This document shows positions 1 to 64,000 of a stretch of DNA of 64,000 nt, piece by piece. Source of the stretch: Rhodoligotrophos appendicifer (lineage in GTDB: Bacteria > Pseudomonadota > Alphaproteobacteria > Rhizobiales > Im1); the NCBI RefSeq assembly GCF_007474605.1, contig NZ_VHKL01000004.1:1-64000 (forward strand), written 5' to 3'. Below the pieces are notes generated by a model. That model worked only from the letters and a program-made list of their open reading frames with translations. It was not told the origin of the DNA and ran no database searches. Positions within the stretch are counted from its first letter, which is position 1. Each line of letters begins with the position of its first letter. The position numbers and the translations under genes are program-made.

Positions 1-35
1 GGACCCTTCTCTGCTTCGGCGCACCCTCACGCAAG

Positions 36-80
36 TGGCCTGCTTTTACTCCGCCGCAGTGGCCTGGAATTGCTCCGCCG
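36..80. repeat. Two imperfect direct repeats, possible IS21-type end
   Basis: Two 21-base copies lie at 36-56 and 60-80 and match at 17 of 21 positions; both begin tggcctg and end ctccgccg. IS21-family elements carry several internal repeats of this general kind near their ends, so this may be the edge of such an element. No istA or istB coding sequence is visible, and the identification is an inference. Confidence 0.35.
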
Positions 81-192
81 TTGACAGCGGGCGACGTTCG
101 ATAAATGGTATCCGGGGATGGCAAACGATAATCAGGATTCCGCCAGCAAACAGGCGGCAGCATGAATACCACACAATTCCTCATGCTCCCCT

Positions 193-540
193 ATCTATGA
201 TGTGATCTACTGCGCCCGCGGCCAGGCGGAAAACCTGATCAAGATGCACAAGAGCCAATTGGCCTCCGACCGCACCAGCTGCCGCTCACCGATCGCCAAC
301 CAGGTCCGTCTCGTGCTCCACACCGCCGCCTACTGGCTGATGCTCACGGTTCGCGACACCATCCCTAAGGCCCATGCTCTGGCCACAGCCGAGTTCGCCA
401 CCTTGCGCCTGCGCCTGCTCAAGCTCGGCGCCCGCGTCATAGAGACCGCCTCACGCGTCCGTCTGGCCTTCGCCGCCGCTTGCCCGGAAGCCGAGCTCTT
501 CCGCACCATTGCCATCGCGCTCCAACCCGCCGGACCGTAG
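193..540 (+). pseudogene. IS1380-family transposase, C-terminal fragment
   Basis: About 115 codons survive, containing CARGQAENLIK, ANQVRLVLHTAAYWLML and VRLAFAAACPEAELF. These are characteristic of the C-terminal end of IS1380-family DDE transposases, which are about four times longer. The similarity begins around base 193 and no start codon belongs to it; the upstream sequence is unrelated. The fragment cannot encode an active transposase because the catalytic DDE core is missing. The family call rests on recall of the conserved C-terminal block and is fairly secure; the exact left breakpoint is not. Confidence 0.75.
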
Positions 541-693
541 GCGATGGGGCCAAAGCGCCCCGTCGAACCCAGAACCTTCAACCCCCAACGCGTTCTACAA
601 GTTCAGACCAAGCAGCGGTGAAAAACACGCCACCAAAAAGCTCGCCCGTCCAAATGATCACACCAAAAGGCTAACCCTCATGAATAAGACGGG
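193..693 (+). mobile_element. 3' remnant of an IS1380-type insertion sequence
   Basis: The stretch holds the last part of a transposase gene, about 135 bases of trailing non-coding DNA, and a terminus ending in gaataagacggg near 693. No matching left end or N-terminal transposase coding is visible upstream, so the element has lost its 5' part. The right boundary is inferred from the terminal sequence. The next gene (LOV-EAL) begins its stop codon directly after it, so the insertion abuts that gene's 3' end. Confidence 0.55.
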
Positions 694-2418
694 CTAGCTA
701 GCTGGGTCAGAGGCGCGCGGCACCAGCCAAGCGCACAAGGAGTTCGTCACCGCTTGACGCCGAAACAGGTATCCCTGTCCGTACCCACATCCCAGTTCCT
801 TCAAGGTGGCGAACTCGCGTTCGGTTTCGATCCCTTCAGCGACAATGTCTATACCAGTCTGCTGTCCAAGTTTGATGAGTGCCTCGACGATGATCCGCTT
901 CGTCGGGCTCCTGTCGAGATCTGTCACAAACGATCGATCGATCTTTATCTCCGAGAATGGCAATTCTTCGATATAGCGAAGATTGGAATAGCCAGTTCCA
1001 AAATCATCGATCGCCAGCCCGAAGCCGAGTTTACGTATTTCCTTCAACCTATCCATTGCTGCGCTGCCGGATGTCACGATGACCGATTCAGTCAGTTCCA
1101 ATATAATCAGCCGAGGATCAACTTCCTCCTGCTCGCACATCCTCATGATCCGGTCGAGTTTTCCCGGCTCCATAATTTCCTGGCCGGATATGTTGCACGA
1201 GATAGTGATCGGGTGCTCACTCCGCCGGTTGACCATCTTGCAGAAGCGGGCGGCCGTCTTCAGGCCCCATTCGTCAATGTCTCCGATCAACCCTACTTCT
1301 TCGGCGTGGGAAATGAACAGGCCGGGGAGTTGCAGGCCCAATATCGGGTGCTGCCATCTGATGAGAGCCTCGGCACCAACGATGCGCAAGGTTCGCAAGT
1401 CGACCTTTGGCTGAAAGTGAAGCAAGAACTCATTGTTTTTGATTGCCTGCTTCAATTCTGTTGTAAGCCTAATACGCCTTCTCGCCTCTGAATCGTCATC
1501 GACAGTAAACACGTTGAGTTCTCTGGAAGTAGATCGCTTCGATCGATGCAGCGCTGAGCCTGCCTTCCGGATAAGATAGGTGCCATCCGTTTCAGGAATT
1601 CCAAACGCACAGCCTGACGAAAACCGCGGAGACAACAGGATTTCCTCAAGCTGATAAGCCTCTGAAGCAAGCTGTACGGTGTCGGCCGCAATATTGTCCG
1701 CCTGGTCGCTTGTTTTTGCTCGGAAAGCCAACGCGAACTCGTTGGCCCCCATTCTGCCGACGGCAAACGCGTTAGTCTTTGTCAGACGTTTGGCTACCGC
1801 ACGGAGAAGGCTGTCGCCCACATCATGGCCAAAGCCGTTGTTGATGTCGTGAAATCCGACAATATCAACCCTTACGATGACCATCTCGCTGCGATCAGCC
1901 TTCGAAGCGATCCTGATCTGTTCCGAGAATGCTCCGCGGTTGAGGACGCCAGTCGTCTGGTCGACGAAGGACAGACGTCCGATGGTCACTTCCGCGTCGT
2001 GCTGCTCCGAAACGTCTTCCACAAAGCCGATGTAGTGACTGATGAAGCCGGAAGCGTCCCTGGCCGGGAGAAGGCGAAGGCGATTGTAAAACAGAGTGCC
2101 GTCTTTTCTGTAGTTTCTCAGAGTCACTTCGAGGGGCTGCTTCGCCTTGATGGCCTGGCGAATAAGTTTGACTTCCGGCTGCTTCCGGTCTGTCCCCTGC
2201 AGATAATTGCAGTTGCGGCCAATCGCTTCCTGCCTGGAGTATCCAGTGATGTCGACAAAGGCGTTGTTGACGAAACACAGCGGCGCGTCAGCCAGTCGCA
2301 TGTCAGCGACGATAATGGCCTCCTTGGAGTTGTCCATGCATTCATCAACGATCGACGGCGGCAGCTCCGCCGCCCTCAATGGAAAGACCTGAACGACGCT
2401 TGGGTGCGGCCGCTTCAT
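694..2418 (-). CDS. LOV-GGDEF-EAL protein, probable c-di-GMP phosphodiesterase
   Basis: Predicted cytoplasmic sensor that would hydrolyse cyclic di-GMP in response to blue light or flavin redox state. Numbering here uses the 575-residue form from the GTG at 2421. A PAS/LOV domain (about 25-140) has the photoactive-cysteine motif GRNCNYLQG with Cys71, plus the flavin-contacting Gln75, Asn103 and Asn113. A GGDEF domain (about 150-305) has the degenerate signature GANEF, so cyclase activity is unlikely. An EAL domain (about 320-565) keeps EAL, IDDFGTGYSN, KIDRSF and AEGIE and should be active. The ATG at 2418 follows AGGAGG and overlaps the stop codon of the upstream PAS-GGDEF gene, implying translational coupling. 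Oddly, the Gln normally found near the end of LOV domains is replaced by Val134. Confidence 0.88.
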   Translation of the reverse strand: MKRPHPSVVQVFPLRAAELPPSIVDECMDNSKEAIIVADMRLADAPLCFVNNAFVDITGYSRQEAIGRNCNYLQGTDRKQPEVKLIRQAIKAKQPLEVTLRNYRKDGTLFYNRLRLLPARDASGFISHYIGFVEDVSEQHDAEVTIGRLSFVDQTTGVLNRGAFSEQIRIASKADRSEMVIVRVDIVGFHDINNGFGHDVGDSLLRAVAKRLTKTNAFAVGRMGANEFALAFRAKTSDQADNIAADTVQLASEAYQLEEILLSPRFSSGCAFGIPETDGTYLIRKAGSALHRSKRSTSRELNVFTVDDDSEARRRIRLTTELKQAIKNNEFLLHFQPKVDLRTLRIVGAEALIRWQHPILGLQLPGLFISHAEEVGLIGDIDEWGLKTAARFCKMVNRRSEHPITISCNISGQEIMEPGKLDRIMRMCEQEEVDPRLIILELTESVIVTSGSAAMDRLKEIRKLGFGLAIDDFGTGYSNLRYIEELPFSEIKIDRSFVTDLDRSPTKRIIVEALIKLGQQTGIDIVAEGIETEREFATLKELGCGYGQGYLFRRQAVTNSLCAWLVPRASDPAS

Positions 2419-3354
2419 CACTTAGCCTCCTGGCTGTGAACAGCAAATCGTCCAACCCGGTTTCTGCCGGCGTCCTTGGCGGCATACAGCGCCCTGTCGG
2501 CACGGTTAAGGGCAGAACTGATGGACCGGTCATTCGGCGCAACCGATGCGACGCCGATGCTTCCTGTTACGCGCAGCGTTTCCGCCTCTGTCTTGATCTT
2601 CAGGCCTTCAATGATCGACCGGAGCTTTTCCGCCAGGACAATTGCGCCAACTTCGTCCGTCCCCGGCAGCAAGGCCACAAATTCCTCCCCACCGATCCGG
2701 GCGAAGACATCGCTTTCTCGAACAGCGGCCTTGCAGCGGGCTGCAACCTTCTTGAGCACAGCATCGCCCGCGAGATGACCATGGGTGTCATTGATGAGCT
2801 TGAACTTGTCGAGGTCCAGCATCAGCACTGACATCGCGCCCCCGAACCGGCGCAAACGCTCGAGTTCGATCTTGGCATAGTCTTCCAAGAAGCGGCGGTA
2901 GATCGGTCAAAGGATCGGTGGATGCGAGCCTCGCATAGTCCAGTTCCACCAGTTTGCGGTCGGTTATGTTCATGTGGGACACAACCGCACCGATTTTCTT
3001 TGTGTCACGTCGCTGAATGAGCGGCGTTACCCTGGCCAAGAACCAGCGAAGTTCCGAGGGGGAGTGACAGGGATATTCAATCTGGAAGAGGTCCTTGCGG
3101 CCTTCGAGCACATCGGCCAATCCGCCGTAGAAAGAAGATGCTTCTGCCGAAGCAGGTCCGGTCGAGCTTCGGCACACATTGAGGTAATTCGTCCCGAGGT
3201 AGGCCTCTCCCGCGCCACCCTCATTCGTTGCGCTGAATTCCATCCATGCTCGGTTCACGGCCAGTATCTCCCCGGCCAAATCGACGACGCATATATTGGA
3301 GGTCAGCGCATCCATGACAGATGCGGCCAAGCTGTCTGCGATGAGATTTCCCAT
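2418..3354 (-). pseudogene. PAS-GGDEF diguanylate cyclase, frameshifted
   Basis: Two overlapping frames together encode one protein of roughly 310 residues. The N-terminal part (3354 to about 2898) is a PAS domain ending in the usual linker STDPLTDLP. The remainder (about 2897 to 2418) is a GGDEF domain with an intact active-site motif GGEEF and the SIGVA and ADRALYAAKDAGRN blocks. The usual LPNRRFLED junction is broken: the sequence fits loss of five bases near 2897, which shifts the frame. An intact copy would make c-di-GMP and be translationally coupled to the downstream EAL protein, an opposed-enzyme pair. It is either a real pseudogene or an assembly error. Confidence 0.8.
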
Positions 3355-4171
3355 ATGTCGATCCTAAGCACTAGCGGTCTTGAACGGGCTAGCGAACTTG
3401 TGTTAACTGCCCATCAGCAATCCCTTCCTGCGTGCTAGCTTTCCTGGTGGGATCATTCCAACAAAATCTAACTCGTGTTGGAGACCTTTTGTTCCGCCGC
3501 ATACTGGGCTGCCGGGCTAGAAATCGCCCGAATAGTTCATACTGCGCCTCAAACTCGCTATTCTCGGGCCGACGCGAGCATCTCGGCGGGAAGAGCCTCC
3601 AGCAGGCGTCGGGTGGTGAGGCCCGCCTTTAGGACGCCCGATGACGTTATCCATTCGGCCAAGACCTCAGAGATCAGGATTCGTCTCGTCCGCCATGACG
3701 CTTGATCATTCCCGGATCGCATTGGGAATCCGGGAGGAACTGTCGCGTGCCGCCGTCCCAGGTGCGGACGTCTGCGAGGAACTCCCTTCAGGATTTCAAT
3801 TCCTTGGTCGGTGAAGATAGTCATGCCCTCTTCGCTTCCATCGTGGACATAGATCATGTCGCCGCAGTCGATATTCTCCGAATTCCGGTGATTTCTTGGA
3901 GGAGTTCGATGTCTCGTCGACACGGTGTGCGTGTACCAACAGGCGGGCTCTCGCCGGGCGTCTCCGGGGGGAGACCAGTTCCACGGCAATACTTTCCTCA
4001 GTTGCACGTGGCGGACCTTCTGCACCAGCGATCAGCGTGGCGTTGCCCGTTGGGGCGGCGCGTGCAAAGTAGTAAGATTGAGCCTTCCGCGCATTGCGGC
4101 CAGGCCGGCGGTTGATGTTGCGGAAAAACCTTTCCGGGGGATCCAGCGTAAACTCTCGAGGTTGTGCGGGT
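3355..4171. other. No confident gene
   Basis: This 0.8-kb stretch separates the divergent c-di-GMP genes and the CheB-CheR kinase. Open frames exist on both strands, but their translations are rich in Arg and Pro and resemble no family I recognise. A minus-strand segment around 3760-3860 (MIYVHDGSEEGMTIFTDQG) looks slightly more protein-like and could be a relic. No clear promoter, RNA gene or repeat was seen. Confidence 0.4.
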
Positions 4172-7100
4172 ATGGCGGATGAACAGGAAGAAGGAGCCAA
4201 TGGCCGGCGACAGTCAAAGGCGAAGCCGATCCCGCGCAAGAGTGGCAGAGGCAGCGACGCAACCCTGCAGCCGATTGGGAATGCCCCTTTGACCGCCATC
4301 GGCGATGCCACGCCTAAAGTCGCGGCTGTTCCGGTAATCGGCATCGGCGCGTCGGCGGGTGGCATCGAGGCGCTGAGCTGCTTCTTCGATGTGATGCCGG
4401 CTGACAGCGGCAGTGCTTTTGTGGTTGTGCTGCATCTCGATCCGAAGCGCGAGAGCGAACTGGCCCATATCCTGAGCGCCAAAACGAAGATGCCGGTCGT
4501 TCAGGTCCAGGACGGTATGCGGCTCGCGGCGAACCACGTCTATGTGATCGCGCCCGACACCGATCTGAAGGTCAGTGACGGCGGGCTGCGCGTGTCCAAG
4601 CCGACGGATCCTCGCGGCCAGCGTCACCCCGTCGATGTGCTGTTCTCGTCACTCGCTGCGGACCAGCACGAGCGTGCGATCGCCATCGTACTCTCTGGAA
4701 CGGGGCGCAACGGTACCGAGGGGCTTAGAGATATCAGGGCGGAAGGCGGCATGAGCCTGGTGCAGTCGCCCGAGACCGCAAAATTCGACGGCATGCCCAG
4801 GAGCGCGATTTCGGCGGACATGGCGGATCACGTGCTTGCCATCGAAAAGATGCCCGAAGCCCTGTTGGCCTTCATGAGCCATGGCTACGTCGCAGCCCCC
4901 GCCGAGATCGAGGTCACCTTCCCGGACGGTCAGGCGACGCTCGGCCATCTTCTGGAACTCTTGCGTGCTCGGGGCGGGCACGATTTTCGCGACTACAAAC
5001 TATCTACACTTAGGCGGCGCGTTCACCGTCGTCTCGGTCTCAAAAACATAGAAACACTGGACGAATATATTGACGAGTTGCGCGCCAGCTCCGATGAAGT
5101 CGCCACGCTTGTCGGCGATCTGATGATCAGCGTCACCGGGTTTTTCCGCGATGCCGACGCGTGGAAGGCTCTAGCCGAACTGGTGATTGCGCCAATGGTT
5201 GCGGAGCGCGAGACGGGCGCTTCGATCCGGGTCTGGACCACGGCCTGCTCCACGGGCGAGGAAGCCTATTCCCTTGCCATGCTGGTAACCGAGCATGCCG
5301 AGGCGGCGGGAAAACGCTTTGATCTGAAAGTGTTCGCGACCGATGCCCAGGAGAACAATCTTCGCAAGGCGCGCGAAGGCATTTACCCAGCCGCCGCCAT
5401 GACCGGCTTTCCGGCGTCGCGTCTGGCGCGCTTCTTCGAAAAGCTGGACGGCTCTTATCAAGTGAGCAGGGAGCTCCGCGACATGGTGGTGTTCGCGCCG
5501 CACAACCTGTTGCGCGATCCACCGTTTTCGCGGCTGGACCTCGTGTCGTGCCGCAATTTCCTGATCTATCTGGAACCGGGCGCGCAGCAGAAGATCATCG
5601 CGCTTTGTCATTTCGCGCTGCGACAGGGCGGACATCTGTTTCTCGGCAACGCAGAGACGATCGGGCGGCACGAAGACCTGTTTGAAACGGTGTCGAAGAA
5701 ATGGCGCCTCTATCGCAGGTTGGGATCGACCCGGCATGACCTGATCGCGTATCCACCGCCGCGCGACCGATCGGAACCGCGCACGAACGAAAGCCCGTCG
5801 TCCTTGGGCCTTGAGCCACCCACTTCGGCTGCCGAAATGGCCCGCCGCGCTTTGCTGGAGCGCTATGCCCCGGCATCGGTGCTGATCGACCAGAGCGGCC
5901 GCGTCCTCTATTTCCACGGCGCTACAAGGGACTATCTGGAGAATCCGTCTGGCGAACCGACCAGGGACCTGTTGATCATGGTCCGTGTCGGGTTGGCGGC
6001 CAGATTGCGGGCTGCGATACGCGAAGCGTCGAAAGAGAATAGAAGCGTCACGGTCATTGCCCATATCCGCGAGAACGAGACCGGCCATTCCGTCGCGATG
6101 ACGGTCATGCCGCTGGCTGCGTCGCCGCAGGGCAGCTTCCTCCTGGTGAGCTTTGCGCCGGCGCCGTCGCAGCCCGATTCCGCGCCGTCGCCCACGCGTC
6201 AGGACGCAGGCGAAGCCTCCTCTGGCGAACGTGCCCTTCAGGAGGAACTGAGGGAGACCCGGGCCGAACTGCACAACACCATCGAATATCAGGAGACTAC
6301 CAACCAGGAGCTGAAGGCGGCGAACGAGGAAGCCATCTCGATGAACGAGGAACTTCAATCCACCAACGAGGAACTTGAGACCTCAAAAGAGGAATTGCAG
6401 TCGTTCAACGAGGAATTGAACACCGTCAACAGCCAGCTTCAGCACAAGATCGGCGAGTTGGAAACCACGACCGACGACCTGAACAATCTGCTGGCCGGGT
6501 CGGAGACCGCGACGCTGTTTCTCGACGAAAAATTCCGCATCAAGTGGTTTGCCCCCGCGACCAGGGAGCTATTCGATTTTGTCGCGTCGGACATCGGCCG
6601 CCCAATCTTCCATTTTGCGCAGAAGTTTGCCGACGAGAACCTGTTGCAGGATGTGGAAACGGTGCTCAAGAAGCTGTCCCCGATCGAGGCAGAGGTCCGT
6701 AGCGATGCGGGCCGCTGGTATGTACGCCGCGTGCTTCCCTATCGTACGCAGGACAACCGGATCGCAGGCGTCGTCGTCACATTCAGCGACATTACCGAGC
6801 GCAAGCGCGACGCCGATGCGATCGACCGTGCCCGCGCCTATTCCGAAACCATCGTGCGGACGGTTCAGCATCCATTGCTGGTTCTGGATAGCAATTTGCG
6901 CGTCCAAACCGCCAACAAGGCCTTCCGCGAACTTTTCGCTGTTTTTGACGAAGAACCCAAAGGGCGCATTGTTTTCGAACTTGGAACCGGCGAGTGGAAT
7001 AGCCCGCCGCTGCGAGGCCTTCTGGACAAGGTTCTGTCGGAGAACGAGGATATCCACGACTTCGAAATCGAGCAGGATTTCGATCTGACCGGGCGACGCT

Positions 7101-7813
7101 CGATGCTCCTCACTGCGTGCAAGTTGCGTCAAGAAGGAGACCATGACGACCTGATCCTGCTTGCCATCGAGGACATCACCGAGCGCAAGCGTTTCGACGA
7201 GCATCGGAATGTCCTGGTCGGCGAACTCAACCATCGCATCAAGAATGTTATGGCGACGGTGCAGGCCATCGCGTCGCAGACGCTGGGCAGCGCCACGTCG
7301 ATGGAGGAAGCACGCGCAACTTTCGGGTCGCGTCTGATTGCGCTGGGAAAATCGCACGACTTGCTGACCCGTGAAAACTGGGCCGGCGCGAACTTGCGGG
7401 ACATTGTCTCGGATACGGTCGCACCTCATTCGGCAGGTTCGAACCGCTTCCGGATCGAAGGCCCATACATATGGCTGGCGCCGAGCGCCGCACTCTCTAT
7501 CGCAATGGCGTTGCACGAGCTGGCCACGAACGCAGCGAAATACGGCGCGCTTACAATTGAGAAAGGCCACGTCGATATCGCCTGGCAGCTTGTTGGTGAC
7601 GGTAAGGATCGACAGCTCTCCATGCGGTGGTCAGAGAGCGGAGGCCCGGCTGTCATCTCACCGACACGCAAGGGTTTCGGCTCACGCCTGATCCAGCGGG
7701 TGCTGGCGGCGGAACTCGGCGGAATGGTGAGCGTTGACTATGAGACGTCCGGTGTCGTCTGCACGATAGATGCGCCCATGCCCGACAGTCAGGAAAAGGG
7801 CGAAGCGGGTTGA
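4172..7813 (+). CDS. CheB-CheR-coiled coil-PAS-HWE hybrid sensor kinase
   Basis: A 1,213-residue cytoplasmic signalling protein. In order it has a CheB methylesterase-like domain (about 52-230; GASAGG with Ser61, His88), a CheR methyltransferase-like domain (about 245-515; SAM-binding TTACSTGEEAYS), a long Glu-rich coiled coil (about 684-770), two PAS domains (about 775-1010), and an HWE histidine kinase (phospho-acceptor in NHRIKNVM near 1020, N-box HELATNAAKYG, WSESGG). Such fusions are common in alphaproteobacteria and act in stress or light signalling rather than classical chemotaxis. The CheB catalytic Asp position reads GTGRNGTEG, with Asn180 instead of Asp. A longer form from 4094 is possible; I chose 4172 because the extra 26 residues look non-conserved. 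The stop overlaps the downstream receiver gene. Confidence 0.9.
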   Translation: MADEQEEGANGRRQSKAKPIPRKSGRGSDATLQPIGNAPLTAIGDATPKVAAVPVIGIGASAGGIEALSCFFDVMPADSGSAFVVVLHLDPKRESELAHILSAKTKMPVVQVQDGMRLAANHVYVIAPDTDLKVSDGGLRVSKPTDPRGQRHPVDVLFSSLAADQHERAIAIVLSGTGRNGTEGLRDIRAEGGMSLVQSPETAKFDGMPRSAISADMADHVLAIEKMPEALLAFMSHGYVAAPAEIEVTFPDGQATLGHLLELLRARGGHDFRDYKLSTLRRRVHRRLGLKNIETLDEYIDELRASSDEVATLVGDLMISVTGFFRDADAWKALAELVIAPMVAERETGASIRVWTTACSTGEEAYSLAMLVTEHAEAAGKRFDLKVFATDAQENNLRKAREGIYPAAAMTGFPASRLARFFEKLDGSYQVSRELRDMVVFAPHNLLRDPPFSRLDLVSCRNFLIYLEPGAQQKIIALCHFALRQGGHLFLGNAETIGRHEDLFETVSKKWRLYRRLGSTRHDLIAYPPPRDRSEPRTNESPSSLGLEPPTSAAEMARRALLERYAPASVLIDQSGRVLYFHGATRDYLENPSGEPTRDLLIMVRVGLAARLRAAIREASKENRSVTVIAHIRENETGHSVAMTVMPLAASPQGSFLLVSFAPAPSQPDSAPSPTRQDAGEASSGERALQEELRETRAELHNTIEYQETTNQELKAANEEAISMNEELQSTNEELETSKEELQSFNEELNTVNSQLQHKIGELETTTDDLNNLLAGSETATLFLDEKFRIKWFAPATRELFDFVASDIGRPIFHFAQKFADENLLQDVETVLKKLSPIEAEVRSDAGRWYVRRVLPYRTQDNRIAGVVVTFSDITERKRDADAIDRARAYSETIVRTVQHPLLVLDSNLRVQTANKAFRELFAVFDEEPKGRIVFELGTGEWNSPPLRGLLDKVLSENEDIHDFEIEQDFDLTGRRSMLLTACKLRQEGDHDDLILLAIEDITERKRFDEHRNVLVGELNHRIKNVMATVQAIASQTLGSATSMEEARATFGSRLIALGKSHDLLTRENWAGANLRDIVSDTVAPHSAGSNRFRIEGPYIWLAPSAALSIAMALHELATNAAKYGALTIEKGHVDIAWQLVGDGKDRQLSMRWSESGGPAVISPTRKGFGSRLIQRVLAAELGGMVSVDYETSGVVCTIDAPMPDSQEKGEAG

Positions 7814-8172
7814 CCGGACAGACACCGAAACGGGTTATGATCGTCGAGGATGAGGTCTTGCTTGCGATGCATCTGGAGGATCTGCTGACCGCCCTCGGGC
7901 ATGAGGTCGTCGGACAAGCCACACGTATCGACATGGCGGTGGAACTCGCCCGCGAAATCGACATCGATTTCGCAGTGCTCGATATCAACGTGGCCGGGAC
8001 GAAATCATTTTCTGTAGCCGATATTCTCGGCAAGCGCGGCATTCCCTTCGCGTTTGCAACGGGATACGGAGCCGAGGGTATGATGGACGGATATCGTGAT
8101 TTCCCGGTGTTGCGAAAGCCGTATGCCCAGGAGGACCTGGAACGAACCATCGCGCTGATGTTTCGCGGATGA
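7810..8172 (+). CDS. Single-domain response regulator
   Basis: A 120-residue stand-alone receiver domain with no output domain. It has the acidic pair in MIVEDE, the phospho-acceptor Asp in VLDINVAG, the Thr in FATGYG and the conserved Lys in VLRKPY. The TTG start overlaps the TGA stop of the HWE kinase, so the two are translationally coupled and this is very likely the kinase's phosphotransfer partner. An in-frame ATG nine codons later is an alternative start but would cut into the first beta strand. Receivers of this type usually act by protein-protein contact or as phosphate sinks. Confidence 0.88.
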   Translation: MTGQTPKRVMIVEDEVLLAMHLEDLLTALGHEVVGQATRIDMAVELAREIDIDFAVLDINVAGTKSFSVADILGKRGIPFAFATGYGAEGMMDGYRDFPVLRKPYAQEDLERTIALMFRG

Positions 8173-8216
8173 CCGTGAAGATACGAACCCGCCGAGCTTG
8201 AACGGGAGAGAACGAT

Positions 8217-9248
8217 CTATCCGGGAAGCCGGGTTTGCTCATAGCCGTCAAGGGTCAAGGCAAGTTGGTGAGAGGTCTCTGGCGTAAGCCAGTCCTGTTC
8301 CACGAGGTCGCGGAGCTTGTAGGCTCGATCCAGCGCCTGTTTGCTGGCGGCGTGCCAATCGTTGGAAGCATCGGGCTTGCCGTCCCAGCCATGTTCGGCC
8401 ATCTGGAGGCAAAATTCGGCCCGTTCGTTGAGGAACCGTACCGCAGCCCGCATGACTTTTTCCATTTCCTCGAACTGCGCCGCAGCCATGTTCTCTGCGG
8501 TATAGCTGTGCCCGATGTGGCAGCCGAATTTGACGATCGAACCGACCTCGAACCTTTTCAGTGCGCCGCCGCAGTCCGGGCAGGTCACTGTCAGAGGGCG
8601 CTCGAAAGTCCGGCTGTCGATGATTTCGGGCTCTTGTCCGTCCCGTTGCGAAGAGTTTTTCGGCATGGCAACGTCCCTTCCGCCCTTTCGATCGACCAAC
8701 TCAACAAGCAATTTTGGTATTTCCGCGAGCGGCAGGCAGTAATCTAGCGCGACGTGCTCAGCCGCGCTCCTCGGCATTTCGGGATAGTCGGCATCGGTCG
8801 GATCCTGGGCGATTGCAACTCCCCCGCATCGCTTGATTTCGAGCAGGCCAAGCGTCCCGTCGTTCAAGTTGCCTGTCAGGACCACGCCCACGGCGCCCGG
8901 ACCATAGCTTTCAGCGAAACTCCGGAACAATGGGTCGATGGCCGGCCGCGCGCAGTTTTCCTTGGGACCACGTAAAAGACGTAGCCGTCCGTCGGCGACG
9001 ATCAAATGGCGATCCGGAGGCGCTACATAGATGTGACCAGGGTAAATAGCTTCGCCGTCCTCGGCATGCTTGGCAGACAGCGGGCCAGCCGCGTTCAAAA
9101 GGGCGGGCAATTCGCTTCGATAGGCGCCGATATGAAGAACGACGAGAATAGGGGCGGAAAGCGTACTTGGCAGTGCGGCTGCCAAGGAGCGCAATGCAGC
9201 CACGCCGCCCGCCGAAGCGCCTATGGCGATGATCGAGGAACGAGCCAT
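8217..9248 (-). CDS. Stand-alone CheB-type methylesterase
   Basis: A 343-residue protein made of a CheB catalytic domain (about 1-190) without the usual N-terminal receiver. The triad is complete: Ser12 in GASAGG, His39 in VVLHIG and Asp130 in GNLNDGTLGL. A C-terminal region contains a CPDCGG...FGCHIGHSYT zinc-ribbon-like motif followed by helices, which is usual for this rhizobial subfamily. The start at 9248 is preferred because similarity begins immediately at MARSSIIAIGASAGG; the long open frame upstream of it looks non-coding. It lies convergent to the CheB-CheR kinase and receiver, and could supply the esterase activity that the fused CheB may have lost. Confidence 0.87.
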   Translation of the reverse strand: MARSSIIAIGASAGGVAALRSLAAALPSTLSAPILVVLHIGAYRSELPALLNAAGPLSAKHAEDGEAIYPGHIYVAPPDRHLIVADGRLRLLRGPKENCARPAIDPLFRSFAESYGPGAVGVVLTGNLNDGTLGLLEIKRCGGVAIAQDPTDADYPEMPRSAAEHVALDYCLPLAEIPKLLVELVDRKGGRDVAMPKNSSQRDGQEPEIIDSRTFERPLTVTCPDCGGALKRFEVGSIVKFGCHIGHSYTAENMAAAQFEEMEKVMRAAVRFLNERAEFCLQMAEHGWDGKPDASNDWHAASKQALDRAYKLRDLVEQDWLTPETSHQLALTLDGYEQTRLPG

Positions 9249-9333
9249 GACGACCTTTGATGTAGGGGCTGATCTCGGGGATCGAGGATCAACGCGGAAT
9301 GTGGAGGAAGGTTCACCGGCGCGCGGATCGACA

Positions 9334-9846
9334 TCAGAAACGGCACTGCACACACTCGGCAAAGATCGCGATGCGAAGCCGATCGACGAACCATTGAAGA
9401 TCCACGACGGTCGGTACTGGAGTGGCCGGCCAAATAATACCTTTGAACGGAGCGTCGGCCGATTCCGTGACAACGAGGGCGTTGGCGATGAAGGATAGCC
9501 ATCCCTCAAAGCCAATGACTGGCTCGTCCAACATGTTCGCGTAACTGACAGCTGTCTTGCGAGCAGCGATGATCGGCTTGATGGAGGCAGGTAGGTCCGC
9601 AAGTTCCTCGATTGTCTCAAAGACCGCGATTTCGAGATTGGCCATCGTCTTGCCGCCGGCACTGACTGACGTCCCGGACCCGGTCAGGACGACAAGATTC
9701 TCCATCCGCAGCCACTCTGCGATCAGCGCCTGGAGGCGGACGCGACCCTGCTTTTGATCGAGGCCGGACAGGATGTCGCCGATGTCGCCGCTCTCGGTTA
9801 GCCCTACAAGCTGGTATTCCAATGGCGTCGCGGCTGGCCCTGTCAT
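9334..9846 (-). pseudogene. SIR2-like protein, C-terminally truncated
   Basis: The 170-residue product has a GSGTS nucleotide-binding motif (VVLTGSGTSVSAGGKTMA) of the SIR2-like Rossmann fold seen in bacterial NAD-consuming defence effectors. The family's C-terminal two thirds, including the His-containing catalytic region, are absent. The frame ends at an unrelated-looking CVQCRF followed by non-coding DNA, suggesting a deletion near 9345. Its ATG overlaps the vapC stop by four bases (ATGA), so it was translated as the third gene of the vapBC operon. The SIR2 assignment is from the motif and context; the truncation is inferred from expected family length. Confidence 0.6.
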
Positions 9847-10283
9847 TTCCGTCCCCCGTCGCCGTCCCTGATTGGGTTGACGATCTTTATGTCGAAGAAG
9901 TCCTTTTCGTTGTCGGTCACGACGATGCAGTCGTTGGCCTCCGCAACGGCGGCGATAATCGTGTCGAGTGCGCTTCGAGTGCGCCCCTTGGCTCGGCCGT
10001 TGGCCATGAGCCGTGCCCATATGAGGCCAGCTCTCTCGTCGAACGACAGAACCCGGCCTGCAAAAAGCATCTGCGGACCGTCCGGCCCCGCGAACCAGTT
10101 TTCGAGTTCGTCACGCCGCTTGCCCGACGGCTTCTCTAGCACGCCGCGGCGAATTTCGGCGACAGTGAGCGAGGCGATGAAAAGGTCATCGTCCTTTTGG
10201 TCAGCCATCCACGCGAGGAGGGACTCCGACGGGGTCGGCTTCGTAATGTTGCTGATGATGTTCGTATCGAGCAGATATCGCAT
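9843..10283 (-). CDS. vapC: VapC-type PIN-domain toxin
   Basis: A 146-residue PIN-domain ribonuclease that would cleave RNA when free of antitoxin. Acidic catalytic residues are visible: Asp6 in MRYLLDTNIIS, Glu43 in TVAEIRRG, the Asp in SALDTIIAA and a C-terminal IVVTDNEKDF. Length and motif order are typical of VapC. The start codon shares one base with the vapB stop (TGATG) and the stop overlaps the SIR2-like start, giving a tightly coupled three-gene cluster. Expression is probably autoregulated by the VapBC complex at the promoter upstream of vapB. Confidence 0.9.
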   Translation of the reverse strand: MRYLLDTNIISNITKPTPSESLLAWMADQKDDDLFIASLTVAEIRRGVLEKPSGKRRDELENWFAGPDGPQMLFAGRVLSFDERAGLIWARLMANGRAKGRTRSALDTIIAAVAEANDCIVVTDNEKDFFDIKIVNPIRDGDGGRK

Positions 10284-10582
10284 CAGATCTCCACCTTGCG
10301 TCCTTCTTCGCGAGGACGGCTAAGGTCGAGATCGGCTCCAACGAGCGGGGATCGGCGCAGCGCGGCAAGGATGCCGCCTTTCTTCGGTGGCTCACCGGCG
10401 ATGGTCTGGCTGACAGCCGCGCGGAGACGAGAGGCATCCGGGCCATCTTCGGCCAGGCGGCGGGCCAATGATCGGATGAGGTCGCGATCGGCATCGCGAC
10501 CAAGCACCTCGAAGCGCGCCAAGCCGCGCTCGCTTAGGCGAGATCGATAGTTTTGAATGGCGCGTTTTTGCGAGCTGCCCAC
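10283..10582 (-). CDS. vapB: VapB-type antitoxin
   Basis: A 99-residue basic protein immediately upstream of vapC, in the position and size of the antitoxin. No classical AbrB or RHH fold could be assigned confidently from the sequence, so the call rests mainly on context. The GTG start at 10582 is supported by a strong GGAGG ribosome-binding site six bases before it and a sigma70-like promoter further upstream. The C-terminal half (about 60-99) would be the toxin-binding region by analogy. Confidence 0.7.
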   Translation of the reverse strand: MGSSQKRAIQNYRSRLSERGLARFEVLGRDADRDLIRSLARRLAEDGPDASRLRAAVSQTIAGEPPKKGGILAALRRSPLVGADLDLSRPREEGRKVEI

Positions 10583-10606
10583 GGTAACCTCCGACTTATT
10601 TCCAGT

Positions 10607-10635
10607 AATATAACCAGAAGGTAGCGTTTTAACAA
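10607..10635 (-). promoter_or_regulatory. Sigma70-like promoter of vapB-vapC-SIR2
   Basis: On the minus strand TTGTTA (10630-10635) and TATATT (10607-10612) are separated by 17 bases and lie just upstream of the GGAGG site and GTG start of vapB. The local AT richness contrasts with the surroundings. Confidence 0.6.
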
Positions 10636-11049
10636 GGTTCGATTACCACGCGCGGCTCGCCTGCGGCCGGATGGCATCCGCTCGCGATGCGTGATATGGT
10701 TTGAATGACGGTACTTTTTGACGCGAGTCGAGTACGCCGCCGGGCGCCGCTAGGTGCAAAGATCGTCCGACTGGTGCCGATAGTTGGCGAAACCTCAAAA
10801 ATATTTTTTTGGCAATTTTCCCTTTAAAATCAAAAGCGTAACTTTTTGACGGCCTCAGTGTCGGAATTTTCGCGCCGACAAGAGGAATTTGCCAGCAATT
10901 TCAATTGGTTGTATGCTGCTTAAACAATCGAGTGGGAATGACGGATACAAATGGCGACCGTGGCGTCGTTTTGGGGCGGAATCCGAACACATATGGGTTT
11001 CGATTGAGGTCACGCCACGCGAGGGCATTCTCATGCTCGCGTGGCGGAA
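10636..11049. other. Intergenic, no gene seen
   Basis: About 400 bases between the vapBC promoter and the 3' end of the iron-transporter permease. It includes an AT-rich patch near 10796-10850. No convincing coding frame, RNA gene or repeat was found. Confidence 0.4.
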
Positions 11050-12822
11050 TCACATGTCATATTCCTTTGGAGTTCTCGGCATGCTGCGGGCGAGGATGAT
11101 CACCGGCAGAAGTCCCACTACGACGATAAACAATGCTGCGATAGAGCCATCCTCATAGGTGCCACGGGCGGCCTCGCCATAGAGATGCGTCGCTAGAGTC
11201 TCGAAGTTCAGAGGGCGTAGCAACAGGGTTGCCGGGAGCTCCTTCATGCAATCGACAAAGATCAGGATTGCTGCCGCTGCCAGGGCCGGTCTCAGCATTG
11301 GGATGTGGACCCGCGTCAATGTCCGCCACGAGCCGGCACCCAGAGTACGCGCCACACCATCGATCGAGTCGGGAATTCGGCTAAATCCGCTTTCAAAGCC
11401 TCCGGTCGCAATGGCCAGAAAGCGCAGGGTGTATGCAATGACGAGGGCCGAACCGGATCCCAGGATCAAGAGCCCAATATGGGTCTCACTCACCAGAGCG
11501 GCAAGCTGTGCGAGAGTTCTGTCGAAGGCCGTCACGCAGAACAGGACGCCGATGGCCAGGACCGTTCCAGGCACCGCATAACCAATCATAGACAGGCGCG
11601 CCGCACTCAAGCTCAGGCGACCCGGTATGGTGCGCGCAGCATAAGATACGACGAGCCCCAAGAACAAAGCTGACGCCGTTCCGGCAAGAGACACAAGGAC
11701 AGTGTTCGAAACCTCATTCAGCAACGCGGGTGAGATTCCAATGAAGTCCATTCGCGCGAAAGCGGCGAAGGCCAGATACAGGGCTGGCATTGCGAAGCCC
11801 GCTAATACTGGCAGGCTCACAGCGCATAAAGCGAGAAGACCTGTCCAAGTCCCTAACGCCCGCGGCTCCATTCTTCGAGGGCGCAAAGCTGACAGGGCAA
11901 AACTCTGACGTCGGCGCCCCCAGCGTTCGATCGAAATCAGGGTAAGAACAAAAAGCAGCAAGACCAAAGCGATTTGCGCCGCACCGGCCAGATCGGAACG
12001 CGTGACCCAGGTTGTGTAGATCGATACAGTCAAGGTCTGAATGCCTAGAAATTCAGAGGCACCAATGTCATTGAGCGTCTCCATCAGCACAAGGGCTATG
12101 CCGATTGAAAGCGCCGGTCGGGCAAGTGGCAAAGCCACCCGCCAGAACGCTCCGGAGTAGCTCGCCCCCAGTGTCCGGGAAACGTCCACGAGATTGGCGG
12201 CCTGAGTCACGAACATCGTACGGACCATGACGTAGACATAAGGGTACAGCACGAATGACAGGACGAGGATGCAACCTGCCATCGACCGAATATCGGGAAG
12301 GATCAGTTGGCGCGGACTGTCATATCCCAGAAGCCATCTTAGCCACGTCTGCACCGGCCCAACTGGATGAAGCAGATCAAGATAAGCGAAGGCAACAATG
12401 TAGGTCGGAACCGCGAGGGGAAGAATCAGCGCCCATTCAAAGATCCCTCGCCCCGGGAAGTGATAGGCACTGACCAGCCATGCCGTACCGCAGCCTATTG
12501 TCCCCGTCAGAACGCCGACGCCGGTCAGTAGAATGAGCGTATTCCACGCCGCTCGCGGCAGCACGCTGGCGAGCAGATGGGGCCAGAGGCTAAAATCCCC
12601 TGCGAACGCAATACCAATGAGCGTCGCTATGGGGATCATCACCAGCGTAGCGATCCCGTATGCTGCTGCGAGCCAGCCAAAGTGGGGACGAGGCCACCAC
12701 GACCGAAGAGAGCGACGGTTCACCCTGTCCCTGGAATGAACCGCCACCTCAATTGGCTGCTGTACAGACTGCAAAGTTCGAGTGCTCAAAGGCTCGGATT
12801 TCGCCGCGTGGCCGAAGGTCAA
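11050..12822 (-). CDS. fbpB: Ferric iron ABC transporter, permease
   Basis: A 590-residue inner-membrane protein with two tandem permease halves and about twelve hydrophobic segments. Each half carries the cytoplasmic coupling (EAA) region, around DVSRTLGASYSGAFWRVALP and DGVARTLGAGSWRTLTRVHIP. This duplicated architecture is typical of FbpB/AfuB/SfuB iron permeases. The N-terminal 45 residues precede the first membrane segment. The start overlaps the stop of the binding-protein gene by four bases. It would move Fe3+ from the periplasmic binding protein into the cytoplasm using the ATPase encoded two genes upstream. Confidence 0.9.
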   Translation of the reverse strand: MTFGHAAKSEPLSTRTLQSVQQPIEVAVHSRDRVNRRSLRSWWPRPHFGWLAAAYGIATLVMIPIATLIGIAFAGDFSLWPHLLASVLPRAAWNTLILLTGVGVLTGTIGCGTAWLVSAYHFPGRGIFEWALILPLAVPTYIVAFAYLDLLHPVGPVQTWLRWLLGYDSPRQLILPDIRSMAGCILVLSFVLYPYVYVMVRTMFVTQAANLVDVSRTLGASYSGAFWRVALPLARPALSIGIALVLMETLNDIGASEFLGIQTLTVSIYTTWVTRSDLAGAAQIALVLLLFVLTLISIERWGRRRQSFALSALRPRRMEPRALGTWTGLLALCAVSLPVLAGFAMPALYLAFAAFARMDFIGISPALLNEVSNTVLVSLAGTASALFLGLVVSYAARTIPGRLSLSAARLSMIGYAVPGTVLAIGVLFCVTAFDRTLAQLAALVSETHIGLLILGSGSALVIAYTLRFLAIATGGFESGFSRIPDSIDGVARTLGAGSWRTLTRVHIPMLRPALAAAAILIFVDCMKELPATLLLRPLNFETLATHLYGEAARGTYEDGSIAALFIVVVGLLPVIILARSMPRTPKEYDM

Positions 12823-13844
12823 TTATCGAAGCCGACCTTCTCCGCCAATTCGCTTGCTTCCTTTCGGAAGCCGGCGATCTCGACCAAAGGCTTGTCATCG
12901 ACCTTCAACTCACCAAAGGCCGCAATGATCGGATCTACAGCCACGCCGGCGCGCACAGGATACTCGTAGCCAGCTTCGGCGTAGATCTTCTGGGCCTCGG
13001 GCGAAGCGAGATATTCGAGGAAAGCTATTCCTTCCGCCTTGTTGGGCGCATGTTTTGCGATGGAAGCGCCGCTGACATTGACCTGAGTTCCGCCGTCCTT
13101 GAAGGTCGGCAGTATGACTTTGATGGCTTGCGCCCATTGCTCCTGATCGGGGCCACCCTTGCCGCTCGCCATGAGGCCAACATAGTATGAATTCGCAATC
13201 CCGATCTCGCAAATTCCCGCCATGATGTCGCGAGCGACGTCTCGGTCGCCGCCGCCTGCCTTGCGCGCCAGATTTGCTTTAACGCCCTCAAGCCAGGCTT
13301 GCGTTTTCTCAACGCCATAATGGGCGATGTAGTCTGCAAACAAAGCCGTGTTGTAGGGATGCTGACCAGAGCGTATGCAGACCTTCCCTTTCCATTCGGG
13401 CGCCGCCAAATCCTCATAATTGAAACTTTTAAGATCAAGATCCTTGGCGGCATAGAGAACCCGAGCGCGTGATGACAATGCGAACCAGTTGCCGTCGGCA
13501 TCCCGCAATTGAGGCGGGATGGCGCTTTCCAGCGCTTCGGATTTTACCTTTTGGGTCAGGCCCTTCTCGACCAGATCGATCAACCGACCAAAGTCTACCG
13601 TCATCAAGACATCAGCAGGTGAACCTGTCCCTTCCGAAGCCACTCGCTCTGCTAAGCCGTCCTTCAGGTACAAAGCGTTAATCTTCGTTCCCGTCGACGC
13701 TTCGAAAGACTCGATCAGCGGCTTGATCAGGCCAGGCTCCCGCGTTGTGTAAAGGTTCAATTCGGCAGCAATAACTGCCGTGCCCAAGCCGATGAACAAT
13801 CCGAGGCCTAAGATAACAGAAGGGACTACCCTGTTGATTGGCAT
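12819..13844 (-). CDS. fbpA: Ferric iron ABC transporter, periplasmic binding protein
   Basis: A 341-residue secreted solute-binding protein with a cleavable N-terminal signal ending near TAVIAAELNLYTTREP. NLYTTRE, the SSRARVLYA block and the paired tyrosines in NSYYVG are typical of the FbpA/FutA ferric-binding family, where tyrosines coordinate Fe3+. It is the middle gene of a minus-strand operon, 65 bases after the ATPase gene and overlapping the permease gene. The iron specificity is inferred from family membership; related proteins can bind other ligands. Confidence 0.9.
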   Translation of the reverse strand: MPINRVVPSVILGLGLFIGLGTAVIAAELNLYTTREPGLIKPLIESFEASTGTKINALYLKDGLAERVASEGTGSPADVLMTVDFGRLIDLVEKGLTQKVKSEALESAIPPQLRDADGNWFALSSRARVLYAAKDLDLKSFNYEDLAAPEWKGKVCIRSGQHPYNTALFADYIAHYGVEKTQAWLEGVKANLARKAGGGDRDVARDIMAGICEIGIANSYYVGLMASGKGGPDQEQWAQAIKVILPTFKDGGTQVNVSGASIAKHAPNKAEGIAFLEYLASPEAQKIYAEAGYEYPVRAGVAVDPIIAAFGELKVDDKPLVEIAGFRKEASELAEKVGFDN

Positions 13845-13909
13845 TAGAAATCTCCCCTGAGCAGATCGAGCCTGGGTTCGGCTCTCCCGTGCAAGAGCAT
13901 AAGTTGACT

Positions 13910-15031
13910 TTAGATGTCAACAATTCCCTGAAGAGATGAAATGTTATGTCCTAGCTTGTCGAAGATGATTGCTGACGCCGGGTCGGGAGCGAGCCAACAC
14001 CTGTCCCCCCGGCTTGCTCGGGTAGCACCACAATGCGTCACCACAATCACATTAGACAGACCCTCAACTTCAATGTGAATTTCTTCGCTTTCCCCTCGAA
14101 AGACACAATTTACGATCTTGCCAGCTATCTTCCCGCTTTCCCTGGAAAGTTTAATCGCACTGGGCCGCAGCAGAATGAGCCCCTCCTCCCCTTCAGGCCG
14201 GTTTGGCCGGACAGGAAACCTGCCAAGGGCCGTGACCATGGCACCGCCTTGGCAAGTGCCTGCGATTTCATTGAAGTCACAGAAGAAGCGAGCAGCAAAG
14301 GGTGATGCTGGCCGGGTGTAGAGTTCACGGCCGCTACCGACCTGTACAATTCGGCCGCTCCGCATGAGGACCACGCGGTCGGATACCATTAGCGCTTCCT
14401 CGGGTTCGTGGGTGACCAAGATGCAAGTCATTCCAAAACGGCGAAGAACCATGATGGTCTCGGCACGCACCTTCTCGTGCAAGCGCCTGTCGAGATTGGA
14501 GAAGGGCTCATCCATCAACAACAATTTCGGCCGCGGAGCCAGCGCCCGCGCCAGAGCCACACGCTGCTGCTCTCCGCCAGACAGGGAGTGCGGATAGCGC
14601 TCTGCAAGATCCTTGATCTCAAGCTGCTCTAGCGTTTCAGCAACCCTCGCGCGGCGTTCGGCATTCGGCAGCTCTGTCAAGCCGAAAGCAACGTTTTTGG
14701 CGACCGTCAAATGCGGGAACAGTGCATAATCCTGAAACATGAGGCCGATGTCGCGGTGCTCCGGGGAGACAAAAGTCCCGCTGCCCGCCATCACTTCACC
14801 GTCTAGTTGGATCGTGCCCGTTGTGGGCTGATCTACTCCAGCGATCAGGCGCAATAGACTGGATTTTCCACAGCCGGAATTACCAACCAGGCAGACGATC
14901 TCACCCGCGTCGACCTCCAGGCAAAAATCATCAACAATCCTTCGGTTGCCAATCGTTTTTCCGAGCCCGTCCACCCGCAAGGAGGCGGCTCTGCAAACAA
15001 CAGGTGGCTTTGTCATGATTGGCGGGCTCAC
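13910..15031 (-). CDS. fbpC: Ferric iron ABC transporter, ATPase
   Basis: A 373-residue ATP-binding subunit with Walker A GNSGCGKSS, signature LSGGEQQRVALARAL, Walker B LLLMDEPFSNLD and the switch His in LVTHEPEEA. A C-terminal beta-rich TOBE-like domain (about 270-373) is usual for the FbpC/PotA group. It is the first gene of the operon. The GTG start at 15031 lacks a clear ribosome-binding site; the ATG five codons in is an alternative. I did not find a convincing RirA or Irr operator upstream, although iron control would be expected. Confidence 0.9.
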   Translation of the reverse strand: MSPPIMTKPPVVCRAASLRVDGLGKTIGNRRIVDDFCLEVDAGEIVCLVGNSGCGKSSLLRLIAGVDQPTTGTIQLDGEVMAGSGTFVSPEHRDIGLMFQDYALFPHLTVAKNVAFGLTELPNAERRARVAETLEQLEIKDLAERYPHSLSGGEQQRVALARALAPRPKLLLMDEPFSNLDRRLHEKVRAETIMVLRRFGMTCILVTHEPEEALMVSDRVVLMRSGRIVQVGSGRELYTRPASPFAARFFCDFNEIAGTCQGGAMVTALGRFPVRPNRPEGEEGLILLRPSAIKLSRESGKIAGKIVNCVFRGESEEIHIEVEGLSNVIVVTHCGATRASRGDRCWLAPDPASAIIFDKLGHNISSLQGIVDI

Positions 15032-15329
15032 GCTTTAGAGGGATTTCGGTTCAGCCGTCGGGACATGGAATGGCGGGATCACTTACCATATTCCGCACTC
15101 GCCGGCTCCATGACCAGACGCCCAAGAAGCTGGTCCATCCTGTCGCGAGATCCTCATACTTGCTCTTAGCCTCTCGAGCGCAATTAACATCGTTTCTTTA
15201 TTCGAGATCATCCATCCTCCGAGAGCGTGGGGGATGAATCGAATCTTGCCTCACTCAGATTGATCGAGCGCCCACTGCCTTGGCTGGCTGCGTCAAAGCA
15301 GACGGAAACGGATGCGTGGCGTCACCCCT
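15032..15329. other. Intergenic upstream of the iron operon
   Basis: About 300 bases between the iron operon start and the 3' end of the DoxX-like gene. A weak minus-strand promoter candidate (TTGCGC and AAGTAT spaced 17 bases) lies around 15150-15185. No gene or clear iron-responsive box is seen. Confidence 0.3.
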
Positions 15330-15767
15330 TCAGCCGCTTTCAAGTTTGCGCACCGCAAAAGGCCATGTCACTGCATCCGCGGCGAACAGGGCCCACCAGA
15401 CTATCGCAGGCTGCAGGGCCAGACGCGGTCCATGGTACCACCAGCCAATCTGCCCGGGCGTCGGGAGCGCCGCATTCGTCGCATGTTCGATATTCGCAGG
15501 GAAGACCCCTGCCGCATATATCGCGAGAGCTAATCCTGCCCACCACCGCAGCCTCGGATGCATCAGAGCAATCGCACCCAGAGCCTCACAAATGCCAGTC
15601 GCTATGACGACCTGGTAGGGATAGGGGACCCAGGAAGGAACGATGGAAACGAAGGCGTCCGGTACAGAAAAATGAAACAGCGCCGCCGAGAGGTAAAAGA
15701 TGATCAGAAGCCATCTTGCAGCGCGTCGGAGCGTATGAATCCTGGAAGCCGATAACGCTTTGATCAT
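15330..15767 (-). CDS. DoxX-like small membrane protein
   Basis: A 145-residue protein with four hydrophobic segments (about 15-35, 50-70, 75-95 and 115-138). The pattern fits small DoxX/DoxD-like membrane proteins. The ATG at 15767 is favoured because AAGGTGGG precedes it; an upstream TTG at 15809 would overlap the stop of the XRE regulator gene. It is the second gene of a unit with that regulator. The function is unknown; DoxX-like proteins have been linked to redox or membrane stress, but nothing here specifies it. Confidence 0.7.
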   Translation of the reverse strand: MIKALSASRIHTLRRAARWLLIIFYLSAALFHFSVPDAFVSIVPSWVPYPYQVVIATGICEALGAIALMHPRLRWWAGLALAIYAAGVFPANIEHATNAALPTPGQIGWWYHGPRLALQPAIVWWALFAADAVTWPFAVRKLESG

Positions 15768-15805
15768 TCGTCCCACCTTGCTCGCTGACCGACAAGACGG
15801 GACGG

Positions 15806-16609
15806 TCAAACTCTTTCCGCCAACCTCCTCATCGCCTTGGCAGTTCCAGGATCAGCCGGAAAGAAAGATTCGATTGTCACTTCCGACAGCGTCACATCGA
15901 TTGCAGTGCCGAAGATCGTTGTGGCGCTAAGAAAGGAAAGCGGGCCCTCATCACTGGCCAGTTTCAATGGTACCGCGATGCCGCCATGGGCGGTCTGCTC
16001 GCCCCGCGAAGACGAAACTTGCGGTGGCGGAGGGTAGGCTTTGAGCTCCGCAAACAAAGCTGCGAGCTGCATGTCGGCCGAGACCTCGATCTCACGAGCA
16101 AGGCGGGCTAAGACATGGTCCCGCCATTGGCGAAAGTTAAGGATCCGCGGCGCTAGTCCCTCAGGATGTAGGCTTAGGCGCAACACGTTGATTTCGCTCA
16201 CTAGCAAGTGTCCTGCCACGCCTGAAAGGAGAATACCGACCGCCTTGTTAGCTGACAACAACATCCAGTGTCTGTTCACTGCGAGTGCAGGATGCGGGTC
16301 ATGACCCTGGAGTAGCCGCTCGATCGCTTCGCGAGCGGCGTCGAACTCGGGCGCGACCATAGGACGATGAGGATAGGCCGGTGCAAATCCGGCTGCCAGG
16401 AGGATCGCGTTGCGATCGCGAAGCGGCACTGCAAGCTGCTCTGTCAGCCGCAGAACCATTTCTCGGCTCGGCCGTGACCTCCCGGATTCGAGAAAACTCA
16501 AATGGCGTTGCGAGATCTCGGCATCGGCGGCAAGCGCGAGTTGACTCAAACGACGGCGTTGCCGCCAATCACGCAACAGAATACCGACGGGGAGCTGTTC
16601 TTGCGGCAT
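15806..16609 (-). CDS. XRE-family regulator with MmyB-like ligand domain
   Basis: A 267-residue transcription factor with an N-terminal helix-turn-helix (about 10-65; LRDWRQRRRLSQLALA and SQRHLSFLESGRSRPS) and a C-terminal MmyB-type PAS-like domain (about 90-260; NRHWMLLSANKAV, LSFLSATTIFGTAIDVTL, ESFFPAD). Members of this group bind small hydrophobic ligands and usually repress adjacent genes. It is divergent from the DUF1330 gene and probably cotranscribed with the DoxX-like gene, so both are likely targets. Confidence 0.9.
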   Translation of the reverse strand: MPQEQLPVGILLRDWRQRRRLSQLALAADAEISQRHLSFLESGRSRPSREMVLRLTEQLAVPLRDRNAILLAAGFAPAYPHRPMVAPEFDAAREAIERLLQGHDPHPALAVNRHWMLLSANKAVGILLSGVAGHLLVSEINVLRLSLHPEGLAPRILNFRQWRDHVLARLAREIEVSADMQLAALFAELKAYPPPPQVSSSRGEQTAHGGIAVPLKLASDEGPLSFLSATTIFGTAIDVTLSEVTIESFFPADPGTAKAMRRLAERV

Positions 16610-16643
16610 GTGCCAAGATTATCCATGGGGGTCAGTATCAGCA

Positions 16644-16660
16644 ATTACTCCTCACGTAAT
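16644..16660. promoter_or_regulatory. Candidate operator of the XRE regulator
   Basis: An inverted repeat ATTAC-N7-GTAAT lies in the 128-base divergent region between the XRE gene and the DUF1330 gene. It is the only clear dyad there, but its five-base arms are short and the assignment is tentative. Confidence 0.35.
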
Positions 16661-16737
16661 CGACCGTCGACCGAAATCCGGCAAGGATCACACTCCATAG
16701 CCTGCTGCTTAGCCACAATACATAAAGAGGATCCTTG

Positions 16738-17061
16738 ATGACCAGTTATGCAGTTGCTCACCTTCGTGACGTCGTGATGAGCCCAGCATTGATCGAGTAT
16801 GTCCAAGCAATCGACGGCACACTCGCTCCGTTTGAGGGCCATTTCATCATTCATGGCGGGGAAAAGATCGTGTTGGAAGGGCATGTCGCCGATGATCTGA
16901 TCGTCATAGCCTTCCCCGACCGCCAGAGTGCTCTCGGATGGTATGACTCTCCTGCCTATCGGGCCATCTTGGACAAGCGCAAAGGTAGCTCGAAGGGCGA
17001 AGTCTTCATCATCGACGGGGTGGAAGACGGCCACCGCGCCATCGACATTTTGCATCCCTAA
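16738..17061 (+). CDS. DUF1330 family protein
   Basis: A 107-residue small soluble protein of the dimeric ferredoxin-like (DUF1330) fold. The typical features are the central FIIHGGEK...LEGH, IVIAFPDRQSALGWYDSPAYRAI and a C-terminal GEVFIIDGVE. The ATG at 16738 has AGAGG seven bases upstream; a TTG directly before it is an alternative. The biochemical role of the family is unknown. It is divergent from the XRE regulator and probably controlled by it. Confidence 0.85.
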   Translation: MTSYAVAHLRDVVMSPALIEYVQAIDGTLAPFEGHFIIHGGEKIVLEGHVADDLIVIAFPDRQSALGWYDSPAYRAILDKRKGSSKGEVFIIDGVEDGHRAIDILHP

Positions 17062-17111
17062 TCGTCCCGGTGTTCTTGGGAGTGGACCAGGAAGCGTGCA
17101 GTTGTAGGTGG

Positions 17112-18404
17112 TCAGGAGTCTGACCGCTTTACTATGGCCACGTAGAACCCGTCAGTCTGATGGCGCGCCGGGGTTAACAGCAAACCTATACCTGGCGAGA
17201 CTGTCTCGACGGGGTCGGCGGAGAGGGCAGTCTTCCAAACCTCGCGCCAGTCCGTTGCCATGAAACTCGGATTGCGCGAAAGAAAACCGTTGATCTGATC
17301 CTCATTCTCCTCCGGCAAGACCGAGCAGGTGACGTAAATGAGCCGACCTCCCGGACGCAGGAGTTCGGCACCGCGGTCGAGAAGTGCCCGCTGCTCCTTC
17401 TGCCGGGCTTCCAAACCGGCAGGCTTCAGGCGCCATTTGGCGTCCGGATGGCGGCGCCAGGCACCGGTCCCGGTGCATGGGGCATCAACGAAAACGCAGT
17501 CGAGCTTATCCTTCAGCGCATCAACGCGGTCGCTTTCATGCGCTCCGATGACCTGCACGTTGCGCGCAGCCGCTCGGGCCAACCGCGCAAAGATCGGTCG
17601 GAGCCGGCTGGCATCGGCATCAAATGCGTAGATCTGCCCTTTGTTCTCCATGACCCCCGCCAGGGCAAGCGTCTTGCCGCCGGCTCCGGCACAGAGGTCG
17701 GCCACCTGGTCACCCGGCTTTGCACCTGCCAACAGCGCCGCAATCTGCGATCCCTCATCCTGGATTTCAAAGGCCCCCCGCTCATGGGCTGGCTCACGCT
17801 CCACATTGGCATTACGGCCGAAACCAATCGCGGGCGCTATTCGCAGCCCCAAGGGAGACATTGGGGTTGGTTCGGCCCCAAAGCGAGCCAAGGCCTTGAG
17901 AAGCTTCTCACGAGTGCTCTTGAGCGAGTTGACGCGCAGGTCGATCGGCGCTCGTTGTGCAAGCGCCCTCCCCTCGATCGCGACCGAGTCTCCAAAGATC
18001 CGCTCAAGAGAAGGATGGAGCCATTCGGGGTAATCTCCCTCGATCCATGGGTCTGCAGCCGCAGTCAGTGGGGTGGTCACCCTCTCATGTTCATCTTCGG
18101 TCAAGGGCCTCGGCGCATGAGGACCGGCCAACGCCTCGGCCAAGGCCTCGCCGCCTCCACCTAAAATGTCGGACGCAGCCGCCAGTATCAAAGAGCGGGG
18201 ATCATCGCTGCCCATCCGGGCGGCGAGTGAATTCCGCCTGCGTTGAGTGTCGAAGATCAGATTTCCGATGGCCGACCGATCGCCAGAGCCCGCAAAGCGA
18301 TGAGCACGGCCCCAATCCTTAAGGGCTTCGGGGGCCGGCCGGTGCCTCGTCTGCATCTCCTCCAGGACTTCGATGGCTGCCTGTATCCGTGCTCCGGGAG
18401 TCAT
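17112..18404 (-). CDS. rsmB: RsmB-like rRNA cytosine-5 methyltransferase
   Basis: A 430-residue NOL1/NOP2/Sun-family SAM-dependent m5C methyltransferase. It has an N-terminal NusB-like helical region (about 1-110), the SAM-binding motif VADLCAGAGGKTLALA, and two catalytic cysteines in DAPCTGTG and YVTCSVLPEEN. The likely substrate is C967 of 16S rRNA, although related RNA targets are possible. It lies just downstream of guaB on the same strand, an arrangement I recall from other rhizobia. Confidence 0.88.
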   Translation of the reverse strand: MTPGARIQAAIEVLEEMQTRHRPAPEALKDWGRAHRFAGSGDRSAIGNLIFDTQRRRNSLAARMGSDDPRSLILAAASDILGGGGEALAEALAGPHAPRPLTEDEHERVTTPLTAAADPWIEGDYPEWLHPSLERIFGDSVAIEGRALAQRAPIDLRVNSLKSTREKLLKALARFGAEPTPMSPLGLRIAPAIGFGRNANVEREPAHERGAFEIQDEGSQIAALLAGAKPGDQVADLCAGAGGKTLALAGVMENKGQIYAFDADASRLRPIFARLARAAARNVQVIGAHESDRVDALKDKLDCVFVDAPCTGTGAWRRHPDAKWRLKPAGLEARQKEQRALLDRGAELLRPGGRLIYVTCSVLPEENEDQINGFLSRNPSFMATDWREVWKTALSADPVETVSPGIGLLLTPARHQTDGFYVAIVKRSDS

Positions 18405-18474
18405 CGTTCCTGCAAATCCTTATTCCGCCCGCGGCGTGCCGCCCGGGCTTTAACCGTCGTGAGGCTGCTCCATA

Positions 18475-20004
<1,530 letters not shown>

Positions 20005-20140
20005 CTAAAATCCAAGGTTGGCGAGCGTCTTTAACACCGGTGCGGTGCTTTGGAAAGGGCTTCCCATGCGTAGCTCCTTTGCAGTCTTCGCCCCTTGACC
20101 CATCGATCAGGCGAGCACATTTTGCGGATAGGATCGCCTA

Positions 20141-21601
20141 ATGCCCCGCCGACGTCTCATCGCCCTCATCGTTGCTTGCGCGCTGTTCATGCAGCAACTG
20201 GACTCGACCGTCCTGGGAACGGCGCTGCCTGCAATTGGACGGTCTTTCAACGTCGATCCGCTGACTTTGCATCTTGCGATGACCGCTTACCTCATCAGTC
20301 TAGCGGTGTTTATGCCGATTTCCGGCTGGATGGCGGACCGCTTCGGTGCGAGGCGGGTTTTTTGCCTCGCCATTGTCATCTTCACCGGAGCATCCGTCGC
20401 ATGCGGCCTTTCTCCCGGGGTCAACAGCCTGATCGCCGCGCGCGTCGTTCAAGGCATCGGCGGTGCGATGATGGTGCCCGTGGCACGGCTCGTTTTGGTG
20501 CGCAATGTTCCCAAAGCAGAGCTTCTCGGCGCCATGGCGTGGGTGACCATGCCCGCGCTGGTCGGGCCGGTGCTTGGCCCGCTGGTCGGAGGCTTTCTCG
20601 TCACCTATGCCACATGGCACTGGATTTTTTGGATCAACGTTCCCTTCGGCATTATCGCCATCATCCTCGCCATGCTCGTCATCGACGAGGTGCGCGAGCC
20701 GGAGGTGCCGCCACTCGACATGATAGGCTTTCTCCTATGCGGCATCGGTATTGCCGCCGTGGTCTTCGGGCTTGAGAATGTCAGCGATGGCATACTCTCT
20801 CCGGTGGCGTCCCTGACGTTGGCCGGCCTGGGGTCGCTCTTGCTTACGGGTTACGTTTACCGCGCTCTCGCAATGCCTCACCCCATCATCGACATACGGC
20901 TGCTCAAGGTATCAACGTTTCGGGCCAGTGTTGTAGGCGGAACTCTGTTCCGGATCGGTGTGGGCGCACTTCCGTTCCTGCTGCCGCTGCTGCTGCAAAT
21001 CGGGTTTGGAAAAAATGCGTTGGAGTCAGGTGCGGTGACGTTTGCCGCCGCAGCGGGCGCTCTGGTCATGAAGGCTGGGGTCGCGCAGATCCTCAACCGA
21101 TGGGGTTTCCGCAAAGTCATGATTTATAACGCCGTCCTCAGCGGCCTCAGCATGGCAGCCTGCGCCTTGTTCTCCCCCGCCACCCCCTATTGGGTCATGA
21201 TCTTCGTCCTGCTCGTCGGCGGTCTGTTCCGATCATTACAGTTCACCGCAATCAATACGGTGGCCTTCGCCGACCTTCCTTCCCACTCGCTGTCAAATGC
21301 AACGAGCTTCACCAGCATGACTCAACAATTGGCGCTGAGTATCGGCATCGCCGTCGGCGCGGCATTGCTTCAAATCGCTTCGCTTGAAGGCGACGGCCCG
21401 CTGGAAACTAGCGATTTCGCCTTCGCTTTCCTGTTTGTCGGTTTGCTATCGGCGTCTTCCGCGGTCCTCTTCGCCCGACTGCATCGAGACGCGGGAGCGG
21501 AAATGTCTGGACGCGCCATTCAGGTGTCTGGGTCAGGAGGTGCAACTGCTCCAGCTGTAGCAGCGATCCGGCGAGCCCAAGGAGCTGTTGACGACGAGTG
21601 A
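20141..21601 (+). CDS. DHA2-family MFS efflux transporter
   Basis: A 486-residue membrane protein with about fourteen hydrophobic segments. It carries the QLDSTVLGTALPAIGRSF motif of drug:H+ antiporters, GWMADRFGARRVF (motif A) and the motif-C region GPVLGPLVGGFL. EmrB/QacA-type transporters export hydrophobic compounds. It stands between guaB (divergent) and rlmE (convergent, five bases between stops). The substrate is unknown; efflux of toxic compounds is inferred. Confidence 0.9.
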   Translation: MPRRRLIALIVACALFMQQLDSTVLGTALPAIGRSFNVDPLTLHLAMTAYLISLAVFMPISGWMADRFGARRVFCLAIVIFTGASVACGLSPGVNSLIAARVVQGIGGAMMVPVARLVLVRNVPKAELLGAMAWVTMPALVGPVLGPLVGGFLVTYATWHWIFWINVPFGIIAIILAMLVIDEVREPEVPPLDMIGFLLCGIGIAAVVFGLENVSDGILSPVASLTLAGLGSLLLTGYVYRALAMPHPIIDIRLLKVSTFRASVVGGTLFRIGVGALPFLLPLLLQIGFGKNALESGAVTFAAAAGALVMKAGVAQILNRWGFRKVMIYNAVLSGLSMAACALFSPATPYWVMIFVLLVGGLFRSLQFTAINTVAFADLPSHSLSNATSFTSMTQQLALSIGIAVGAALLQIASLEGDGPLETSDFAFAFLFVGLLSASSAVLFARLHRDAGAEMSGRAIQVSGSGGATAPAVAAIRRAQGAVDDE

Positions 21602-21606
21602 TGCCG

Positions 21607-22293
21607 TCAGTTGCGGCCTCGAAAGCCGGTCGCCAAGACGTAAAGTTCCGCCGAATCAGCGCGGCTGGCTTGCGGCTTGACGTGGCGAACGGTTTCGAAG
21701 GAGCGCTTCATGCCGGAGAGTAGGTCGTTCTCGGCCCCCCCTTGCAGGACTTTGGCCAGGAAGGCCCCCTTCGGCGACAGTACATCATAGGCAAGTTCGA
21801 GTGCCGCCTCACAGAGAGCCATGATCTTCAAGTGATCGGTACGGCTGTGGCCTGTTGAGGGCGCCGCCATGTCCGACATCACCAGATCAGCCTCTCCTCC
21901 CATCGCTTCCAAGATCCTGTTCGGAGCCTCCGGGTCCAGGAAATCAATGATCATCGACTGGGCACCGGGCACCGCCTCAAACTCGTTAATGTCGACAGCG
22001 AGAAGCTTGCCGCGCCCCTTCTCGGCACCAATCTTCCTGGCCGCGACCTGAGACCAGCCACCAGGGGCTGCACCGAGATCCACAATGCGCATGCCGGGCT
22101 TCAAGATCCGATAGCGCTTATCGATCTCTTCAAGCTTAAATGCGGCGCGGGACCGATAGCCAAGACGCTTAGCTTCAGCGACATAGGGGTCGTTCAGTTG
22201 CCGCTCAAGCCAAAGTTTTGAGGAAAGGCTGCGCTTCTTTGCCGACTTCACCCGGACGGTGAGTTGGCGGCTGCCGTCGTTTTTGCCCATCAT
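21607..22293 (-). CDS. rlmE: 23S rRNA 2'-O-ribose methyltransferase RlmE
   Basis: A 228-residue FtsJ/RrmJ protein that would methylate U2552 in the 23S rRNA A-loop. Visible features are RSRAAFKLEEIDKRY, the SAM loop VDLGAAPGGWSQVA, the catalytic Asp in DLVMSDMAAPSTGH and the catalytic Lys in AFLAKVLQGG. Its start overlaps the stop of the ppx-like gene by four bases, so the two are coupled; this gene pair is conserved in alphaproteobacteria. Confidence 0.95.
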   Translation of the reverse strand: MMGKNDGSRQLTVRVKSAKKRSLSSKLWLERQLNDPYVAEAKRLGYRSRAAFKLEEIDKRYRILKPGMRIVDLGAAPGGWSQVAARKIGAEKGRGKLLAVDINEFEAVPGAQSMIIDFLDPEAPNRILEAMGGEADLVMSDMAAPSTGHSRTDHLKIMALCEAALELAYDVLSPKGAFLAKVLQGGAENDLLSGMKRSFETVRHVKPQASRADSAELYVLATGFRGRN

Positions 22294-23606
22294 ACTAAAC
22301 TTACCGCCGCCACACTCCGCTGCGCCGCGCTGCGGCCGAAAACTCCATCTTCGACCATCATTGTTGTCAGTATTCCTTCCCGCAAACCCCGATCGGCAAC
22401 ACGGATCAACTCACTCGGCCACAATGACTGAATGCCTTCCAAAATCGCACATCCCGCCAGAACCAAGTCGGCACGGTCACGGCCGATGCAAGGGCTCGCC
22501 GCTCGCTGTTCATAGGACATAGCCAGCAGCTGTCTGGTCACTGTCCAGACATCGTTCCGGCGCAGCCAACACCCGTCGACCTTGTTTCGATCATAGCGCA
22601 TCAAGGACAGATGTACGCCGGCAATTGTTGTGACCGTACCAGACGTGCCCAGAAGATGATCAGGCGGCGTCTCGGGCCCTGCCCCACAGGCAACGGCAAA
22701 ATCTTCGAGCGCCGGCCTGATGTGATTGATCATGTCCTCGAAGCTGCGCTCAGTGACGTCGATTCCACCGAACAACTCCGCCAGCGTTACAACGCCGAAT
22801 GGCAGCGACGTCCATTTTGCGATCCGATAATTGCCGTGCTCTATGACCAGCCACATGAGCTCGGTAGAGCCACCGCCAATATCGAAGACGAGCGCATTGC
22901 TTGCATCGGGCGCTAGCAGCGCCGCGGACCCTGCAACAGCAAGCTGAGCCTCAAGCCCACGATCGATGATCTCAAGTCGGAGGCCCGTCTCACGCGCCAC
23001 GCGATCAATGAAGCTCGGTCCATTTTCTGCCATTCTGCAGGCTTCGGTGGCAATCAGCCGGAACCGGGAGGCTTTCTGCCACGCCAATTTACCGGCACAA
23101 ACACGCAAAGCATCGATCGTCCTGCTCATGGCCGCGTCGCTCAGCCTTCCGCTCGCGCCAACGCCCTCGCCCAACCTCACGATACGAGAAAAAGCATCAA
23201 TCACCTGAAAGCCGCTCGAAGCAGGCTTTGCGATCAACAGCCGACAATTGTTCGTGCCAAGGTCAAGTGCGCCGTAGATCGGATCACCGGGAGCCCTGCC
23301 GGCATTCCGCGGTTGGATAAAATCCCGAAGCCCCAGATTGTCGGGCACTCCGCTAATTGCCTTGAAGCCATTCGGCCCTACAGCAAGTTGGCTGACATCG
23401 CTTGATGGGCCGTTCAAAGTTCCATTCGCTGGTCGGGTCTGCACCGTTGTGGCAGCCGACAGCAGCTCGGCCCGTTGTGGGGAGACCGAAACGGGCAACG
23501 ACTTCCGGCGCCGCCGCGATCTGCGACGTCGCTTGGAAGACTTGTGCGCCGATTTCTCCCCTCCGATCTTCGCGTCCACAGGGCCATCACTTGGCAGCCG
23601 ACGCAT
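22290..23606 (-). CDS. ppx: Ppx/GppA exopolyphosphatase family protein
   Basis: A 438-residue protein of the actin-like ATPase fold. Phosphate-binding signatures are ALDLGTNNCRLLIA and VFDIGGGSTELMW. The N-terminal 100 residues are a basic, low-complexity extension (KRRRRSRRRRKS) found in the rhizobial form. It would remove phosphate from polyphosphate or pppGpp; which substrate is used cannot be told. It is the first gene of a unit with rlmE. Confidence 0.9.
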   Translation of the reverse strand: MRRLPSDGPVDAKIGGEKSAHKSSKRRRRSRRRRKSLPVSVSPQRAELLSAATTVQTRPANGTLNGPSSDVSQLAVGPNGFKAISGVPDNLGLRDFIQPRNAGRAPGDPIYGALDLGTNNCRLLIAKPASSGFQVIDAFSRIVRLGEGVGASGRLSDAAMSRTIDALRVCAGKLAWQKASRFRLIATEACRMAENGPSFIDRVARETGLRLEIIDRGLEAQLAVAGSAALLAPDASNALVFDIGGGSTELMWLVIEHGNYRIAKWTSLPFGVVTLAELFGGIDVTERSFEDMINHIRPALEDFAVACGAGPETPPDHLLGTSGTVTTIAGVHLSLMRYDRNKVDGCWLRRNDVWTVTRQLLAMSYEQRAASPCIGRDRADLVLAGCAILEGIQSLWPSELIRVADRGLREGILTTMMVEDGVFGRSAAQRSVAAVSLV

Positions 23607-23871
23607 TTTCGCCTTCTTGGCTCCAAATACGTACAGGCTGCTTTTCCATTCTATGTGGAACAGTCTAACACCTTGCTGGCCAACGTAAAGCTAAGAGCGG
23701 CAAGCGATTGATACAATCGGGCACAGAGAAGAGTCTACCTCGCGGCCTGCGATCCAACTCTTTCATGCCAGAACAGAGAAACCTATCTTGCTAGCGAATG
23801 AAATACGCTTGAGCATGACCAGCGCAAAGGCGGAAGAACCGCTGGAGGGGTGGGCGGATTTCGCTTTCTGG

Positions 23872-24735
23872 TCAATGGGGTGGCATCGGGATAAAGACCG
23901 GGGGTTTGCCCTGCATCTTCGAACGCATCTTTATGGCTCCATCGTCAGAGTCGTGCGGTTTCAGATAGACGTAAAACGGGTTGCGGCGCCCCACGATGTC
24001 ATCGACCGGCTCTGCGCTCTGGCTGATAAGCATGTCGTCTTCTACGCGCACATGCATGTAACCTGGAATGAGCTCCGCCCAGTTCTCCACATTAGCCTTA
24101 AAGATAACGTCATAGGAAAAACTGTCGGAGACCTTTACGACGCCCCAGGTTGTCCCTGGTGCAGGACTTGATGGAACCTCCTTCCAAACCAGCCCCGACT
24201 GAATGAAGATCCGCACCGGATTCAGCATCACGTAAAGCGGTATCTCGGGATCAATATTCTGCATGGTGAGCGTCAGACGGTAGGACTCGCCATCGGCCTC
24301 GTAGGTGATTCGACGCAGTTCGACATAGAGGGAGGTAAACGCAGCATTCTCAAGCTGCAGCCGCTCCTGCTTCTGCTGTTCAAGCAGGCGGTTCTGGTAC
24401 CAGCCAATTCCGCCATCCACGGCAAAGGCGATGACGAAAAGCGCTACCAGCCCAAGCACTACGGGAGAGTCCCACAACCCCCTGACGCGGCCAAGACCAA
24501 CCGCAACAGCTTTCGATGGCGCCGACGTCTTTCGCGGAGCGGCTTCGCGAAGCCTCGTCAACAACTCGCCAGATCCTTCATCCTGGCTCGTCGGCGTGCT
24601 CAGGCCTGATCTGCGTCGGACCACCCGCAACTCTGATTGCAGTGAAGCCAGCTGCTTCCAGAGATCCCGGATCAGATTATCCTTTGCTTCCGGGGACAAA
24701 TTTCCCAGATCCGGCCGACGCTGCTGCGGGCTCAC
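23872..24735 (-). CDS. Single-pass membrane protein of the propeller/ABC operon
   Basis: I do not recognise the family. The 287-residue product has a cytoplasmic N-terminal region of about 85 residues that starts with a helical stretch (LSPEAKDNLIRDLWKQLASL), one hydrophobic segment (about 90-112), a short coiled coil (NRLLEQQKQERLQLE) and a beta-rich presumably periplasmic domain (about 135-287). The topology recalls a membrane-fusion or accessory subunit. The GTG start overlaps the stop of the ABC ATPase gene, making it the last gene of the operon. Confidence 0.7.
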   Translation of the reverse strand: MSPQQRRPDLGNLSPEAKDNLIRDLWKQLASLQSELRVVRRRSGLSTPTSQDEGSGELLTRLREAAPRKTSAPSKAVAVGLGRVRGLWDSPVVLGLVALFVIAFAVDGGIGWYQNRLLEQQKQERLQLENAAFTSLYVELRRITYEADGESYRLTLTMQNIDPEIPLYVMLNPVRIFIQSGLVWKEVPSSPAPGTTWGVVKVSDSFSYDVIFKANVENWAELIPGYMHVRVEDDMLISQSAEPVDDIVGRRNPFYVYLKPHDSDDGAIKMRSKMQGKPPVFIPMPPH

Positions 24736-25400
24736 GTCACCACCGCCCCATCGGCGAGATGAACGATTTGATCTGCCTGCTCGGCCAAGGTCAGATTGTG
24801 GGTGACCAGGATCAGCGTCATTCCTCGATCACGGTTTACGGCGAGAAGCTCATCCATGATCTCGATTTCGGTCTGTTCATCGAGATCGGATGTCGGCTCA
24901 TCCGCGAGCAGGACAGACGGGTCGTTAATCAGCGCCCGAGAGATTGCAGCACGGCGCTGCTCGCCGGCGGAGACCTCGGAGGGGTAAGCATCCAGATGAT
25001 CCCCCAGTCCGAGTTGGCTCAGCAGTTCGGTGGCTCGGGCATAGATCTCGACGGCGGGCCGCCTGCGGTTCAGCATCGCCGGAAGTGCCACATTATCAAT
25101 CAAGCGCAACGTCGGTAAAAGACTCGCAAATTGGAACACATAACCCAGGCGCCGATTGCGGAAATCCGCCAGCGCATTCTCCGACAGAGTCCAGATGTCG
25201 CTGCCATCCACAGTCACTCTGCCGGCGCTGGGGCGGCTAAGGCCGCCGACCATCGCCATCAGCGAGGATTTACCCGAACCCGAGCGACCAATGATCGCTG
25301 CGAAGCAGCCGGCCACTATATCGAGCGAGACGCCGCGTACCGCATCGACTCTGCCTCTTTCGGTCACGTAGGTCTTTGTTAGTCCTTCGCAGCTGAGCAT
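24732..25400 (-). CDS. LolD/MacB-type ABC ATPase
   Basis: A 222-residue ATP-binding subunit with Walker A GRSGSGKSS, Q-loop FQFASLLPTL, a divergent signature VSAGEQRRAAISRAL (Ala and Glu replace the usual Gly-Gly), Walker B LLADEPTSDLD and switch LVTHNLTLA. The start at 25400 is two bases after the stop of the FtsX-type permease, so the two form one transporter. In this class ATP hydrolysis usually drives periplasmic conformational work on proteins or lipoproteins rather than small-molecule import. Confidence 0.88.
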   Translation of the reverse strand: MLSCEGLTKTYVTERGRVDAVRGVSLDIVAGCFAAIIGRSGSGKSSLMAMVGGLSRPSAGRVTVDGSDIWTLSENALADFRNRRLGYVFQFASLLPTLRLIDNVALPAMLNRRRPAVEIYARATELLSQLGLGDHLDAYPSEVSAGEQRRAAISRALINDPSVLLADEPTSDLDEQTEIEIMDELLAVNRDRGMTLILVTHNLTLAEQADQIVHLADGAVVT

Positions 25401-25402
25401 GT

Positions 25403-26638
25403 TCAACCTTCGCCACGGATCAGATCGTAGGCATCTCGCCGGCTGGCTCGCCAAGCGGGATAGAGAGTTCCGAGCCCACCGATAATGGCGGCCAGGATGA
25501 TCGCCGTGACAGCGAAAGCAATGGTGACAGTTCCCTCAAGCCAGATAAATGGAACGCCAATATTGTCGAGATAATAGACCAAAGACCGCTCGTAGAACTG
25601 CATCGCAAGCACGCCGAGGACAACGCCAACGATCCCCCCTACCCCAGTGGCGATCACCGCTTCGAGGAGCATGGCGCCGACAATCTGGCCGCGCCTTGCT
25701 CCAATCGCCTTCAGCAGCCCCAACTCGTTGCGCCTTTCGGTAATGATGGCGGAGAACAAGACGCTGACCATGAGGGCGGTCGACACGAACATCAGCACCA
25801 TGAGCGCCAAAATACCGCTGAGAAGCGCCGTCAGCCCCTGGCGTATGCCGGTCAAGGTGCTGTCTCCAGCAATAATTTTGACCCCTTTGACTGCTGAGAG
25901 AATGGCAAAGCGAACCTGGAGCTCGGTCGCGCCTCCTGCCAACTCCACAAGGAAACCCGTGACCTTGTTCGGTTGCAGCACCGAGGGCAAGCTGCCCGTC
26001 TGGGCGTGAATCGCAGGACCCAAGGTCGCCAGGGACGCCATGCTCATGAACAGCCCGCGCTCATGCGTTCCAACACCCGTCGCTGCGAGTTTTCCATATA
26101 CCGTAAAGGGCTTGCCAAAGACCAACATCTGGCTGCCCAGGGGCGCGTCCCGGCGGGCACCGATAATTACGTCATCTTGCGCCAAGTCGCGATTGAGTTT
26201 CTCGGCAAGCCACGGTTGGACTGTGAAGTCTCGAAGGGGCTCGAAGCCGATGAGATCAATTGGTTCGTGGGCACCCCCAACACCAGAATGCTCGGTGCGA
26301 ACGATCTGTTGCGGCGCCAGACGACCCACCCCTTTAAGATTTGCTCGGTCGAGGACGTCTGAATCCAGGGTGAGATCGGTAGGTTCCACAGTCAACAGCG
26401 CCGCAGTGATATTGGTGAGGGCCCCCTCCGGCACCACCATCAGGTCGGCGCCCATGCGGGTAAAGCCGACCGTCATGCTGCTCTGGATGCTGCGCATTAG
26501 GGTGGCGCCGGTAAAGACGCCACCGCTGCCTATGGCGACGGCAGCGATCAGCAGAAGCGTGCGTGACTTGCGACGCACCAGATTTTGCAGTGCCAAGCTC
26601 GCGAGCAGCCAATGAAGGCTGCCCTGCTCAACCGCCAT
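25403..26638 (-). CDS. FtsX/MacB-type ABC permease
   Basis: A 411-residue membrane protein with one N-terminal hydrophobic segment (about 25-48), a large periplasmic domain (about 50-265) and three C-terminal segments (about 270-300, 325-355 and 370-395). It includes SAIITERRNELGLLKAIGARRGQI and a terminal TLYPAWRASRRDAYDLIRGEG, both typical of LolC/MacB/FtsX permeases. It starts 15 bases after the propeller gene and partners the ATPase just downstream. A role in maturing or delivering a component to the propeller enzyme is suggested only by operon structure. Confidence 0.88.
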   Translation of the reverse strand: MAVEQGSLHWLLASLALQNLVRRKSRTLLLIAAVAIGSGGVFTGATLMRSIQSSMTVGFTRMGADLMVVPEGALTNITAALLTVEPTDLTLDSDVLDRANLKGVGRLAPQQIVRTEHSGVGGAHEPIDLIGFEPLRDFTVQPWLAEKLNRDLAQDDVIIGARRDAPLGSQMLVFGKPFTVYGKLAATGVGTHERGLFMSMASLATLGPAIHAQTGSLPSVLQPNKVTGFLVELAGGATELQVRFAILSAVKGVKIIAGDSTLTGIRQGLTALLSGILALMVLMFVSTALMVSVLFSAIITERRNELGLLKAIGARRGQIVGAMLLEAVIATGVGGIVGVVLGVLAMQFYERSLVYYLDNIGVPFIWLEGTVTIAFAVTAIILAAIIGGLGTLYPAWRASRRDAYDLIRGEG

Positions 26639-26653
26639 GGCTAAAGACGCTGC

Positions 26654-28492
26654 TTAAAGTGTGCACGAGCGGGTGTGCTTCATATGGGCCAGTTCGGTCG
26701 GGATAATCACGCAATCATGGTGGCCACCGTTGCTCGGCAGGATCCCAAGCAAGGTATCGGTCGCGGTATCGATCACTGCGATGCCGCTGGATTGGCGCTG
26801 AAAGCCACTAAAGGGCGTGAGCACATATTTGCCGTCATAGGTGATCGCCGGCGTCTGAAGGTCGGGACCGATCCCCTGGATTTCCTTGATGATCGTCCAT
26901 GTCTCGGTATCTACCACCATGATACCGCTATAGGCCGGCGAGGGATGCAGGATCGACAGATAGAGCTTCTTGCTGTCGAGGGAGAAGACCATGTGAAAGG
27001 GATTGGGATATTTGCCTCGCCACAATGGGTCCTCGACATGGGCGATCTTGCGCCAGTTCTTCGGGTTCGGATCCGCGCAGGAGAAGATCGAACAATTGTT
27101 CTCGCGCAGATTGTTCATCATGCAGAGAAATTTACCATCAGGCGAGAAGCCGATCTCATGGCCGGGAGAGTGGATCTTGTCGAATGTGACTTTCCAGGTG
27201 CCGTCATCAACCCGGTCGATCGGATACTGGTCCTGGCTGTCCTTATTGAACTGCAGGAAAGCTACGGGCTCGAAATCGTTCTCGGCGTCCAAGATGCAGA
27301 TGCCGCCGCAGAGACGCACGACTGTAGCTGCCCAACGCCCTTCAGGATGCCAGATCGTCCCGTCGGCTCCCGTCAAGGACAGAGGATCGGGTCCGGTGAG
27401 CGATCCTTCCTCGACGAAGAGCTCCCCCATGGGCACCATTTCCCAATCGATCTTCTGGCCCTTGGTGCCGCGGTAATCGAATTTTCCCGTTCTCGGATCC
27501 GGCTCCATCCGTTTGATGGTCATCGTGCCGCCCTTGATCCAGGCTTCACGCAGCTCACGGACATTCGGCTCCCAATCAAAACGCAACGCCGCCTTCACGC
27601 GTGAGGTCGTGCGATCGAAGCAGGCAGCGATGTCCTTCTGGCCATCGGTGACGAAATAGGACTGGGCATCCTTGGGATTGACGGTCACGTGCACCCCCAA
27701 ACCGAGCCCCGTGGTCTCGGCGACGTTTTCAACCAACTCCATCTGGGTGCCGTCAAAGCGGACTCGATAGATGTTGAAGCCGGGTCCGGGTTCCTGAGTC
27801 TCATCTGTCGGGATGCCGTAGATCCGCGAGTTCAAGCCGCCCTGAGTGCTGTTGACGAATTCGAAGCCATGATACGGATCTGCGCTCGGAAAAGCGCAGA
27901 GATGGTGGGAAATTGGGTTGGTATCCCCATAATTCCAATACCAGATCGAGGCGAGCACACGGTTGGAATTGAGATCCAAAGCATAGGTGCCACCGCCCAA
28001 CTTCGTCGGCAGCAGCGCAATCCACTTTCCCAGGCCGCGACCGTCGACATCGGCCTTTGTGTTCACCAGCTCGCGAATGATGTCATGGCGTTGCGCTTCC
28101 GTATAGTTGGCGCCCGCATGACGGAGACCCTGATCGCTGACGGAGCCACCCAAGGCACCGTATGCCAGCACTCCCGCCTCGGCCACGGCGGCCGTCCCGA
28201 CCGCAGCTTTCAGGATCGTGCGGCGGTTCAACTTGGCCTTCTTCTCAGCGGCCTCGGCTGCAACAAGATTTCGAGACCTGCTCTTCTGCTCTTCAGACGC
28301 CGCCTTTTCCGTCAAGTAAACCTGGAACTCTTCGTGATCCTTTTCCGCGACTTGATCACGATGCTTCACAAAATCCTGGACAGCTGACTTCTTTATAGGA
28401 AGGTTAACATCAAAACCTTCATGTTGGATTTCTATTTTTGGTGTTGCACTAGAGGGTTTCTTGGTGGATGCCTTACTTCTCGTTTTCGACAT
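26654..28492 (-). CDS. Tat-type His-rich beta-propeller, N2OR/TcDH-like
   Basis: A 612-residue protein with a twin-arginine signal (LNRRTILKAAVG, Arg90-Arg91) preceded by an unusually long charged N-terminal region of about 89 residues. The rest repeats propeller-like blades. Histidines fall at blade positions: His196-His197 (ISHHLC), His208, His268 (GVHVTV), His445 (PGHEIGF), His500 (NPFHMVF) and His591-His592 (GGHHDC). In nitrous oxide reductase seven propeller histidines hold the CuZ cluster, and thiocyanate dehydrogenase is a related copper propeller; this pattern is similar, but there is no C-terminal CuA domain. I infer a periplasmic copper oxidoreductase of unknown substrate. It is the first gene of the operon and has a good promoter. 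Confidence 0.72.
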   Translation of the reverse strand: MSKTRSKASTKKPSSATPKIEIQHEGFDVNLPIKKSAVQDFVKHRDQVAEKDHEEFQVYLTEKAASEEQKSRSRNLVAAEAAEKKAKLNRRTILKAAVGTAAVAEAGVLAYGALGGSVSDQGLRHAGANYTEAQRHDIIRELVNTKADVDGRGLGKWIALLPTKLGGGTYALDLNSNRVLASIWYWNYGDTNPISHHLCAFPSADPYHGFEFVNSTQGGLNSRIYGIPTDETQEPGPGFNIYRVRFDGTQMELVENVAETTGLGLGVHVTVNPKDAQSYFVTDGQKDIAACFDRTTSRVKAALRFDWEPNVRELREAWIKGGTMTIKRMEPDPRTGKFDYRGTKGQKIDWEMVPMGELFVEEGSLTGPDPLSLTGADGTIWHPEGRWAATVVRLCGGICILDAENDFEPVAFLQFNKDSQDQYPIDRVDDGTWKVTFDKIHSPGHEIGFSPDGKFLCMMNNLRENNCSIFSCADPNPKNWRKIAHVEDPLWRGKYPNPFHMVFSLDSKKLYLSILHPSPAYSGIMVVDTETWTIIKEIQGIGPDLQTPAITYDGKYVLTPFSGFQRQSSGIAVIDTATDTLLGILPSNGGHHDCVIIPTELAHMKHTRSCTL

Positions 28493-28531
28493 CTTAGTGT
28501 TCCCCCGTCGCGTTCGCTTTATATTTGAGGG

Positions 28532-28559
28532 ATTATGTCCGAAATGTGTAGCAAGTCAA
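28532..28559 (-). promoter_or_regulatory. Sigma70-like promoter of the propeller operon
   Basis: On the minus strand TTGACT (28554-28559) and CATAAT (28532-28537) are separated by 16 bases, about 40 bases upstream of the propeller start codon. This is the best housekeeping-type promoter match I noticed in the window. Confidence 0.65.
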
Positions 28560-28643
28560 CAAAGCGAAAGCCCCTTTCCGGCGGGAGGAACGTATGCTGA
28601 TCAATGGCGGCATGTGTCTGTTCCGGGCCGTGCGAGGCGTCGG

Positions 28644-29336
28644 ATGAGCTATGCCGTAATCTTCAGCGCTATCGCTCTCGGCCTCTCCGCAGTGGCGTCT
28701 CTGGCAAAGTTCATCGACTGGTTCGTTCATACGGACCCCAAGACGATGATCCGGACGGGGAGGTGGATGTTGCTCGTCCTCGCCGTCATTTCCCTTCCGA
28801 TGCTAGCCGCGCTTCTCATGTACCAGCAATGGTCCTTGGCCATGCTGCTGGGAGCCGTCATGCTCATCGTGCCGACCATACTCAAATGGCGATCAATCTT
28901 GGGCCCGCTGCGCAGCCTCTTCCAAGGCGAGTTGAAACGTGCCCGGCCGTATGATCTGCCTGAGTTCGAGCCAAACTCTCCAGACGCTCAGGAGACTGTG
29001 CAGAGGGCGGCGGCGATTCTCGAGGCCTATTTGAGCCATGCCGCTGTCGAACGGGTCGGCGATCATCAACAGGGGAGTTCGAGCATTGAAGACACGATGA
29101 GCCGAGAAGAGGCGCTTAAGATCCTCGGTCTCAAAGTGGATGCCACTCCGTCAGAGGTTCGCGGGGCCCATCGACGACTTGTGCAGATGATGCATCCCGA
29201 CCGAGGCGGATCAACCTATCTTGCCGCGATAATCAATCATGCGAAGGATGTGCTTCTGAAATCGGCGCCGCGCAAAGCACGTTCTCCCTCCCGCACATCG
29301 CCTGGACGCAGCAAGGCACCCCCGGCCGATCCCTAG
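28644..29336 (+). CDS. Membrane-anchored J-domain protein
   Basis: A 230-residue protein with two or three hydrophobic segments in its first 85 residues and a C-terminal J domain (about 150-215) containing EEALKILGL, VRGAHRRLVQMMHPDRGGS and the diagnostic HPD. J domains stimulate Hsp70 ATPase; this arrangement suggests a membrane-tethered DnaK co-chaperone, similar in layout to Tim14/DjlC types. The ATG at 28644 follows GAGG at a normal distance. It is divergent from the propeller operon. A Pro/Arg-rich tail follows the J domain. Confidence 0.85.
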   Translation: MSYAVIFSAIALGLSAVASLAKFIDWFVHTDPKTMIRTGRWMLLVLAVISLPMLAALLMYQQWSLAMLLGAVMLIVPTILKWRSILGPLRSLFQGELKRARPYDLPEFEPNSPDAQETVQRAAAILEAYLSHAAVERVGDHQQGSSSIEDTMSREEALKILGLKVDATPSEVRGAHRRLVQMMHPDRGGSTYLAAIINHAKDVLLKSAPRKARSPSRTSPGRSKAPPADP

Positions 29337-29403
29337 CTTTTGCACAGCTCCACAATCGCGGGGTGCACCAACAGGTCGCATCCTCGTGATGAGGAGTCGT
29401 TTT

Positions 29404-30006
29404 ATGAAAATTGTCATGATAATGTTCCTTGAGCCTTGGGGGCTGAAGGGACTGGGGATGGCAGGCCTTATCAAGCGGGCATTGATTGGCCGGAGAGTCA
29501 AATCGCCTGCCGATTCGCTGAATCGATTTGCAGCGCAGATTCGAAATACGACGGAGGAGCACTGCGCGGAGATCCTTGTCGCCACATCTCTGGCGGCGGG
29601 GTGGCTGCAGGTGACCACTGCCACGAAGCTGCAGTTTCCAGAAGTGTTTTTGTCAGGCCGCCGACTGGTGACATTTCCGGAAGAACGGAACTTTCTTTCC
29701 CTCTACATCGACGAAATCAAGGTGCTCAAAGAGGTCGTCAAGAGCAGCCAGGCCGCCGACGCAGCGCAGGTGGCCGGCGGCCTCGTGGTGTTGATCCATT
29801 CCATTCGATGCGTCCAGGACAGGGCACAGTTTTTGATTGCGGGCCGCGCGCTCTGGCAGGATCTGCTGCGCGGTCAGTCCATCGCGTCCGAAATGACGGA
29901 TGCATTGTTTGTTCCTCGGATGCTGGCGCCGAGTTGGGAACCCCTCCCCGGCTGGCAACTTGCGCAGCGGCCCCTGCGTGCGCCGGAATTGCAGCTGGAT
30001 AGCTGA
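29404..30006 (+). CDS. Hypothetical protein
   Basis: I do not recognise this 200-residue product. It has a short hydrophobic start (MKIVMIMFLEPWGLKGLGMA), a basic segment, and a mostly helical remainder with no catalytic motif I can name. The ATG at 29404 is supported by GAGGAG eight bases upstream. It follows the J-domain gene by 67 bases on the same strand and could be cotranscribed. It might be a genuine but lineage-limited gene. Confidence 0.55.
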   Translation: MKIVMIMFLEPWGLKGLGMAGLIKRALIGRRVKSPADSLNRFAAQIRNTTEEHCAEILVATSLAAGWLQVTTATKLQFPEVFLSGRRLVTFPEERNFLSLYIDEIKVLKEVVKSSQAADAAQVAGGLVVLIHSIRCVQDRAQFLIAGRALWQDLLRGQSIASEMTDALFVPRMLAPSWEPLPGWQLAQRPLRAPELQLDS

Positions 30007-30138
30007 GCTTTTCCCCCACGAACGACCTACCCTCTCGGCTAAAGCTGGCTCTCACTCAGCTCGTCTCTGCTGGACTGGCCAAGCCGTATCCAAACCGTCG
30101 TGGTGGGGCACCAGGAGACGCTCCACGAAATATGGATT

Positions 30139-30152
30139 GTGATTCACCGTTC
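30139..30152 (+). promoter_or_regulatory. Copy 1 of the shared 14-bp upstream element
   Basis: Reads GTGATTCACCGTTC in the direction of the downstream oxidoreductase gene and ends 88 bases before its ATG. It matches the BVMO copy at 12 of 14 positions and the DadA-like copy at 11 of 14, in the same orientation to each gene. Confidence 0.5.
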
Positions 30153-30240
30153 ATGTTAGGCTTGGAAGAGTGTAGTGTTGCCGCCGGAGCCCACAGGGCC
30201 GGCTGTAAGTCGATACGTCAAGAAGGAAAGGTCATCAGAG

Positions 30241-33200
30241 ATGGCGCTGCGTCAGGTCTCTTTGTCCGATCGGTACGAGCTTCGGGAAGGCCAGATCTTC
30301 CTTTCGGGGGTGCAGGCCCTCGTTCGCCTGCCGATGATGCAGATCGACGCTGACCGCGCCCAAGGCCGCAATACCGCAGGCTATGTCACAGGATATCCCG
30401 GTTCGCCGCTGGCCTCATTAGACGTGCAGCTCAGACAGGCAAAGGACGTCCTGGCGTCCCGGGGTGTGACGTTCCAACCCGGTCTCAACGAGGACCTGGC
30501 GCTTACGGCAATCTGGGGCTCGCAGCAGGGGGAAGCGCGGGGCGACAGTCGCTACGACGGAGTATGCTCCTATTGGTACGGGAAAGGTGCAGGCCTTGAC
30601 CGCTCCGGTGACGCGCTGCGCCACGGGAATCTCGCGGGATCCTCTCCCAAAGGGGGCGTGCTCCTGCTGGTCGGTGATGACCATCGCGCCGAATCCTCCA
30701 GCGTTGCGCATTATTCCGAATATACGATGCTGGACTTCATGATCCCGCTGCTCAATCCGGCTGATGTCGCGGAACTCATCGAGTATGGGCTGTACGGTAT
30801 AGCGCTGTCGCGCTTCTCAGGTAGTTGGGCAGCGCTCAAATGCACTCACGATGTCGTCGAAAGCGCGGCCTCGATTTCCGTCGATGATCGTCTTCGCTCC
30901 TATGTGACGCCCCTCGATTTCGAGCTGCCGCCGGGAGGTCTGAACCTCCGCTATCCCGACACACCGCTTGGCCAGGAGGCCCGGCTTCACAACCACAAAA
31001 TTCCCGCGATGCTGGCTTTTCAGCGCGCCAATCCGCTGGACAGAATCGTCTGGGGCAAAGGAGAGCGACGCCTCGGCATCGTCACAACAGGCAAGACCAC
31101 GCTCGATGTAGTGGAGGCGCTTGAGGAGATCGGTATCGGGGCAGAGGAAGCCGCAACGTTTGGCATCCATCTTTACAAGGTCGCCATGACGTGGCCGCTC
31201 GAACCGTGGGGAGTGAAGGCGTTCTGCCGCGACATGGAGCGGATCTTCGTCGTTGAGGAAAAGCGCAGCCTCATTGAGAGCCAGCTCAAGGAACTTCTGG
31301 TCAATGACCGGTCGGGAATCGTCGTCGGAAAGCGTGACGAGATGGGCATGTCGCTCCTGCCGAGCACCGGCACTCTGTCGAGCCGCGTCATCGCTCTAGC
31401 CATCGGAAAAGAACTCGCAAAGCTCGGGCAGACGGGTCCCTTCGTGGCGAAGCTTCAAGAGATGGAAGCCCGGGAGAACGCCAAGGTTATCCCGCTCTCG
31501 CCAATGGACCGCAAACCGTCCTTCTGCTCCGGCTGTCCCCATAACCGCTCCACCGTCGTGCCGGAAGGGAGCCGCGGCGGAGCAGGCACCGGCTGCAACT
31601 ACATGGCCATGTGGATGGATCGCGGCAGCGTCGGCTATACGCAGATGGGCGCGGATGGCGTGAACTGGATTGGCGAGGCGCCATTCAGCCATCGTACCCA
31701 TGTTTTCCAGAACATGGGAGACGGCACCTATACCCATTCAGGGCTGCTGGCCATCCGTGCTGCGGTAGCGGCCGGCGTGAACATCACCTTCAAGATCCTG
31801 TTCAACGGTGTGGTCGCCATGACTGGCGGTCAGCCGCATGACTTTGCGCTGACCGTACCGGTCATCCTGAAGCAGGTCTTGGCGGAGGGGGTGCAGCGTG
31901 CCATCGTTGTGGCCGACGACCCGGACCGGCATGCCGACGAGGAGTTGCCCGAGGGCGTGCGCGTGCACCACCGCAATGATCTCGACCATGTGCAACGCGA
32001 GTTGCGCGGCGTTCCTGGTGTCACCGTCCTTGTCTACGACCAGATGTGCGCAACCGAGAAGCGACGCCGACGGAAGCGTGGCCTCATGGAGGATCCCACG
32101 AAGCGCGTCTTCATTAATCATGCGGTTTGCGAGGGTTGCGGCGATTGCGGGGCCAAGTCGAGCTGTGTGTCGATCCTGCCCCGCGAAACAGCGCTGGGCC
32201 GCAAGCGCGAGATCGATCAGTTCTCCTGCAACAAGGATTACTCGTGCATCGAGGGTTTTTGCCCAAGCTTCGTCACTATTCATGGCGGGACACTGCGCAA
32301 GCCGGAGACCAAGACACTCGCCGGCTCGGCCTCCCTTCCAGATCCAATCCTGCCTTCATTGGCAGAGCCCTTCAACATTGTCATGGCGGGAGTCGGTGGA
32401 ACCGGGGTCATCACTCTTGCCGCCATTCTCGGTATGGCAGCCCATCTCGAGGGCAAAGGTTGCGCCACATTGGACATGATGGGTCTTGCGCAAAAGGGAG
32501 GGGCCGTTACCTCCCATGTCCGCATCAGCGCCTCGCCCGAGACCTCACCTGCCGCCCGCATCGGTGTCGAGCAAGCAGACATTCTGCTCGGATTTGATCT
32601 CCTGGCGGCGATCGGCGAAGAAGCGATCTCGACAATCCGCTTTGGCAAAACTCAGATCATCGCCAACACGGCCGAGGTCATGCCCGGCGACTTCGCCCGG
32701 CAACCAGACCTGGCCTTTCCCACGCGCTCTGTTCGGCAGAGACTCGAGGCTGCGGCGGGAACGAGCCAAGTCAGCTATCTCGACGCCACCACTCTGGCGA
32801 CTGAGGCGGCGGGCGACGCCCTTGCCGCCAATGCCTGGCTCGTCGGTTTCGCCTTCCAGAAAGGATTGATCCCCCTTTCGATGACGGCGCTTGAGCGGGC
32901 GTTCGAACTCAATGGCGCTGCTGTCGAAATGAACAAGGCCGCCCTCCAAGCGGGTCGGGGCGCCGCTCTGGGAGAGGCCAATCCCAAGGTCGCCTCCCGG
33001 TCTGCGCCGACGGAGGATCTGTCGTCGCTCGATGCCTTGATCGCCCATCGAAGCCGCTTGCTGAAGGCCTATCAGAACCGGCGCTATGCCCGTCGCTTTG
33101 AGACCTTCGTCGAACAGGTGCGGGCTGCCGACACACAAGCGTTCGGCGAGGCCGGCGCCTTTACCCGGGCTGTCGTTCAATCGCTCTCCAAGCTGATGGC

Positions 33201-33681
33201 GTACAAAGACGAATATGAGGTGGGCCGGCTGTTCTCAGACGGGAGCTTCGAGGAGGATCTGCGTCAGCGGTTCACCGGCGATTTCACCCTGCACTACCAT
33301 CTCGCACCGCCACTGTTCGCCAAGCGGGATCCCGTCACCGGCCATCTGAAAAAGAAGGAATACGGCCCCTGGGTTGCGCGCGCCTTTGGCGTTCTGGCAT
33401 CTTTCCGGTTCGTCCGCGGCAGCGTGCTCGATCCTTTTGGCCACAGCGAAGAGCGGCGCATGGAACGGCGTATGATCGAGGATTACCGGACCGAGATCGA
33501 GCAGCTCGTGCCCAAGCTGACCGCAGATACATACGAGACGGCTGTCGCCATTGCTTCACTGCCCATGGATATTCGAGGATTCGGCCATGTGAAGGAAGCC
33601 AACCAAGCCCGAGTAGAACAACGGCGACAAGCCCTGCACGCGGCGCTGGACGCGCCGCAATGCTTGATCGCCGCCGAATGA
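30241..33681 (+). CDS. Fused indolepyruvate ferredoxin oxidoreductase
   Basis: A 1,146-residue single-chain 2-oxoacid:ferredoxin oxidoreductase. It would decarboxylate an aryl or branched 2-oxoacid to the acyl-CoA, using thiamine diphosphate and passing electrons to ferredoxin or flavodoxin. The order is an N-terminal alpha-type region (TGYPGSPLASLD), a ThDP-binding region near 440-560 (FCSGCPHN, GTGCNYMAMWMDR, MGDGTYTHSG), a Cys-rich segment (CEGCGDCGAKSSC, then a second Cys group) and a C-terminal gamma-type domain starting near GVGGTGVITLAAILG. The ATG follows AAGGAAAGG. Convergent to the racemase gene, 12 bases apart. The true substrate may differ from indolepyruvate. Confidence 0.9.
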   Translation: MALRQVSLSDRYELREGQIFLSGVQALVRLPMMQIDADRAQGRNTAGYVTGYPGSPLASLDVQLRQAKDVLASRGVTFQPGLNEDLALTAIWGSQQGEARGDSRYDGVCSYWYGKGAGLDRSGDALRHGNLAGSSPKGGVLLLVGDDHRAESSSVAHYSEYTMLDFMIPLLNPADVAELIEYGLYGIALSRFSGSWAALKCTHDVVESAASISVDDRLRSYVTPLDFELPPGGLNLRYPDTPLGQEARLHNHKIPAMLAFQRANPLDRIVWGKGERRLGIVTTGKTTLDVVEALEEIGIGAEEAATFGIHLYKVAMTWPLEPWGVKAFCRDMERIFVVEEKRSLIESQLKELLVNDRSGIVVGKRDEMGMSLLPSTGTLSSRVIALAIGKELAKLGQTGPFVAKLQEMEARENAKVIPLSPMDRKPSFCSGCPHNRSTVVPEGSRGGAGTGCNYMAMWMDRGSVGYTQMGADGVNWIGEAPFSHRTHVFQNMGDGTYTHSGLLAIRAAVAAGVNITFKILFNGVVAMTGGQPHDFALTVPVILKQVLAEGVQRAIVVADDPDRHADEELPEGVRVHHRNDLDHVQRELRGVPGVTVLVYDQMCATEKRRRRKRGLMEDPTKRVFINHAVCEGCGDCGAKSSCVSILPRETALGRKREIDQFSCNKDYSCIEGFCPSFVTIHGGTLRKPETKTLAGSASLPDPILPSLAEPFNIVMAGVGGTGVITLAAILGMAAHLEGKGCATLDMMGLAQKGGAVTSHVRISASPETSPAARIGVEQADILLGFDLLAAIGEEAISTIRFGKTQIIANTAEVMPGDFARQPDLAFPTRSVRQRLEAAAGTSQVSYLDATTLATEAAGDALAANAWLVGFAFQKGLIPLSMTALERAFELNGAAVEMNKAALQAGRGAALGEANPKVASRSAPTEDLSSLDALIAHRSRLLKAYQNRRYARRFETFVEQVRAADTQAFGEAGAFTRAVVQSLSKLMAYKDEYEVGRLFSDGSFEEDLRQRFTGDFTLHYHLAPPLFAKRDPVTGHLKKKEYGPWVARAFGVLASFRFVRGSVLDPFGHSEERRMERRMIEDYRTEIEQLVPKLTADTYETAVAIASLPMDIRGFGHVKEANQARVEQRRQALHAALDAPQCLIAAE

Positions 33682-33693
33682 TGAGGGGCTGGT

Positions 33694-34425
33694 TTAATAC
33701 AGCCCTTCGTACCGACGCCGTGTAGTGCCGGCCTGCATATAGTCGATCATCGAGATGAAATCGAAAACCGGAAGACCGGTCGCATCCTGCACCGCCTTTG
33801 AGTAAGGCGGTAGCATCGAGCATTCGATGAGGATTGAACTCATGTTGGGATGGCGCTCTTGCAGTTCGAGCGCACAATTGACGGTCTCCTGCTCGATCAA
33901 ATCGCTGTCGAGCACCTCGCCGCCGCCTAAGATCGCATCGGCGAAATGCGGTTGATCCTCCATGCCGCCGATTACGACGTTGATGTCTGACTTGATCCCG
34001 GCAAGCTCCAGTACCTGGTTGCCGAGGGACCGCCGTGAGGCCGTGACGCAGCCGATCGGGCGCTTGGGATCGAACATCGCAGACATGAAGGGAATCTGGA
34101 GCAGGCTCGACATCAGCACGGGAACTTTCACGGCATCACGCACGTGGCTCTGATACTGGACGAGGAAGCCGCAATCGCTCGAGATCGCCCGGACACCATG
34201 CGCCTCCAATTCCTTCGCCGCCTCAATGATCAAGGGCGCACACTCGGGATCGCCAGCGCAGACACGATCGAAGGTCAGGCCCTTCACCACCTTGTAGAGC
34301 ACCGGATAATCATAGGTACTGGCGTTGCCCACATCTCCCGGGATGAACGGTCCTTGATAGTCCAGCATCAGAATGCCGACCGCATGCCCATAACTGTCCG
34401 CTTTACGTACACGATACTTGGCCAT
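33694..34425 (-). CDS. Asp/Glu/hydantoin racemase family protein
   Basis: A 243-residue protein of the superfamily that uses two cysteines for proton transfer. Both are visible, in ISSDCGFLVQYQ and in LIECSMLPPYS. The family includes amino-acid and hydantoin racemases and maleate isomerase, so the substrate is open. It is the third gene of a minus-strand set with a DadA-like flavoprotein and RidA. That context favours interconversion of amino-acid enantiomers ahead of the D-specific dehydrogenase. Confidence 0.82.
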   Translation of the reverse strand: MAKYRVRKADSYGHAVGILMLDYQGPFIPGDVGNASTYDYPVLYKVVKGLTFDRVCAGDPECAPLIIEAAKELEAHGVRAISSDCGFLVQYQSHVRDAVKVPVLMSSLLQIPFMSAMFDPKRPIGCVTASRRSLGNQVLELAGIKSDINVVIGGMEDQPHFADAILGGGEVLDSDLIEQETVNCALELQERHPNMSSILIECSMLPPYSKAVQDATGLPVFDFISMIDYMQAGTTRRRYEGLY

Positions 34426-34461
34426 GACCGCCCTCCCTGGGACGTGAGTGTTACAGATCCA

Positions 34462-34947
34462 CTATACTGCTATTTCGACCTCTCCCTCGATCTCAACCGG
34501 CAGATCGAGTGGCAGAACCGCCATACCCACCGCAGAGCGCGTATGCGCGCCACGCTCAGGCCCGTAGAGTTCAACGATCAAATTGCTGAAGCCGTTGATG
34601 ACCGGCGTCGTGCTGTTGAAGCCTGGCGCCACATTGACCATGCCCAGCACCCGCAGCCATTGTGTCACGCGATCAAGATCACCGATCTCACGCTTCAGGC
34701 TGGCGAGCATCGACAAACCAACCAGCATCGCCGCATGTGCGCCTTGCTCGAGGGTGAGGTCGGAGCCGACCTTCCCCAGCGGTTGCGCCGGTGACCCGTC
34801 GGGCGCCTGTGGAGCATGGCCAGCGATATAGGCATGGTTGCCGCGTACGATCACGGTCTTGAAGGGTAACACCATGCCAGGCGGAGCCTTGAACGGCTCC
34901 GGCAGATACAACCCCATCTTCGCGATCTTTGCTTCAACTTCAGCCAT
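34462..34947 (-). CDS. RidA family enamine/imine deaminase
   Basis: A 161-residue protein of the YjgF/YER057c/UK114 family. Its C-terminal block TRSAVGMAVLPLDLPVEIEG contains the conserved Arg that binds the substrate carboxylate. RidA hydrolyses reactive imines released by PLP or FAD amino-acid enzymes to 2-oxoacids and ammonia. The gene lies 30 bases downstream of the DadA-like gene, a pairing that makes biochemical sense. It is a little longer than the usual 130 residues because of an N-terminal extension. Confidence 0.87.
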   Translation of the reverse strand: MAEVEAKIAKMGLYLPEPFKAPPGMVLPFKTVIVRGNHAYIAGHAPQAPDGSPAQPLGKVGSDLTLEQGAHAAMLVGLSMLASLKREIGDLDRVTQWLRVLGMVNVAPGFNSTTPVINGFSNLIVELYGPERGAHTRSAVGMAVLPLDLPVEIEGEVEIAV

Positions 34948-34977
34948 TAAACTCTCCTCGTGGGTTATTGCTCATGG

Positions 34978-36219
34978 TCAATATGACCGGTCGATCCGAA
35001 ACGGTGCAAGGTCGATGCTGGTCGGCTTGTGGCTCACCGCCTCTGCGATCAGCTTGCCCGTAATTGCGCCAGTGGTCAGCCCCATATGGCTATGTCCAAA
35101 GGCGTAGAATGCGTTTCTGAAGTGGGGCGAAGCCCCCAGAACTGGGAGCGAGTCCGGCGTCAATGGCCGCTCACCGAACCATTGTGTCATACCCTCAGCG
35201 TTGATGCCCGGCAAAATTCGCTTGCCCCAGGACAGAACCATCTCTGACTGACGCCAGTCCGCGGGTGCATCGATGCCCGGAAAGGCCGAGGCGCCTACGA
35301 TCCGCAATCCCATATCCATCGGCGTAATCGCAATCTTGGCCGCTCCGGCAATGATCAGGTGGCGGATGTCCACACCAGAATTGGGCAGGGTCACGTGGTA
35401 ACCGCGTTGGCTTTCAAGCGGCACTTTGCTCCCGAGCTTGCGGGCCAACTTGTCCGACCAAGCACCTGCCGCGATGACCACGGCGTCGCAGGGATACCGG
35501 CCACCTTTGGTCAGGACGGCGGTCACTCCCTCGGGTCCACGATCGAAATCGACAACTTCATCGAGCACGATCTTGCCACCCTTGCGCTGCACCAATTCGG
35601 CCAGCCCGGCGACGATCTTGTAAGGGTTCCTCACATAGTGCCAGTCCGTCTCCAACACCGCAGCCTTGTAATCGCGCGAAATGCTGGGTTCAAGCTGCCG
35701 CAACTCGTCGTCGCTGATGACTTCGAAGGGCAGTCCCTTGTCACGGCGGCCTTGCCAGAAGGGCCAATCATGCCGGAGGGCCGCATCATCCTTGTAAATC
35801 CACAAGCCGCCCCCCGCCCGCACTAGATCGGTCAACCCAGCCTCTTCGAAGAGGGGCTTCCAGGCTGCGTAGGCCGGTGGCATGAAGGACGTCAGCGCTT
35901 CTGTGCATTCCTTCACCCGCTCCGGCCTGCAATTGCGCAGAAACTTCCACAGAAATGGCAGCATCTGTGGCATGTGGGACCAACGTAGCGACACAGGCCC
36001 TTCAGGATCGAGATAGTATTTAACATATTTCTTCATCAGGCCGGGCATAGCCAAGGGCAAAACAAAGGTACTGGCGATGCCACCGCCATTTCCAAAGGAG
36101 GTTGATCGCCCCGGTTCCACACGATCGATCACAGTGACTTGGTGTCCATCGCGTTGGAGATAGCTGGCACAGCCCATCCCCACCACACCGGCGCCGATCA
36201 CAACCACGTTCTGACCCAA
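34978..36219 (-). CDS. DadA-like FAD-dependent amino-acid dehydrogenase
   Basis: A 413-residue flavoprotein with the N-terminal dinucleotide fold VVVIGAGVVGMGCASYL and a C-terminal FAD-contact block FGHSHMGLTTGAITGKLIAE. It matches the DadA/DAO group, which oxidises D-amino acids or other secondary amines to imines at the membrane, feeding the electron chain. The start is TTG at 36219, supported by a strong GGGAGG site. It heads a three-gene unit with RidA and the racemase. The 14-bp shared element sits 104 bases upstream. Confidence 0.87.
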   Translation of the reverse strand: MGQNVVVIGAGVVGMGCASYLQRDGHQVTVIDRVEPGRSTSFGNGGGIASTFVLPLAMPGLMKKYVKYYLDPEGPVSLRWSHMPQMLPFLWKFLRNCRPERVKECTEALTSFMPPAYAAWKPLFEEAGLTDLVRAGGGLWIYKDDAALRHDWPFWQGRRDKGLPFEVISDDELRQLEPSISRDYKAAVLETDWHYVRNPYKIVAGLAELVQRKGGKIVLDEVVDFDRGPEGVTAVLTKGGRYPCDAVVIAAGAWSDKLARKLGSKVPLESQRGYHVTLPNSGVDIRHLIIAGAAKIAITPMDMGLRIVGASAFPGIDAPADWRQSEMVLSWGKRILPGINAEGMTQWFGERPLTPDSLPVLGASPHFRNAFYAFGHSHMGLTTGAITGKLIAEAVSHKPTSIDLAPFRIDRSY

Positions 36220-36304
36220 GAATGCCTCCCGCGATGTGGCTGACGGAAACTACGCCCGCGCCAATAGCATGTCCGCACGCGGACGAGATCACACTCCGCG
36301 TTCG

Positions 36305-36318
36305 TTGACACCGGTCAA
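36305..36318. promoter_or_regulatory. Palindrome in the DadA/ECH divergent region
   Basis: A perfect dyad TTGAC-ACCG-GTCAA lies between the divergent DadA-like and enoyl-CoA hydratase genes, close to the shared 14-bp element. It could be an operator for the TetR regulator encoded just downstream; this is inferred from position only. Confidence 0.4.
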
Positions 36319-36323
36319 ATGAT

Positions 36324-36337
36324 GAGCGATGAATCAT
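36324..36337 (-). promoter_or_regulatory. Copy 2 of the shared 14-bp upstream element
   Basis: Reads ATGATTCATCGCTC in the direction of the DadA-like gene and ends 104 bases before its TTG start. It is the most divergent of the three copies, at 11 of 14 to either other. Confidence 0.45.
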
Positions 36338-36366
36338 GAATCGTCAATGGCCGTAAGGTTAGCCCG

Positions 36367-37125
36367 ATGCCGATCGTTACCAATCTCATCGAGCCGGGCA
36401 TCGTCTGCGTCAGCCTCGACAACCCGGGACGCCGGAATGCACTGGACCACGCCATGTTCCTCCAGCTTGCCGAGTTGTGGCCCGCACTTGCCGCAGATCC
36501 GAGCGTGCGCGTCGTGCTGATGCGCGGCCATGGTGAAGATGCTTTCTGCTCCGGTGCAGACTTATCCGCTAATCTCGATCGCCTCGCAGATATTGATGAG
36601 TTGCTCGATCGTGCCCTGCTGAAGACGACGCTGTTTTCAAAGCCGCTTGTCGCCTCGATCGTCGGCGCCTGTGTGGCTGGCGGGCTGGAGCTGGCTTTAG
36701 CTGCAGATCTCAGGATCGCCGCGGAAGATGCGCGCTTCGGAATGCCGGAAGTTCGATGGGGGATCATGCCCTCCGGGGGCGGCGCGATGAAGCTTGCCCT
36801 GCAAATCGGTCAGGCCAAGGCGATGGACCTTCTGCTCACGGGGCGGATGATTTCCGGCCGAGACGCGGACGGGATGGGGCTGGTCAGCGAAATCTGTTCG
36901 CGCACAGAGGTCTGGACCACAGCCCTTGAGCGGGCCAGAATGATCTCGCGAAACAGCTGGGCGGCCGTCCAGGCCACGAAAGAGGCGGCTTTGGGGCCAA
37001 GGACTCAGGCATATCTCCCTCAGGAAGCCGGCGAACGTGCGCTGGCTGCGAAGGTCCGCGCAAGCGGCCATCCGGAAGAGGGCAAGGCCGCCTTCTTGCA
37101 AAAGCGTGCGCCTGTGTTTCTTTAG
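36367..37125 (+). CDS. Enoyl-CoA hydratase/isomerase family protein
   Basis: A 252-residue crotonase-fold enzyme. It has the oxyanion-hole regions DAFCSGADLS and VAGGLELALAADLRIA and the acid residue in FGMPEVRWGIMPSGGG. These enzymes hydrate, isomerise or cleave CoA thioesters. It is followed by the TetR gene on the same strand and is divergent from the DadA-like unit. A step processing an acyl-CoA made by the nearby ferredoxin oxidoreductase is plausible. Confidence 0.88.
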   Translation: MPIVTNLIEPGIVCVSLDNPGRRNALDHAMFLQLAELWPALAADPSVRVVLMRGHGEDAFCSGADLSANLDRLADIDELLDRALLKTTLFSKPLVASIVGACVAGGLELALAADLRIAAEDARFGMPEVRWGIMPSGGGAMKLALQIGQAKAMDLLLTGRMISGRDADGMGLVSEICSRTEVWTTALERARMISRNSWAAVQATKEAALGPRTQAYLPQEAGERALAAKVRASGHPEEGKAAFLQKRAPVFL

Positions 37126-37160
37126 GATACCCGTATCGACTCATCAGAGGCCCTTTACCA

Positions 37161-37811
37161 TTGACCGCAAACCGCGCCATGACGACCCAGCCTGCCCAGA
37201 AACTCACCCGGGCGGAGAAAGGCCAGAAGATCAAGGCCGACCTGTTTCACGCCGCAGCCAAGGTTGTGGGCGAGGTCGGCTACGCCAATGCTCTGGTGTC
37301 GTTGATCACCGCGAATGCCAAAGTTGCCCAGGGGACCTTCTATAATCATTTCGACTCCCGCCAGGACTTGTTCGACCAGCTGCTACCCGCTTTGGGGGCA
37401 GAGTTGCTCGACTTCATCCGCGCCCAGGCCCATGGCGCACCAGATGCAATTGAGCGAGAGCGGCGCAGCTTCCTCTCGTTCTTCGAGTTCATTAAGCTGA
37501 AGCCCGAATTCTATCGGATCCTCTACGAGGCCGAGGTTTTTGCGCCGAGGGCCTTTCAAATGCATATGGACCGGATCGCCGACGCCTATATCCGCACGCT
37601 CGAGCGCGGCTTCGGGAACGGCGAAGTTGTCTTCTCAGATCGCCGGCAATTAGAAGCTCTGGCTTTCAGCCTGATGGGCGCTCGGCAATATCTTTGCATG
37701 CGTTTCGCGCGGCAGGATGGCCAAACCGTCGATCTGCCGGATTGGGTGACCGAATCATATATGACCCTGGTTACCCAAGGCATCTACAGGCTGAGCGCCG
37801 CAGCCCGCTGA
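37161..37811 (+). CDS. TetR-family transcriptional regulator
   Basis: A 216-residue protein with an N-terminal TetR helix-turn-helix (about 18-65; VVGEVGYANALVSLITANAKVAQGTFYNHF). It has a ligand-binding C-terminal domain. The TTG at 37161 is preceded by AGAGG; an ATG six codons later lacks a ribosome-binding site. Its 3' end overlaps the convergent Baeyer-Villiger gene by 28 bases. It is the obvious candidate reader of the palindrome at 36305 or of the shared 14-bp element, both of which lie in flanking intergenic regions. Confidence 0.87.
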   Translation: MTANRAMTTQPAQKLTRAEKGQKIKADLFHAAAKVVGEVGYANALVSLITANAKVAQGTFYNHFDSRQDLFDQLLPALGAELLDFIRAQAHGAPDAIERERRSFLSFFEFIKLKPEFYRILYEAEVFAPRAFQMHMDRIADAYIRTLERGFGNGEVVFSDRRQLEALAFSLMGARQYLCMRFARQDGQTVDLPDWVTESYMTLVTQGIYRLSAAAR

Positions 37812-39742
37812 GGCTTGTCCTGCGGCGCAGTCGACGAAAAATGTAGTTGATAAGCCTGCATGTCAACATCATGGGTCATCGCCCAATAGTCCACGAAGCG
37901 CCATGGCATGACCGAGAATACTCGGCCTCGGGAATTGCGATAATAGGTCGTCATCCCCGGATGACTCCAGATCAGTTGTTCGTGCTCCTCGTCTACCCGG
38001 CGCACATAGTCGTCGTGAGCTTCACTGCCGATTTCAATTGAAACGGCACCTCGCTCGATCATGGCCACCATGCAGCCGGTCACGTGGCGGATCTGGCATT
38101 CTGCCTGGAAGATCACGCTGCCGCCATGTCCCGGCCCAGAGTTCGGCCCCAGCATGCAGAAGAAATTAGGAAAGCCGGGTACGGTCAATCCGAGGTAAGC
38201 GGTCGGATTGTCCGGGCTCCAAACCTCACGCAAGGTCTTTCCACCCGCGCCTGTGATGTTGAGGCGAGCCGCCATCTCGGTGACCTTGAAACCGGTCGAG
38301 AGCACGATCACATCGGCTGGCCGCAATGTTCCATCTGTAGTGCGAATGCCGGTTGCCTCTATCTGCTCAATGGCCGTGTCTATAAGGTCGACATTCTCCT
38401 TGAGCAGCGTCCGGTACCAACCATTGTCCAAGAGTATGCGCTTGCCATAAGGGGGGTAACTCGGCACGCATTTCGCGATGAGGTCAGGCCTATCGCCCAG
38501 CTCGGCACGGATGAAGTCCGTCATCTCCTCACGATGGCGATCGTTGATCCGATTGACGGCACGATCGGGGTGCGCCCAATTCGGGTCCTTGCGCAGCAGC
38601 GGCAGAAGACCGTCCCCATAGCGCCAGAACATGTTGAAGCGAAACCATTCCGAGTAGAAGGGAATGGTCTTGAGCAGCAGCTGTATGCCCTCACTGATCG
38701 GATCAGAGTAGCCTGCAATCGGCCTCGCCCATTGTGGCGTGCGCTGGTAAACATCCACGGATTCGCAGCTGTCCGCGATGGTCGGCACCAACTGCATGGC
38801 CGTCGCTCCCGTGCCGATCACAGCCACTCGCTTGCCAGCGACCGCCACGCCCTCGTTCCAGTAGGTCGAATGCAGCAACTCCCCGGAAAAGCTGTCGGTC
38901 CCCTTGATGGGTGCGGGCGAAGGATCATTGAGCTGACCCACTGCACTGACCAAAAAGGTGCTCTCGAACGTGGTCTGCTCATCGCCGCTGACCAGGGTCG
39001 ATTTCCAGAGATTGCAGCTTTCGTCCCATCGCGCCGCGGTCAGGCGACAATTAAAGCGAATGTTGCGGCGGAGGTCGAAGCGGTCGGCGAGCCCATGCAG
39101 ATAGGCCTCGATCTCTTCACGAGGGGAGAAATAGCGGCTCCATCGGTGACCTTGCGCGAAGGAAAAGGAATAGGAATGATTGGGTGTATCCACGCCGCAG
39201 CCAGGGTAGCGATTCACATGCCACGTGCCACCGAGATCGGCATTCTTTTCCACGATCGTATAGGGAATGCCGAGGCGGCCCAGCTTGATTGCCAAAGCGA
39301 GCCCGCAGACTCCTGCTCCCACAATCAGCGCGTGGCGATTGGCCAGTGTCGACGTCGCCGGCTGTTCGCTCCAGTCTATGTCGCGAGAGACGAGCCCCAT
39401 CTCTTCGCGATTGAGGGCCGCATACTCCGGAGCCACTTTCTCACCAAGACAAATGCTCATCATGGTGTGCATGAGATCTTCACCGGGATCGCGAATTACC
39501 GGTTCAGGGATCCCGTCGGCAAAAATCTTTCGGGCTGCCGCCCTGACCTCCTCCTGAATGTCGGGGCCCAGACCAGCCTGGGGATCGGGGATCAGTCGGA
39601 CATCGCGCTTGGGGTGGTAAGGCGGCTCCAGCCAGCGAGCGTCTCCCGTCATATGGAAGAGCACCATGAGGAGGACGCGAATGTCAGCCTCTGCTAAAGC
39701 GCTGTCCAGAGTTTCACAATTCAGCTCGTGAGCGTCAGACAT
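37784..39742 (-). CDS. HAPMO-like Baeyer-Villiger monooxygenase
   Basis: A 652-residue type I flavoprotein monooxygenase. An N-terminal extension of about 135 residues (starting LAEADIRVLLMVLFHMTGD) is the hallmark of 4-hydroxyacetophenone monooxygenases. Two Rossmann motifs are present (IVGAGVCGLALAIKLG and VIGTGATAMQL), and between them is the fingerprint FSGELLHSTYWN, where Asn takes the usual Pro/Asp position. These enzymes insert oxygen next to a carbonyl to form an ester or lactone. The start at 39742 begins the conserved extension. It is on the same strand as the flavin reductase, esterase and LLM genes upstream, but after a 159-base gap holding the 14-bp element. Confidence 0.87.
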   Translation of the reverse strand: MSDAHELNCETLDSALAEADIRVLLMVLFHMTGDARWLEPPYHPKRDVRLIPDPQAGLGPDIQEEVRAAARKIFADGIPEPVIRDPGEDLMHTMMSICLGEKVAPEYAALNREEMGLVSRDIDWSEQPATSTLANRHALIVGAGVCGLALAIKLGRLGIPYTIVEKNADLGGTWHVNRYPGCGVDTPNHSYSFSFAQGHRWSRYFSPREEIEAYLHGLADRFDLRRNIRFNCRLTAARWDESCNLWKSTLVSGDEQTTFESTFLVSAVGQLNDPSPAPIKGTDSFSGELLHSTYWNEGVAVAGKRVAVIGTGATAMQLVPTIADSCESVDVYQRTPQWARPIAGYSDPISEGIQLLLKTIPFYSEWFRFNMFWRYGDGLLPLLRKDPNWAHPDRAVNRINDRHREEMTDFIRAELGDRPDLIAKCVPSYPPYGKRILLDNGWYRTLLKENVDLIDTAIEQIEATGIRTTDGTLRPADVIVLSTGFKVTEMAARLNITGAGGKTLREVWSPDNPTAYLGLTVPGFPNFFCMLGPNSGPGHGGSVIFQAECQIRHVTGCMVAMIERGAVSIEIGSEAHDDYVRRVDEEHEQLIWSHPGMTTYYRNSRGRVFSVMPWRFVDYWAMTHDVDMQAYQLHFSSTAPQDKPQRAAALSL

Positions 39743-39832
39743 AGGCAACAGGCTCCCTCCGCGGACGAAGCCTATCCACAGCGCGTGGTGCAAGGCTCCT
39801 GGTGAATGTCCTAGGCGCCTCTAGTCTTAGAC

Positions 39833-39846
39833 GAACCGTGAATCAT
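39833..39846 (-). promoter_or_regulatory. Copy 3 of the shared 14-bp upstream element
   Basis: Reads ATGATTCACGGTTC in the direction of the Baeyer-Villiger gene and ends 90 bases before its ATG, almost the same spacing as copy 1 (88 bases). This implies the gene has its own promoter. Confidence 0.5.
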
Positions 39847-39901
39847 CAGTCAAGTTTCTTAGAGGATGGGGTGGGGGCTAGAGCGACGAGCCCAACACGG
39901 G

Positions 39902-40228
39902 TCAGGATTGGACAGAGCCGGTTGGCCACTCCACATGCGCACGGATGGCGCCAGACGTTTCATCGACCCAGCCCGCCCGCTTCGCATAAGCAATCATTCC
40001 CGTAGCGGAATCCTGCCATCCGGGGCCCCCCGCCTGAGCGCCGAGTTTGCGCAACGCCTGCTCATTCACCCAGGCATGGCCGGTGTCATCCACCGTTGCT
40101 ACCCCGGCCAGCACCTTCGACAGATTGCCGGGCGATGTCTGGGGATCGTCAACACGAATCTTGAAGCCTTTAAAGTCGTCGGCGTCGACAAGCTTCACTC
40201 GACCTTGGGCTGCCACACTGATGATCAT
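39902..40228 (-). CDS. Small conserved-looking protein of the monooxygenase cluster
   Basis: I do not recognise the family. The 108-residue product is acidic to neutral and has a patterned, well-folded look (RVKLVDADDFKGFKIRV near the start, AGVATVDDTGHAWVNEQAL in the middle, a C-terminal YAKRAGWVDE). There is no signal peptide and no cysteine. It begins four bases after the flavin reductase stop, so it is almost certainly cotranslated with it. A helper or small subunit of the adjacent flavin-dependent oxygenases is possible, but nothing in the sequence proves it. Confidence 0.65.
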   Translation of the reverse strand: MIISVAAQGRVKLVDADDFKGFKIRVDDPQTSPGNLSKVLAGVATVDDTGHAWVNEQALRKLGAQAGGPGWQDSATGMIAYAKRAGWVDETSGAIRAHVEWPTGSVQS

Positions 40229-40232
40229 GTCC

Positions 40233-40757
40233 CTACTCGACCAAAAAATTGCCGTCGACGAAAACAAGGGGGGCCACTTCCTGATGGATGATGGCTTCCA
40301 TCACCTCTCCCACCAGCAGCGTGTGGGTGCCGAATGGCATCAGCGGTCCCAAACGACAGTGGATTACTGCCTGGGCACCGATGAGATACGGAGAATGTCC
40401 ACTGTCGAACTGCCACTCACCGACAGTGAACCGCTCCGCTGCCGGCAATTTTGCGAAAGCGTTGCCTATATGAGCCTGATCGCGTCGCAGCAAATTCACT
40501 GTGAAGCGGCCGGATTCATGGAGGGGTGCATGGATCGAGGCGTTCTTATTGACGCAGACCACTAATGCTGGCGGCTCCATGGATAGGGAAGTAATGGCAG
40601 TCGCGGTCATGCCGAACCAGCGCTCACCTTCAGCTGTGGTCACAATGCCGACGCCACTGGCGAGGCGACGCATTGCTCCGCGAAATCTCTGCCGCAGCTC
40701 CTGCCCCGCCATCTCCTCATAAGGCACAGCGGTGGAAATGGGTTGGCTGTGCATCAC
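40233..40757 (-). CDS. Flavin reductase (HpaC-like)
   Basis: A 174-residue flavin reductase-like domain protein. It has RFRGAMRRLASGVGIVTT, MTATAITSLSMEPPALVVCVN and GRFTVNLLRRDQAHIG, the typical FMN-binding blocks. It would supply reduced FMN or FAD to a two-component oxygenase, most likely the luciferase-like monooxygenase encoded upstream. The start (GTG at 40757 or the adjacent ATG) overlaps the stop of the esterase gene. Confidence 0.9.
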   Translation of the reverse strand: MMHSQPISTAVPYEEMAGQELRQRFRGAMRRLASGVGIVTTAEGERWFGMTATAITSLSMEPPALVVCVNKNASIHAPLHESGRFTVNLLRRDQAHIGNAFAKLPAAERFTVGEWQFDSGHSPYLIGAQAVIHCRLGPLMPFGTHTLLVGEVMEAIIHQEVAPLVFVDGNFLVE

Positions 40758-41710
40758 GAGCTTTTGCCTTCCGACCGTAGGGCATAGGAAAGATGTCTAG
40801 CAAGCTCGGCAATGACAGCCTTGGCCGCCGGGATAAAGGTCTCCATCGGCAGAAATCCGTGGATCTGCCCCTGGGCTCGCTTCATCGTCACAGTGACTCC
40901 CGCTTCCACAAGTTTTTTGGCGAAGCGCTCAGCTTCATCACGCAGTGGATCGTGACTGGCCGTGAGGACAAATGTGGGCGGAAGTGCTGACAGGTTCTCT
41001 GCCCGCATGGGGGAGGCGCGCCAGTCACTCCGATCGACGGGATCGTTCAGATAATGAGTGTGAAACCACTCCTGCAGGGAACGGGTCAGGAAATAGCCTT
41101 CGGCAAACTCCTCATGAGAGGGTGTGTCGAAGCTCATGTCGGTCACAGGATAAATCAACATGAGATAGCTGAAGGGCGACCTGCCGGCGCGCGCATTATG
41201 GAGAACCGTTGCGATCGATAGGGTGCCGCCGGCGCTGTCGCCGCCAATCGCCACCCGCGAGACATCGAACCTCAATGACGAAGCCTGCTTCAGCAGCCAA
41301 TCGCTAGCTGCAATTGCATCCTCAACGCCGCCAGGGAACTTGGCCTCCGGAGCCAGTCCATAGTCCACCGAGACGACTGCACACCGGGCCTGGTGGGCAA
41401 ATTGCCGACAGAGACCGTCATGGCTGTCGAGGTCGCCCAGGACCCAGCCCCCGCCATGGAGGTAGATCAACAAGGGCAGAGGTTCTGTGCCGGATCCCAG
41501 GGGACGATAGTGACGCATGGCAACCGGGCCGCGGGGCCCAGGCGCTTCAATATCCTCCACCATCTCCATGGGCTGGGGTTCGGCCGTGGATGCTCTTCGT
41601 GCTGCGCCATAGGCATCCCGCGCCTCCTGCGGTGACAGGCTCTCATAGAGAGGCCTGCCAGACGCGGCCATCAGTTCGAGCACGCGCGCGGCTCCCGGAT
41701 CCAGTGTCAT
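40754..41710 (-). CDS. HSL-family alpha/beta hydrolase (esterase)
   Basis: A 318-residue esterase of the hormone-sensitive-lipase family. It has the oxyanion motif YLHGGGWVLGD, the nucleophile elbow GGDSAGGTLS, a catalytic Asp in SHDPLRDEAE and a His in GQIHGF. It could hydrolyse the ester or lactone produced by the Baeyer-Villiger enzyme. The start at 41710 begins the conserved region, 25 bases after the LLM gene stop; a longer frame upstream translates as non-conserved sequence. Confidence 0.9.
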   Translation of the reverse strand: MTLDPGAARVLELMAASGRPLYESLSPQEARDAYGAARRASTAEPQPMEMVEDIEAPGPRGPVAMRHYRPLGSGTEPLPLLIYLHGGGWVLGDLDSHDGLCRQFAHQARCAVVSVDYGLAPEAKFPGGVEDAIAASDWLLKQASSLRFDVSRVAIGGDSAGGTLSIATVLHNARAGRSPFSYLMLIYPVTDMSFDTPSHEEFAEGYFLTRSLQEWFHTHYLNDPVDRSDWRASPMRAENLSALPPTFVLTASHDPLRDEAERFAKKLVEAGVTVTMKRAQGQIHGFLPMETFIPAAKAVIAELARHLSYALRSEGKSS

Positions 41711-41735
41711 GGCCTGACCTCCGACAGAACTCGCC

Positions 41736-43037
41736 TCAGCTTTCGACCTTTTCCTTCTTGGCGTGGGGGTCGGCGCGAGGCACCGAAATGGAGCCGCCAC
41801 GGTCAGAGAAGGTCGACACCTGAGCCACCCCAACGGTCGCATCCTTCTTGCGCCCGAATGCGTCAACCACGGGGATGTCCATCTCCTCAATTTCGGCCAT
41901 GCGCTTCTTGCGGGCCAAGGCCGCTTCGATATAGGGAGCAAGCTCCTCGCGCTTCTTGGCCTCACGAATGAGATCGCGCGCCTTGAAGTCGGGCATCACT
42001 GTATCAGCGAAGAGCTGCAGTGATTCCATAATGTGCTCGTGTTTGTTGTTGCCGCTCTGCTGCACGAAAATGATCTGATCGACACCGATCTTCTCATAGC
42101 GCTCCAGGTGGGCCCGCACCTGATCGGGGGTCCCGATCCCGCCATTGCCGGCATTGTCCTTCAGGCCGTCCTTCACCTCGAGGAATTTTTCCCAGACCTG
42201 CGAACGGCCCGGCCGGTGCTGCCCATAAAGGCCGTAATATCCCAGCGAATAGCCAAAGAAGCGGAAACCATCGAGACCCCGATCTAAAGCCTCCTGCTCG
42301 TCTTCATGAATCGACATCCCACTCACGAGGGCGATGTTCGGATTGACGGTATGGGCGAGCGGCACGCATTCATCGGATTTGATGATATCGTAGTATTCCT
42401 GGACCCAATGGGCCGCCTGCTCCGGCTCCACGAAGGCAAAGGCCAGAGCTCCGAGGCCATGCTTCGCGGCGCGATGGATGGATTCCCGGCGAGAGCACGC
42501 GACCCACATCGGGGGGTGCGGCCGTTGCACTGGCTTCGGAACGACGTTGCGGGCGGGCATCTCAAAATATTCGCCCTTGTAGCCAGGATAGGGGGTCATC
42601 GCCATCATGTTGGCGGCCTGCTCAGTCGCTTCCTGCCACTTCTGAGTCTTGTCGTCGGGCGTCATCCCGAAGCCGCCCATTTCCATCGCAGTGGCGGATT
42701 CGCCGGTGCCCCACTCCACGCGGCCGCGTGATACGAGATCCAGGGTGGCAATCCGCTCCGCGGAGCGAGCAGGATGATTGTAGTTCGGGGACATCAGCAT
42801 CACGCCATGTCCCAGGCGGATGTTCTTCGTCCGCTGCGAGCAAGCAGCCAGAAAGACTTCCGGAGCCGATGAATGCGAGTATTCCTCCAGGAAGTGATGC
42901 TCCACCTCCCAGACATAATCATATCCGAGCTTGTCGGCGAGTTCTACCTGATCAAGTGCATCTTGATAGAGCTTTAGTTCTGAACCCTCGGTCCAAGGTT
43001 CAGGCAATTGATGCTCGTAGAACATGCCGAACTTCAT
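41736..43037 (-). CDS. LLM-class flavin-dependent monooxygenase
   Basis: A 433-residue bacterial-luciferase-like TIM-barrel protein. Typical blocks are MKFGMFYEHQLPEPW, YVWEVEHHFLEEYSHSSAPE, IRLGHGVMLMSPNYNHPARSAERIATLD and GRVEWGTGES. It would use FMNH2 from the flavin reductase two genes downstream. The family includes type II Baeyer-Villiger enzymes and enzymes opening N-heterocycles, so the substrate cannot be fixed. The C-terminal 60 residues are a charged extension beyond the barrel. GAGGA precedes the ATG. Confidence 0.88.
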   Translation of the reverse strand: MKFGMFYEHQLPEPWTEGSELKLYQDALDQVELADKLGYDYVWEVEHHFLEEYSHSSAPEVFLAACSQRTKNIRLGHGVMLMSPNYNHPARSAERIATLDLVSRGRVEWGTGESATAMEMGGFGMTPDDKTQKWQEATEQAANMMAMTPYPGYKGEYFEMPARNVVPKPVQRPHPPMWVACSRRESIHRAAKHGLGALAFAFVEPEQAAHWVQEYYDIIKSDECVPLAHTVNPNIALVSGMSIHEDEQEALDRGLDGFRFFGYSLGYYGLYGQHRPGRSQVWEKFLEVKDGLKDNAGNGGIGTPDQVRAHLERYEKIGVDQIIFVQQSGNNKHEHIMESLQLFADTVMPDFKARDLIREAKKREELAPYIEAALARKKRMAEIEEMDIPVVDAFGRKKDATVGVAQVSTFSDRGGSISVPRADPHAKKEKVES

Positions 43038-43186
43038 GAGACAATTCCTCGCTGTGACGTGGGGCTAAGGCCCGTTTCCTCTGTGCGAAGCCTTGGTGGA
43101 TCTGGGTTCAACCGCCACCGGCTCGACGTTTGTTGCACCCGCGGAGAGACTGCGCGGGTCCGACTTTATCAGTGACGCTAGCTTTG

Positions 43187-43233
43187 CACTCCTGGAGTGA
43201 AAAGCCCCCAACCACGATGAGGATCTTTTCACT
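43187..43233. repeat. Two overlapping inverted repeats before the LLM gene
   Basis: A short dyad CACTCC-T-GGAGTG (43187-43199) overlaps a longer one, AGTGAAAAG (43196-43204) with CTTTTCACT (43225-43233) and a 20-base loop. They lie in the 222-base gap between the iron alcohol dehydrogenase and the LLM gene, where they could form alternative hairpins or act as an operator. No run of T follows, so a simple terminator is unlikely. Confidence 0.5.
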
Positions 43234-43259
43234 TGGCGCAAAGATGTAAGCTCGCGATG

Positions 43260-44423
43260 TCACCAGGCCGTTTCAAGAATCTCCATCACGTCGGATTCAT
43301 CCGTCACTGGCCGAGGATTGAACCGGGCCTGACCGCTGGCAATCACCGTCCGTGCGATGGGCTGCAGCTGATCACGGGTCACACCGACATCCCTCAGGCG
43401 TCGAGGCAGGCCCAATTCCTCGAGTATCTCGAGCAGAGCATCGGCAGCCGGTTGGCCAGGCCGCTCCAGCGCTTCACTGACGATCTCCTGCCGATCGGCA
43501 TTCACCTTACTGTTGAAGCGCATCGTCGCCGGCAGCAAGACGCAGGAACAATGTCCATGGGGCACGTTTGCAATCGCTGCCAAGGAATAGCTGATGCCGT
43601 GGCTGGCGCCGTGCTGGCCACGGCCCATGCCGCTGGTGGAGAGCCAGACCCCCATCTGAGACTGAAGACGCGCGTCGAGATCCTGGGGATCTTTGCGGGT
43701 TCGCCGCAGGGACCGCTGCAACATGCGAAGACCGTGGATGCAGGTCGCATCGGTGAAGGGGTTCGCCGTTGGTGAACAGATGGATTCAACTGAATGATCG
43801 ACGGCCCGGAAAGCCGTCGAAAGCCACAGCCATTCCGTCGTGTGCACAGCGACACTTGGATCAAGCAGGGTTGCGACGGGAACCAGTTGCGGGGCTACAT
43901 AGAGGTCCTTTTTGTGGGCGACGTCATCGACGGAGCCGCCTGTAGTTGTATATTCGGCCCCCGACAATGTCGTCGGGATCGCGATCTGCCGCAGTCCCCC
44001 GTCGCGAACGCCGGGGTTGAAGATCGCGCCGTCAGCGCCACGTTGAAGATGAAATCGGTTGAAGTCCTCATGGGTTCTGATGTCCTCGGAGAGGCCCACC
44101 TGAACCAGCTTGGCGCCGTCGATCGACGAACCGCCACCGAGGGAGATCAACAAGTCGGGATTGGCCTCGCGTGCCAGGCTCAAAGCTTTCAAGAGAGCAC
44201 TGCGCGGCGAATGCGCCGGCATGTCATCAAAGACACCCTTATAACGCGGGCCTAAAATCTGTTTGACGCGCTCAAGGGCATCGGTCTCACGGCTCAAGGT
44301 CTTTGATGAGAGCACAAAGACGCGCTCGGCTCCCAGATTCTTGACCTCACGAGCCAGGGCGACCTCTATCGTTTCGCCGAAGTTCACCCGCTCGAGGGGA
44401 AAATACTCGTAAATGCCCTGCAT
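43260..44423 (-). CDS. Iron-containing alcohol dehydrogenase
   Basis: A 387-residue group III alcohol dehydrogenase or maleylacetate-reductase-like enzyme. It has the nucleotide-binding SLGGGSSIDGAKLV, PTTLSGAEYT and the metal-ligand region AVDHSVES with later His residues in HGASHGISYS and NVPHGHCS. It could oxidise an alcohol to the ketone used by the monooxygenases, or reduce maleylacetate at the end of a hydroquinone-type pathway. It is divergent from the LysR gene, with the LysR operator candidate between them. Confidence 0.88.
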   Translation of the reverse strand: MQGIYEYFPLERVNFGETIEVALAREVKNLGAERVFVLSSKTLSRETDALERVKQILGPRYKGVFDDMPAHSPRSALLKALSLAREANPDLLISLGGGSSIDGAKLVQVGLSEDIRTHEDFNRFHLQRGADGAIFNPGVRDGGLRQIAIPTTLSGAEYTTTGGSVDDVAHKKDLYVAPQLVPVATLLDPSVAVHTTEWLWLSTAFRAVDHSVESICSPTANPFTDATCIHGLRMLQRSLRRTRKDPQDLDARLQSQMGVWLSTSGMGRGQHGASHGISYSLAAIANVPHGHCSCVLLPATMRFNSKVNADRQEIVSEALERPGQPAADALLEILEELGLPRRLRDVGVTRDQLQPIARTVIASGQARFNPRPVTDESDVMEILETAW

Positions 44424-44555
44424 GCTTTCGTTTCCTACCCTTTGATGACGGACCCTCTTTGAGGCGATTGGAGGTCGCTGGGATCCTGTTGCGTCGATCC
44501 TTCCATATTACGGATCGGTAAGGGCTTGCGAATGATCGTTCTGCGACTACCATTG

Positions 44556-44574
44556 TTGCACTTCATGCAAAGAA
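44556..44574. promoter_or_regulatory. LysR-type operator, copy 1
   Basis: TTGCA-CTTCA-TGCAA is a perfect five-base dyad with the T-N11-A core of LysR-type boxes, followed by AGAAG... giving TTGCA-N5-TGCAAAGAAG in all. It ends 12 bases before the GTG start of the LysR gene, so it overlaps the ribosome-binding region and fits autoregulation. A second copy lies in front of the transporter operon. Confidence 0.6.
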
Positions 44575-44586
44575 GGTCTGCATTCT

Positions 44587-45594
44587 GTGGAAACCCTCAA
44601 GAATATCCGGCTCTTCATCAAGGTCGTCCAGGCCGGGAGTTTTTCCGCGGCCGGACGGCTCATCGGTCTGTCGCCCGCCTCCGTCTCCAGACAGATCAAT
44701 GCCTTGGAGCATGCCCTTGGCGTTCGCCTCATTTATCGGACCAGTCGGAAGCTCACTTTGACCGAAGTCGGGCAGATGTATTTCGAACGCGCATCCGACA
44801 TCATCAACGAGCTCGACGCGCTGGAGAGCGTGGTCTCAGAGCACCAGACCAAACCCAGGGGCCTGCTGCATGTTCACACCCGAGTGTCCATCGGCACTCG
44901 GCTGCTTTCCTCGGCGCTCCCCGCCTTCAACGAGCATTTCCCCGAGATCAAAGTCAAGCTGTGGCTCACCGAAGAATCGCGTGATCTTATCGAACATAAA
45001 ATTGACGTTGCTATCAGGCTTGGAAACTTGGATGAGCCTTCTCTGGCGGTGCGGAAGCTGTGGGATGCCAGTCAGCGCATTATCTTCGCCAGCCCAACCT
45101 ATCTCGCTACCCATCCGATAATCGACCGACCGGATGATCTGCTGCAGCATAGCTGCCTCACCTATCTCGACGGACGATTTGACGACGGGTCTGCCATGTG
45201 GCGGTTGCGAAACCGTGCAGGAACCAAAGATCTCAGGGTGACTGGTCCGATCCAGGTCAATAATCCTGAGCTGGTAAGAGAATGCGCGCTCGCAAACATG
45301 GGACTCGGCCTGCTGCCGAAATGGTGCATCTGGGACGAGCTTCAGTCCGGCCGCTTGGTCCATGTCTTGCCAGATTGGCAAACCAGTCCCACGACGTTCG
45401 ACCATAACATCTATGCGGTCTATGAACGCTCACGCTATGTGCCACTGAAAGTCCGAACCTTCGTCAATTTCCTGGTTGGCTTCTTCGCCAATCGCAAAGA
45501 CGGAGCGACCAGCGCCACGGACTTTGAACCATTGTTCGGGATCGATGATCCCGAGGACAGGCGGCACCTCGAAACCGAATGGTCAACGATGTGA
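44587..45594 (+). CDS. LysR-family transcriptional regulator
   Basis: A 335-residue regulator. The N-terminal winged helix (about 1-60) reads LFIKVVQAGSFSAAGRLIGLSPASVSRQINALE. An effector-binding domain (about 90-295) follows, with SSALPAFNEHFPEIKVKLWLTE and CALANMGLGLLPKW. The GTG start has AAGAAGG upstream. It probably controls the divergent alcohol dehydrogenase/monooxygenase genes and the downstream transporter operon, since the same dyad occurs in front of both units. Confidence 0.93.
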   Translation: METLKNIRLFIKVVQAGSFSAAGRLIGLSPASVSRQINALEHALGVRLIYRTSRKLTLTEVGQMYFERASDIINELDALESVVSEHQTKPRGLLHVHTRVSIGTRLLSSALPAFNEHFPEIKVKLWLTEESRDLIEHKIDVAIRLGNLDEPSLAVRKLWDASQRIIFASPTYLATHPIIDRPDDLLQHSCLTYLDGRFDDGSAMWRLRNRAGTKDLRVTGPIQVNNPELVRECALANMGLGLLPKWCIWDELQSGRLVHVLPDWQTSPTTFDHNIYAVYERSRYVPLKVRTFVNFLVGFFANRKDGATSATDFEPLFGIDDPEDRRHLETEWSTM

Positions 45595-45614
45595 CCAGGC
45601 GCGCCATGAGATCT

Positions 45615-45633
45615 TTGCATAAATCGCAAAGAA
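45615..45633. promoter_or_regulatory. LysR-type operator, copy 2
   Basis: TTGCA-TAAAT-CGCAAAGAAG repeats the element found before the LysR gene: the five-base left arm and the nine bases GCAAAGAAG are identical. It sits about 130 bases upstream of the carboxymuconolactone-decarboxylase-like gene that heads the transporter operon. Confidence 0.6.
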
Positions 45634-45762
45634 GCTTGTCGACCATTGATATTTTCTTCTCGGCACTTGCCCCTACCATGTGCCGCTGAAAAGCGACCAT
45701 GGGGACATATCACGGCGAGATTTGCTGTATGACTCATGGCGATAGATAAAAGCGAGGTCGGG

Positions 45763-46533
45763 ATGGGAACACTGGACGCGCGCCGGCAGGCGCTGAAGGA
45801 AGAATTCACCGCAGCTCGCGGTTATTGGAGCGATCTCTGGACCGATCTGCTCGATATCGATCCGGATTTCTTTGAAGCATATAAGAACTTTTCCTCATCG
45901 CCGTGGAAGCGCAAAGACGGCCTTGAGCCAAAGGTGCGCGAGCTGCTCTACGTCGCCATCGACACGTCGACCACCCATCTCTATGACCCCGGCACGCGGA
46001 TCCACATGCGCAACGCTCTGCGTTACGGCGCCACGCGTGAAGAGGTGCTTGAAGTCATGGAGATCACGGCCATGCTGGGCGTTCAGTCCTGCACCGTGGG
46101 GGTGCCGATCCTTCTGGAAGAGATGAAGAGCACCGGCATGGGCGGCCCACTGCCCGAGGCGCAGCTCAGCGAGCGGCAGGAAGACCTCAAGAAGCGGTTC
46201 GTGGAGACGCGCGGTTTCTGGAGCGAACCGATGGACGGAATTCTGCGGCTGTCGCCCGATTATTTCGAGGCCTATCTCGATATCTCGTCGGTGCCGTGGA
46301 AGTCCGGCAAGCTCGAACCGAAGGTAAAGGAATTCGTCTATATCGCTGTGGATGCTGCCTGCACCCATCTCCATGAACCTGGATTGCGCATCCATATTCG
46401 CAATGCCTTGAAACTGGGCGCAACAGGTCAGGAGATCATGGAGATCTTCGAATTGATCAGCGTGCTCGGCATTCACACCATCACCCAGAGCCTACCGATC
46501 CTGACCGACGAAGTCGGCCAGGCGGGAAAATAG
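45763..46533 (+). CDS. Tandem carboxymuconolactone-decarboxylase-like protein
   Basis: A 256-residue protein with two CMD/AhpD-like domains. The repeats can be aligned: DGLEPKVRELLYVAID...RIHMRNALRYGATREEVLEV in the first and SGKLEPKVKEFVYIAVD...RIHIRNALKLGATGQEIMEI in the second. The CxxC pair of AhpD peroxidases is absent, while a His is kept in both (TTHL, CTHLH). A decarboxylase or isomerase role in the catabolic route is therefore more likely than a redox one. The ATG at 45763 has GAGG well placed; an upstream ATG at 45736 does not. Confidence 0.83.
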   Translation: MGTLDARRQALKEEFTAARGYWSDLWTDLLDIDPDFFEAYKNFSSSPWKRKDGLEPKVRELLYVAIDTSTTHLYDPGTRIHMRNALRYGATREEVLEVMEITAMLGVQSCTVGVPILLEEMKSTGMGGPLPEAQLSERQEDLKKRFVETRGFWSEPMDGILRLSPDYFEAYLDISSVPWKSGKLEPKVKEFVYIAVDAACTHLHEPGLRIHIRNALKLGATGQEIMEIFELISVLGIHTITQSLPILTDEVGQAGK

Positions 46534-46618
46534 CCAGGCTCAGCAAGCCTTTATCACCGAAGAAAGCCGCCAAGCTGAAGCGGCGCTTCTCGTTCAGGAA
46601 ACTCAAGGGAGGAATATT

Positions 46619-47842
46619 ATGAAAAATGCAGGAAGATCTTTTTGGCGCACCGGCATTCTCGCCGGCGTCGCTGTCGCCGCCTTGGCCGTCGGTTCGGTTT
46701 CGGCGCAGGAGACCATCAAGTTCGGCTTCACGGGCGCTCTGACCGGCCCGTTCAATGAATTCGGCGAAGGCATTCGTCGAGGCGCTGATATCGCGATCGA
46801 GGAATGGAACAAGAAAGGCGGCATCAACGGCAAGAAGCTCGAGATGGCAGAGCTGCTCGACGATCAGTTGGTCCCCGACCGCGCTGTACAGAACATGCGC
46901 CGTATCCTCGACAATGAGGAGGTCGTCGCCCTGATCGCCCCTTCCGGCAGCGGCCCCACCCTTGCCGTTGTGGACATGGTGGTCGCCGACGGCCGTCCCA
47001 TGTGCAATCCTCAGGCACAGACGCCAGCCATCGTCTATCCTAATGGCGGCGAGACGGAACCGCGCCCCAATGTCTTCTCGGTCTCGATTAGCAACACGGT
47101 CGAGGCCAAGAAGCTCGCCGACGTTCTTGCCAAGGAATACAAGAACATCGGGATTCTTCACGAGAGCACGGGCTATGGGGTGACTGGCGCAAAACTCGTC
47201 GACGAGGCGATGAAGGCCGCCAATCCGGATCTTACCGTGACGTCCGAATCGTATAATCAGCGCGCCCAAGACATGACCGCTCAGCTGGCCCGCGTCCAAC
47301 GCGCCGGCGCGGAAGTGCTGCTGGTTGTGGGCCTTGGCGCGGACCTCGCCGTCATCCGCAAAAACATGGCGCGCCTCAATATCGGCATTCCGCTCTATTC
47401 GACGGCCGGGGGAATTACACCTCCCTACATGGAGGGAGCCGGGGACCTGGTCATTGGGACCAGGGCTGCAACGATCAAGGTCATGGGGCTCGAGACGCTG
47501 CCGCCCGCCACAAAGACCTTTACTGATCTGTACAAGGCGAAGTATGGCGCTGACCGGTGGTGGGGACCCAATCCCGACCGTGCACAGATCTCCATGGCGA
47601 CCACTGTCGGCACCGGTTACGACTGTCTGAACGTGCTTGCCGATGCGATCCAGCGGGCGGGTTCGACTGAGCCGGAGGCAATCATCAAGGCACTCAACGA
47701 AACCAAAGGTTTCGCTGGCGCCAGCATCGCTTCAATCACCTTCACTCCGGAAGAGCATCGCGCGCTGAAGGCAGAAGATCTGGCAGTCTACGAAATCGAC
47801 AAAAAAGACGGGAAGATCAACCTGTCGATCGTATCGCAGTAA
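46619..47842 (+). CDS. Branched-chain-type ABC transporter, binding protein
   Basis: A 407-residue periplasmic LivJ/LivK-type protein with a signal peptide ending near GSVSAQETIKFG. IKFGFTGALTGPFNEFGEGIRRGADIAIEEWN is a typical N-lobe start and ESYNQRAQDMTAQLARVQRAGAEVLLVVG a typical hinge region. A strong GGGAGGA site precedes the ATG. It lies 85 bases after the CMD-like gene and starts a complete five-protein-domain transporter set. Related proteins import aromatic acids and other compounds besides amino acids. Confidence 0.9.
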   Translation: MKNAGRSFWRTGILAGVAVAALAVGSVSAQETIKFGFTGALTGPFNEFGEGIRRGADIAIEEWNKKGGINGKKLEMAELLDDQLVPDRAVQNMRRILDNEEVVALIAPSGSGPTLAVVDMVVADGRPMCNPQAQTPAIVYPNGGETEPRPNVFSVSISNTVEAKKLADVLAKEYKNIGILHESTGYGVTGAKLVDEAMKAANPDLTVTSESYNQRAQDMTAQLARVQRAGAEVLLVVGLGADLAVIRKNMARLNIGIPLYSTAGGITPPYMEGAGDLVIGTRAATIKVMGLETLPPATKTFTDLYKAKYGADRWWGPNPDRAQISMATTVGTGYDCLNVLADAIQRAGSTEPEAIIKALNETKGFAGASIASITFTPEEHRALKAEDLAVYEIDKKDGKINLSIVSQ

Positions 47843-47974
47843 CCGGCTCGCTGTGCATCGGCTGAGGTTCGGATCGCCAGAAGCGACGGGACCTCAGCCT
47901 TTGATTCTGCATCCGGGGTGGCGGAAGCTCTAACCTTCGCAACAGACGAAGGCAGCTTCCTTGAGGAGGAAATA

Positions 47975-48859
47975 GTGAGCTTCTTCTTTTCGCTCGTTCT
48001 TGCTGGCGTCAGCGTCGGGTCGGTCTATGCCCTCGTCGCGCTGGGGCTGAACGTCACTTTCTGGACGACGAAGACCCTCAATTTCGGCCATGGCTCGGTC
48101 ATGATGTTCTGCGCCATGATTATGGTCTTCTTTGCGAGCCAGGGCATGGCCATGGCGCTGGCGGTCTTGCTGTCTTTGATCGTCGTCGCGGCGCTCGGCA
48201 TCTTCATCGAACGCTTCACCGTGCGACCGGCGCTCAAGAGCAACAACAGCATGGGTTGGGTGGTCTCGACGCTCGGCTTCGGCATCGTCTTGCAAGGCAT
48301 CGCTGCCAAGCTGTTCGGCTCTCAGGCGGTGGCATTTCCATCGATCCTCTTCGGATCTGAAGATTTCATCACCGTCTTCGGCCTCTATGTCTCCCTGCAA
48401 TATCTCGTGGTGCTGGGCCTCTCGATTCTCCTCATCGTCATCATGGAAGCCTTTCTGCGGCTCACCCGTTGGGGTCATGCGGTGCGCGCCGTGTCGCATG
48501 ATCCGGAACTCGGCCGTGTCAACGGCATGCCGGTCAATCTCATCGTCGTGGGTTCCTTCGTCCTTTCGGCCCTGCTCGCCGGCGTCGCCGGCCTGCTGGT
48601 CTCACAGATCGGAGGCACCGTTGATCCAGCCTTCGGGTTCAACCTCGTTCTGTTCGGGTTCGTCGCAGCCGTAGTCGGTGGCATGGGAAGTTCGGTCGGC
48701 GCACTCGTCGGAGGTATTGCCCTCGGAGTTTTGTCGAAGCTCGTGGGCGGTTACTGGACAGCCGCCGCGGAGCAGCCCGTAGCTTTTGCAATTCTTATGC
48801 TGATGCTCGCCTTTCGTCCGAACGGGCTGTTCAGTCAGGCCGAGGTCTCCAAGGCATGA
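47975..48859 (+). CDS. Branched-chain-type ABC transporter, LivH-like permease
   Basis: A 294-residue membrane protein with about eight hydrophobic segments. It contains the LivH loop FLRLTRWGHAVRAVSHDPELGRVNGM and a C-terminal GGMGSSVGALVGGIALG. The GTG at 47975 is chosen because GAGGAGG stands five bases before it; an upstream in-frame start lacks such a site. Its stop overlaps the next gene start (ATGA). Confidence 0.9.
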   Translation: MSFFFSLVLAGVSVGSVYALVALGLNVTFWTTKTLNFGHGSVMMFCAMIMVFFASQGMAMALAVLLSLIVVAALGIFIERFTVRPALKSNNSMGWVVSTLGFGIVLQGIAAKLFGSQAVAFPSILFGSEDFITVFGLYVSLQYLVVLGLSILLIVIMEAFLRLTRWGHAVRAVSHDPELGRVNGMPVNLIVVGSFVLSALLAGVAGLLVSQIGGTVDPAFGFNLVLFGFVAAVVGGMGSSVGALVGGIALGVLSKLVGGYWTAAAEQPVAFAILMLMLAFRPNGLFSQAEVSKA

Positions 48860-50667
48860 ACTCCATCCGGACTCTCCTCACTCAACTCGTCACCAATGTT
48901 TACCTTTTGGCGGTATTGGTCGTCGCACTCGGCATCAGTGTCCAATGGATGACTTCCGGCACGGTGCACATCCTGAGCTTTGTGCTTATCTCGATCATCT
49001 TTGCGCTCAGCATCAATCTGCTGACCGGGCTTGCCGGCCAGATCTCGCTTGGCCATGCTGGGCTCTTTGGCATGGGCGCCTATGTAACCGGAATCCTCGC
49101 CAAGACCTATGGGATGAACGTTCCTCTCTCGATCATTGCGGGCGCTGCCGCCGCCGCCCTCGTAGGTTATCTTCTGTCCTTTCCCGCGGGCCGGGTGCGG
49201 GACGTCTATCTGGCGATGATGACGTTGGGCTTCGGCATGATCTTCTTCGAGATCGTGCGGGAGTGGAACGACGTCACCGGCGGCACCATGGGGCTCAGCG
49301 GTCTGCCCTCGCCCACGCTGCGAACTCTCAAGGTGTTCGGGGTGCGCATCAACGAGGTCTGGTATTTCCGCGCCATCCTCGTGATCACCGTTCTCTGTAT
49401 ATGGGTGATGCGCAACCTAACTCAGAGCAGGACCGGGCGCGCCTTCTTCGCGATTCATCACAGCGAGCTGGCGGCAGGAAGCCTCGGCGTTCCCCGGGCG
49501 GCAACAAAACGCCAGGCCTATGCGCTCAGCGGACTTCTCGCAGGCATTGCAGGCGCGCTTTACGCTCACCTCGTGGGCTATCTGGGGCCTGAGAGTTTCG
49601 GGCTCAATCGCTCGATCGAGGTTCTGGTAATCTCGATCGTCGGCGGACTGGGCTCCATTGCCGGCCAGGTGCTCAGCGCCGCCTTGTTCACCTTCCTACC
49701 GGAAACTTTACAAGTCTTCGCAGAGTATCAATTCATCGTCTACGGCCTCATCCTCACCTTTTCGCTGATCGTGCTGCCACGCGGCATTGCGGGGCTGCTG
49801 CTGTTGCCCCCACGATTCATCCAATCCCAGTCGATCAGACGGGTCCGCAAAGGCGTTGACATGGCCTCAATTTCGACCAAGGGCGATGGCTCGGTAGGCC
49901 CGCTCGAAGTCCAGGGCGTGACCAAGCAGTTTGGCGGGCTGACCGCCCTTGATGATGTCAGCCTGACATTGATACCTGGCCATATCACGGCGCTGGTCGG
50001 TCCCAACGGGTCGGGCAAGAGCACACTTGTGAATGTGATCAGCGGCATCTATCAGCCCACGGAGGGCCGCATCCACTTTGAGGGGCGTGACGTCACAGGG
50101 GTTACGGATCACAAGATCGCACAGGCCGGCATCGTACGCACTTTCCAGGACCCGCGCCTCGTACCGCATTTCACGGTACGCGAGAATTTGTTGCTCGGCG
50201 CGCATCGGCTGATGAAGCATTCCGGCGTTGCCAGCGCTCTCTCCTTGCCGTCGGCAACCGAGGAGGAGGCCCGCTTTCTCGGCCGGATCGAGGCGATCAT
50301 GAAGCTGACCGAACTCAGCGACATGGCGGATAGGACCATCGAGACCCTGCCCTATGGCTATCGTCGGCTCGCGGAAGTCGCCCGCGCGTTGGTTGCGGAG
50401 CCCCGCGCCATCCTTCTTGACGAGCCCGCCGCCGGGCTTTCGGAGGTAGAGATGGAACATCTCGCACGTATCATCCGACGGATGAAGGAGATGGGACTGA
50501 CCATCATGCTCATTGACCACCACATGGATTTCCTGGCGGACCTCGTGGACGATGTGGTCGTCCTCGACAGCGGCAAAGTCATCTACCGCGGGACGATCGC
50601 CGGCATGCGCGCTGACAAGACGGTCATCAGCGCGTATCTCGGCGAAGAGGAAATGGCGCATGCTTGA
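48856..50667 (+). CDS. LivM-LivG fusion (permease plus ATPase)
   Basis: A 603-residue two-domain protein. Residues 1-320 form a LivM-like permease (LTGLAGQISLGHAGLFGMGAY; TRTGRAFFAIHHSE-type cytoplasmic loop). Residues 350-600 form a LivG ATPase with Walker A GPNGSGKST, the LivG-type signature LPYGYRRLAEVARAL, Walker B ILLDEPAAGLS and switch LIDHHMDF. Such fusions are frequent in alphaproteobacteria. Its stop overlaps the LivF start by eight bases. Confidence 0.92.
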   Translation: MNSIRTLLTQLVTNVYLLAVLVVALGISVQWMTSGTVHILSFVLISIIFALSINLLTGLAGQISLGHAGLFGMGAYVTGILAKTYGMNVPLSIIAGAAAAALVGYLLSFPAGRVRDVYLAMMTLGFGMIFFEIVREWNDVTGGTMGLSGLPSPTLRTLKVFGVRINEVWYFRAILVITVLCIWVMRNLTQSRTGRAFFAIHHSELAAGSLGVPRAATKRQAYALSGLLAGIAGALYAHLVGYLGPESFGLNRSIEVLVISIVGGLGSIAGQVLSAALFTFLPETLQVFAEYQFIVYGLILTFSLIVLPRGIAGLLLLPPRFIQSQSIRRVRKGVDMASISTKGDGSVGPLEVQGVTKQFGGLTALDDVSLTLIPGHITALVGPNGSGKSTLVNVISGIYQPTEGRIHFEGRDVTGVTDHKIAQAGIVRTFQDPRLVPHFTVRENLLLGAHRLMKHSGVASALSLPSATEEEARFLGRIEAIMKLTELSDMADRTIETLPYGYRRLAEVARALVAEPRAILLDEPAAGLSEVEMEHLARIIRRMKEMGLTIMLIDHHMDFLADLVDDVVVLDSGKVIYRGTIAGMRADKTVISAYLGEEEMAHA

Positions 50668-51370
50668 ACTTCGCAACGTCCAGGTCAGCTATGGCGCAGT
50701 GGAGGCCGTCCGCGACGTGTCCATCACCGCGGCTGCAGGCAGCATGACCGCCATCCTCAGGGCCAATGGTGCGGGGAAATCATCTCTGCTGCGCGCCATT
50801 TCGGGCGTTGCGCCCTTGCGTGGCGGCACCATCCTCATGAATTCGCAGGATATCTCCAAAGTGCCTGCCGAGAAACGAGCGAAACTCGGCCTTGCACACG
50901 CCATGGAAGGGCGCCGCCTCTTCCGCCAGTTGACGGTGGAAGACAATCTGAAACTCGCCTGGTCCTTCGGCAGCCGCAAGACACCGCTTCCCGCCGCAAT
51001 CGACGACATCTATGGGCGATTTCCGATCCTTGCAGAAAAGGCAAAGGTCCAGGCAGGCTATCTCAGCGGTGGACAACAGCAGATGGTCATCCTGTCCTGC
51101 GCAACGATCCGGGACCCCGATTACCTCCTGCTCGACGAGCCCTCCCTGGGATTGGCTCCCATCATCGTCACCCAGATCTATGAATTCATTACCGGCTATG
51201 CCAGACGCTCGGGGGCAACGGTGGTCATCGCCGAGCAGATGGCCACACTGGCGCTCAAAGTCTCGGACCGGGGCTATGTGCTCCGCCGCGGCAAGGTGGT
51301 CCTGGAGGGCGAAAGCAAGACCTTGCTCGCCGACGGAATCGCCGATTCGCTCTCCGCCACTTATCTCTAA
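50660..51370 (+). CDS. Branched-chain-type ABC transporter, LivF-like ATPase
   Basis: A 236-residue ATPase with signature LSGGQQQM and Walker B YLLLDEPSLGLAP. The Walker A region reads ILRANGAGKSS, where Arg34 (codon AGG) replaces the first Gly of the GxxGxGK loop that is otherwise nearly invariant in LivF. One base change from GGG would explain it. The transporter may work asymmetrically or be impaired. The start lies inside the end of the LivM-LivG gene, so the genes are coupled. Confidence 0.88.
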   Translation: MLELRNVQVSYGAVEAVRDVSITAAAGSMTAILRANGAGKSSLLRAISGVAPLRGGTILMNSQDISKVPAEKRAKLGLAHAMEGRRLFRQLTVEDNLKLAWSFGSRKTPLPAAIDDIYGRFPILAEKAKVQAGYLSGGQQQMVILSCATIRDPDYLLLDEPSLGLAPIIVTQIYEFITGYARRSGATVVIAEQMATLALKVSDRGYVLRRGKVVLEGESKTLLADGIADSLSATYL

Positions 51371-51383
51371 CAACGGATATTCC

Positions 51384-52337
51384 ATGGCATTCATCGACTT
51401 GTCAGCGGTCCGCACCATCGGTGTGATCGGTGCCGGAACCATAGGCTCATCCTGGACGGCGTGGTTCCTCGCCAAGGGCCTCAGCGTGCGCCTGACGGAT
51501 CCAGTGGCGAGCGCGCCGGACTCCGTCCGAGGCTATGTGCGGGAGGCGTGGACCGCACTCACCAGGCTTGGGATAACCCGAGAACCTCTGGACGCAGCAC
51601 TCGCGCGGCTGAGCTTTCACGGCACCGCTGCCGATGCTGCGACGGGCGCCGACTTCATTCAGGAAAATGCGCCGGAGAGGGCTCCGATCAAGCGAGCAGT
51701 CCTGGCAGAGATCGATTCCGTGCTACCCGGCGACCGGGTCATTGCATCTTCAACGTCCGGCTTCGGCGTCACTGAAATGCAGGCCGAGATGCGCCATCCT
51801 GAGCGTCTCGTCGTCGGCCACCCTTTCAACCCGCCGCACCTCATCCCCCTCGTCGAAGTCGTCGGCGGCGGCGCGACTTCAGAGGAGGCGGTGCAATGGG
51901 CCATCAGCTTCTATAACCATATCGGCAAGCGCGCGATTCATGTGCGCAAAGAAGTGCCGGGGCATATTGCCAACCGGCTGCAGGTCGCCCTGTGGCGTGA
52001 GGCCCTGCATCTGGTCGCCACTGGCGTCGGCAGCGTCGACGACGTGGATGCTGCCATCGCCCACGGCCCCGGCCTTCGCTGGGCGGCCATGGGCCCACAT
52101 CTCACCTTTCATCTGGCTGGTGGAAGGGGCGGCATGGCGCATTTCTTCGATCATCTCGGTCCGGCCATCGAGCGCTGGTGGGCCGACCTCGGCACCGTCG
52201 AGATCACTCCCGAGCTCCGCGACCAGATGGTTCGGGGCGTAAACGATGAAATCGGCACCCGCAGCTTCGAGGATCTCGTCGCCGAACGCGACGAGAAGCT
52301 GCTGGGTGTGCTCGCGGCCGTGACTCCAAAGCTCTGA
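51384..52337 (+). CDS. 3-hydroxyacyl-CoA dehydrogenase family protein
   Basis: A 317-residue NAD-dependent dehydrogenase. It has the Rossmann motif IGVIGAGTIGSSWTAWFLAKG, the SSTSGFGV segment, and the catalytic-region motif GHPFNPPHLIPLVEVVGG. Its length and single C-terminal domain fit the carnitine dehydrogenase/L-gulonate dehydrogenase/3-hydroxybutyryl-CoA dehydrogenase group, which I cannot separate further. It follows LivF by 13 bases and closes the transporter operon, so it likely acts on the imported compound or a product. Confidence 0.88.
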   Translation: MAFIDLSAVRTIGVIGAGTIGSSWTAWFLAKGLSVRLTDPVASAPDSVRGYVREAWTALTRLGITREPLDAALARLSFHGTAADAATGADFIQENAPERAPIKRAVLAEIDSVLPGDRVIASSTSGFGVTEMQAEMRHPERLVVGHPFNPPHLIPLVEVVGGGATSEEAVQWAISFYNHIGKRAIHVRKEVPGHIANRLQVALWREALHLVATGVGSVDDVDAAIAHGPGLRWAAMGPHLTFHLAGGRGGMAHFFDHLGPAIERWWADLGTVEITPELRDQMVRGVNDEIGTRSFEDLVAERDEKLLGVLAAVTPKL

Positions 52338-52343
52338 CGGTCG

Positions 52344-52931
52344 TCAGGGCTTGCGGACCACCAAACGATGGATCTTCTTACCCGAGGAGGCACTGACGAC
52401 CTCCTCGTTCAGCAGGAGGGTATCGGTCGAAAAGAGCGAAAGAACGTCATCGCTTTCGAAGGCGCTATAAAGCCGGCCATGGGCGTCACGCTGATCCTCA
52501 CCCTGCGTTACCCGCCAGGTCAGATAAAGGATGCCGCCGGGCTTCAGGATGTCCAGCAGCCGCCTAACAGCCGATCCGATTGCCTCTGCATCCAGGTGCA
52601 TAATCACGGTTTCGCAGAGAACATTTTCGAAGCTGGCAGCGTCGATACCTGCAAGACCCGGCAGCAGCGCCCTCTTGAACTCATAATCGGGGTAGCGTCT
52701 GCGAGCTTCCGACAACAAACCTTCTGAACCATCGAAGCCCACCGCCGCAAAGCCATTGCCATTCAGCCATGCTACCTCGCGGCCGCTTCCACAGCCGATA
52801 TCAGCAGTTGTGCCGGGAATAAAATATTCGCGAACCACCGCATGAAGATCGCTCGGTGCCGGCTGCTCGTGCCAGTCCTGAGCAAAGGCTTCGGCACCCT
52901 TGTCATATGCTGAGAGCGTATTTTGATCCAT
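52344..52931 (-). CDS. Class I SAM-dependent methyltransferase
   Basis: A 195-residue small methyltransferase. It has the SAM loop TADIGCGSGREVAWLNGNG, an acidic motif II in GFDGSEGLLSEA, and a post-motif region LKPGGILYLTWR. The layout resembles TehB or small-metabolite methyltransferases. It is convergent to the hydroxyacyl-CoA dehydrogenase gene, six bases apart. The substrate is unknown. Confidence 0.85.
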   Translation of the reverse strand: MDQNTLSAYDKGAEAFAQDWHEQPAPSDLHAVVREYFIPGTTADIGCGSGREVAWLNGNGFAAVGFDGSEGLLSEARRRYPDYEFKRALLPGLAGIDAASFENVLCETVIMHLDAEAIGSAVRRLLDILKPGGILYLTWRVTQGEDQRDAHGRLYSAFESDDVLSLFSTDTLLLNEEVVSASSGKKIHRLVVRKP

Positions 52932-53043
52932 CCAGTGCCTCTCGGGTCTTTCCGCCGGGTGTGGCCGGCCATCGGCCTATCCCTTACCGTCGCGGCAATC
53001 ATAAAGCCATTGCTAAGCGGCCATAGCTTTCAGGTGGCACGGT

Positions 53044-53996
53044 TCACATTAGCCGGCCGGCAGCCTTCTCGCCATCGAGCCACTCCAGCACAAGACCCGC
53101 CACCTGATCACTGTTGTTGTCCATCATCAGCATGTGGGAGTTGCCCTTGATGCCGCGTTGAGGCAGTTCCATGAGCCACGAGGTGCCGCCCGCTTCATTC
53201 CAGCTGCGGTGGGCGCGCTTTGCTTGCTCATCAAGGGTATGCCATTCCGCTGCCTCGTCGATGAAGTCGCCCATGATCGTCAGGCAGGATCGCCCGGCGA
53301 CCTGCGCAGGGTCAAAGGAGCCCGGCACTCCGTGAGGCTCCAGCAAGACCACCGCGTGCACCTGTCGGTGAGAGAGAGTGGCATGCAGTGCCAAGCCACC
53401 GCCCTGGCTATGGCCGAGGATGAAGCAGGATCCGATCCGATCGATGGCGGCTTCCAAACCGGCCAACATCAAGGGACCGTTTGCCGCCCAACGCGGCACG
53501 GTGCGCTTCGACAGCTCTGTCATCCTGTCGACGGGAAATCTCTGACCGACGAAAGGACGGAGGGCGGCAAAATCCGCGGGCCGGCCAAACCTATAGAGAA
53601 GCCAGGCCTCTTCATCGCTGCGGATGATTGGTTGACCCGCCCAGACACCCGGATGCGTACAAAAGCCAGAACGGCCCCGCTCGGTGTTGTCGATGACATA
53701 AGTTGCAACGCCTGCCGCAAGGAAGAAGTCAACCAGCCTGGACGGCCATCGGGCGTCGTCTCCCAGCAGGCCCCGGTAAGTCCCCCACCATGCACCAGAA
53801 GCAAAGGTGTCTCGAATCGACGTTCCGCGGGTATGAAATACTGGACATAGGCCTGCTCAGCCCAGAATTGACCGTTCGGGTCATACTCAACATCCTTGAA
53901 GCCGCTCGAATAGGAGATGCGTTGCTTCTGCCTACCGCTGACCACCAAGGGCCTTCCGCCGACGTAAAAACTCCCAAAATCCACAAGATTGACCAT
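53044..53996 (-). pseudogene. Alpha/beta hydrolase, frameshifted
   Basis: Two frames make up one esterase of about 317 residues. The first part (53996 to about 53732) has the oxyanion motif LLLVHGGGLTGACWE. The remainder has DNTERGRSGF, the nucleophile elbow ILGHSQGGGLA and a late His in KGNSHMLMMDNN. The frame breaks at GGCTGGTTGAC near 53731, where one missing base in the T run would restore a continuous reading (TGG TTT GAC). It is either a recent pseudogene or a sequencing error. Confidence 0.75.
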
Positions 53997-54081
53997 TGCT
54001 GTCCTCCCGTGGTCGTCATTTTCCCCGGATCGCCGTCCCCTGTCGACTGCCAGGAAATGCGCCTAAGAAATCCCGCCGCCG

Positions 54082-54107
54082 GGAACAGAGTGCACCGGTC
54101 GAGGGTT
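54082..54107 (+). promoter_or_regulatory. EcfG-like general-stress promoter
   Basis: GGAAC (54082-54086) and GGTT (54104-54107) are separated by 17 bases, one base off the alphaproteobacterial EcfG consensus GGAAC-N16/17-CGTT. It lies about 80 bases before the small gene at 54190. Confidence 0.45.
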
Positions 54108-54189
54108 CGTAAATCGGTAGGGGAATTCTCCTCGAACCAGATTTCGACTTGCGTCACGTGCACGCTTCTTACGAGGGATCCACCGGAAC

Positions 54190-54495
54190 ATGAATACTGC
54201 CAATCTGCAATTGGAGGGATTGTATCTCGCCATCGCCGCAGTCAACCGTGCTCTTGTCGAGAAAGGGCTGCTCACTCGCGGCGAAGTCGAGATCGCGCTT
54301 CGCTCCGCGGAAGAGGCCGCGCTGGGCGACGATCGTACCGAGGAGCTTAGTCCGGCGAACCGAGATGCGATCGTTTTTCCACTTCGGCTGCTGCAACTGG
54401 CGAATGCGCGAAGTGGCGACAAGTGGCTGTCGAATTTCTCGGAAATGGCCAAAAGCGTGGGCGAGACAAAGAAGCCCCACAACGATCAGGTCTGA
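54190..54495 (+). CDS. Small hypothetical protein, probable stress gene
   Basis: A 101-residue acidic protein that I do not recognise. It is predicted largely helical, with YLAIAAVNRALVEKGLLTRGEVEIALRSAEE as the main block. There is no signal peptide or cofactor motif. The ATG follows GAGGGATCCACCGGAAC. The EcfG-like promoter upstream, and the SWIB gene with a similar promoter downstream, suggest general-stress control. Confidence 0.65.
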   Translation: MNTANLQLEGLYLAIAAVNRALVEKGLLTRGEVEIALRSAEEAALGDDRTEELSPANRDAIVFPLRLLQLANARSGDKWLSNFSEMAKSVGETKKPHNDQV

Positions 54496-54510
54496 AGACA
54501 GACCTAACTG

Positions 54511-54535
54511 GGAACTTAGGCTGCCAGAAGCTGTT
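54511..54535 (+). promoter_or_regulatory. EcfG-like promoter of the SWIB gene
   Basis: GGAAC (54511-54515) and TGTT (54532-54535) are separated by 16 bases, close to the EcfG consensus. It lies about 40 bases before the SWIB start codon, where a transcription start would be expected. Confidence 0.5.
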
Positions 54536-54577
54536 CACCTGCCGAAACCACGAAACACGCATCGAAGGGAACGACCA

Positions 54578-54871
54578 ATGGCCAAAAAGGACGCTGCAGT
54601 GAAGGCCGACCGCGATGGCAAGGCAGATGCCATCCATACCCCCGTAAAACCATCGGCGCAACTTGCTGAAATCGTCGGCAAGGAGCCTCTGGCACGCGGC
54701 GAGGTCGTCAGTCGCATGTGGGACTATATCAAGAAGAACAAGCTCCAGAATCCAAAGGACGGCCGCGAGATCCTCGCAGATGACAAGCTAGAGAGCCTTT
54801 TTGGCGCGAAGAAGGTCTCCATGTTCGAGATGAATAAGATCTTATCCAAGCATCTGAGCGCCGAAAAATAA
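54578..54871 (+). CDS. SWIB domain protein
   Basis: A 97-residue basic protein with a Lys-rich N-terminal tail (about 1-25) and a SWIB/MDM2-type domain (about 28-95). The domain contains LAEIVGKEPLARGEVVSRMW, IKKNKLQNPKDGREILADDKL and VSMFEMNKILSKHL. Bacterial SWIB proteins are small and may bind DNA or chromatin-like complexes; their role is not settled. GAAGGGA precedes the ATG. Preceded by an EcfG-like promoter. Confidence 0.92.
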   Translation: MAKKDAAVKADRDGKADAIHTPVKPSAQLAEIVGKEPLARGEVVSRMWDYIKKNKLQNPKDGREILADDKLESLFGAKKVSMFEMNKILSKHLSAEK

Positions 54872-54883
54872 GCGGCGAGCCAC

Positions 54884-55507
54884 GTGGTGCTGGACAAGAA
54901 CCGCCTCCGCTTCGGCAGCATTGGTGACAGGAGCCTGCATCTGTGCGTCGACATGCAGCGATTATTTGCCGAGAACACCCCCTGGCGTACGCCATGGATG
55001 AACAGGGTGGTGCCGAACGTGCTGCGTTTGGTGCAGACCGCTCCCGAGGCCACCATGTTCACGCGCTTCATCCCCGCGGAAAAGGTTGGGGTGGGCCAGG
55101 GCACTTGGAAGCGCTATTATGAGCGGTGGTCATCGATGACGATCGAGCGCCTCGGCCGCGACATGGTCGAACTCATTCCCGCGCTGCACCGCTTCGTTCC
55201 GCCGGCTGAGCTTCTCGACAAAAGGGTCTATTCACCTTGGGTCGAAACGGATCTCCAAGAGCGACTCCTGCGTCGAAAGATCGATACCATCATTGTGAGT
55301 GGAGGAGAAACGGACGTGTGCGTGCTCAGTACAGTGCTGGGTGCCATCGACCGCGGCTACCGGGTCATCATCGCGACAGATGCGCTCTGCAGTTCATCGG
55401 ATGAAACTCACGACGCCCAGTTAGGTATTTATCATCGACGCTATGGACAGCAGGTCGAGACGGTAAAAACACAACTCATTATCAATCATTGGCGCAGTCA
55501 AGACTGA
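54884..55507 (+). CDS. Isochorismatase-family cysteine hydrolase
   Basis: A 207-residue alpha/beta hydrolase of the isochorismatase group. The catalytic Asp is in LHLCVDMQRLFAE, a Lys in LLDKRVYSPW and the Cys in VSGGETDVCVLSTVLGAIDRG. Members hydrolyse amides or isochorismate-like vinyl ethers. The GTG at 54884 is uncertain; another GTG follows immediately. It begins 12 bases after the SWIB gene and is probably cotranscribed with it, so a stress-related detoxification role is possible. Confidence 0.85.
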   Translation: MVLDKNRLRFGSIGDRSLHLCVDMQRLFAENTPWRTPWMNRVVPNVLRLVQTAPEATMFTRFIPAEKVGVGQGTWKRYYERWSSMTIERLGRDMVELIPALHRFVPPAELLDKRVYSPWVETDLQERLLRRKIDTIIVSGGETDVCVLSTVLGAIDRGYRVIIATDALCSSSDETHDAQLGIYHRRYGQQVETVKTQLIINHWRSQD

Positions 55508-55572
55508 TTGACGGTGCTCGGGCCCCTCCCCCCGCCCAGCCGAGGTCGAGGAAAGGGATCCGAACTCAGGGG

Positions 55573-56679
55573 CTAAGCGCGCCGCGAGACGAAGTAGACA
55601 TTGATGGGATCGTGAGGCAGTCGATGTTGTTCGATCTTCACGAAGCCTGCCTCGCCCAGCATCTGTTCCGCCAGCTCCACACCCCACATGGCACCGAGCC
55701 CCGCCCCGCCCTGGCCCAGGGAAACCGCCATGCAATGCATGCAGGAGATGGTGTAGAGGAATGTTCCCATGGCGTGATCCACGTTGCGGCTCAAGACACT
55801 GGAGCCGCCGATGTCCTGCATCAGATAGACGCCGCCCGGCTTCAAGGCTCGAGCAAGTCCGCGCAGCATGCCTGAGGGATCCTTCTGGTCATGAACCGCA
55901 TCGAAGGTGGTGATGAAGTCGAAGCGACCGGGCTCATCATAGGCGGTCAGATCACGCTGTTCGAAATGGATATTCTTCAGGCCCAGACGGTCACTCTCCC
56001 TGAGGGCACCGTCCAAGGCATCGGCACAAAGATCGTATCCCGTGAAGCGCGACTGCGGAAAGCGCTGCGCCATCGCTTGCAACGCCCGGCCCGAGCCACA
56101 GCCCGCGTCGAGGACATCGATGCCGCGCGCAAGCTGCATCTCCAATCCCGGAACTAGCGGAAGGATACTATCGAACAGCGGCGCAACCGCCGTCTGCGAG
56201 CTCTCCTCGGCCATGACGTGATGGAAGCCGCAATAATCATGGTACTGCGTGCCGCCGCCATGCTCAAAGCGTTCAACGATCTTGTCTTCAGCGCGGGCCA
56301 GAAGCGGAATCCATTGTGCCGTGACAGCAAGGTTGTTTGGACTGGCGGTGCGCGTCAGCCAAGCCGAGTGCTCCTTTGGGAGCTGGTAGGTTCCGTTCTC
56401 GGGGTCGTGGAGGACCACGCCACCCGTGGTCATGGCCCCCAGCCATTCGCGCACATAGCGCTCGTCCAACTTGGCAACCGATGCCAGCCTTGAACTGCTC
56501 ACCCATTCCAGCTCGGCGAAAATATCAAACAGTCCCGTGCGATGGCCGATGGAGACCATAAGGGTCAGCGCCGCGTCATTAAACACGCCAAGCATCCGCT
56601 CAGCAAATTTCTCCGACTTTTGAGTATCGAACGATTGCATTTCTGCACCCTGTTCGATCGCTTCTGCATGCATCGACAT
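55573..56679 (-). CDS. Winged-helix SAM-dependent methyltransferase
   Basis: A 368-residue protein with an N-terminal winged-helix dimerisation region (about 20-115; VSSSRLASVAKLDERYVREWLGAM). A methyltransferase domain follows (about 180-300), with IDVLDAGCGSGRALQAMAQRFPQ, FDAVHDQKDP and LKPGGVYLMQDIG. The arrangement is like the Rv2258c-type and O-methyltransferase-like families; the substrate is unknown. It is separated from its neighbours by its own intergenic region upstream (56680-56960), where I saw no further gene. Confidence 0.87.
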   Translation of the reverse strand: MSMHAEAIEQGAEMQSFDTQKSEKFAERMLGVFNDAALTLMVSIGHRTGLFDIFAELEWVSSSRLASVAKLDERYVREWLGAMTTGGVVLHDPENGTYQLPKEHSAWLTRTASPNNLAVTAQWIPLLARAEDKIVERFEHGGGTQYHDYCGFHHVMAEESSQTAVAPLFDSILPLVPGLEMQLARGIDVLDAGCGSGRALQAMAQRFPQSRFTGYDLCADALDGALRESDRLGLKNIHFEQRDLTAYDEPGRFDFITTFDAVHDQKDPSGMLRGLARALKPGGVYLMQDIGGSSVLSRNVDHAMGTFLYTISCMHCMAVSLGQGGAGLGAMWGVELAEQMLGEAGFVKIEQHRLPHDPINVYFVSRRA

Positions 56680-56960
56680 TTTTCTACCTGACTGATAGTT
56701 CTTTTATTGATCCTGCTTCGATATCATCGAAGACATAAACCTATTTATCTCAGAAATTCTGTCCAGAACATGAACAGGCCGTTTGGTAAATTGTCAGAAA
56801 ACCGATGCCCAGCGACATCCCGAAAGTTCGTACCGCGTCCGTACGACACCTCAAGACATGGGATTGGGGCTCGGGTGGTTTCCTCCCTATATAAGACCAT
56901 ATGCATGTGAGTTTGGCGGGCGCTACGACCCGCAGCGCCATGCGATGTCAGGATGAAAGC

Positions 56961-57866
56961 ATGAATATCGATCATTTTTTGCGATCAATCGTGGCAGTGC
57001 GATCATCCATTCCGGATGATGCCTTCACGGCCGAGACCCTGGGGACCCTGAGAGAGGGCAGCGGCGTTGTCATTCGCGACGACGGGCTTGTCCTCACGAT
57101 CGGCTATCTGGTCACCGAGGCTGACGAGATCTGGCTGACCAGCAAGGATGGCAAAGCTGTTCTCGGCCATGTGCTGGCTTACGATCAGGAGACCGGGTTC
57201 GGCCTGGTCCAGCCGCTCGGAACACTTGGGCTGCCTGCCCTGGAATTCGGAGACGCGGCCACCACCGAGATCGGCGATCCCGTGGTGCTCGCCGACGGAA
57301 CCGGTCGTGCGGTCCAGGCGCATATCGTGGCCAAACAGGAGTTTGCCGGCTACTGGGAATACCTGCTTGACGAGGCTATCTTCATTGCACCGGCCCATCC
57401 GTCATGGGGAGGAGCCGCACTGGTCGACGCCAATGGCAGGCTGCTCGGTATCGGCTCGCTGCTTTTGCAGATGAGCCGGCGGCGAGAGACCGCCGATGTC
57501 AACATGGTCGTTCCTATCAACCTGTTGCTGCCAATTCTGGATGATCTGCTGACACAGGGCCAGATCAACAAGCCGCCGCGGCCATGGCTCGGAGCTTACA
57601 CGGCTGAAAACAACGGTGAGGTCATCGTCATGAGCGTTGCCGACGGAGGCCCTGCCGAACAGGCAGGCCTGCGGCAGGGAGATGTGATCTCCGACGTTCG
57701 CGACGGCAAAGTTGACGGCCTAGCCGATTTTTATCGAAAGGTCTGGGACAGCGGACCAGCGGGAGCGGAAGTGCCGATGAGAATCCTGCGAGACGGTCGC
57801 GAGACCTGGCTGCGGATCAAGTCCGCAGATCGCAGCAGCTTCTTGAGAAAGCCGATGCTTCAGTGA
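56961..57866 (+). CDS. S1C (HtrA-like) pseudoprotease with PDZ domain
   Basis: A 301-residue protein with a trypsin-like fold (about 5-205) and a C-terminal PDZ domain (about 205-290; GVISDVRDGKVDGL-type pattern near QAGLRQGDVISDVRDGKVDG). Aligned to DegP motifs, all three catalytic residues are replaced: His by Tyr49 (LTIGYLVT), Asp by Gly79 (DQETGFGL) and Ser by Trp149 (HPSWGGAALV). It has no signal peptide. It should therefore bind rather than cut polypeptides. The ATG at 56961 follows AGGATGAAAGC; a longer upstream reading lacks similarity. Confidence 0.85.
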   Translation: MNIDHFLRSIVAVRSSIPDDAFTAETLGTLREGSGVVIRDDGLVLTIGYLVTEADEIWLTSKDGKAVLGHVLAYDQETGFGLVQPLGTLGLPALEFGDAATTEIGDPVVLADGTGRAVQAHIVAKQEFAGYWEYLLDEAIFIAPAHPSWGGAALVDANGRLLGIGSLLLQMSRRRETADVNMVVPINLLLPILDDLLTQGQINKPPRPWLGAYTAENNGEVIVMSVADGGPAEQAGLRQGDVISDVRDGKVDGLADFYRKVWDSGPAGAEVPMRILRDGRETWLRIKSADRSSFLRKPMLQ

Positions 57867-57881
57867 CATCGAGACCAACCC

Positions 57882-57902
57882 GCCTTCACCATCCGTGAAG
57901 CC
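57882..57902. terminator. Hairpin between convergent genes
   Basis: An imperfect dyad GCCTTCAC-CATCC-GTGAAGCC lies between the convergent pseudoprotease and flavin reductase genes, overlapping the latter's last codons. It has no T run and may be a bidirectional terminator. Confidence 0.35.
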
Positions 57903-58434
57903 ACAAGGCCGACTCGGGGACCATCTCACGATCCGCATCAGAGAGATGCCGGTAAGCTCCTCCATAAAAAAGGAGTGGCCGTGCAGCACTGTCTGCGCGC
58001 GCCATGGCCAGCAGCTCCCCCAGAATGATGACGTGATCGCCCCCATCGCAGCGACTATAGACCTTGCATTCCAGCCACAGCAGAGACCCGCTAATGAGAT
58101 CGGCGCGAATAGCACGGGCGGGCTCGACGCCGACGCCGGTCCACTTGTCGCCGAGGCTTCTTGCGAAGCGCGTGGAGAGGTCAGACTGCGTTTCGGCCAA
58201 AACGCTGACAGCGAATTCGCTCACCCTGTTCCAGGCGGCAAAGGATTTAGCAGTACGGGCGAGGCTGAAGGAAATGAGAGGTGGATCCAGCGAAACCGAC
58301 GTGAACGAGCTGACAGTTGCTCCAAGTCGCTCGGTGCCGTCCATCGCTGTCACGATGACGACCCCCGTCGCAAAAAGTCCAAAGGCATCGCGCAATTGGT
58401 GGCCATTTTCGACGGAAAGAGGTTCTGACGGCAT
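57886..58434 (-). CDS. Flavin reductase (HpaC-like)
   Basis: A 182-residue flavin reductase. It has LRDAFGLFATGVVIVTAMDG, GATVSSFTSVSLDPPLISFSLA and EFAVSVLAETQSDLSTRFA, typical FMN-binding blocks. It probably supplies reduced flavin to the HpaB-like oxygenase encoded about 1 kb away. It is divergent from the MarR gene. Distinct from the other flavin reductase in the window at 40.2 kb. Confidence 0.9.
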   Translation of the reverse strand: MPSEPLSVENGHQLRDAFGLFATGVVIVTAMDGTERLGATVSSFTSVSLDPPLISFSLARTAKSFAAWNRVSEFAVSVLAETQSDLSTRFARSLGDKWTGVGVEPARAIRADLISGSLLWLECKVYSRCDGGDHVIILGELLAMARADSAARPLLFYGGAYRHLSDADREMVPESALWLHGW

Positions 58435-58657
58435 GTGATGATTCCGAGAGATAGGATGGCCAAAAATTTCGGGGAAGAAAATCTACATGCAACCTCTGCA
58501 GAGCTGACACGCCGAATTTATACTTACGAAATTTAGCTATGTTTAGTACACTTTTCAGATCGAAGTCCGGCCTGTGTGTGGCGAAGCTCGCGACTGTAGG
58601 ACTGTCGAATCGGAGCCGCTGCTCTCAACCCTAACTTCTCTTGGGATATCGCGCGTC

Positions 58658-59272
58658 ATGCCGAATAGAAAAGATCTCCCCTCAGGCAACATCACTCATG
58701 CCGGGTCGGCCGATGCCCGGGAGCACACTTCCACTTTCGTCCCTCCGAAAACCGTATCTCATGACGACCTCCTGGTGAATGGCAGCGACGATACCTTCCG
58801 CCATGTCATCTATCTGATTGTAGAAGTTCTCGGTCGGCTGACCGCATGCCGTGAAGCCTTCGGAAGATCAGTGGGTCTCACAGGGTCCCAGTTTGCAGTC
58901 CTCATCGGTGTGGCCTATCGTCAGGGCAATGCCGGCATCTCCATCAAGGCGCTGGCGCAATATGTCCATCTCGCCCCCACACACGTGACCACTGAAGTCG
59001 GCCGGTTGATCCGCCTGGGTTTGCTAGCCAAACGTGCAGCAAACAAGGACCGGCGCAGTGTCCTTGTCAGCCTCACCGGGGACGGCGAGGCCATGGTGTT
59101 GCATGTCACCTCCCTGGTCCGGCGGATCAATGACGTCCTGTTCGCGGGACTGAACGCTGCCGATCTGGTGGCAGCGCAGTCCATTTTCGGCCGCTTATCG
59201 AGGAACGGCGAGCTTGCCATCGCTGAGATCAAGGTTGCGGAACGCGAGATGCGAGAGGGCGTGAAACCCTGA
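58658..59272 (+). CDS. MarR-family transcriptional regulator
   Basis: A 204-residue regulator. An N-terminal extension of about 45 residues precedes a MarR winged helix (about 50-195) with FGRSVGLTGSQFAVLIGVAYR, ISIKALAQYVHLAPTHVTTEVGRLIRLGLL and the wing AANKDRRSVLVSLTGDG. The ATG at 58658 is chosen; an earlier in-frame start at 58574 is possible. It sits between the flavin reductase and HpaB-like oxygenase genes and likely controls both, as in aromatic hydroxylase clusters. Confidence 0.9.
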   Translation: MPNRKDLPSGNITHAGSADAREHTSTFVPPKTVSHDDLLVNGSDDTFRHVIYLIVEVLGRLTACREAFGRSVGLTGSQFAVLIGVAYRQGNAGISIKALAQYVHLAPTHVTTEVGRLIRLGLLAKRAANKDRRSVLVSLTGDGEAMVLHVTSLVRRINDVLFAGLNAADLVAAQSIFGRLSRNGELAIAEIKVAEREMREGVKP

Positions 59273-59297
59273 ATTCAGACGGACCAAGCCCCCGGTC

Positions 59298-60794
59298 TCA
59301 ATCCATGTCGAGGGCAGCATCGACGAGACTGGTCGCACGGTCCATGTCATAGCTGCGAAGCATGTTCTGCTTTATGATGAACGACGCGCCACCATAGAAT
59401 TTCTCATATTGATGATGCCGGTTGCCGAACTCGGACCCTACGAAGTCCCAGGCAAGGCGCATCAATTTGATCCGATCGCGCGCGGTGCTGTTGCCGGAGG
59501 CCATATAGCGCTCCATGTCCGGTGCCGTCAGCGGACTTTCCAGGTCCTTCACGGAAGATGGCAGGGTCACCATGGCCGACCCGGTCAGCTCGCGAATGAT
59601 CTCGATCATGCGCGGATTGATCTCCGATTGCAGCGCCATCACCGCGTAAAGCGTCTTTTTGCATGGCCACAGCACGCCCTTGTCATCGACGGTGGCCAAG
59701 ACCTCTTGGGCTTCCAACATGCTCTCGACGATGGAAACCAAAGCTGCCAATTCGCCCATCTGCACCATAACCGGCGGCAAAGCCGAACTGCCGATCGTGT
59801 CATTCATGCGTGAGGCAAGGCCGATCATGAAGCGGAGCTTCGTTGCATAACGCGCCTGCGCCTGCAGGTTGCCGTAGAGATGGGACGGTGTTTTCCACCA
59901 CTGATCACGACAGACCGCCAGATTGCGGTAAATGAAGACATGCTCCCAGGGCACGAAAACATTATCCAGGACGACGAAGCAATCCGACTCATCGAAACGA
60001 CTGCTCAAGGGATAGTCGAAGGAATCCGGAGCCTGCAGGGCAAAGGGCCGACGTGGATAAAGCTTCAGCCCCGGTGCATTCATCGGAATGGCAACGCCGA
60101 TCGCGTAGTTCTCATCGCCCGGCTGCAGGGGGTGAATGCAGCTCAAATAAAGGTAATCGGAATAGATTCCCGCGGAGGCCAATTGCTGAGCGCCACCCAG
60201 GATGATGCCACCATCCTTTTCCTTCAGCACGCCGGCATACAGCGTCGGATCGCTCTGCTTGTGAGCAGGCTTAGACCGATCGATTTGTGGCGGCACAATA
60301 GCGTAGGTTGCCCATAGGTGGTTCTCGCGCAGGGTCTCATAGAAATCGACGACCCGTTCGCCATATTCCTGGCCACCGGCTGCGAAGACTTCCGGCACCG
60401 CCGCATAGCCGCAGAAAAAGCCGGCGACGTGATCGGGCGTCCTGCCCATCATTCCAAAGGACGCCTCTGACCAAGTCTCGGACGCGAGTCGCTTTGCCTT
60501 CAGATCAGCATGGGTCTTGGGGATCTGATAGGCGCGAAGGACGCGCTTGCCCGAACTCGGCGATTCGTAGGTCATCCGCTCAGACATGGTCGGATCGGCG
60601 GCGATATCATAAAGCTGGGCAGCCGATCGAGCGGCGGCTGCAAAGGCCGGATGCTTGGTGACGTCGGCAACCTTCTCACCGTCCACAAAGACGACGCGAC
60701 CGTCCTGCAACGAGCGAAGATAGTCATCGCCCGTCCGCATCGAGGTGGACTGCGCCTGGCTCGGCACCGAAGTCACTTGGCTGGCGGTTCTCAT
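59298..60794 (-). CDS. HpaB-like flavin-dependent monooxygenase
   Basis: A 498-residue protein of the 4-hydroxyphenylacetate 3-monooxygenase (HpaB) family, an acyl-CoA-dehydrogenase-fold oxygenase using reduced FAD. It has MTYESPSSGKRVLRAYQIP, HLWATYAIVPPQIDRSKP, LDNVFVPWEHVFIYRN and GNSTARDRIKLMRLAWDFVG. It would hydroxylate a phenolic or related ring. The ATG at 60794 follows GGAGG; an upstream start at 60830 lacks support. The reductase partner is probably the HpaC-like protein at 57.9 kb. Confidence 0.9.
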   Translation of the reverse strand: MRTASQVTSVPSQAQSTSMRTGDDYLRSLQDGRVVFVDGEKVADVTKHPAFAAAARSAAQLYDIAADPTMSERMTYESPSSGKRVLRAYQIPKTHADLKAKRLASETWSEASFGMMGRTPDHVAGFFCGYAAVPEVFAAGGQEYGERVVDFYETLRENHLWATYAIVPPQIDRSKPAHKQSDPTLYAGVLKEKDGGIILGGAQQLASAGIYSDYLYLSCIHPLQPGDENYAIGVAIPMNAPGLKLYPRRPFALQAPDSFDYPLSSRFDESDCFVVLDNVFVPWEHVFIYRNLAVCRDQWWKTPSHLYGNLQAQARYATKLRFMIGLASRMNDTIGSSALPPVMVQMGELAALVSIVESMLEAQEVLATVDDKGVLWPCKKTLYAVMALQSEINPRMIEIIRELTGSAMVTLPSSVKDLESPLTAPDMERYMASGNSTARDRIKLMRLAWDFVGSEFGNRHHQYEKFYGGASFIIKQNMLRSYDMDRATSLVDAALDMD

Positions 60795-60853
60795 CAGTCG
60801 GATCCTCCAATGGACAAGGCAGCGAACCACCTCAATAGCTACATTCTGTACAT

Positions 60854-61020
60854 TTATTTGCGAATGTCAACTGTGAGGTGAGCCTTGAACGCGGTGAGGT
60901 TGCCATCGGCCAAAAGTGCCGACGCAGATGCGTCACCCGGCTCGATGCCGAGTTGATCCTTCGGGAACTTGGCGAGGATCAACGGATCGATGAACGTCCA
61001 ACGCAATGTGTGCCGCCTTG
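60854..61020 (-). pseudogene. 3' fragment of an unrecognised gene
   Basis: A minus-strand frame ending in TAA at 60854 reads as protein-like sequence for about 50 codons (TLRWTFIDPLILAKFPKDQL and later GDASASALLADGNL, TAFKAHLTVDIRK). No start codon or upstream continuation in frame looks convincing, so it appears to be the tail of a gene whose 5' part was lost. I cannot name the family. It lies between the HpaB-like gene and the glycosyltransferase operon. Confidence 0.35.
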
Positions 61021-61060
61021 GACAAAATGGTAACGGCCAAGACCAGTAACGAAGTTCGTC

Positions 61061-61720
61061 TCAACCGCGGTCACGCGAGGTGTTAAGCTGTGGCTGTTTG
61101 GTCGGTTCCTCTCCAGTAAGGGCGCGCCAACGCTCCAGGTCTTCCGGCCGGTCCAGATCCCAGAGCGTGGTCGGCTCGCTCCAGCCGAGGCCATGGCTCG
61201 CCAACCGACAACGCGTTGTTTCCATCACTTCGGCCGTCCCCCAGGGGATGTCCTTGAACAACCCCGCTTCAGGACGGTTCAGACCAACAAGCACATAGCC
61301 GCCATCCTCCGCGGGAAGAAAGACTGCGTCATTGCACGCAAGTTCGTTGGCACAGTCCTGCAAATGTTCGGGAGTTAAGGTTGGGCAGTCGGTGCCCACG
61401 AGAAGTGTTGCACTCGCTGGAGGGCCTGCCACGAAGGCAGCATGCATCCGATCGCCCAAATCACCCTCGGCCTGGGCGCGTAGCATGATCTCGTGGCACC
61501 GGCGGAGGCTGACAAAAACAGGATGCCCGCAATCTGGCGCGCACCACAGGATAACCGGGCCGATGGCTGCCTTTAGGGCAGTTGCAACCGTCCGCTGAAT
61601 TAAGCGTTCGTGAAGTTCAGCCGCACCGTTCGCGCCGAGAGCGGAGATTAGGCGCGTCTTCGCGTATCCAGCGATGGGTGCTTTGGCAAGGATGGCGACC
61701 GAGATAGGTTCAGGAGGCAT
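61061..61720 (-). CDS. TIGR04282-type glycosyltransferase-like protein
   Basis: A 219-residue nucleotide-sugar-transferase-fold protein. Its motifs are AILAKAPIAGYAKTRLISALG, LLVGTDCPTLTPEHL and FLPAEDGGYVLVGL, typical of the DUF2064/TIGR04282 family often found beside TIGR04283 glycosyltransferases. The start overlaps the upstream TIGR04283 gene by 11 bases. The product of the pair is not established. Confidence 0.85.
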   Translation of the reverse strand: MPPEPISVAILAKAPIAGYAKTRLISALGANGAAELHERLIQRTVATALKAAIGPVILWCAPDCGHPVFVSLRRCHEIMLRAQAEGDLGDRMHAAFVAGPPASATLLVGTDCPTLTPEHLQDCANELACNDAVFLPAEDGGYVLVGLNRPEAGLFKDIPWGTAEVMETTRCRLASHGLGWSEPTTLWDLDRPEDLERWRALTGEEPTKQPQLNTSRDRG

Positions 61721-62420
61721 CGATATTGACCCCGTACCAGCGCGCGAGAGTGCGGGGGTTCACGTGCGCCCAATAGGCTAGACGAAGCCACCACATCAAC
61801 GCGATGGTCAGCACGATGCCGTTCTTCTCCCAGCGCCGGCTCGACGTCGTCACCTTCTCCCCAAGACAAACCGGTCGCGCCAAAGATTTCAGCCGCCGCG
61901 ACACAGCGATATCTTCCATGATTGGAATGTCGGGAAAACCACCAATGTCCTCCAGTGCTGGCCGCCTGACGAAGATCGCCTGGTCGCCGGTCGCGATCCC
62001 GGTCAGGCGGGAGCGGAGGTTCATCATCTCAGCGACGATGCGGAGGAGGGAATGTCCGTCGCCGATCCGCACGTCAAAGCGACCCCAGATTACCGTCTCG
62101 TTCTCCAACACCGATTGCAGCGCCAGCATAGCCTCTTCAGATAACTCCGTGTCGGCGTGAAGAAACAAAAGTAAGTGTCCCTTCGAGGCGGTTGTCCCGG
62201 CATTCATCTGGCGGGCACGACCCCGTCTCGCTCCCATGACGAGGTCTGCCAGGGGCACAGCCACTTCCTGGGTACAATCCGAACTGCCGCCGTCGACGAC
62301 CACGATTTCGGCGCCGCGTTCGCGCAACGGGACAAGACTACGGAGAGTGCGGCCGATCCTTTTTCCCTCGTTGAGGGTCGGTATGATGATCGAGAGCCCC
62401 TGGAATTTTGTCGAATTCAT
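61710..62420 (-). CDS. TIGR04283-type family 2 glycosyltransferase
   Basis: A 236-residue GT-A glycosyltransferase. It has SIIIPTLNEGKRIGRTLRSL, the VDGGSSDCT block, GRARQMNAG, LFLHADTELS (the DxD-like motif) and GDQAIFVRR. The C-terminal helix resembles a membrane-surface anchor (IALMWWLRLAYW). It starts inside the stop of the ABC ATPase gene (ATGA) and overlaps the TIGR04282 gene, so all are one operon. Confidence 0.87.
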   Translation of the reverse strand: MNSTKFQGLSIIIPTLNEGKRIGRTLRSLVPLRERGAEIVVVDGGSSDCTQEVAVPLADLVMGARRGRARQMNAGTTASKGHLLLFLHADTELSEEAMLALQSVLENETVIWGRFDVRIGDGHSLLRIVAEMMNLRSRLTGIATGDQAIFVRRPALEDIGGFPDIPIMEDIAVSRRLKSLARPVCLGEKVTTSSRRWEKNGIVLTIALMWWLRLAYWAHVNPRTLARWYGVNIDAS

Positions 62421-63106
62421 GCAGGCTTCGGCAGTGGCTTGTCGATGGAGACGACGGGGCCCCCGGTGGCCGTAGCATCGGCCGGATCATGGGTCACGAG
62501 CAGAGCCGGCAGGCCCCGCTCGAGAATGTGAGAAAAGACGAAGTCTCGGAACTCCTCGCGCAGCTCGACATCGAGCTTTCCGAACGGCTCGTCCAGAAGC
62601 AGGGCACGCGGCTCAGCGAGCAGGGTGCGCAGCAAGGCGACACGAGCCTTCTGTCCCCCGGACAGGGTGGCGGGATCGCGATCAGCGTATCCGGCCAGCC
62701 CGGCGCTTGCCAAAGCCTCTTCCACAACCGCGCGGCGTGCATCGCGTCGCCTCAGTCGCGTACGTGGGATGCCGAACAGCAGATTGCCGCCCACCGAGAG
62801 ATGCGGGAAGAGGATCGCGTCCTGAAACAAAACCCCGAGGCGCCTTTCTTCCGGCGGTCTGTGGCTTAAGAGCTCCGTCCCGATCGAGATCTGACCCGAA
62901 GCATGAAACGCGCTGCGGTCGATAAAACCGCCGATATAGGCCAGCAGTGTCGACTTTCCGGAGCCGCTGGCTCCCATGAGCGTCGTAGCCATTCCTGGCT
63001 CTATAATGAGCGACAGGCCGTCGACGAGGGGCTCGGTGCGGCCGAGGACGGTGATCGTGACGTCGCGCAGGTGGAGAGCGAACGGTGCGGCCTGGATGCC
63101 CTTCAT
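62417..63106 (-). CDS. YnjD-like ABC transporter ATPase
   Basis: A 229-residue ATP-binding protein with Walker A GASGSGKST, Q-loop FQDAILFPHLSV, signature LSGGQKARVALLRTLLAEP, Walker B LLLDEPFGKLD and switch His in LVTHDPADA. It resembles YnjD and the thiamine/iron-type import ATPases. The ATG at 63106 overlaps the permease stop (ATGA); a longer open frame upstream belongs to the wrong frame. Confidence 0.87.
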   Translation of the reverse strand: MKGIQAAPFALHLRDVTITVLGRTEPLVDGLSLIIEPGMATTLMGASGSGKSTLLAYIGGFIDRSAFHASGQISIGTELLSHRPPEERRLGVLFQDAILFPHLSVGGNLLFGIPRTRLRRRDARRAVVEEALASAGLAGYADRDPATLSGGQKARVALLRTLLAEPRALLLDEPFGKLDVELREEFRDFVFSHILERGLPALLVTHDPADATATGGPVVSIDKPLPKPA

Positions 63107-64000
63107 CGTGACAGATCCCCCCTTTTGCGGAACAGGAGCAGGGGTAGAAGGAGGGCGAGGCCGTAGACGGCCCAGGGCAGAGCGGATTGCAGCAGGGCTA
63201 CCATGCCGATCACACGCCTGTCCCCGCCGCTGGCAAGGGTCACTGCTTCTGTAGTGAGGGTGGAAACGCGGCCGGCGCCGGCAAACAGCGTCGGCAGGTA
63301 TTGTCCGACGCTCACTGCAAATCCCACTGCCACTCCGGCGAGGATCGGCCGCGCCAGGAGTGGCAGCTTGACTTCGAGGAAGATCCGCAAAGGCTTTGCC
63401 CCGAGCGCTGCCGCGCTGGCAGCAAAGCGTGGGTCGAGGGCACGGAACGGATCTGCAAGCGACAGGAAGACATAGGGCAAGACGAAGACCATGTGCGCCC
63501 AGACCACGGCGAAGAGGGTGCCATCGAGCCTGAGGCGGATCAACAGTACCTGAATGCCGAAGAGAAAGGCGATCTGCGGAACCAGCAGCGGCATGTACAA
63601 AAGCCACAGTGCGGTTTTACCCGGCCGTAGTCCTTGTCGCTGTTCGTTTTCGAGGCAGCCGAGGGCGAGCGCTAGGGATATCAGCGTGGACAGGGTGGCG
63701 ATTAAGGCTGTCGTGACGACCGTCGAGAGGATCTGCCCCCCGCGATCGAGCCAAAGGGACATTTGCCAGGCCGTGGGCAAAATGTCTGGAAACCGCCAGG
63801 TTTTGGCGATCGACCACAGTGCCATACCGAGGATCGAAGCGAGGCCCATCCCGCCGACGAGGATCGCTGCTGCCCCTGCCAGCATCGTCACAGTTGCCTG
63901 CCCCTTCAGGGCGCCACCCCGTTCGATCAGACGACGCCCGACGCCTGCCAGCGGTGTTTCTGCGAGCCACCACAGGGCAATGCACGCGACGACGAGGAGG
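63103..64000 (-). CDS. YnjC-like ABC transporter permease, 5' end beyond window
   Basis: A membrane permease whose frame stays open to the right edge of the window, so its N-terminal part is missing. The visible 298 residues contain about seven hydrophobic segments and the coupling-region motif FAASAAALGAKPLRIFLEVKLP (seen as ALDPRFAASAAALGAKPLRI). It would form the channel of an importer with the ATPase downstream; the binding protein presumably lies outside the window. Confidence 0.85.
   Translation of the reverse strand, partial: LLVVACIALWWLAETPLAGVGRRLIERGGALKGQATVTMLAGAAAILVGGMGLASILGMALWSIAKTWRFPDILPTAWQMSLWLDRGGQILSTVVTTALIATLSTLISLALALGCLENEQRQGLRPGKTALWLLYMPLLVPQIAFLFGIQVLLIRLRLDGTLFAVVWAHMVFVLPYVFLSLADPFRALDPRFAASAAALGAKPLRIFLEVKLPLLARPILAGVAVGFAVSVGQYLPTLFAGAGRVSTLTTEAVTLASGGDRRVIGMVALLQSALPWAVYGLALLLPLLLFRKRGDLSR

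Follow-up and report, generated by a model that had tools for sequence, protein, structure and literature searches.

Three copies of a 21-bp imperfect inverted repeat, found upstream of catabolic genes in the window (the whole 64-kb stretch of DNA analysed here), are very probably operators of the TetR-family regulator encoded at 37161-37811, which would repress four transcription units from these sites and would probably be released from them by an acyl-CoA. The sequence evidence covers the repeats, their placement and their link with one TetR group across genomes, from which binding, repression, promoter overlap and ligand are deduced. The predicted sites in the window are the following.

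30133-30153, minus strand: predicted operator 1, TGAACGGTGAATCACAATCCA, upstream of the ferredoxin oxidoreductase gene
36323-36343, plus strand: predicted operator 2, TGAGCGATGAATCATGAATCG, between the DadA unit (minus strand) and the hydratase-TetR unit (plus strand); 13.8-17.7 bits, depending on the matrix
36330-36350, plus strand: overlapping second copy at operator 2, TGAATCATGAATCGTCAATGG, at a 7-bp offset; 15.4 bits (wide-loci scan), 14.1 bits (24-site matrix)
39832-39852, plus strand: predicted operator 3, CGAACCGTGAATCATCAGTCA, upstream of the Baeyer-Villiger-type gene (minus strand); 18.2 bits (wide-loci scan), 16.6 bits (24-site matrix)
39839-39859, plus strand: weaker overlapping copy at operator 3, at a 7-bp offset; 15.7 bits (wide-loci scan), 13.4 bits (24-site matrix)

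The first-pass annotation had described a 14-bp element before three units, and its copies were re-located in the window at 30139-30152 (plus strand), 36324-36337 (minus strand) and 39833-39846 (minus strand), in a common orientation toward the ferredoxin oxidoreductase, DadA and Baeyer-Villiger-type genes, respectively. Recomputed gaps to the start codons agree with the 88, 104 and 90 bases given there, as does the number of invariant positions, the best ungapped 14-mer of the three 180-bp upstream regions having ten. These 14-bp copies are real and form the visible part of the longer repeat, the full element being 21 bp rather than 14 bp in length; the extension was found by setting the copies beside the DNA around homologues of the window TetR. 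The accompanying statement that nothing else is shared was wrong, as 13 of the 21 positions are invariant among the three sites and the element is an inverted repeat. The family consensus, from a matrix of 24 sites lying outside the window, is TGAAttaTGAnTCAtaaTTCA; most sites of the family are stronger than those of the window, of which site 2 reaches 13.8 bits with this 24-site matrix.

The genes concerned, with the model matches on which their names rest, are listed below.

30241-33681, plus strand: fused 2-oxoacid (indolepyruvate-type) ferredoxin oxidoreductase; NF009589 and NF009588, 1517 bits each, above cut-off
33694-34425, minus strand: PRK07475-family protein, behind the RidA gene on the same strand; NF005679 "hypothetical protein", 275.6 bits against a cut-off of 231
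34462-34947, minus strand: RidA/YjgF-like protein, behind the DadA gene on the same strand; PF14588, 1.5e-10, above cut-off
34978-36219, minus strand: DadA-like FAD amino-acid dehydrogenase; PF01266, 3.7e-66; NCBIfam D-amino acid dehydrogenase, 212.6, below the cut-off of 383
36367-37125, plus strand: enoyl-CoA hydratase/isomerase, first gene of the TetR unit; PF00378, 2.3e-49
37161-37811, plus strand: TetR-family regulator, proposed binder; PF00440, 40.5 bits against a cut-off of 24; homologue alignment and tree
37784-39742, minus strand: flavin monooxygenase of the Baeyer-Villiger/FMO kind; PF13738 and PF00743, above cut-off
40233-43037: hydrolase, flavin reductase and luciferase-like genes, neighbours in the island

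The PRK07475-family protein, which we take to be racemase-like, scores 19.3 bits with the cysteate racemase model, below its cut-off, and the best NCBIfam model of the flavin monooxygenase is pentalenolactone D synthase, at 149 bits against a cut-off of 1100. Read as a pathway, DadA and RidA, along with the racemase-like protein, would yield a 2-oxo acid, the ferredoxin oxidoreductase would convert it to an acyl-CoA, and the hydratase and Baeyer-Villiger-type steps would come after; the oxidoreductase step of homologous operons may instead fall to a 2-oxoacid dehydrogenase.

Besides the DadA unit, site 2 faces the enoyl-CoA hydratase-TetR pair from 36367, a fourth unit in divergent orientation, the hydratase start lying 16 bases past the overlapping copy of the site and the TetR gene 35 bases behind the hydratase gene. 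The single regulon suggested earlier for three units is thus retained as a prediction and enlarged, the units under predicted operators being four, with the unit of the TetR gene itself included. Since the hydratase-TetR unit starts just after site 2, TetR probably controls itself via this site.

The N-terminal helix-turn-helix domain of the TetR (PF00440) is above the curated cut-off; the named NCBIfam TetR models (FasR, FadR of the Bacillus type, FabR, BetI, AcrR, and others) were below cut-off in 13 of the 13 listed, FasR being the best with 45 against 330 bits. The recognition helix region, AQGTFYNHF, is alike in most homologues with the repeat. The inverted repeat adjoins the TetR's own operon (site 2), and the repeats of homologues likewise lie near the gene or an operon head. 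It had been proposed that one regulator, perhaps the TetR in the middle, binds the three copies, and comparative evidence argues for this, as elsewhere, too, TetR homologues are accompanied by the same 21-bp repeat, either next to them or at operon heads.

A matrix was built from six sites of other genomes that adjoin TetR homologues, and its ten best strand placements in the 64-kb window were all at the three sites, with operator 1 as the top position (21.2 bits unsymmetrised, 19.1 symmetrised); the reversed matrix reached 14.7 bits unsymmetrised in the window, near site 2 (15.1), and 9.6 symmetrised. The six training sites had been found via words resembling those of the first-pass annotation, which makes this result alone partly circular, and for this reason masked-intergenic discovery, wide-loci scans and a strict-repeat count in one genus were run. 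Discovery consisted of a search for 21-bp inverted repeats in the intergenic DNA around TetR homologues, the window itself being excluded. With one locus taken from each cluster (18 loci), the best solution was TGatcnntgAnTcanngatCA, whose top 4 window positions are at the three sites; when four sister loci were added, three of which were already known to contain sites, the 22 loci gave TGAatnatGAnTCatnatTCA as the best solution, and its top 6 window positions again fall at the three sites. The repeat motif of the 18-locus run scored 53.5 versus 46.6 for the next different motif, and the two next-best solutions placed site 1 fifth and sixth, after a place at 9380; operator 1 ranked 4th to 6th in the discovery matrices. 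Discovery succeeded only with coding DNA masked by crude ORF calls and inverted symmetry imposed. When the 400 bp upstream of the TetR homologues were searched with coding DNA included, the repeat was not recovered and a motif GGcGGCGA... was returned, which was taken for coding DNA of the upstream AMP-ligase gene. With the 24-site matrix, the six best window positions were all at the three sites, operator 1 at the top with 20.2 bits, and none of 300 column-permuted matrices gave a third-best window position as high; a weak place of 5.3 bits at 41272 lies inside the hydrolase/flavin reductase/luciferase-like genes, where none of the top positions occurs.

In the wide-loci scans, the 405 kb around the TetR genes contained 34 places of at least 15 bits, spread over 24 of 25 loci, versus 3 in 343 kb of control DNA (3 of 64 loci, all three of which had been picked for resembling the repeat). 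At 20 bits or more, 18 of 25 TetR loci had a place against 0 of 64 control loci, which are shorter than the TetR loci, so that counts per base are the fairer comparison. Of the controls, 29 are ferredoxin oxidoreductase loci from other genomes. Own-cluster sites were excluded from training for L144-L150, L158-L160 and L122, with L122 kept for its sister L125; the 25 loci exclude the own-genome match L156 (16.8 bits), the homologue L041 was not widened, and 19 of 20 clusters were covered widely or as annotated loci. Locus by locus, column-permuted controls reached maxima of 15 to 32 bits, and P for the best places ranged from 0 to 0.02.

Near homologues, both in other genomes and on alphaproteobacterial plasmids, the repeat often stands at the head of an acyl-CoA catabolic operon. 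Annotated relatives are Alphaproteobacteria. Eight of the 16 plasmid matches were retrieved, five of those being widened, and in all eight annotated plasmids examined the best place either heads an operon or precedes the TetR gene, as follows.

Azospirillum plasmid: two places, between a transporter gene and a 2-oxoacid dehydrogenase E1 gene
Neorhizobium plasmid: one place, before a hydratase gene
Tistrella plasmid: best place before an acyl-CoA dehydrogenase gene
Shinella and Rhizobium ACO-34A plasmids: best place between MmgE/PrpD and SDR genes
Sulfitobacter and Pontibrevibacter plasmids: best place before the TetR gene
R. lusitanum plasmid: best place before an AMP-ligase gene

The closest homologues (L143 and L157, 55%) have only a diverged repeat near the operon, of 15.4 and 17.1 bits, which is conserved between both genomes and adjoins TTGACA before the AMP-ligase gene; the best place of L143, with 19.1 bits, is about 8.6 kb from the TetR gene. 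Best places are also weak in L151 (17.2 bits) and L154 (15.9 bits), and nothing in the matrix scan of L152 exceeded 11 bits. L145 and L163 have overlapping repeats at a 7-bp distance, as in the window.

In a single genus of the same order, 146 genomes were compared, of which 92 have a match to the TetR at E 1e-45 or better and 92 have the strict repeat, once each, the reversed pattern being found in none of the 146. Both are present in 90 genomes, TetR only in 2, the repeat only in 2 and neither in 52; these counts represent mostly one orthologous locus of shared ancestry in genomes that are not independent, so that a Fisher value is no fair probability here. The distance between TetR and repeat, measured in 16 of these 90 genomes, is 0.1-1.7 kb.

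In five loci of that genus (L144, L150, L158, L159 and L160), an orthologue of the Baeyer-Villiger-type enzyme lies near the TetR gene, at 65-68% over 621-622 aa. The AMP-ligase, TetR and Baeyer-Villiger-type genes of L150 are consecutive on one strand, with a transporter gene divergent from them, and the repeat (9151-9171) lies between the ligase-side genes and this transporter; the mechanical ligase ORF (7613-9172) overruns the repeat, and a later ATG is the likelier ligase start than the one inside the repeat's edge. Conservation in orthologous islands, named earlier as a check on the element, is seen in part: the repeat is kept where TetR and the Baeyer-Villiger orthologue co-occur in another genus; the whole island was found in no other genome.

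A search for islands by DadA gave one of 397 genomes of the order, the own genome, at E 1e-130 or better, with the first four candidates per genome scored. A contig search returned four DadA relatives: two are full-length (66-67%), one is cut off by a contig end (76%) and the fourth is a weak match. Three such loci (L043, L044 and L045) lack any 14-mer match with fewer than two mismatches, and the 21-bp matrix reaches 15 bits nowhere in them; at two mismatches there is one match each in L043 (17683) and L045 (1311), and at three there are several in the three loci. No TetR homologue was found in a protein search of L043 and L045, and these DadA relatives, with neither the regulator nor a 15-bit place, are an observation against the TetR reading. 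A footprint from the ferredoxin oxidoreductase was given up as too distant, the best full-length match elsewhere among 150 genomes searched being 53%.

Two promoter-like features accompany site 2.

36319-36347, minus strand: promoter-like pair TTGACG-17-CATCAT of the DadA unit, from a consensus scan; operator 2 lies across it
36305-36310, plus strand: TTGACA, a possible -35 of the hydratase-TetR unit, read from the sequence and unscored

A -10 of the hydratase-TetR unit is possible at 36328-36333 and would fall in operator 2. Since the consensus scan is at background (6 such sites in 18 kb against a shuffle mean of 5.8, not significant alone), the overlap of operator and promoter is something we only infer. 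TTGAC occurs in or adjoining the element at sites 2 and 3 and in L143 and L157, and the gaps to the start codons are alike (88-104), as would be expected if the copies were a shared promoter element, either a -35 region or an alternative sigma factor site, and no operator. This reading is very unlikely, however, as the element is an inverted repeat, tracks one TetR group across the 146 genomes, lies upstream of TTGAC and not at it in L150 and L144, and has three exact 14-mer matches in the own genome, few for a sigma factor.

The sites might also be operators of another regulator, such as the LysR protein or a different TetR of the own genome, although this is very unlikely. LysR (44587-45594) is encoded in the same island, and no result ties it to the sites. 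The only other own-genome TetR match at E 1e-20 or better, C19, is 36% identical and lies about 1.35 kb from a repeat-like place of 16.8 bits, but its helix region reads SLGAFYQHF against AQGTFYNHF, and the repeat tracks the TetR group of the window in distant genomes. Further TetR genes exist in the own genome, one of them beside C1:481549.

At up to three mismatches, the 21-bp pattern has 9 places in the own genome, compared with 3 for its reversed control. Of the nine, six are outside the island (four within mechanical ORFs, a fifth overlapping an SDR ORF at its start and a sixth ambiguous) and are not claimed as regulon members. Two outside places outscore sites 2 and 3, at 18.4 and 18.7 bits: C1:481549, which covers the first codons of the SDR gene, and C1:421202, within a mechanical ORF; the own genome was searched by pattern and not by matrix, and equal-scoring places may be missed.

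A background frequency in unrelated DNA had been named as what would speak against the element, and the exact pattern is above background: RTGATTCAYSGYTC, a degenerate 14-mer, has three exact matches in the 5.59-Mb genome, the three island copies, versus none when read backwards, and three matches were reached by 0 of 100 window shuffles, counts that overstate the case, as the pattern was composed after the sites were known. Despite this result, looser forms are common in the own genome, with 225 strand matches at up to two mismatches versus 68 for the reversed pattern, and the scores of the two outside places are no lower than those of sites 2 and 3. In shuffles of the three 180-bp upstream regions, a test that presupposes the choice of these units, ten invariant positions of 14 were reached by 0 of 200 and nine by 14 of 200; at 21 bp, 12 were reached by 1 of 200 and the 13 observed by 0 of 200. 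Chance likeness of three upstream regions chosen after the fact, a choice among many units that inflates significance and is joined by the six pattern places outside the island, is extremely improbable, as no shuffle reached the observed match, no column-permuted matrix equalled the third-best position and motifs learned without the window return to the same three places.

With the repeats taken as operators of the TetR, a dimer would bind the 21-bp inverted repeat where it overlaps promoters and would keep RNA polymerase off. At sites 2 and 3, two dimers may bind overlapping repeats 7 bp apart, a mode with which the offset copies are compatible, without proving it. The repressed units would be the ferredoxin oxidoreductase gene, the DadA-RidA-racemase-like unit, the hydratase-TetR pair and the gene of the Baeyer-Villiger-type enzyme. 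Release would probably be brought about by a CoA thioester of the pathway, for example one made by the 2-oxoacid oxidoreductase; that the ligand is an acyl-CoA is probable from the operon contents of homologues and from relatedness to the protein of PDB 6EL2.

As judged from these comparisons, the system is a TetR operator set of the ordinary type with a local regulon and good comparative support. The chances are about even that the repeat marks an undescribed TetR group across several orders of Alphaproteobacteria, in which the operator is nearly fixed and the genes behind it vary (2-oxoacid dehydrogenase or ferredoxin oxidoreductase, AMP-ligase, acyl-CoA dehydrogenase, Baeyer-Villiger-type enzyme, branched-chain-type transporters). 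If this is true, it would constitute a portable acyl-CoA switch, into which new catabolic modules could be wired by the gain of one 21-bp site. The TetR gains a predicted operator and a target list, and the 21-bp word could be used to assign targets of homologues elsewhere, including plasmid-borne catabolic operons. The four island units are also joined in one pathway hypothesis, in which an amino acid would be turned into a 2-oxo acid and this into an acyl-CoA, a Baeyer-Villiger-type step being included.

No earlier description of this operator was found among the best matches listed in open-licence papers. The closest solved relative of the TetR is FadR of Sulfolobus acidocaldarius (PDB 6EL2, 6EN8), with E 9.4e-17. 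In the part of its description drawn on here, FadR is a repressor of a 30-kb beta-oxidation/acyl-CoA catabolic cluster with four genomic sites, its semi-palindromic operators take up one or two dimers each, some on overlapping repeats, and acyl-CoA releases the DNA (PMC6449355). It differs in being archaeal and in its 16-bp dyad motif, against 21 bp here, where ligand and stoichiometry are only predicted (PMC6449355). EdcR of Caenibius tardaugens, according to the sections available, is a TetR repressor of oestradiol operons encoded beside them, with a putative palindromic operator that overlaps the -10 box, and indolepyruvate ferredoxin oxidoreductase is mentioned there once (PMC8700777). The palindrome proposed for EdcR, TnnCnnTACnAnTnGTAnnGnnA, is unlike the 21-bp repeat, and its effectors are free steroids (PMC8700777). 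LiuQ, FadP and PsrA, as described in excerpts of a study with the same comparative approach, are TetR regulators of branched-chain amino-acid and fatty-acid use, and thus of acyl-CoA catabolism, to which the present regulator is likened by description only; LiuQ and FadP are unique to Betaproteobacteria among the factors studied there (PMC5343134). BkaR of mycobacteria, likewise likened by description only and from a partial text, is an actinobacterial TetR repressor of a branched-chain keto-acid operon, which has neighbouring keto-acid genes as its target, as would be the case here (PMC3920632).

Outside the island, the genome of R. appendicifer holds two features at an SDR gene whose neighbour is another TetR gene (5952-6749 of L137, a stretch of contig C1, as is L129):

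C1:481549-481569 (L137 7550-7570), repeat-like place TGAACGGTGATTCAAGATCCA, 18.4 bits against the matrix of the 21-bp repeat

L129 1655-1670, inverted repeat GAACGA-TCAT-TCGTTC with perfect 6-bp arms, read from the sequence

The repeat-like place covers the first codons of the SDR gene and may represent either a fifth target of the window TetR, beyond the four proposed units, or a chance occurrence. The inverted repeat precedes the SDR gene by about 100 bases and is possibly the operator of the neighbouring TetR.

The window TetR and Baeyer-Villiger-type genes are convergent and overlap by 28 bases at their ends (window 37784-37811). The DadA-like protein (window 34978-36219) looks rare: when 397 genomes from the order were searched and four candidates were scored in each, one genome gave a match at E 1e-130 or better. 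Two alphaproteobacterial MAG contigs carry full-length relatives (66-67%), and there is one partial relative (76%); the window TetR was not found in the two of these three loci searched for it.

A further group of window genes was considered:

the Fe-alcohol dehydrogenase gene, together with transporter genes of the branched-chain type (43260-50667 of the window)

In a matrix scan of the window, none of the ten top-scoring places lies upstream of these genes. Relatives of the dehydrogenase (48%) and of the transporter genes (57-58%) occur near repeats at the Azospirillum locus of a TetR homologue (L161). Another genome has strong repeats at three places around one TetR homologue (L153), scoring 28.0, 26.4 and 22.7 bits and spread across 13 kb, perhaps reflecting a larger regulon in that genome.
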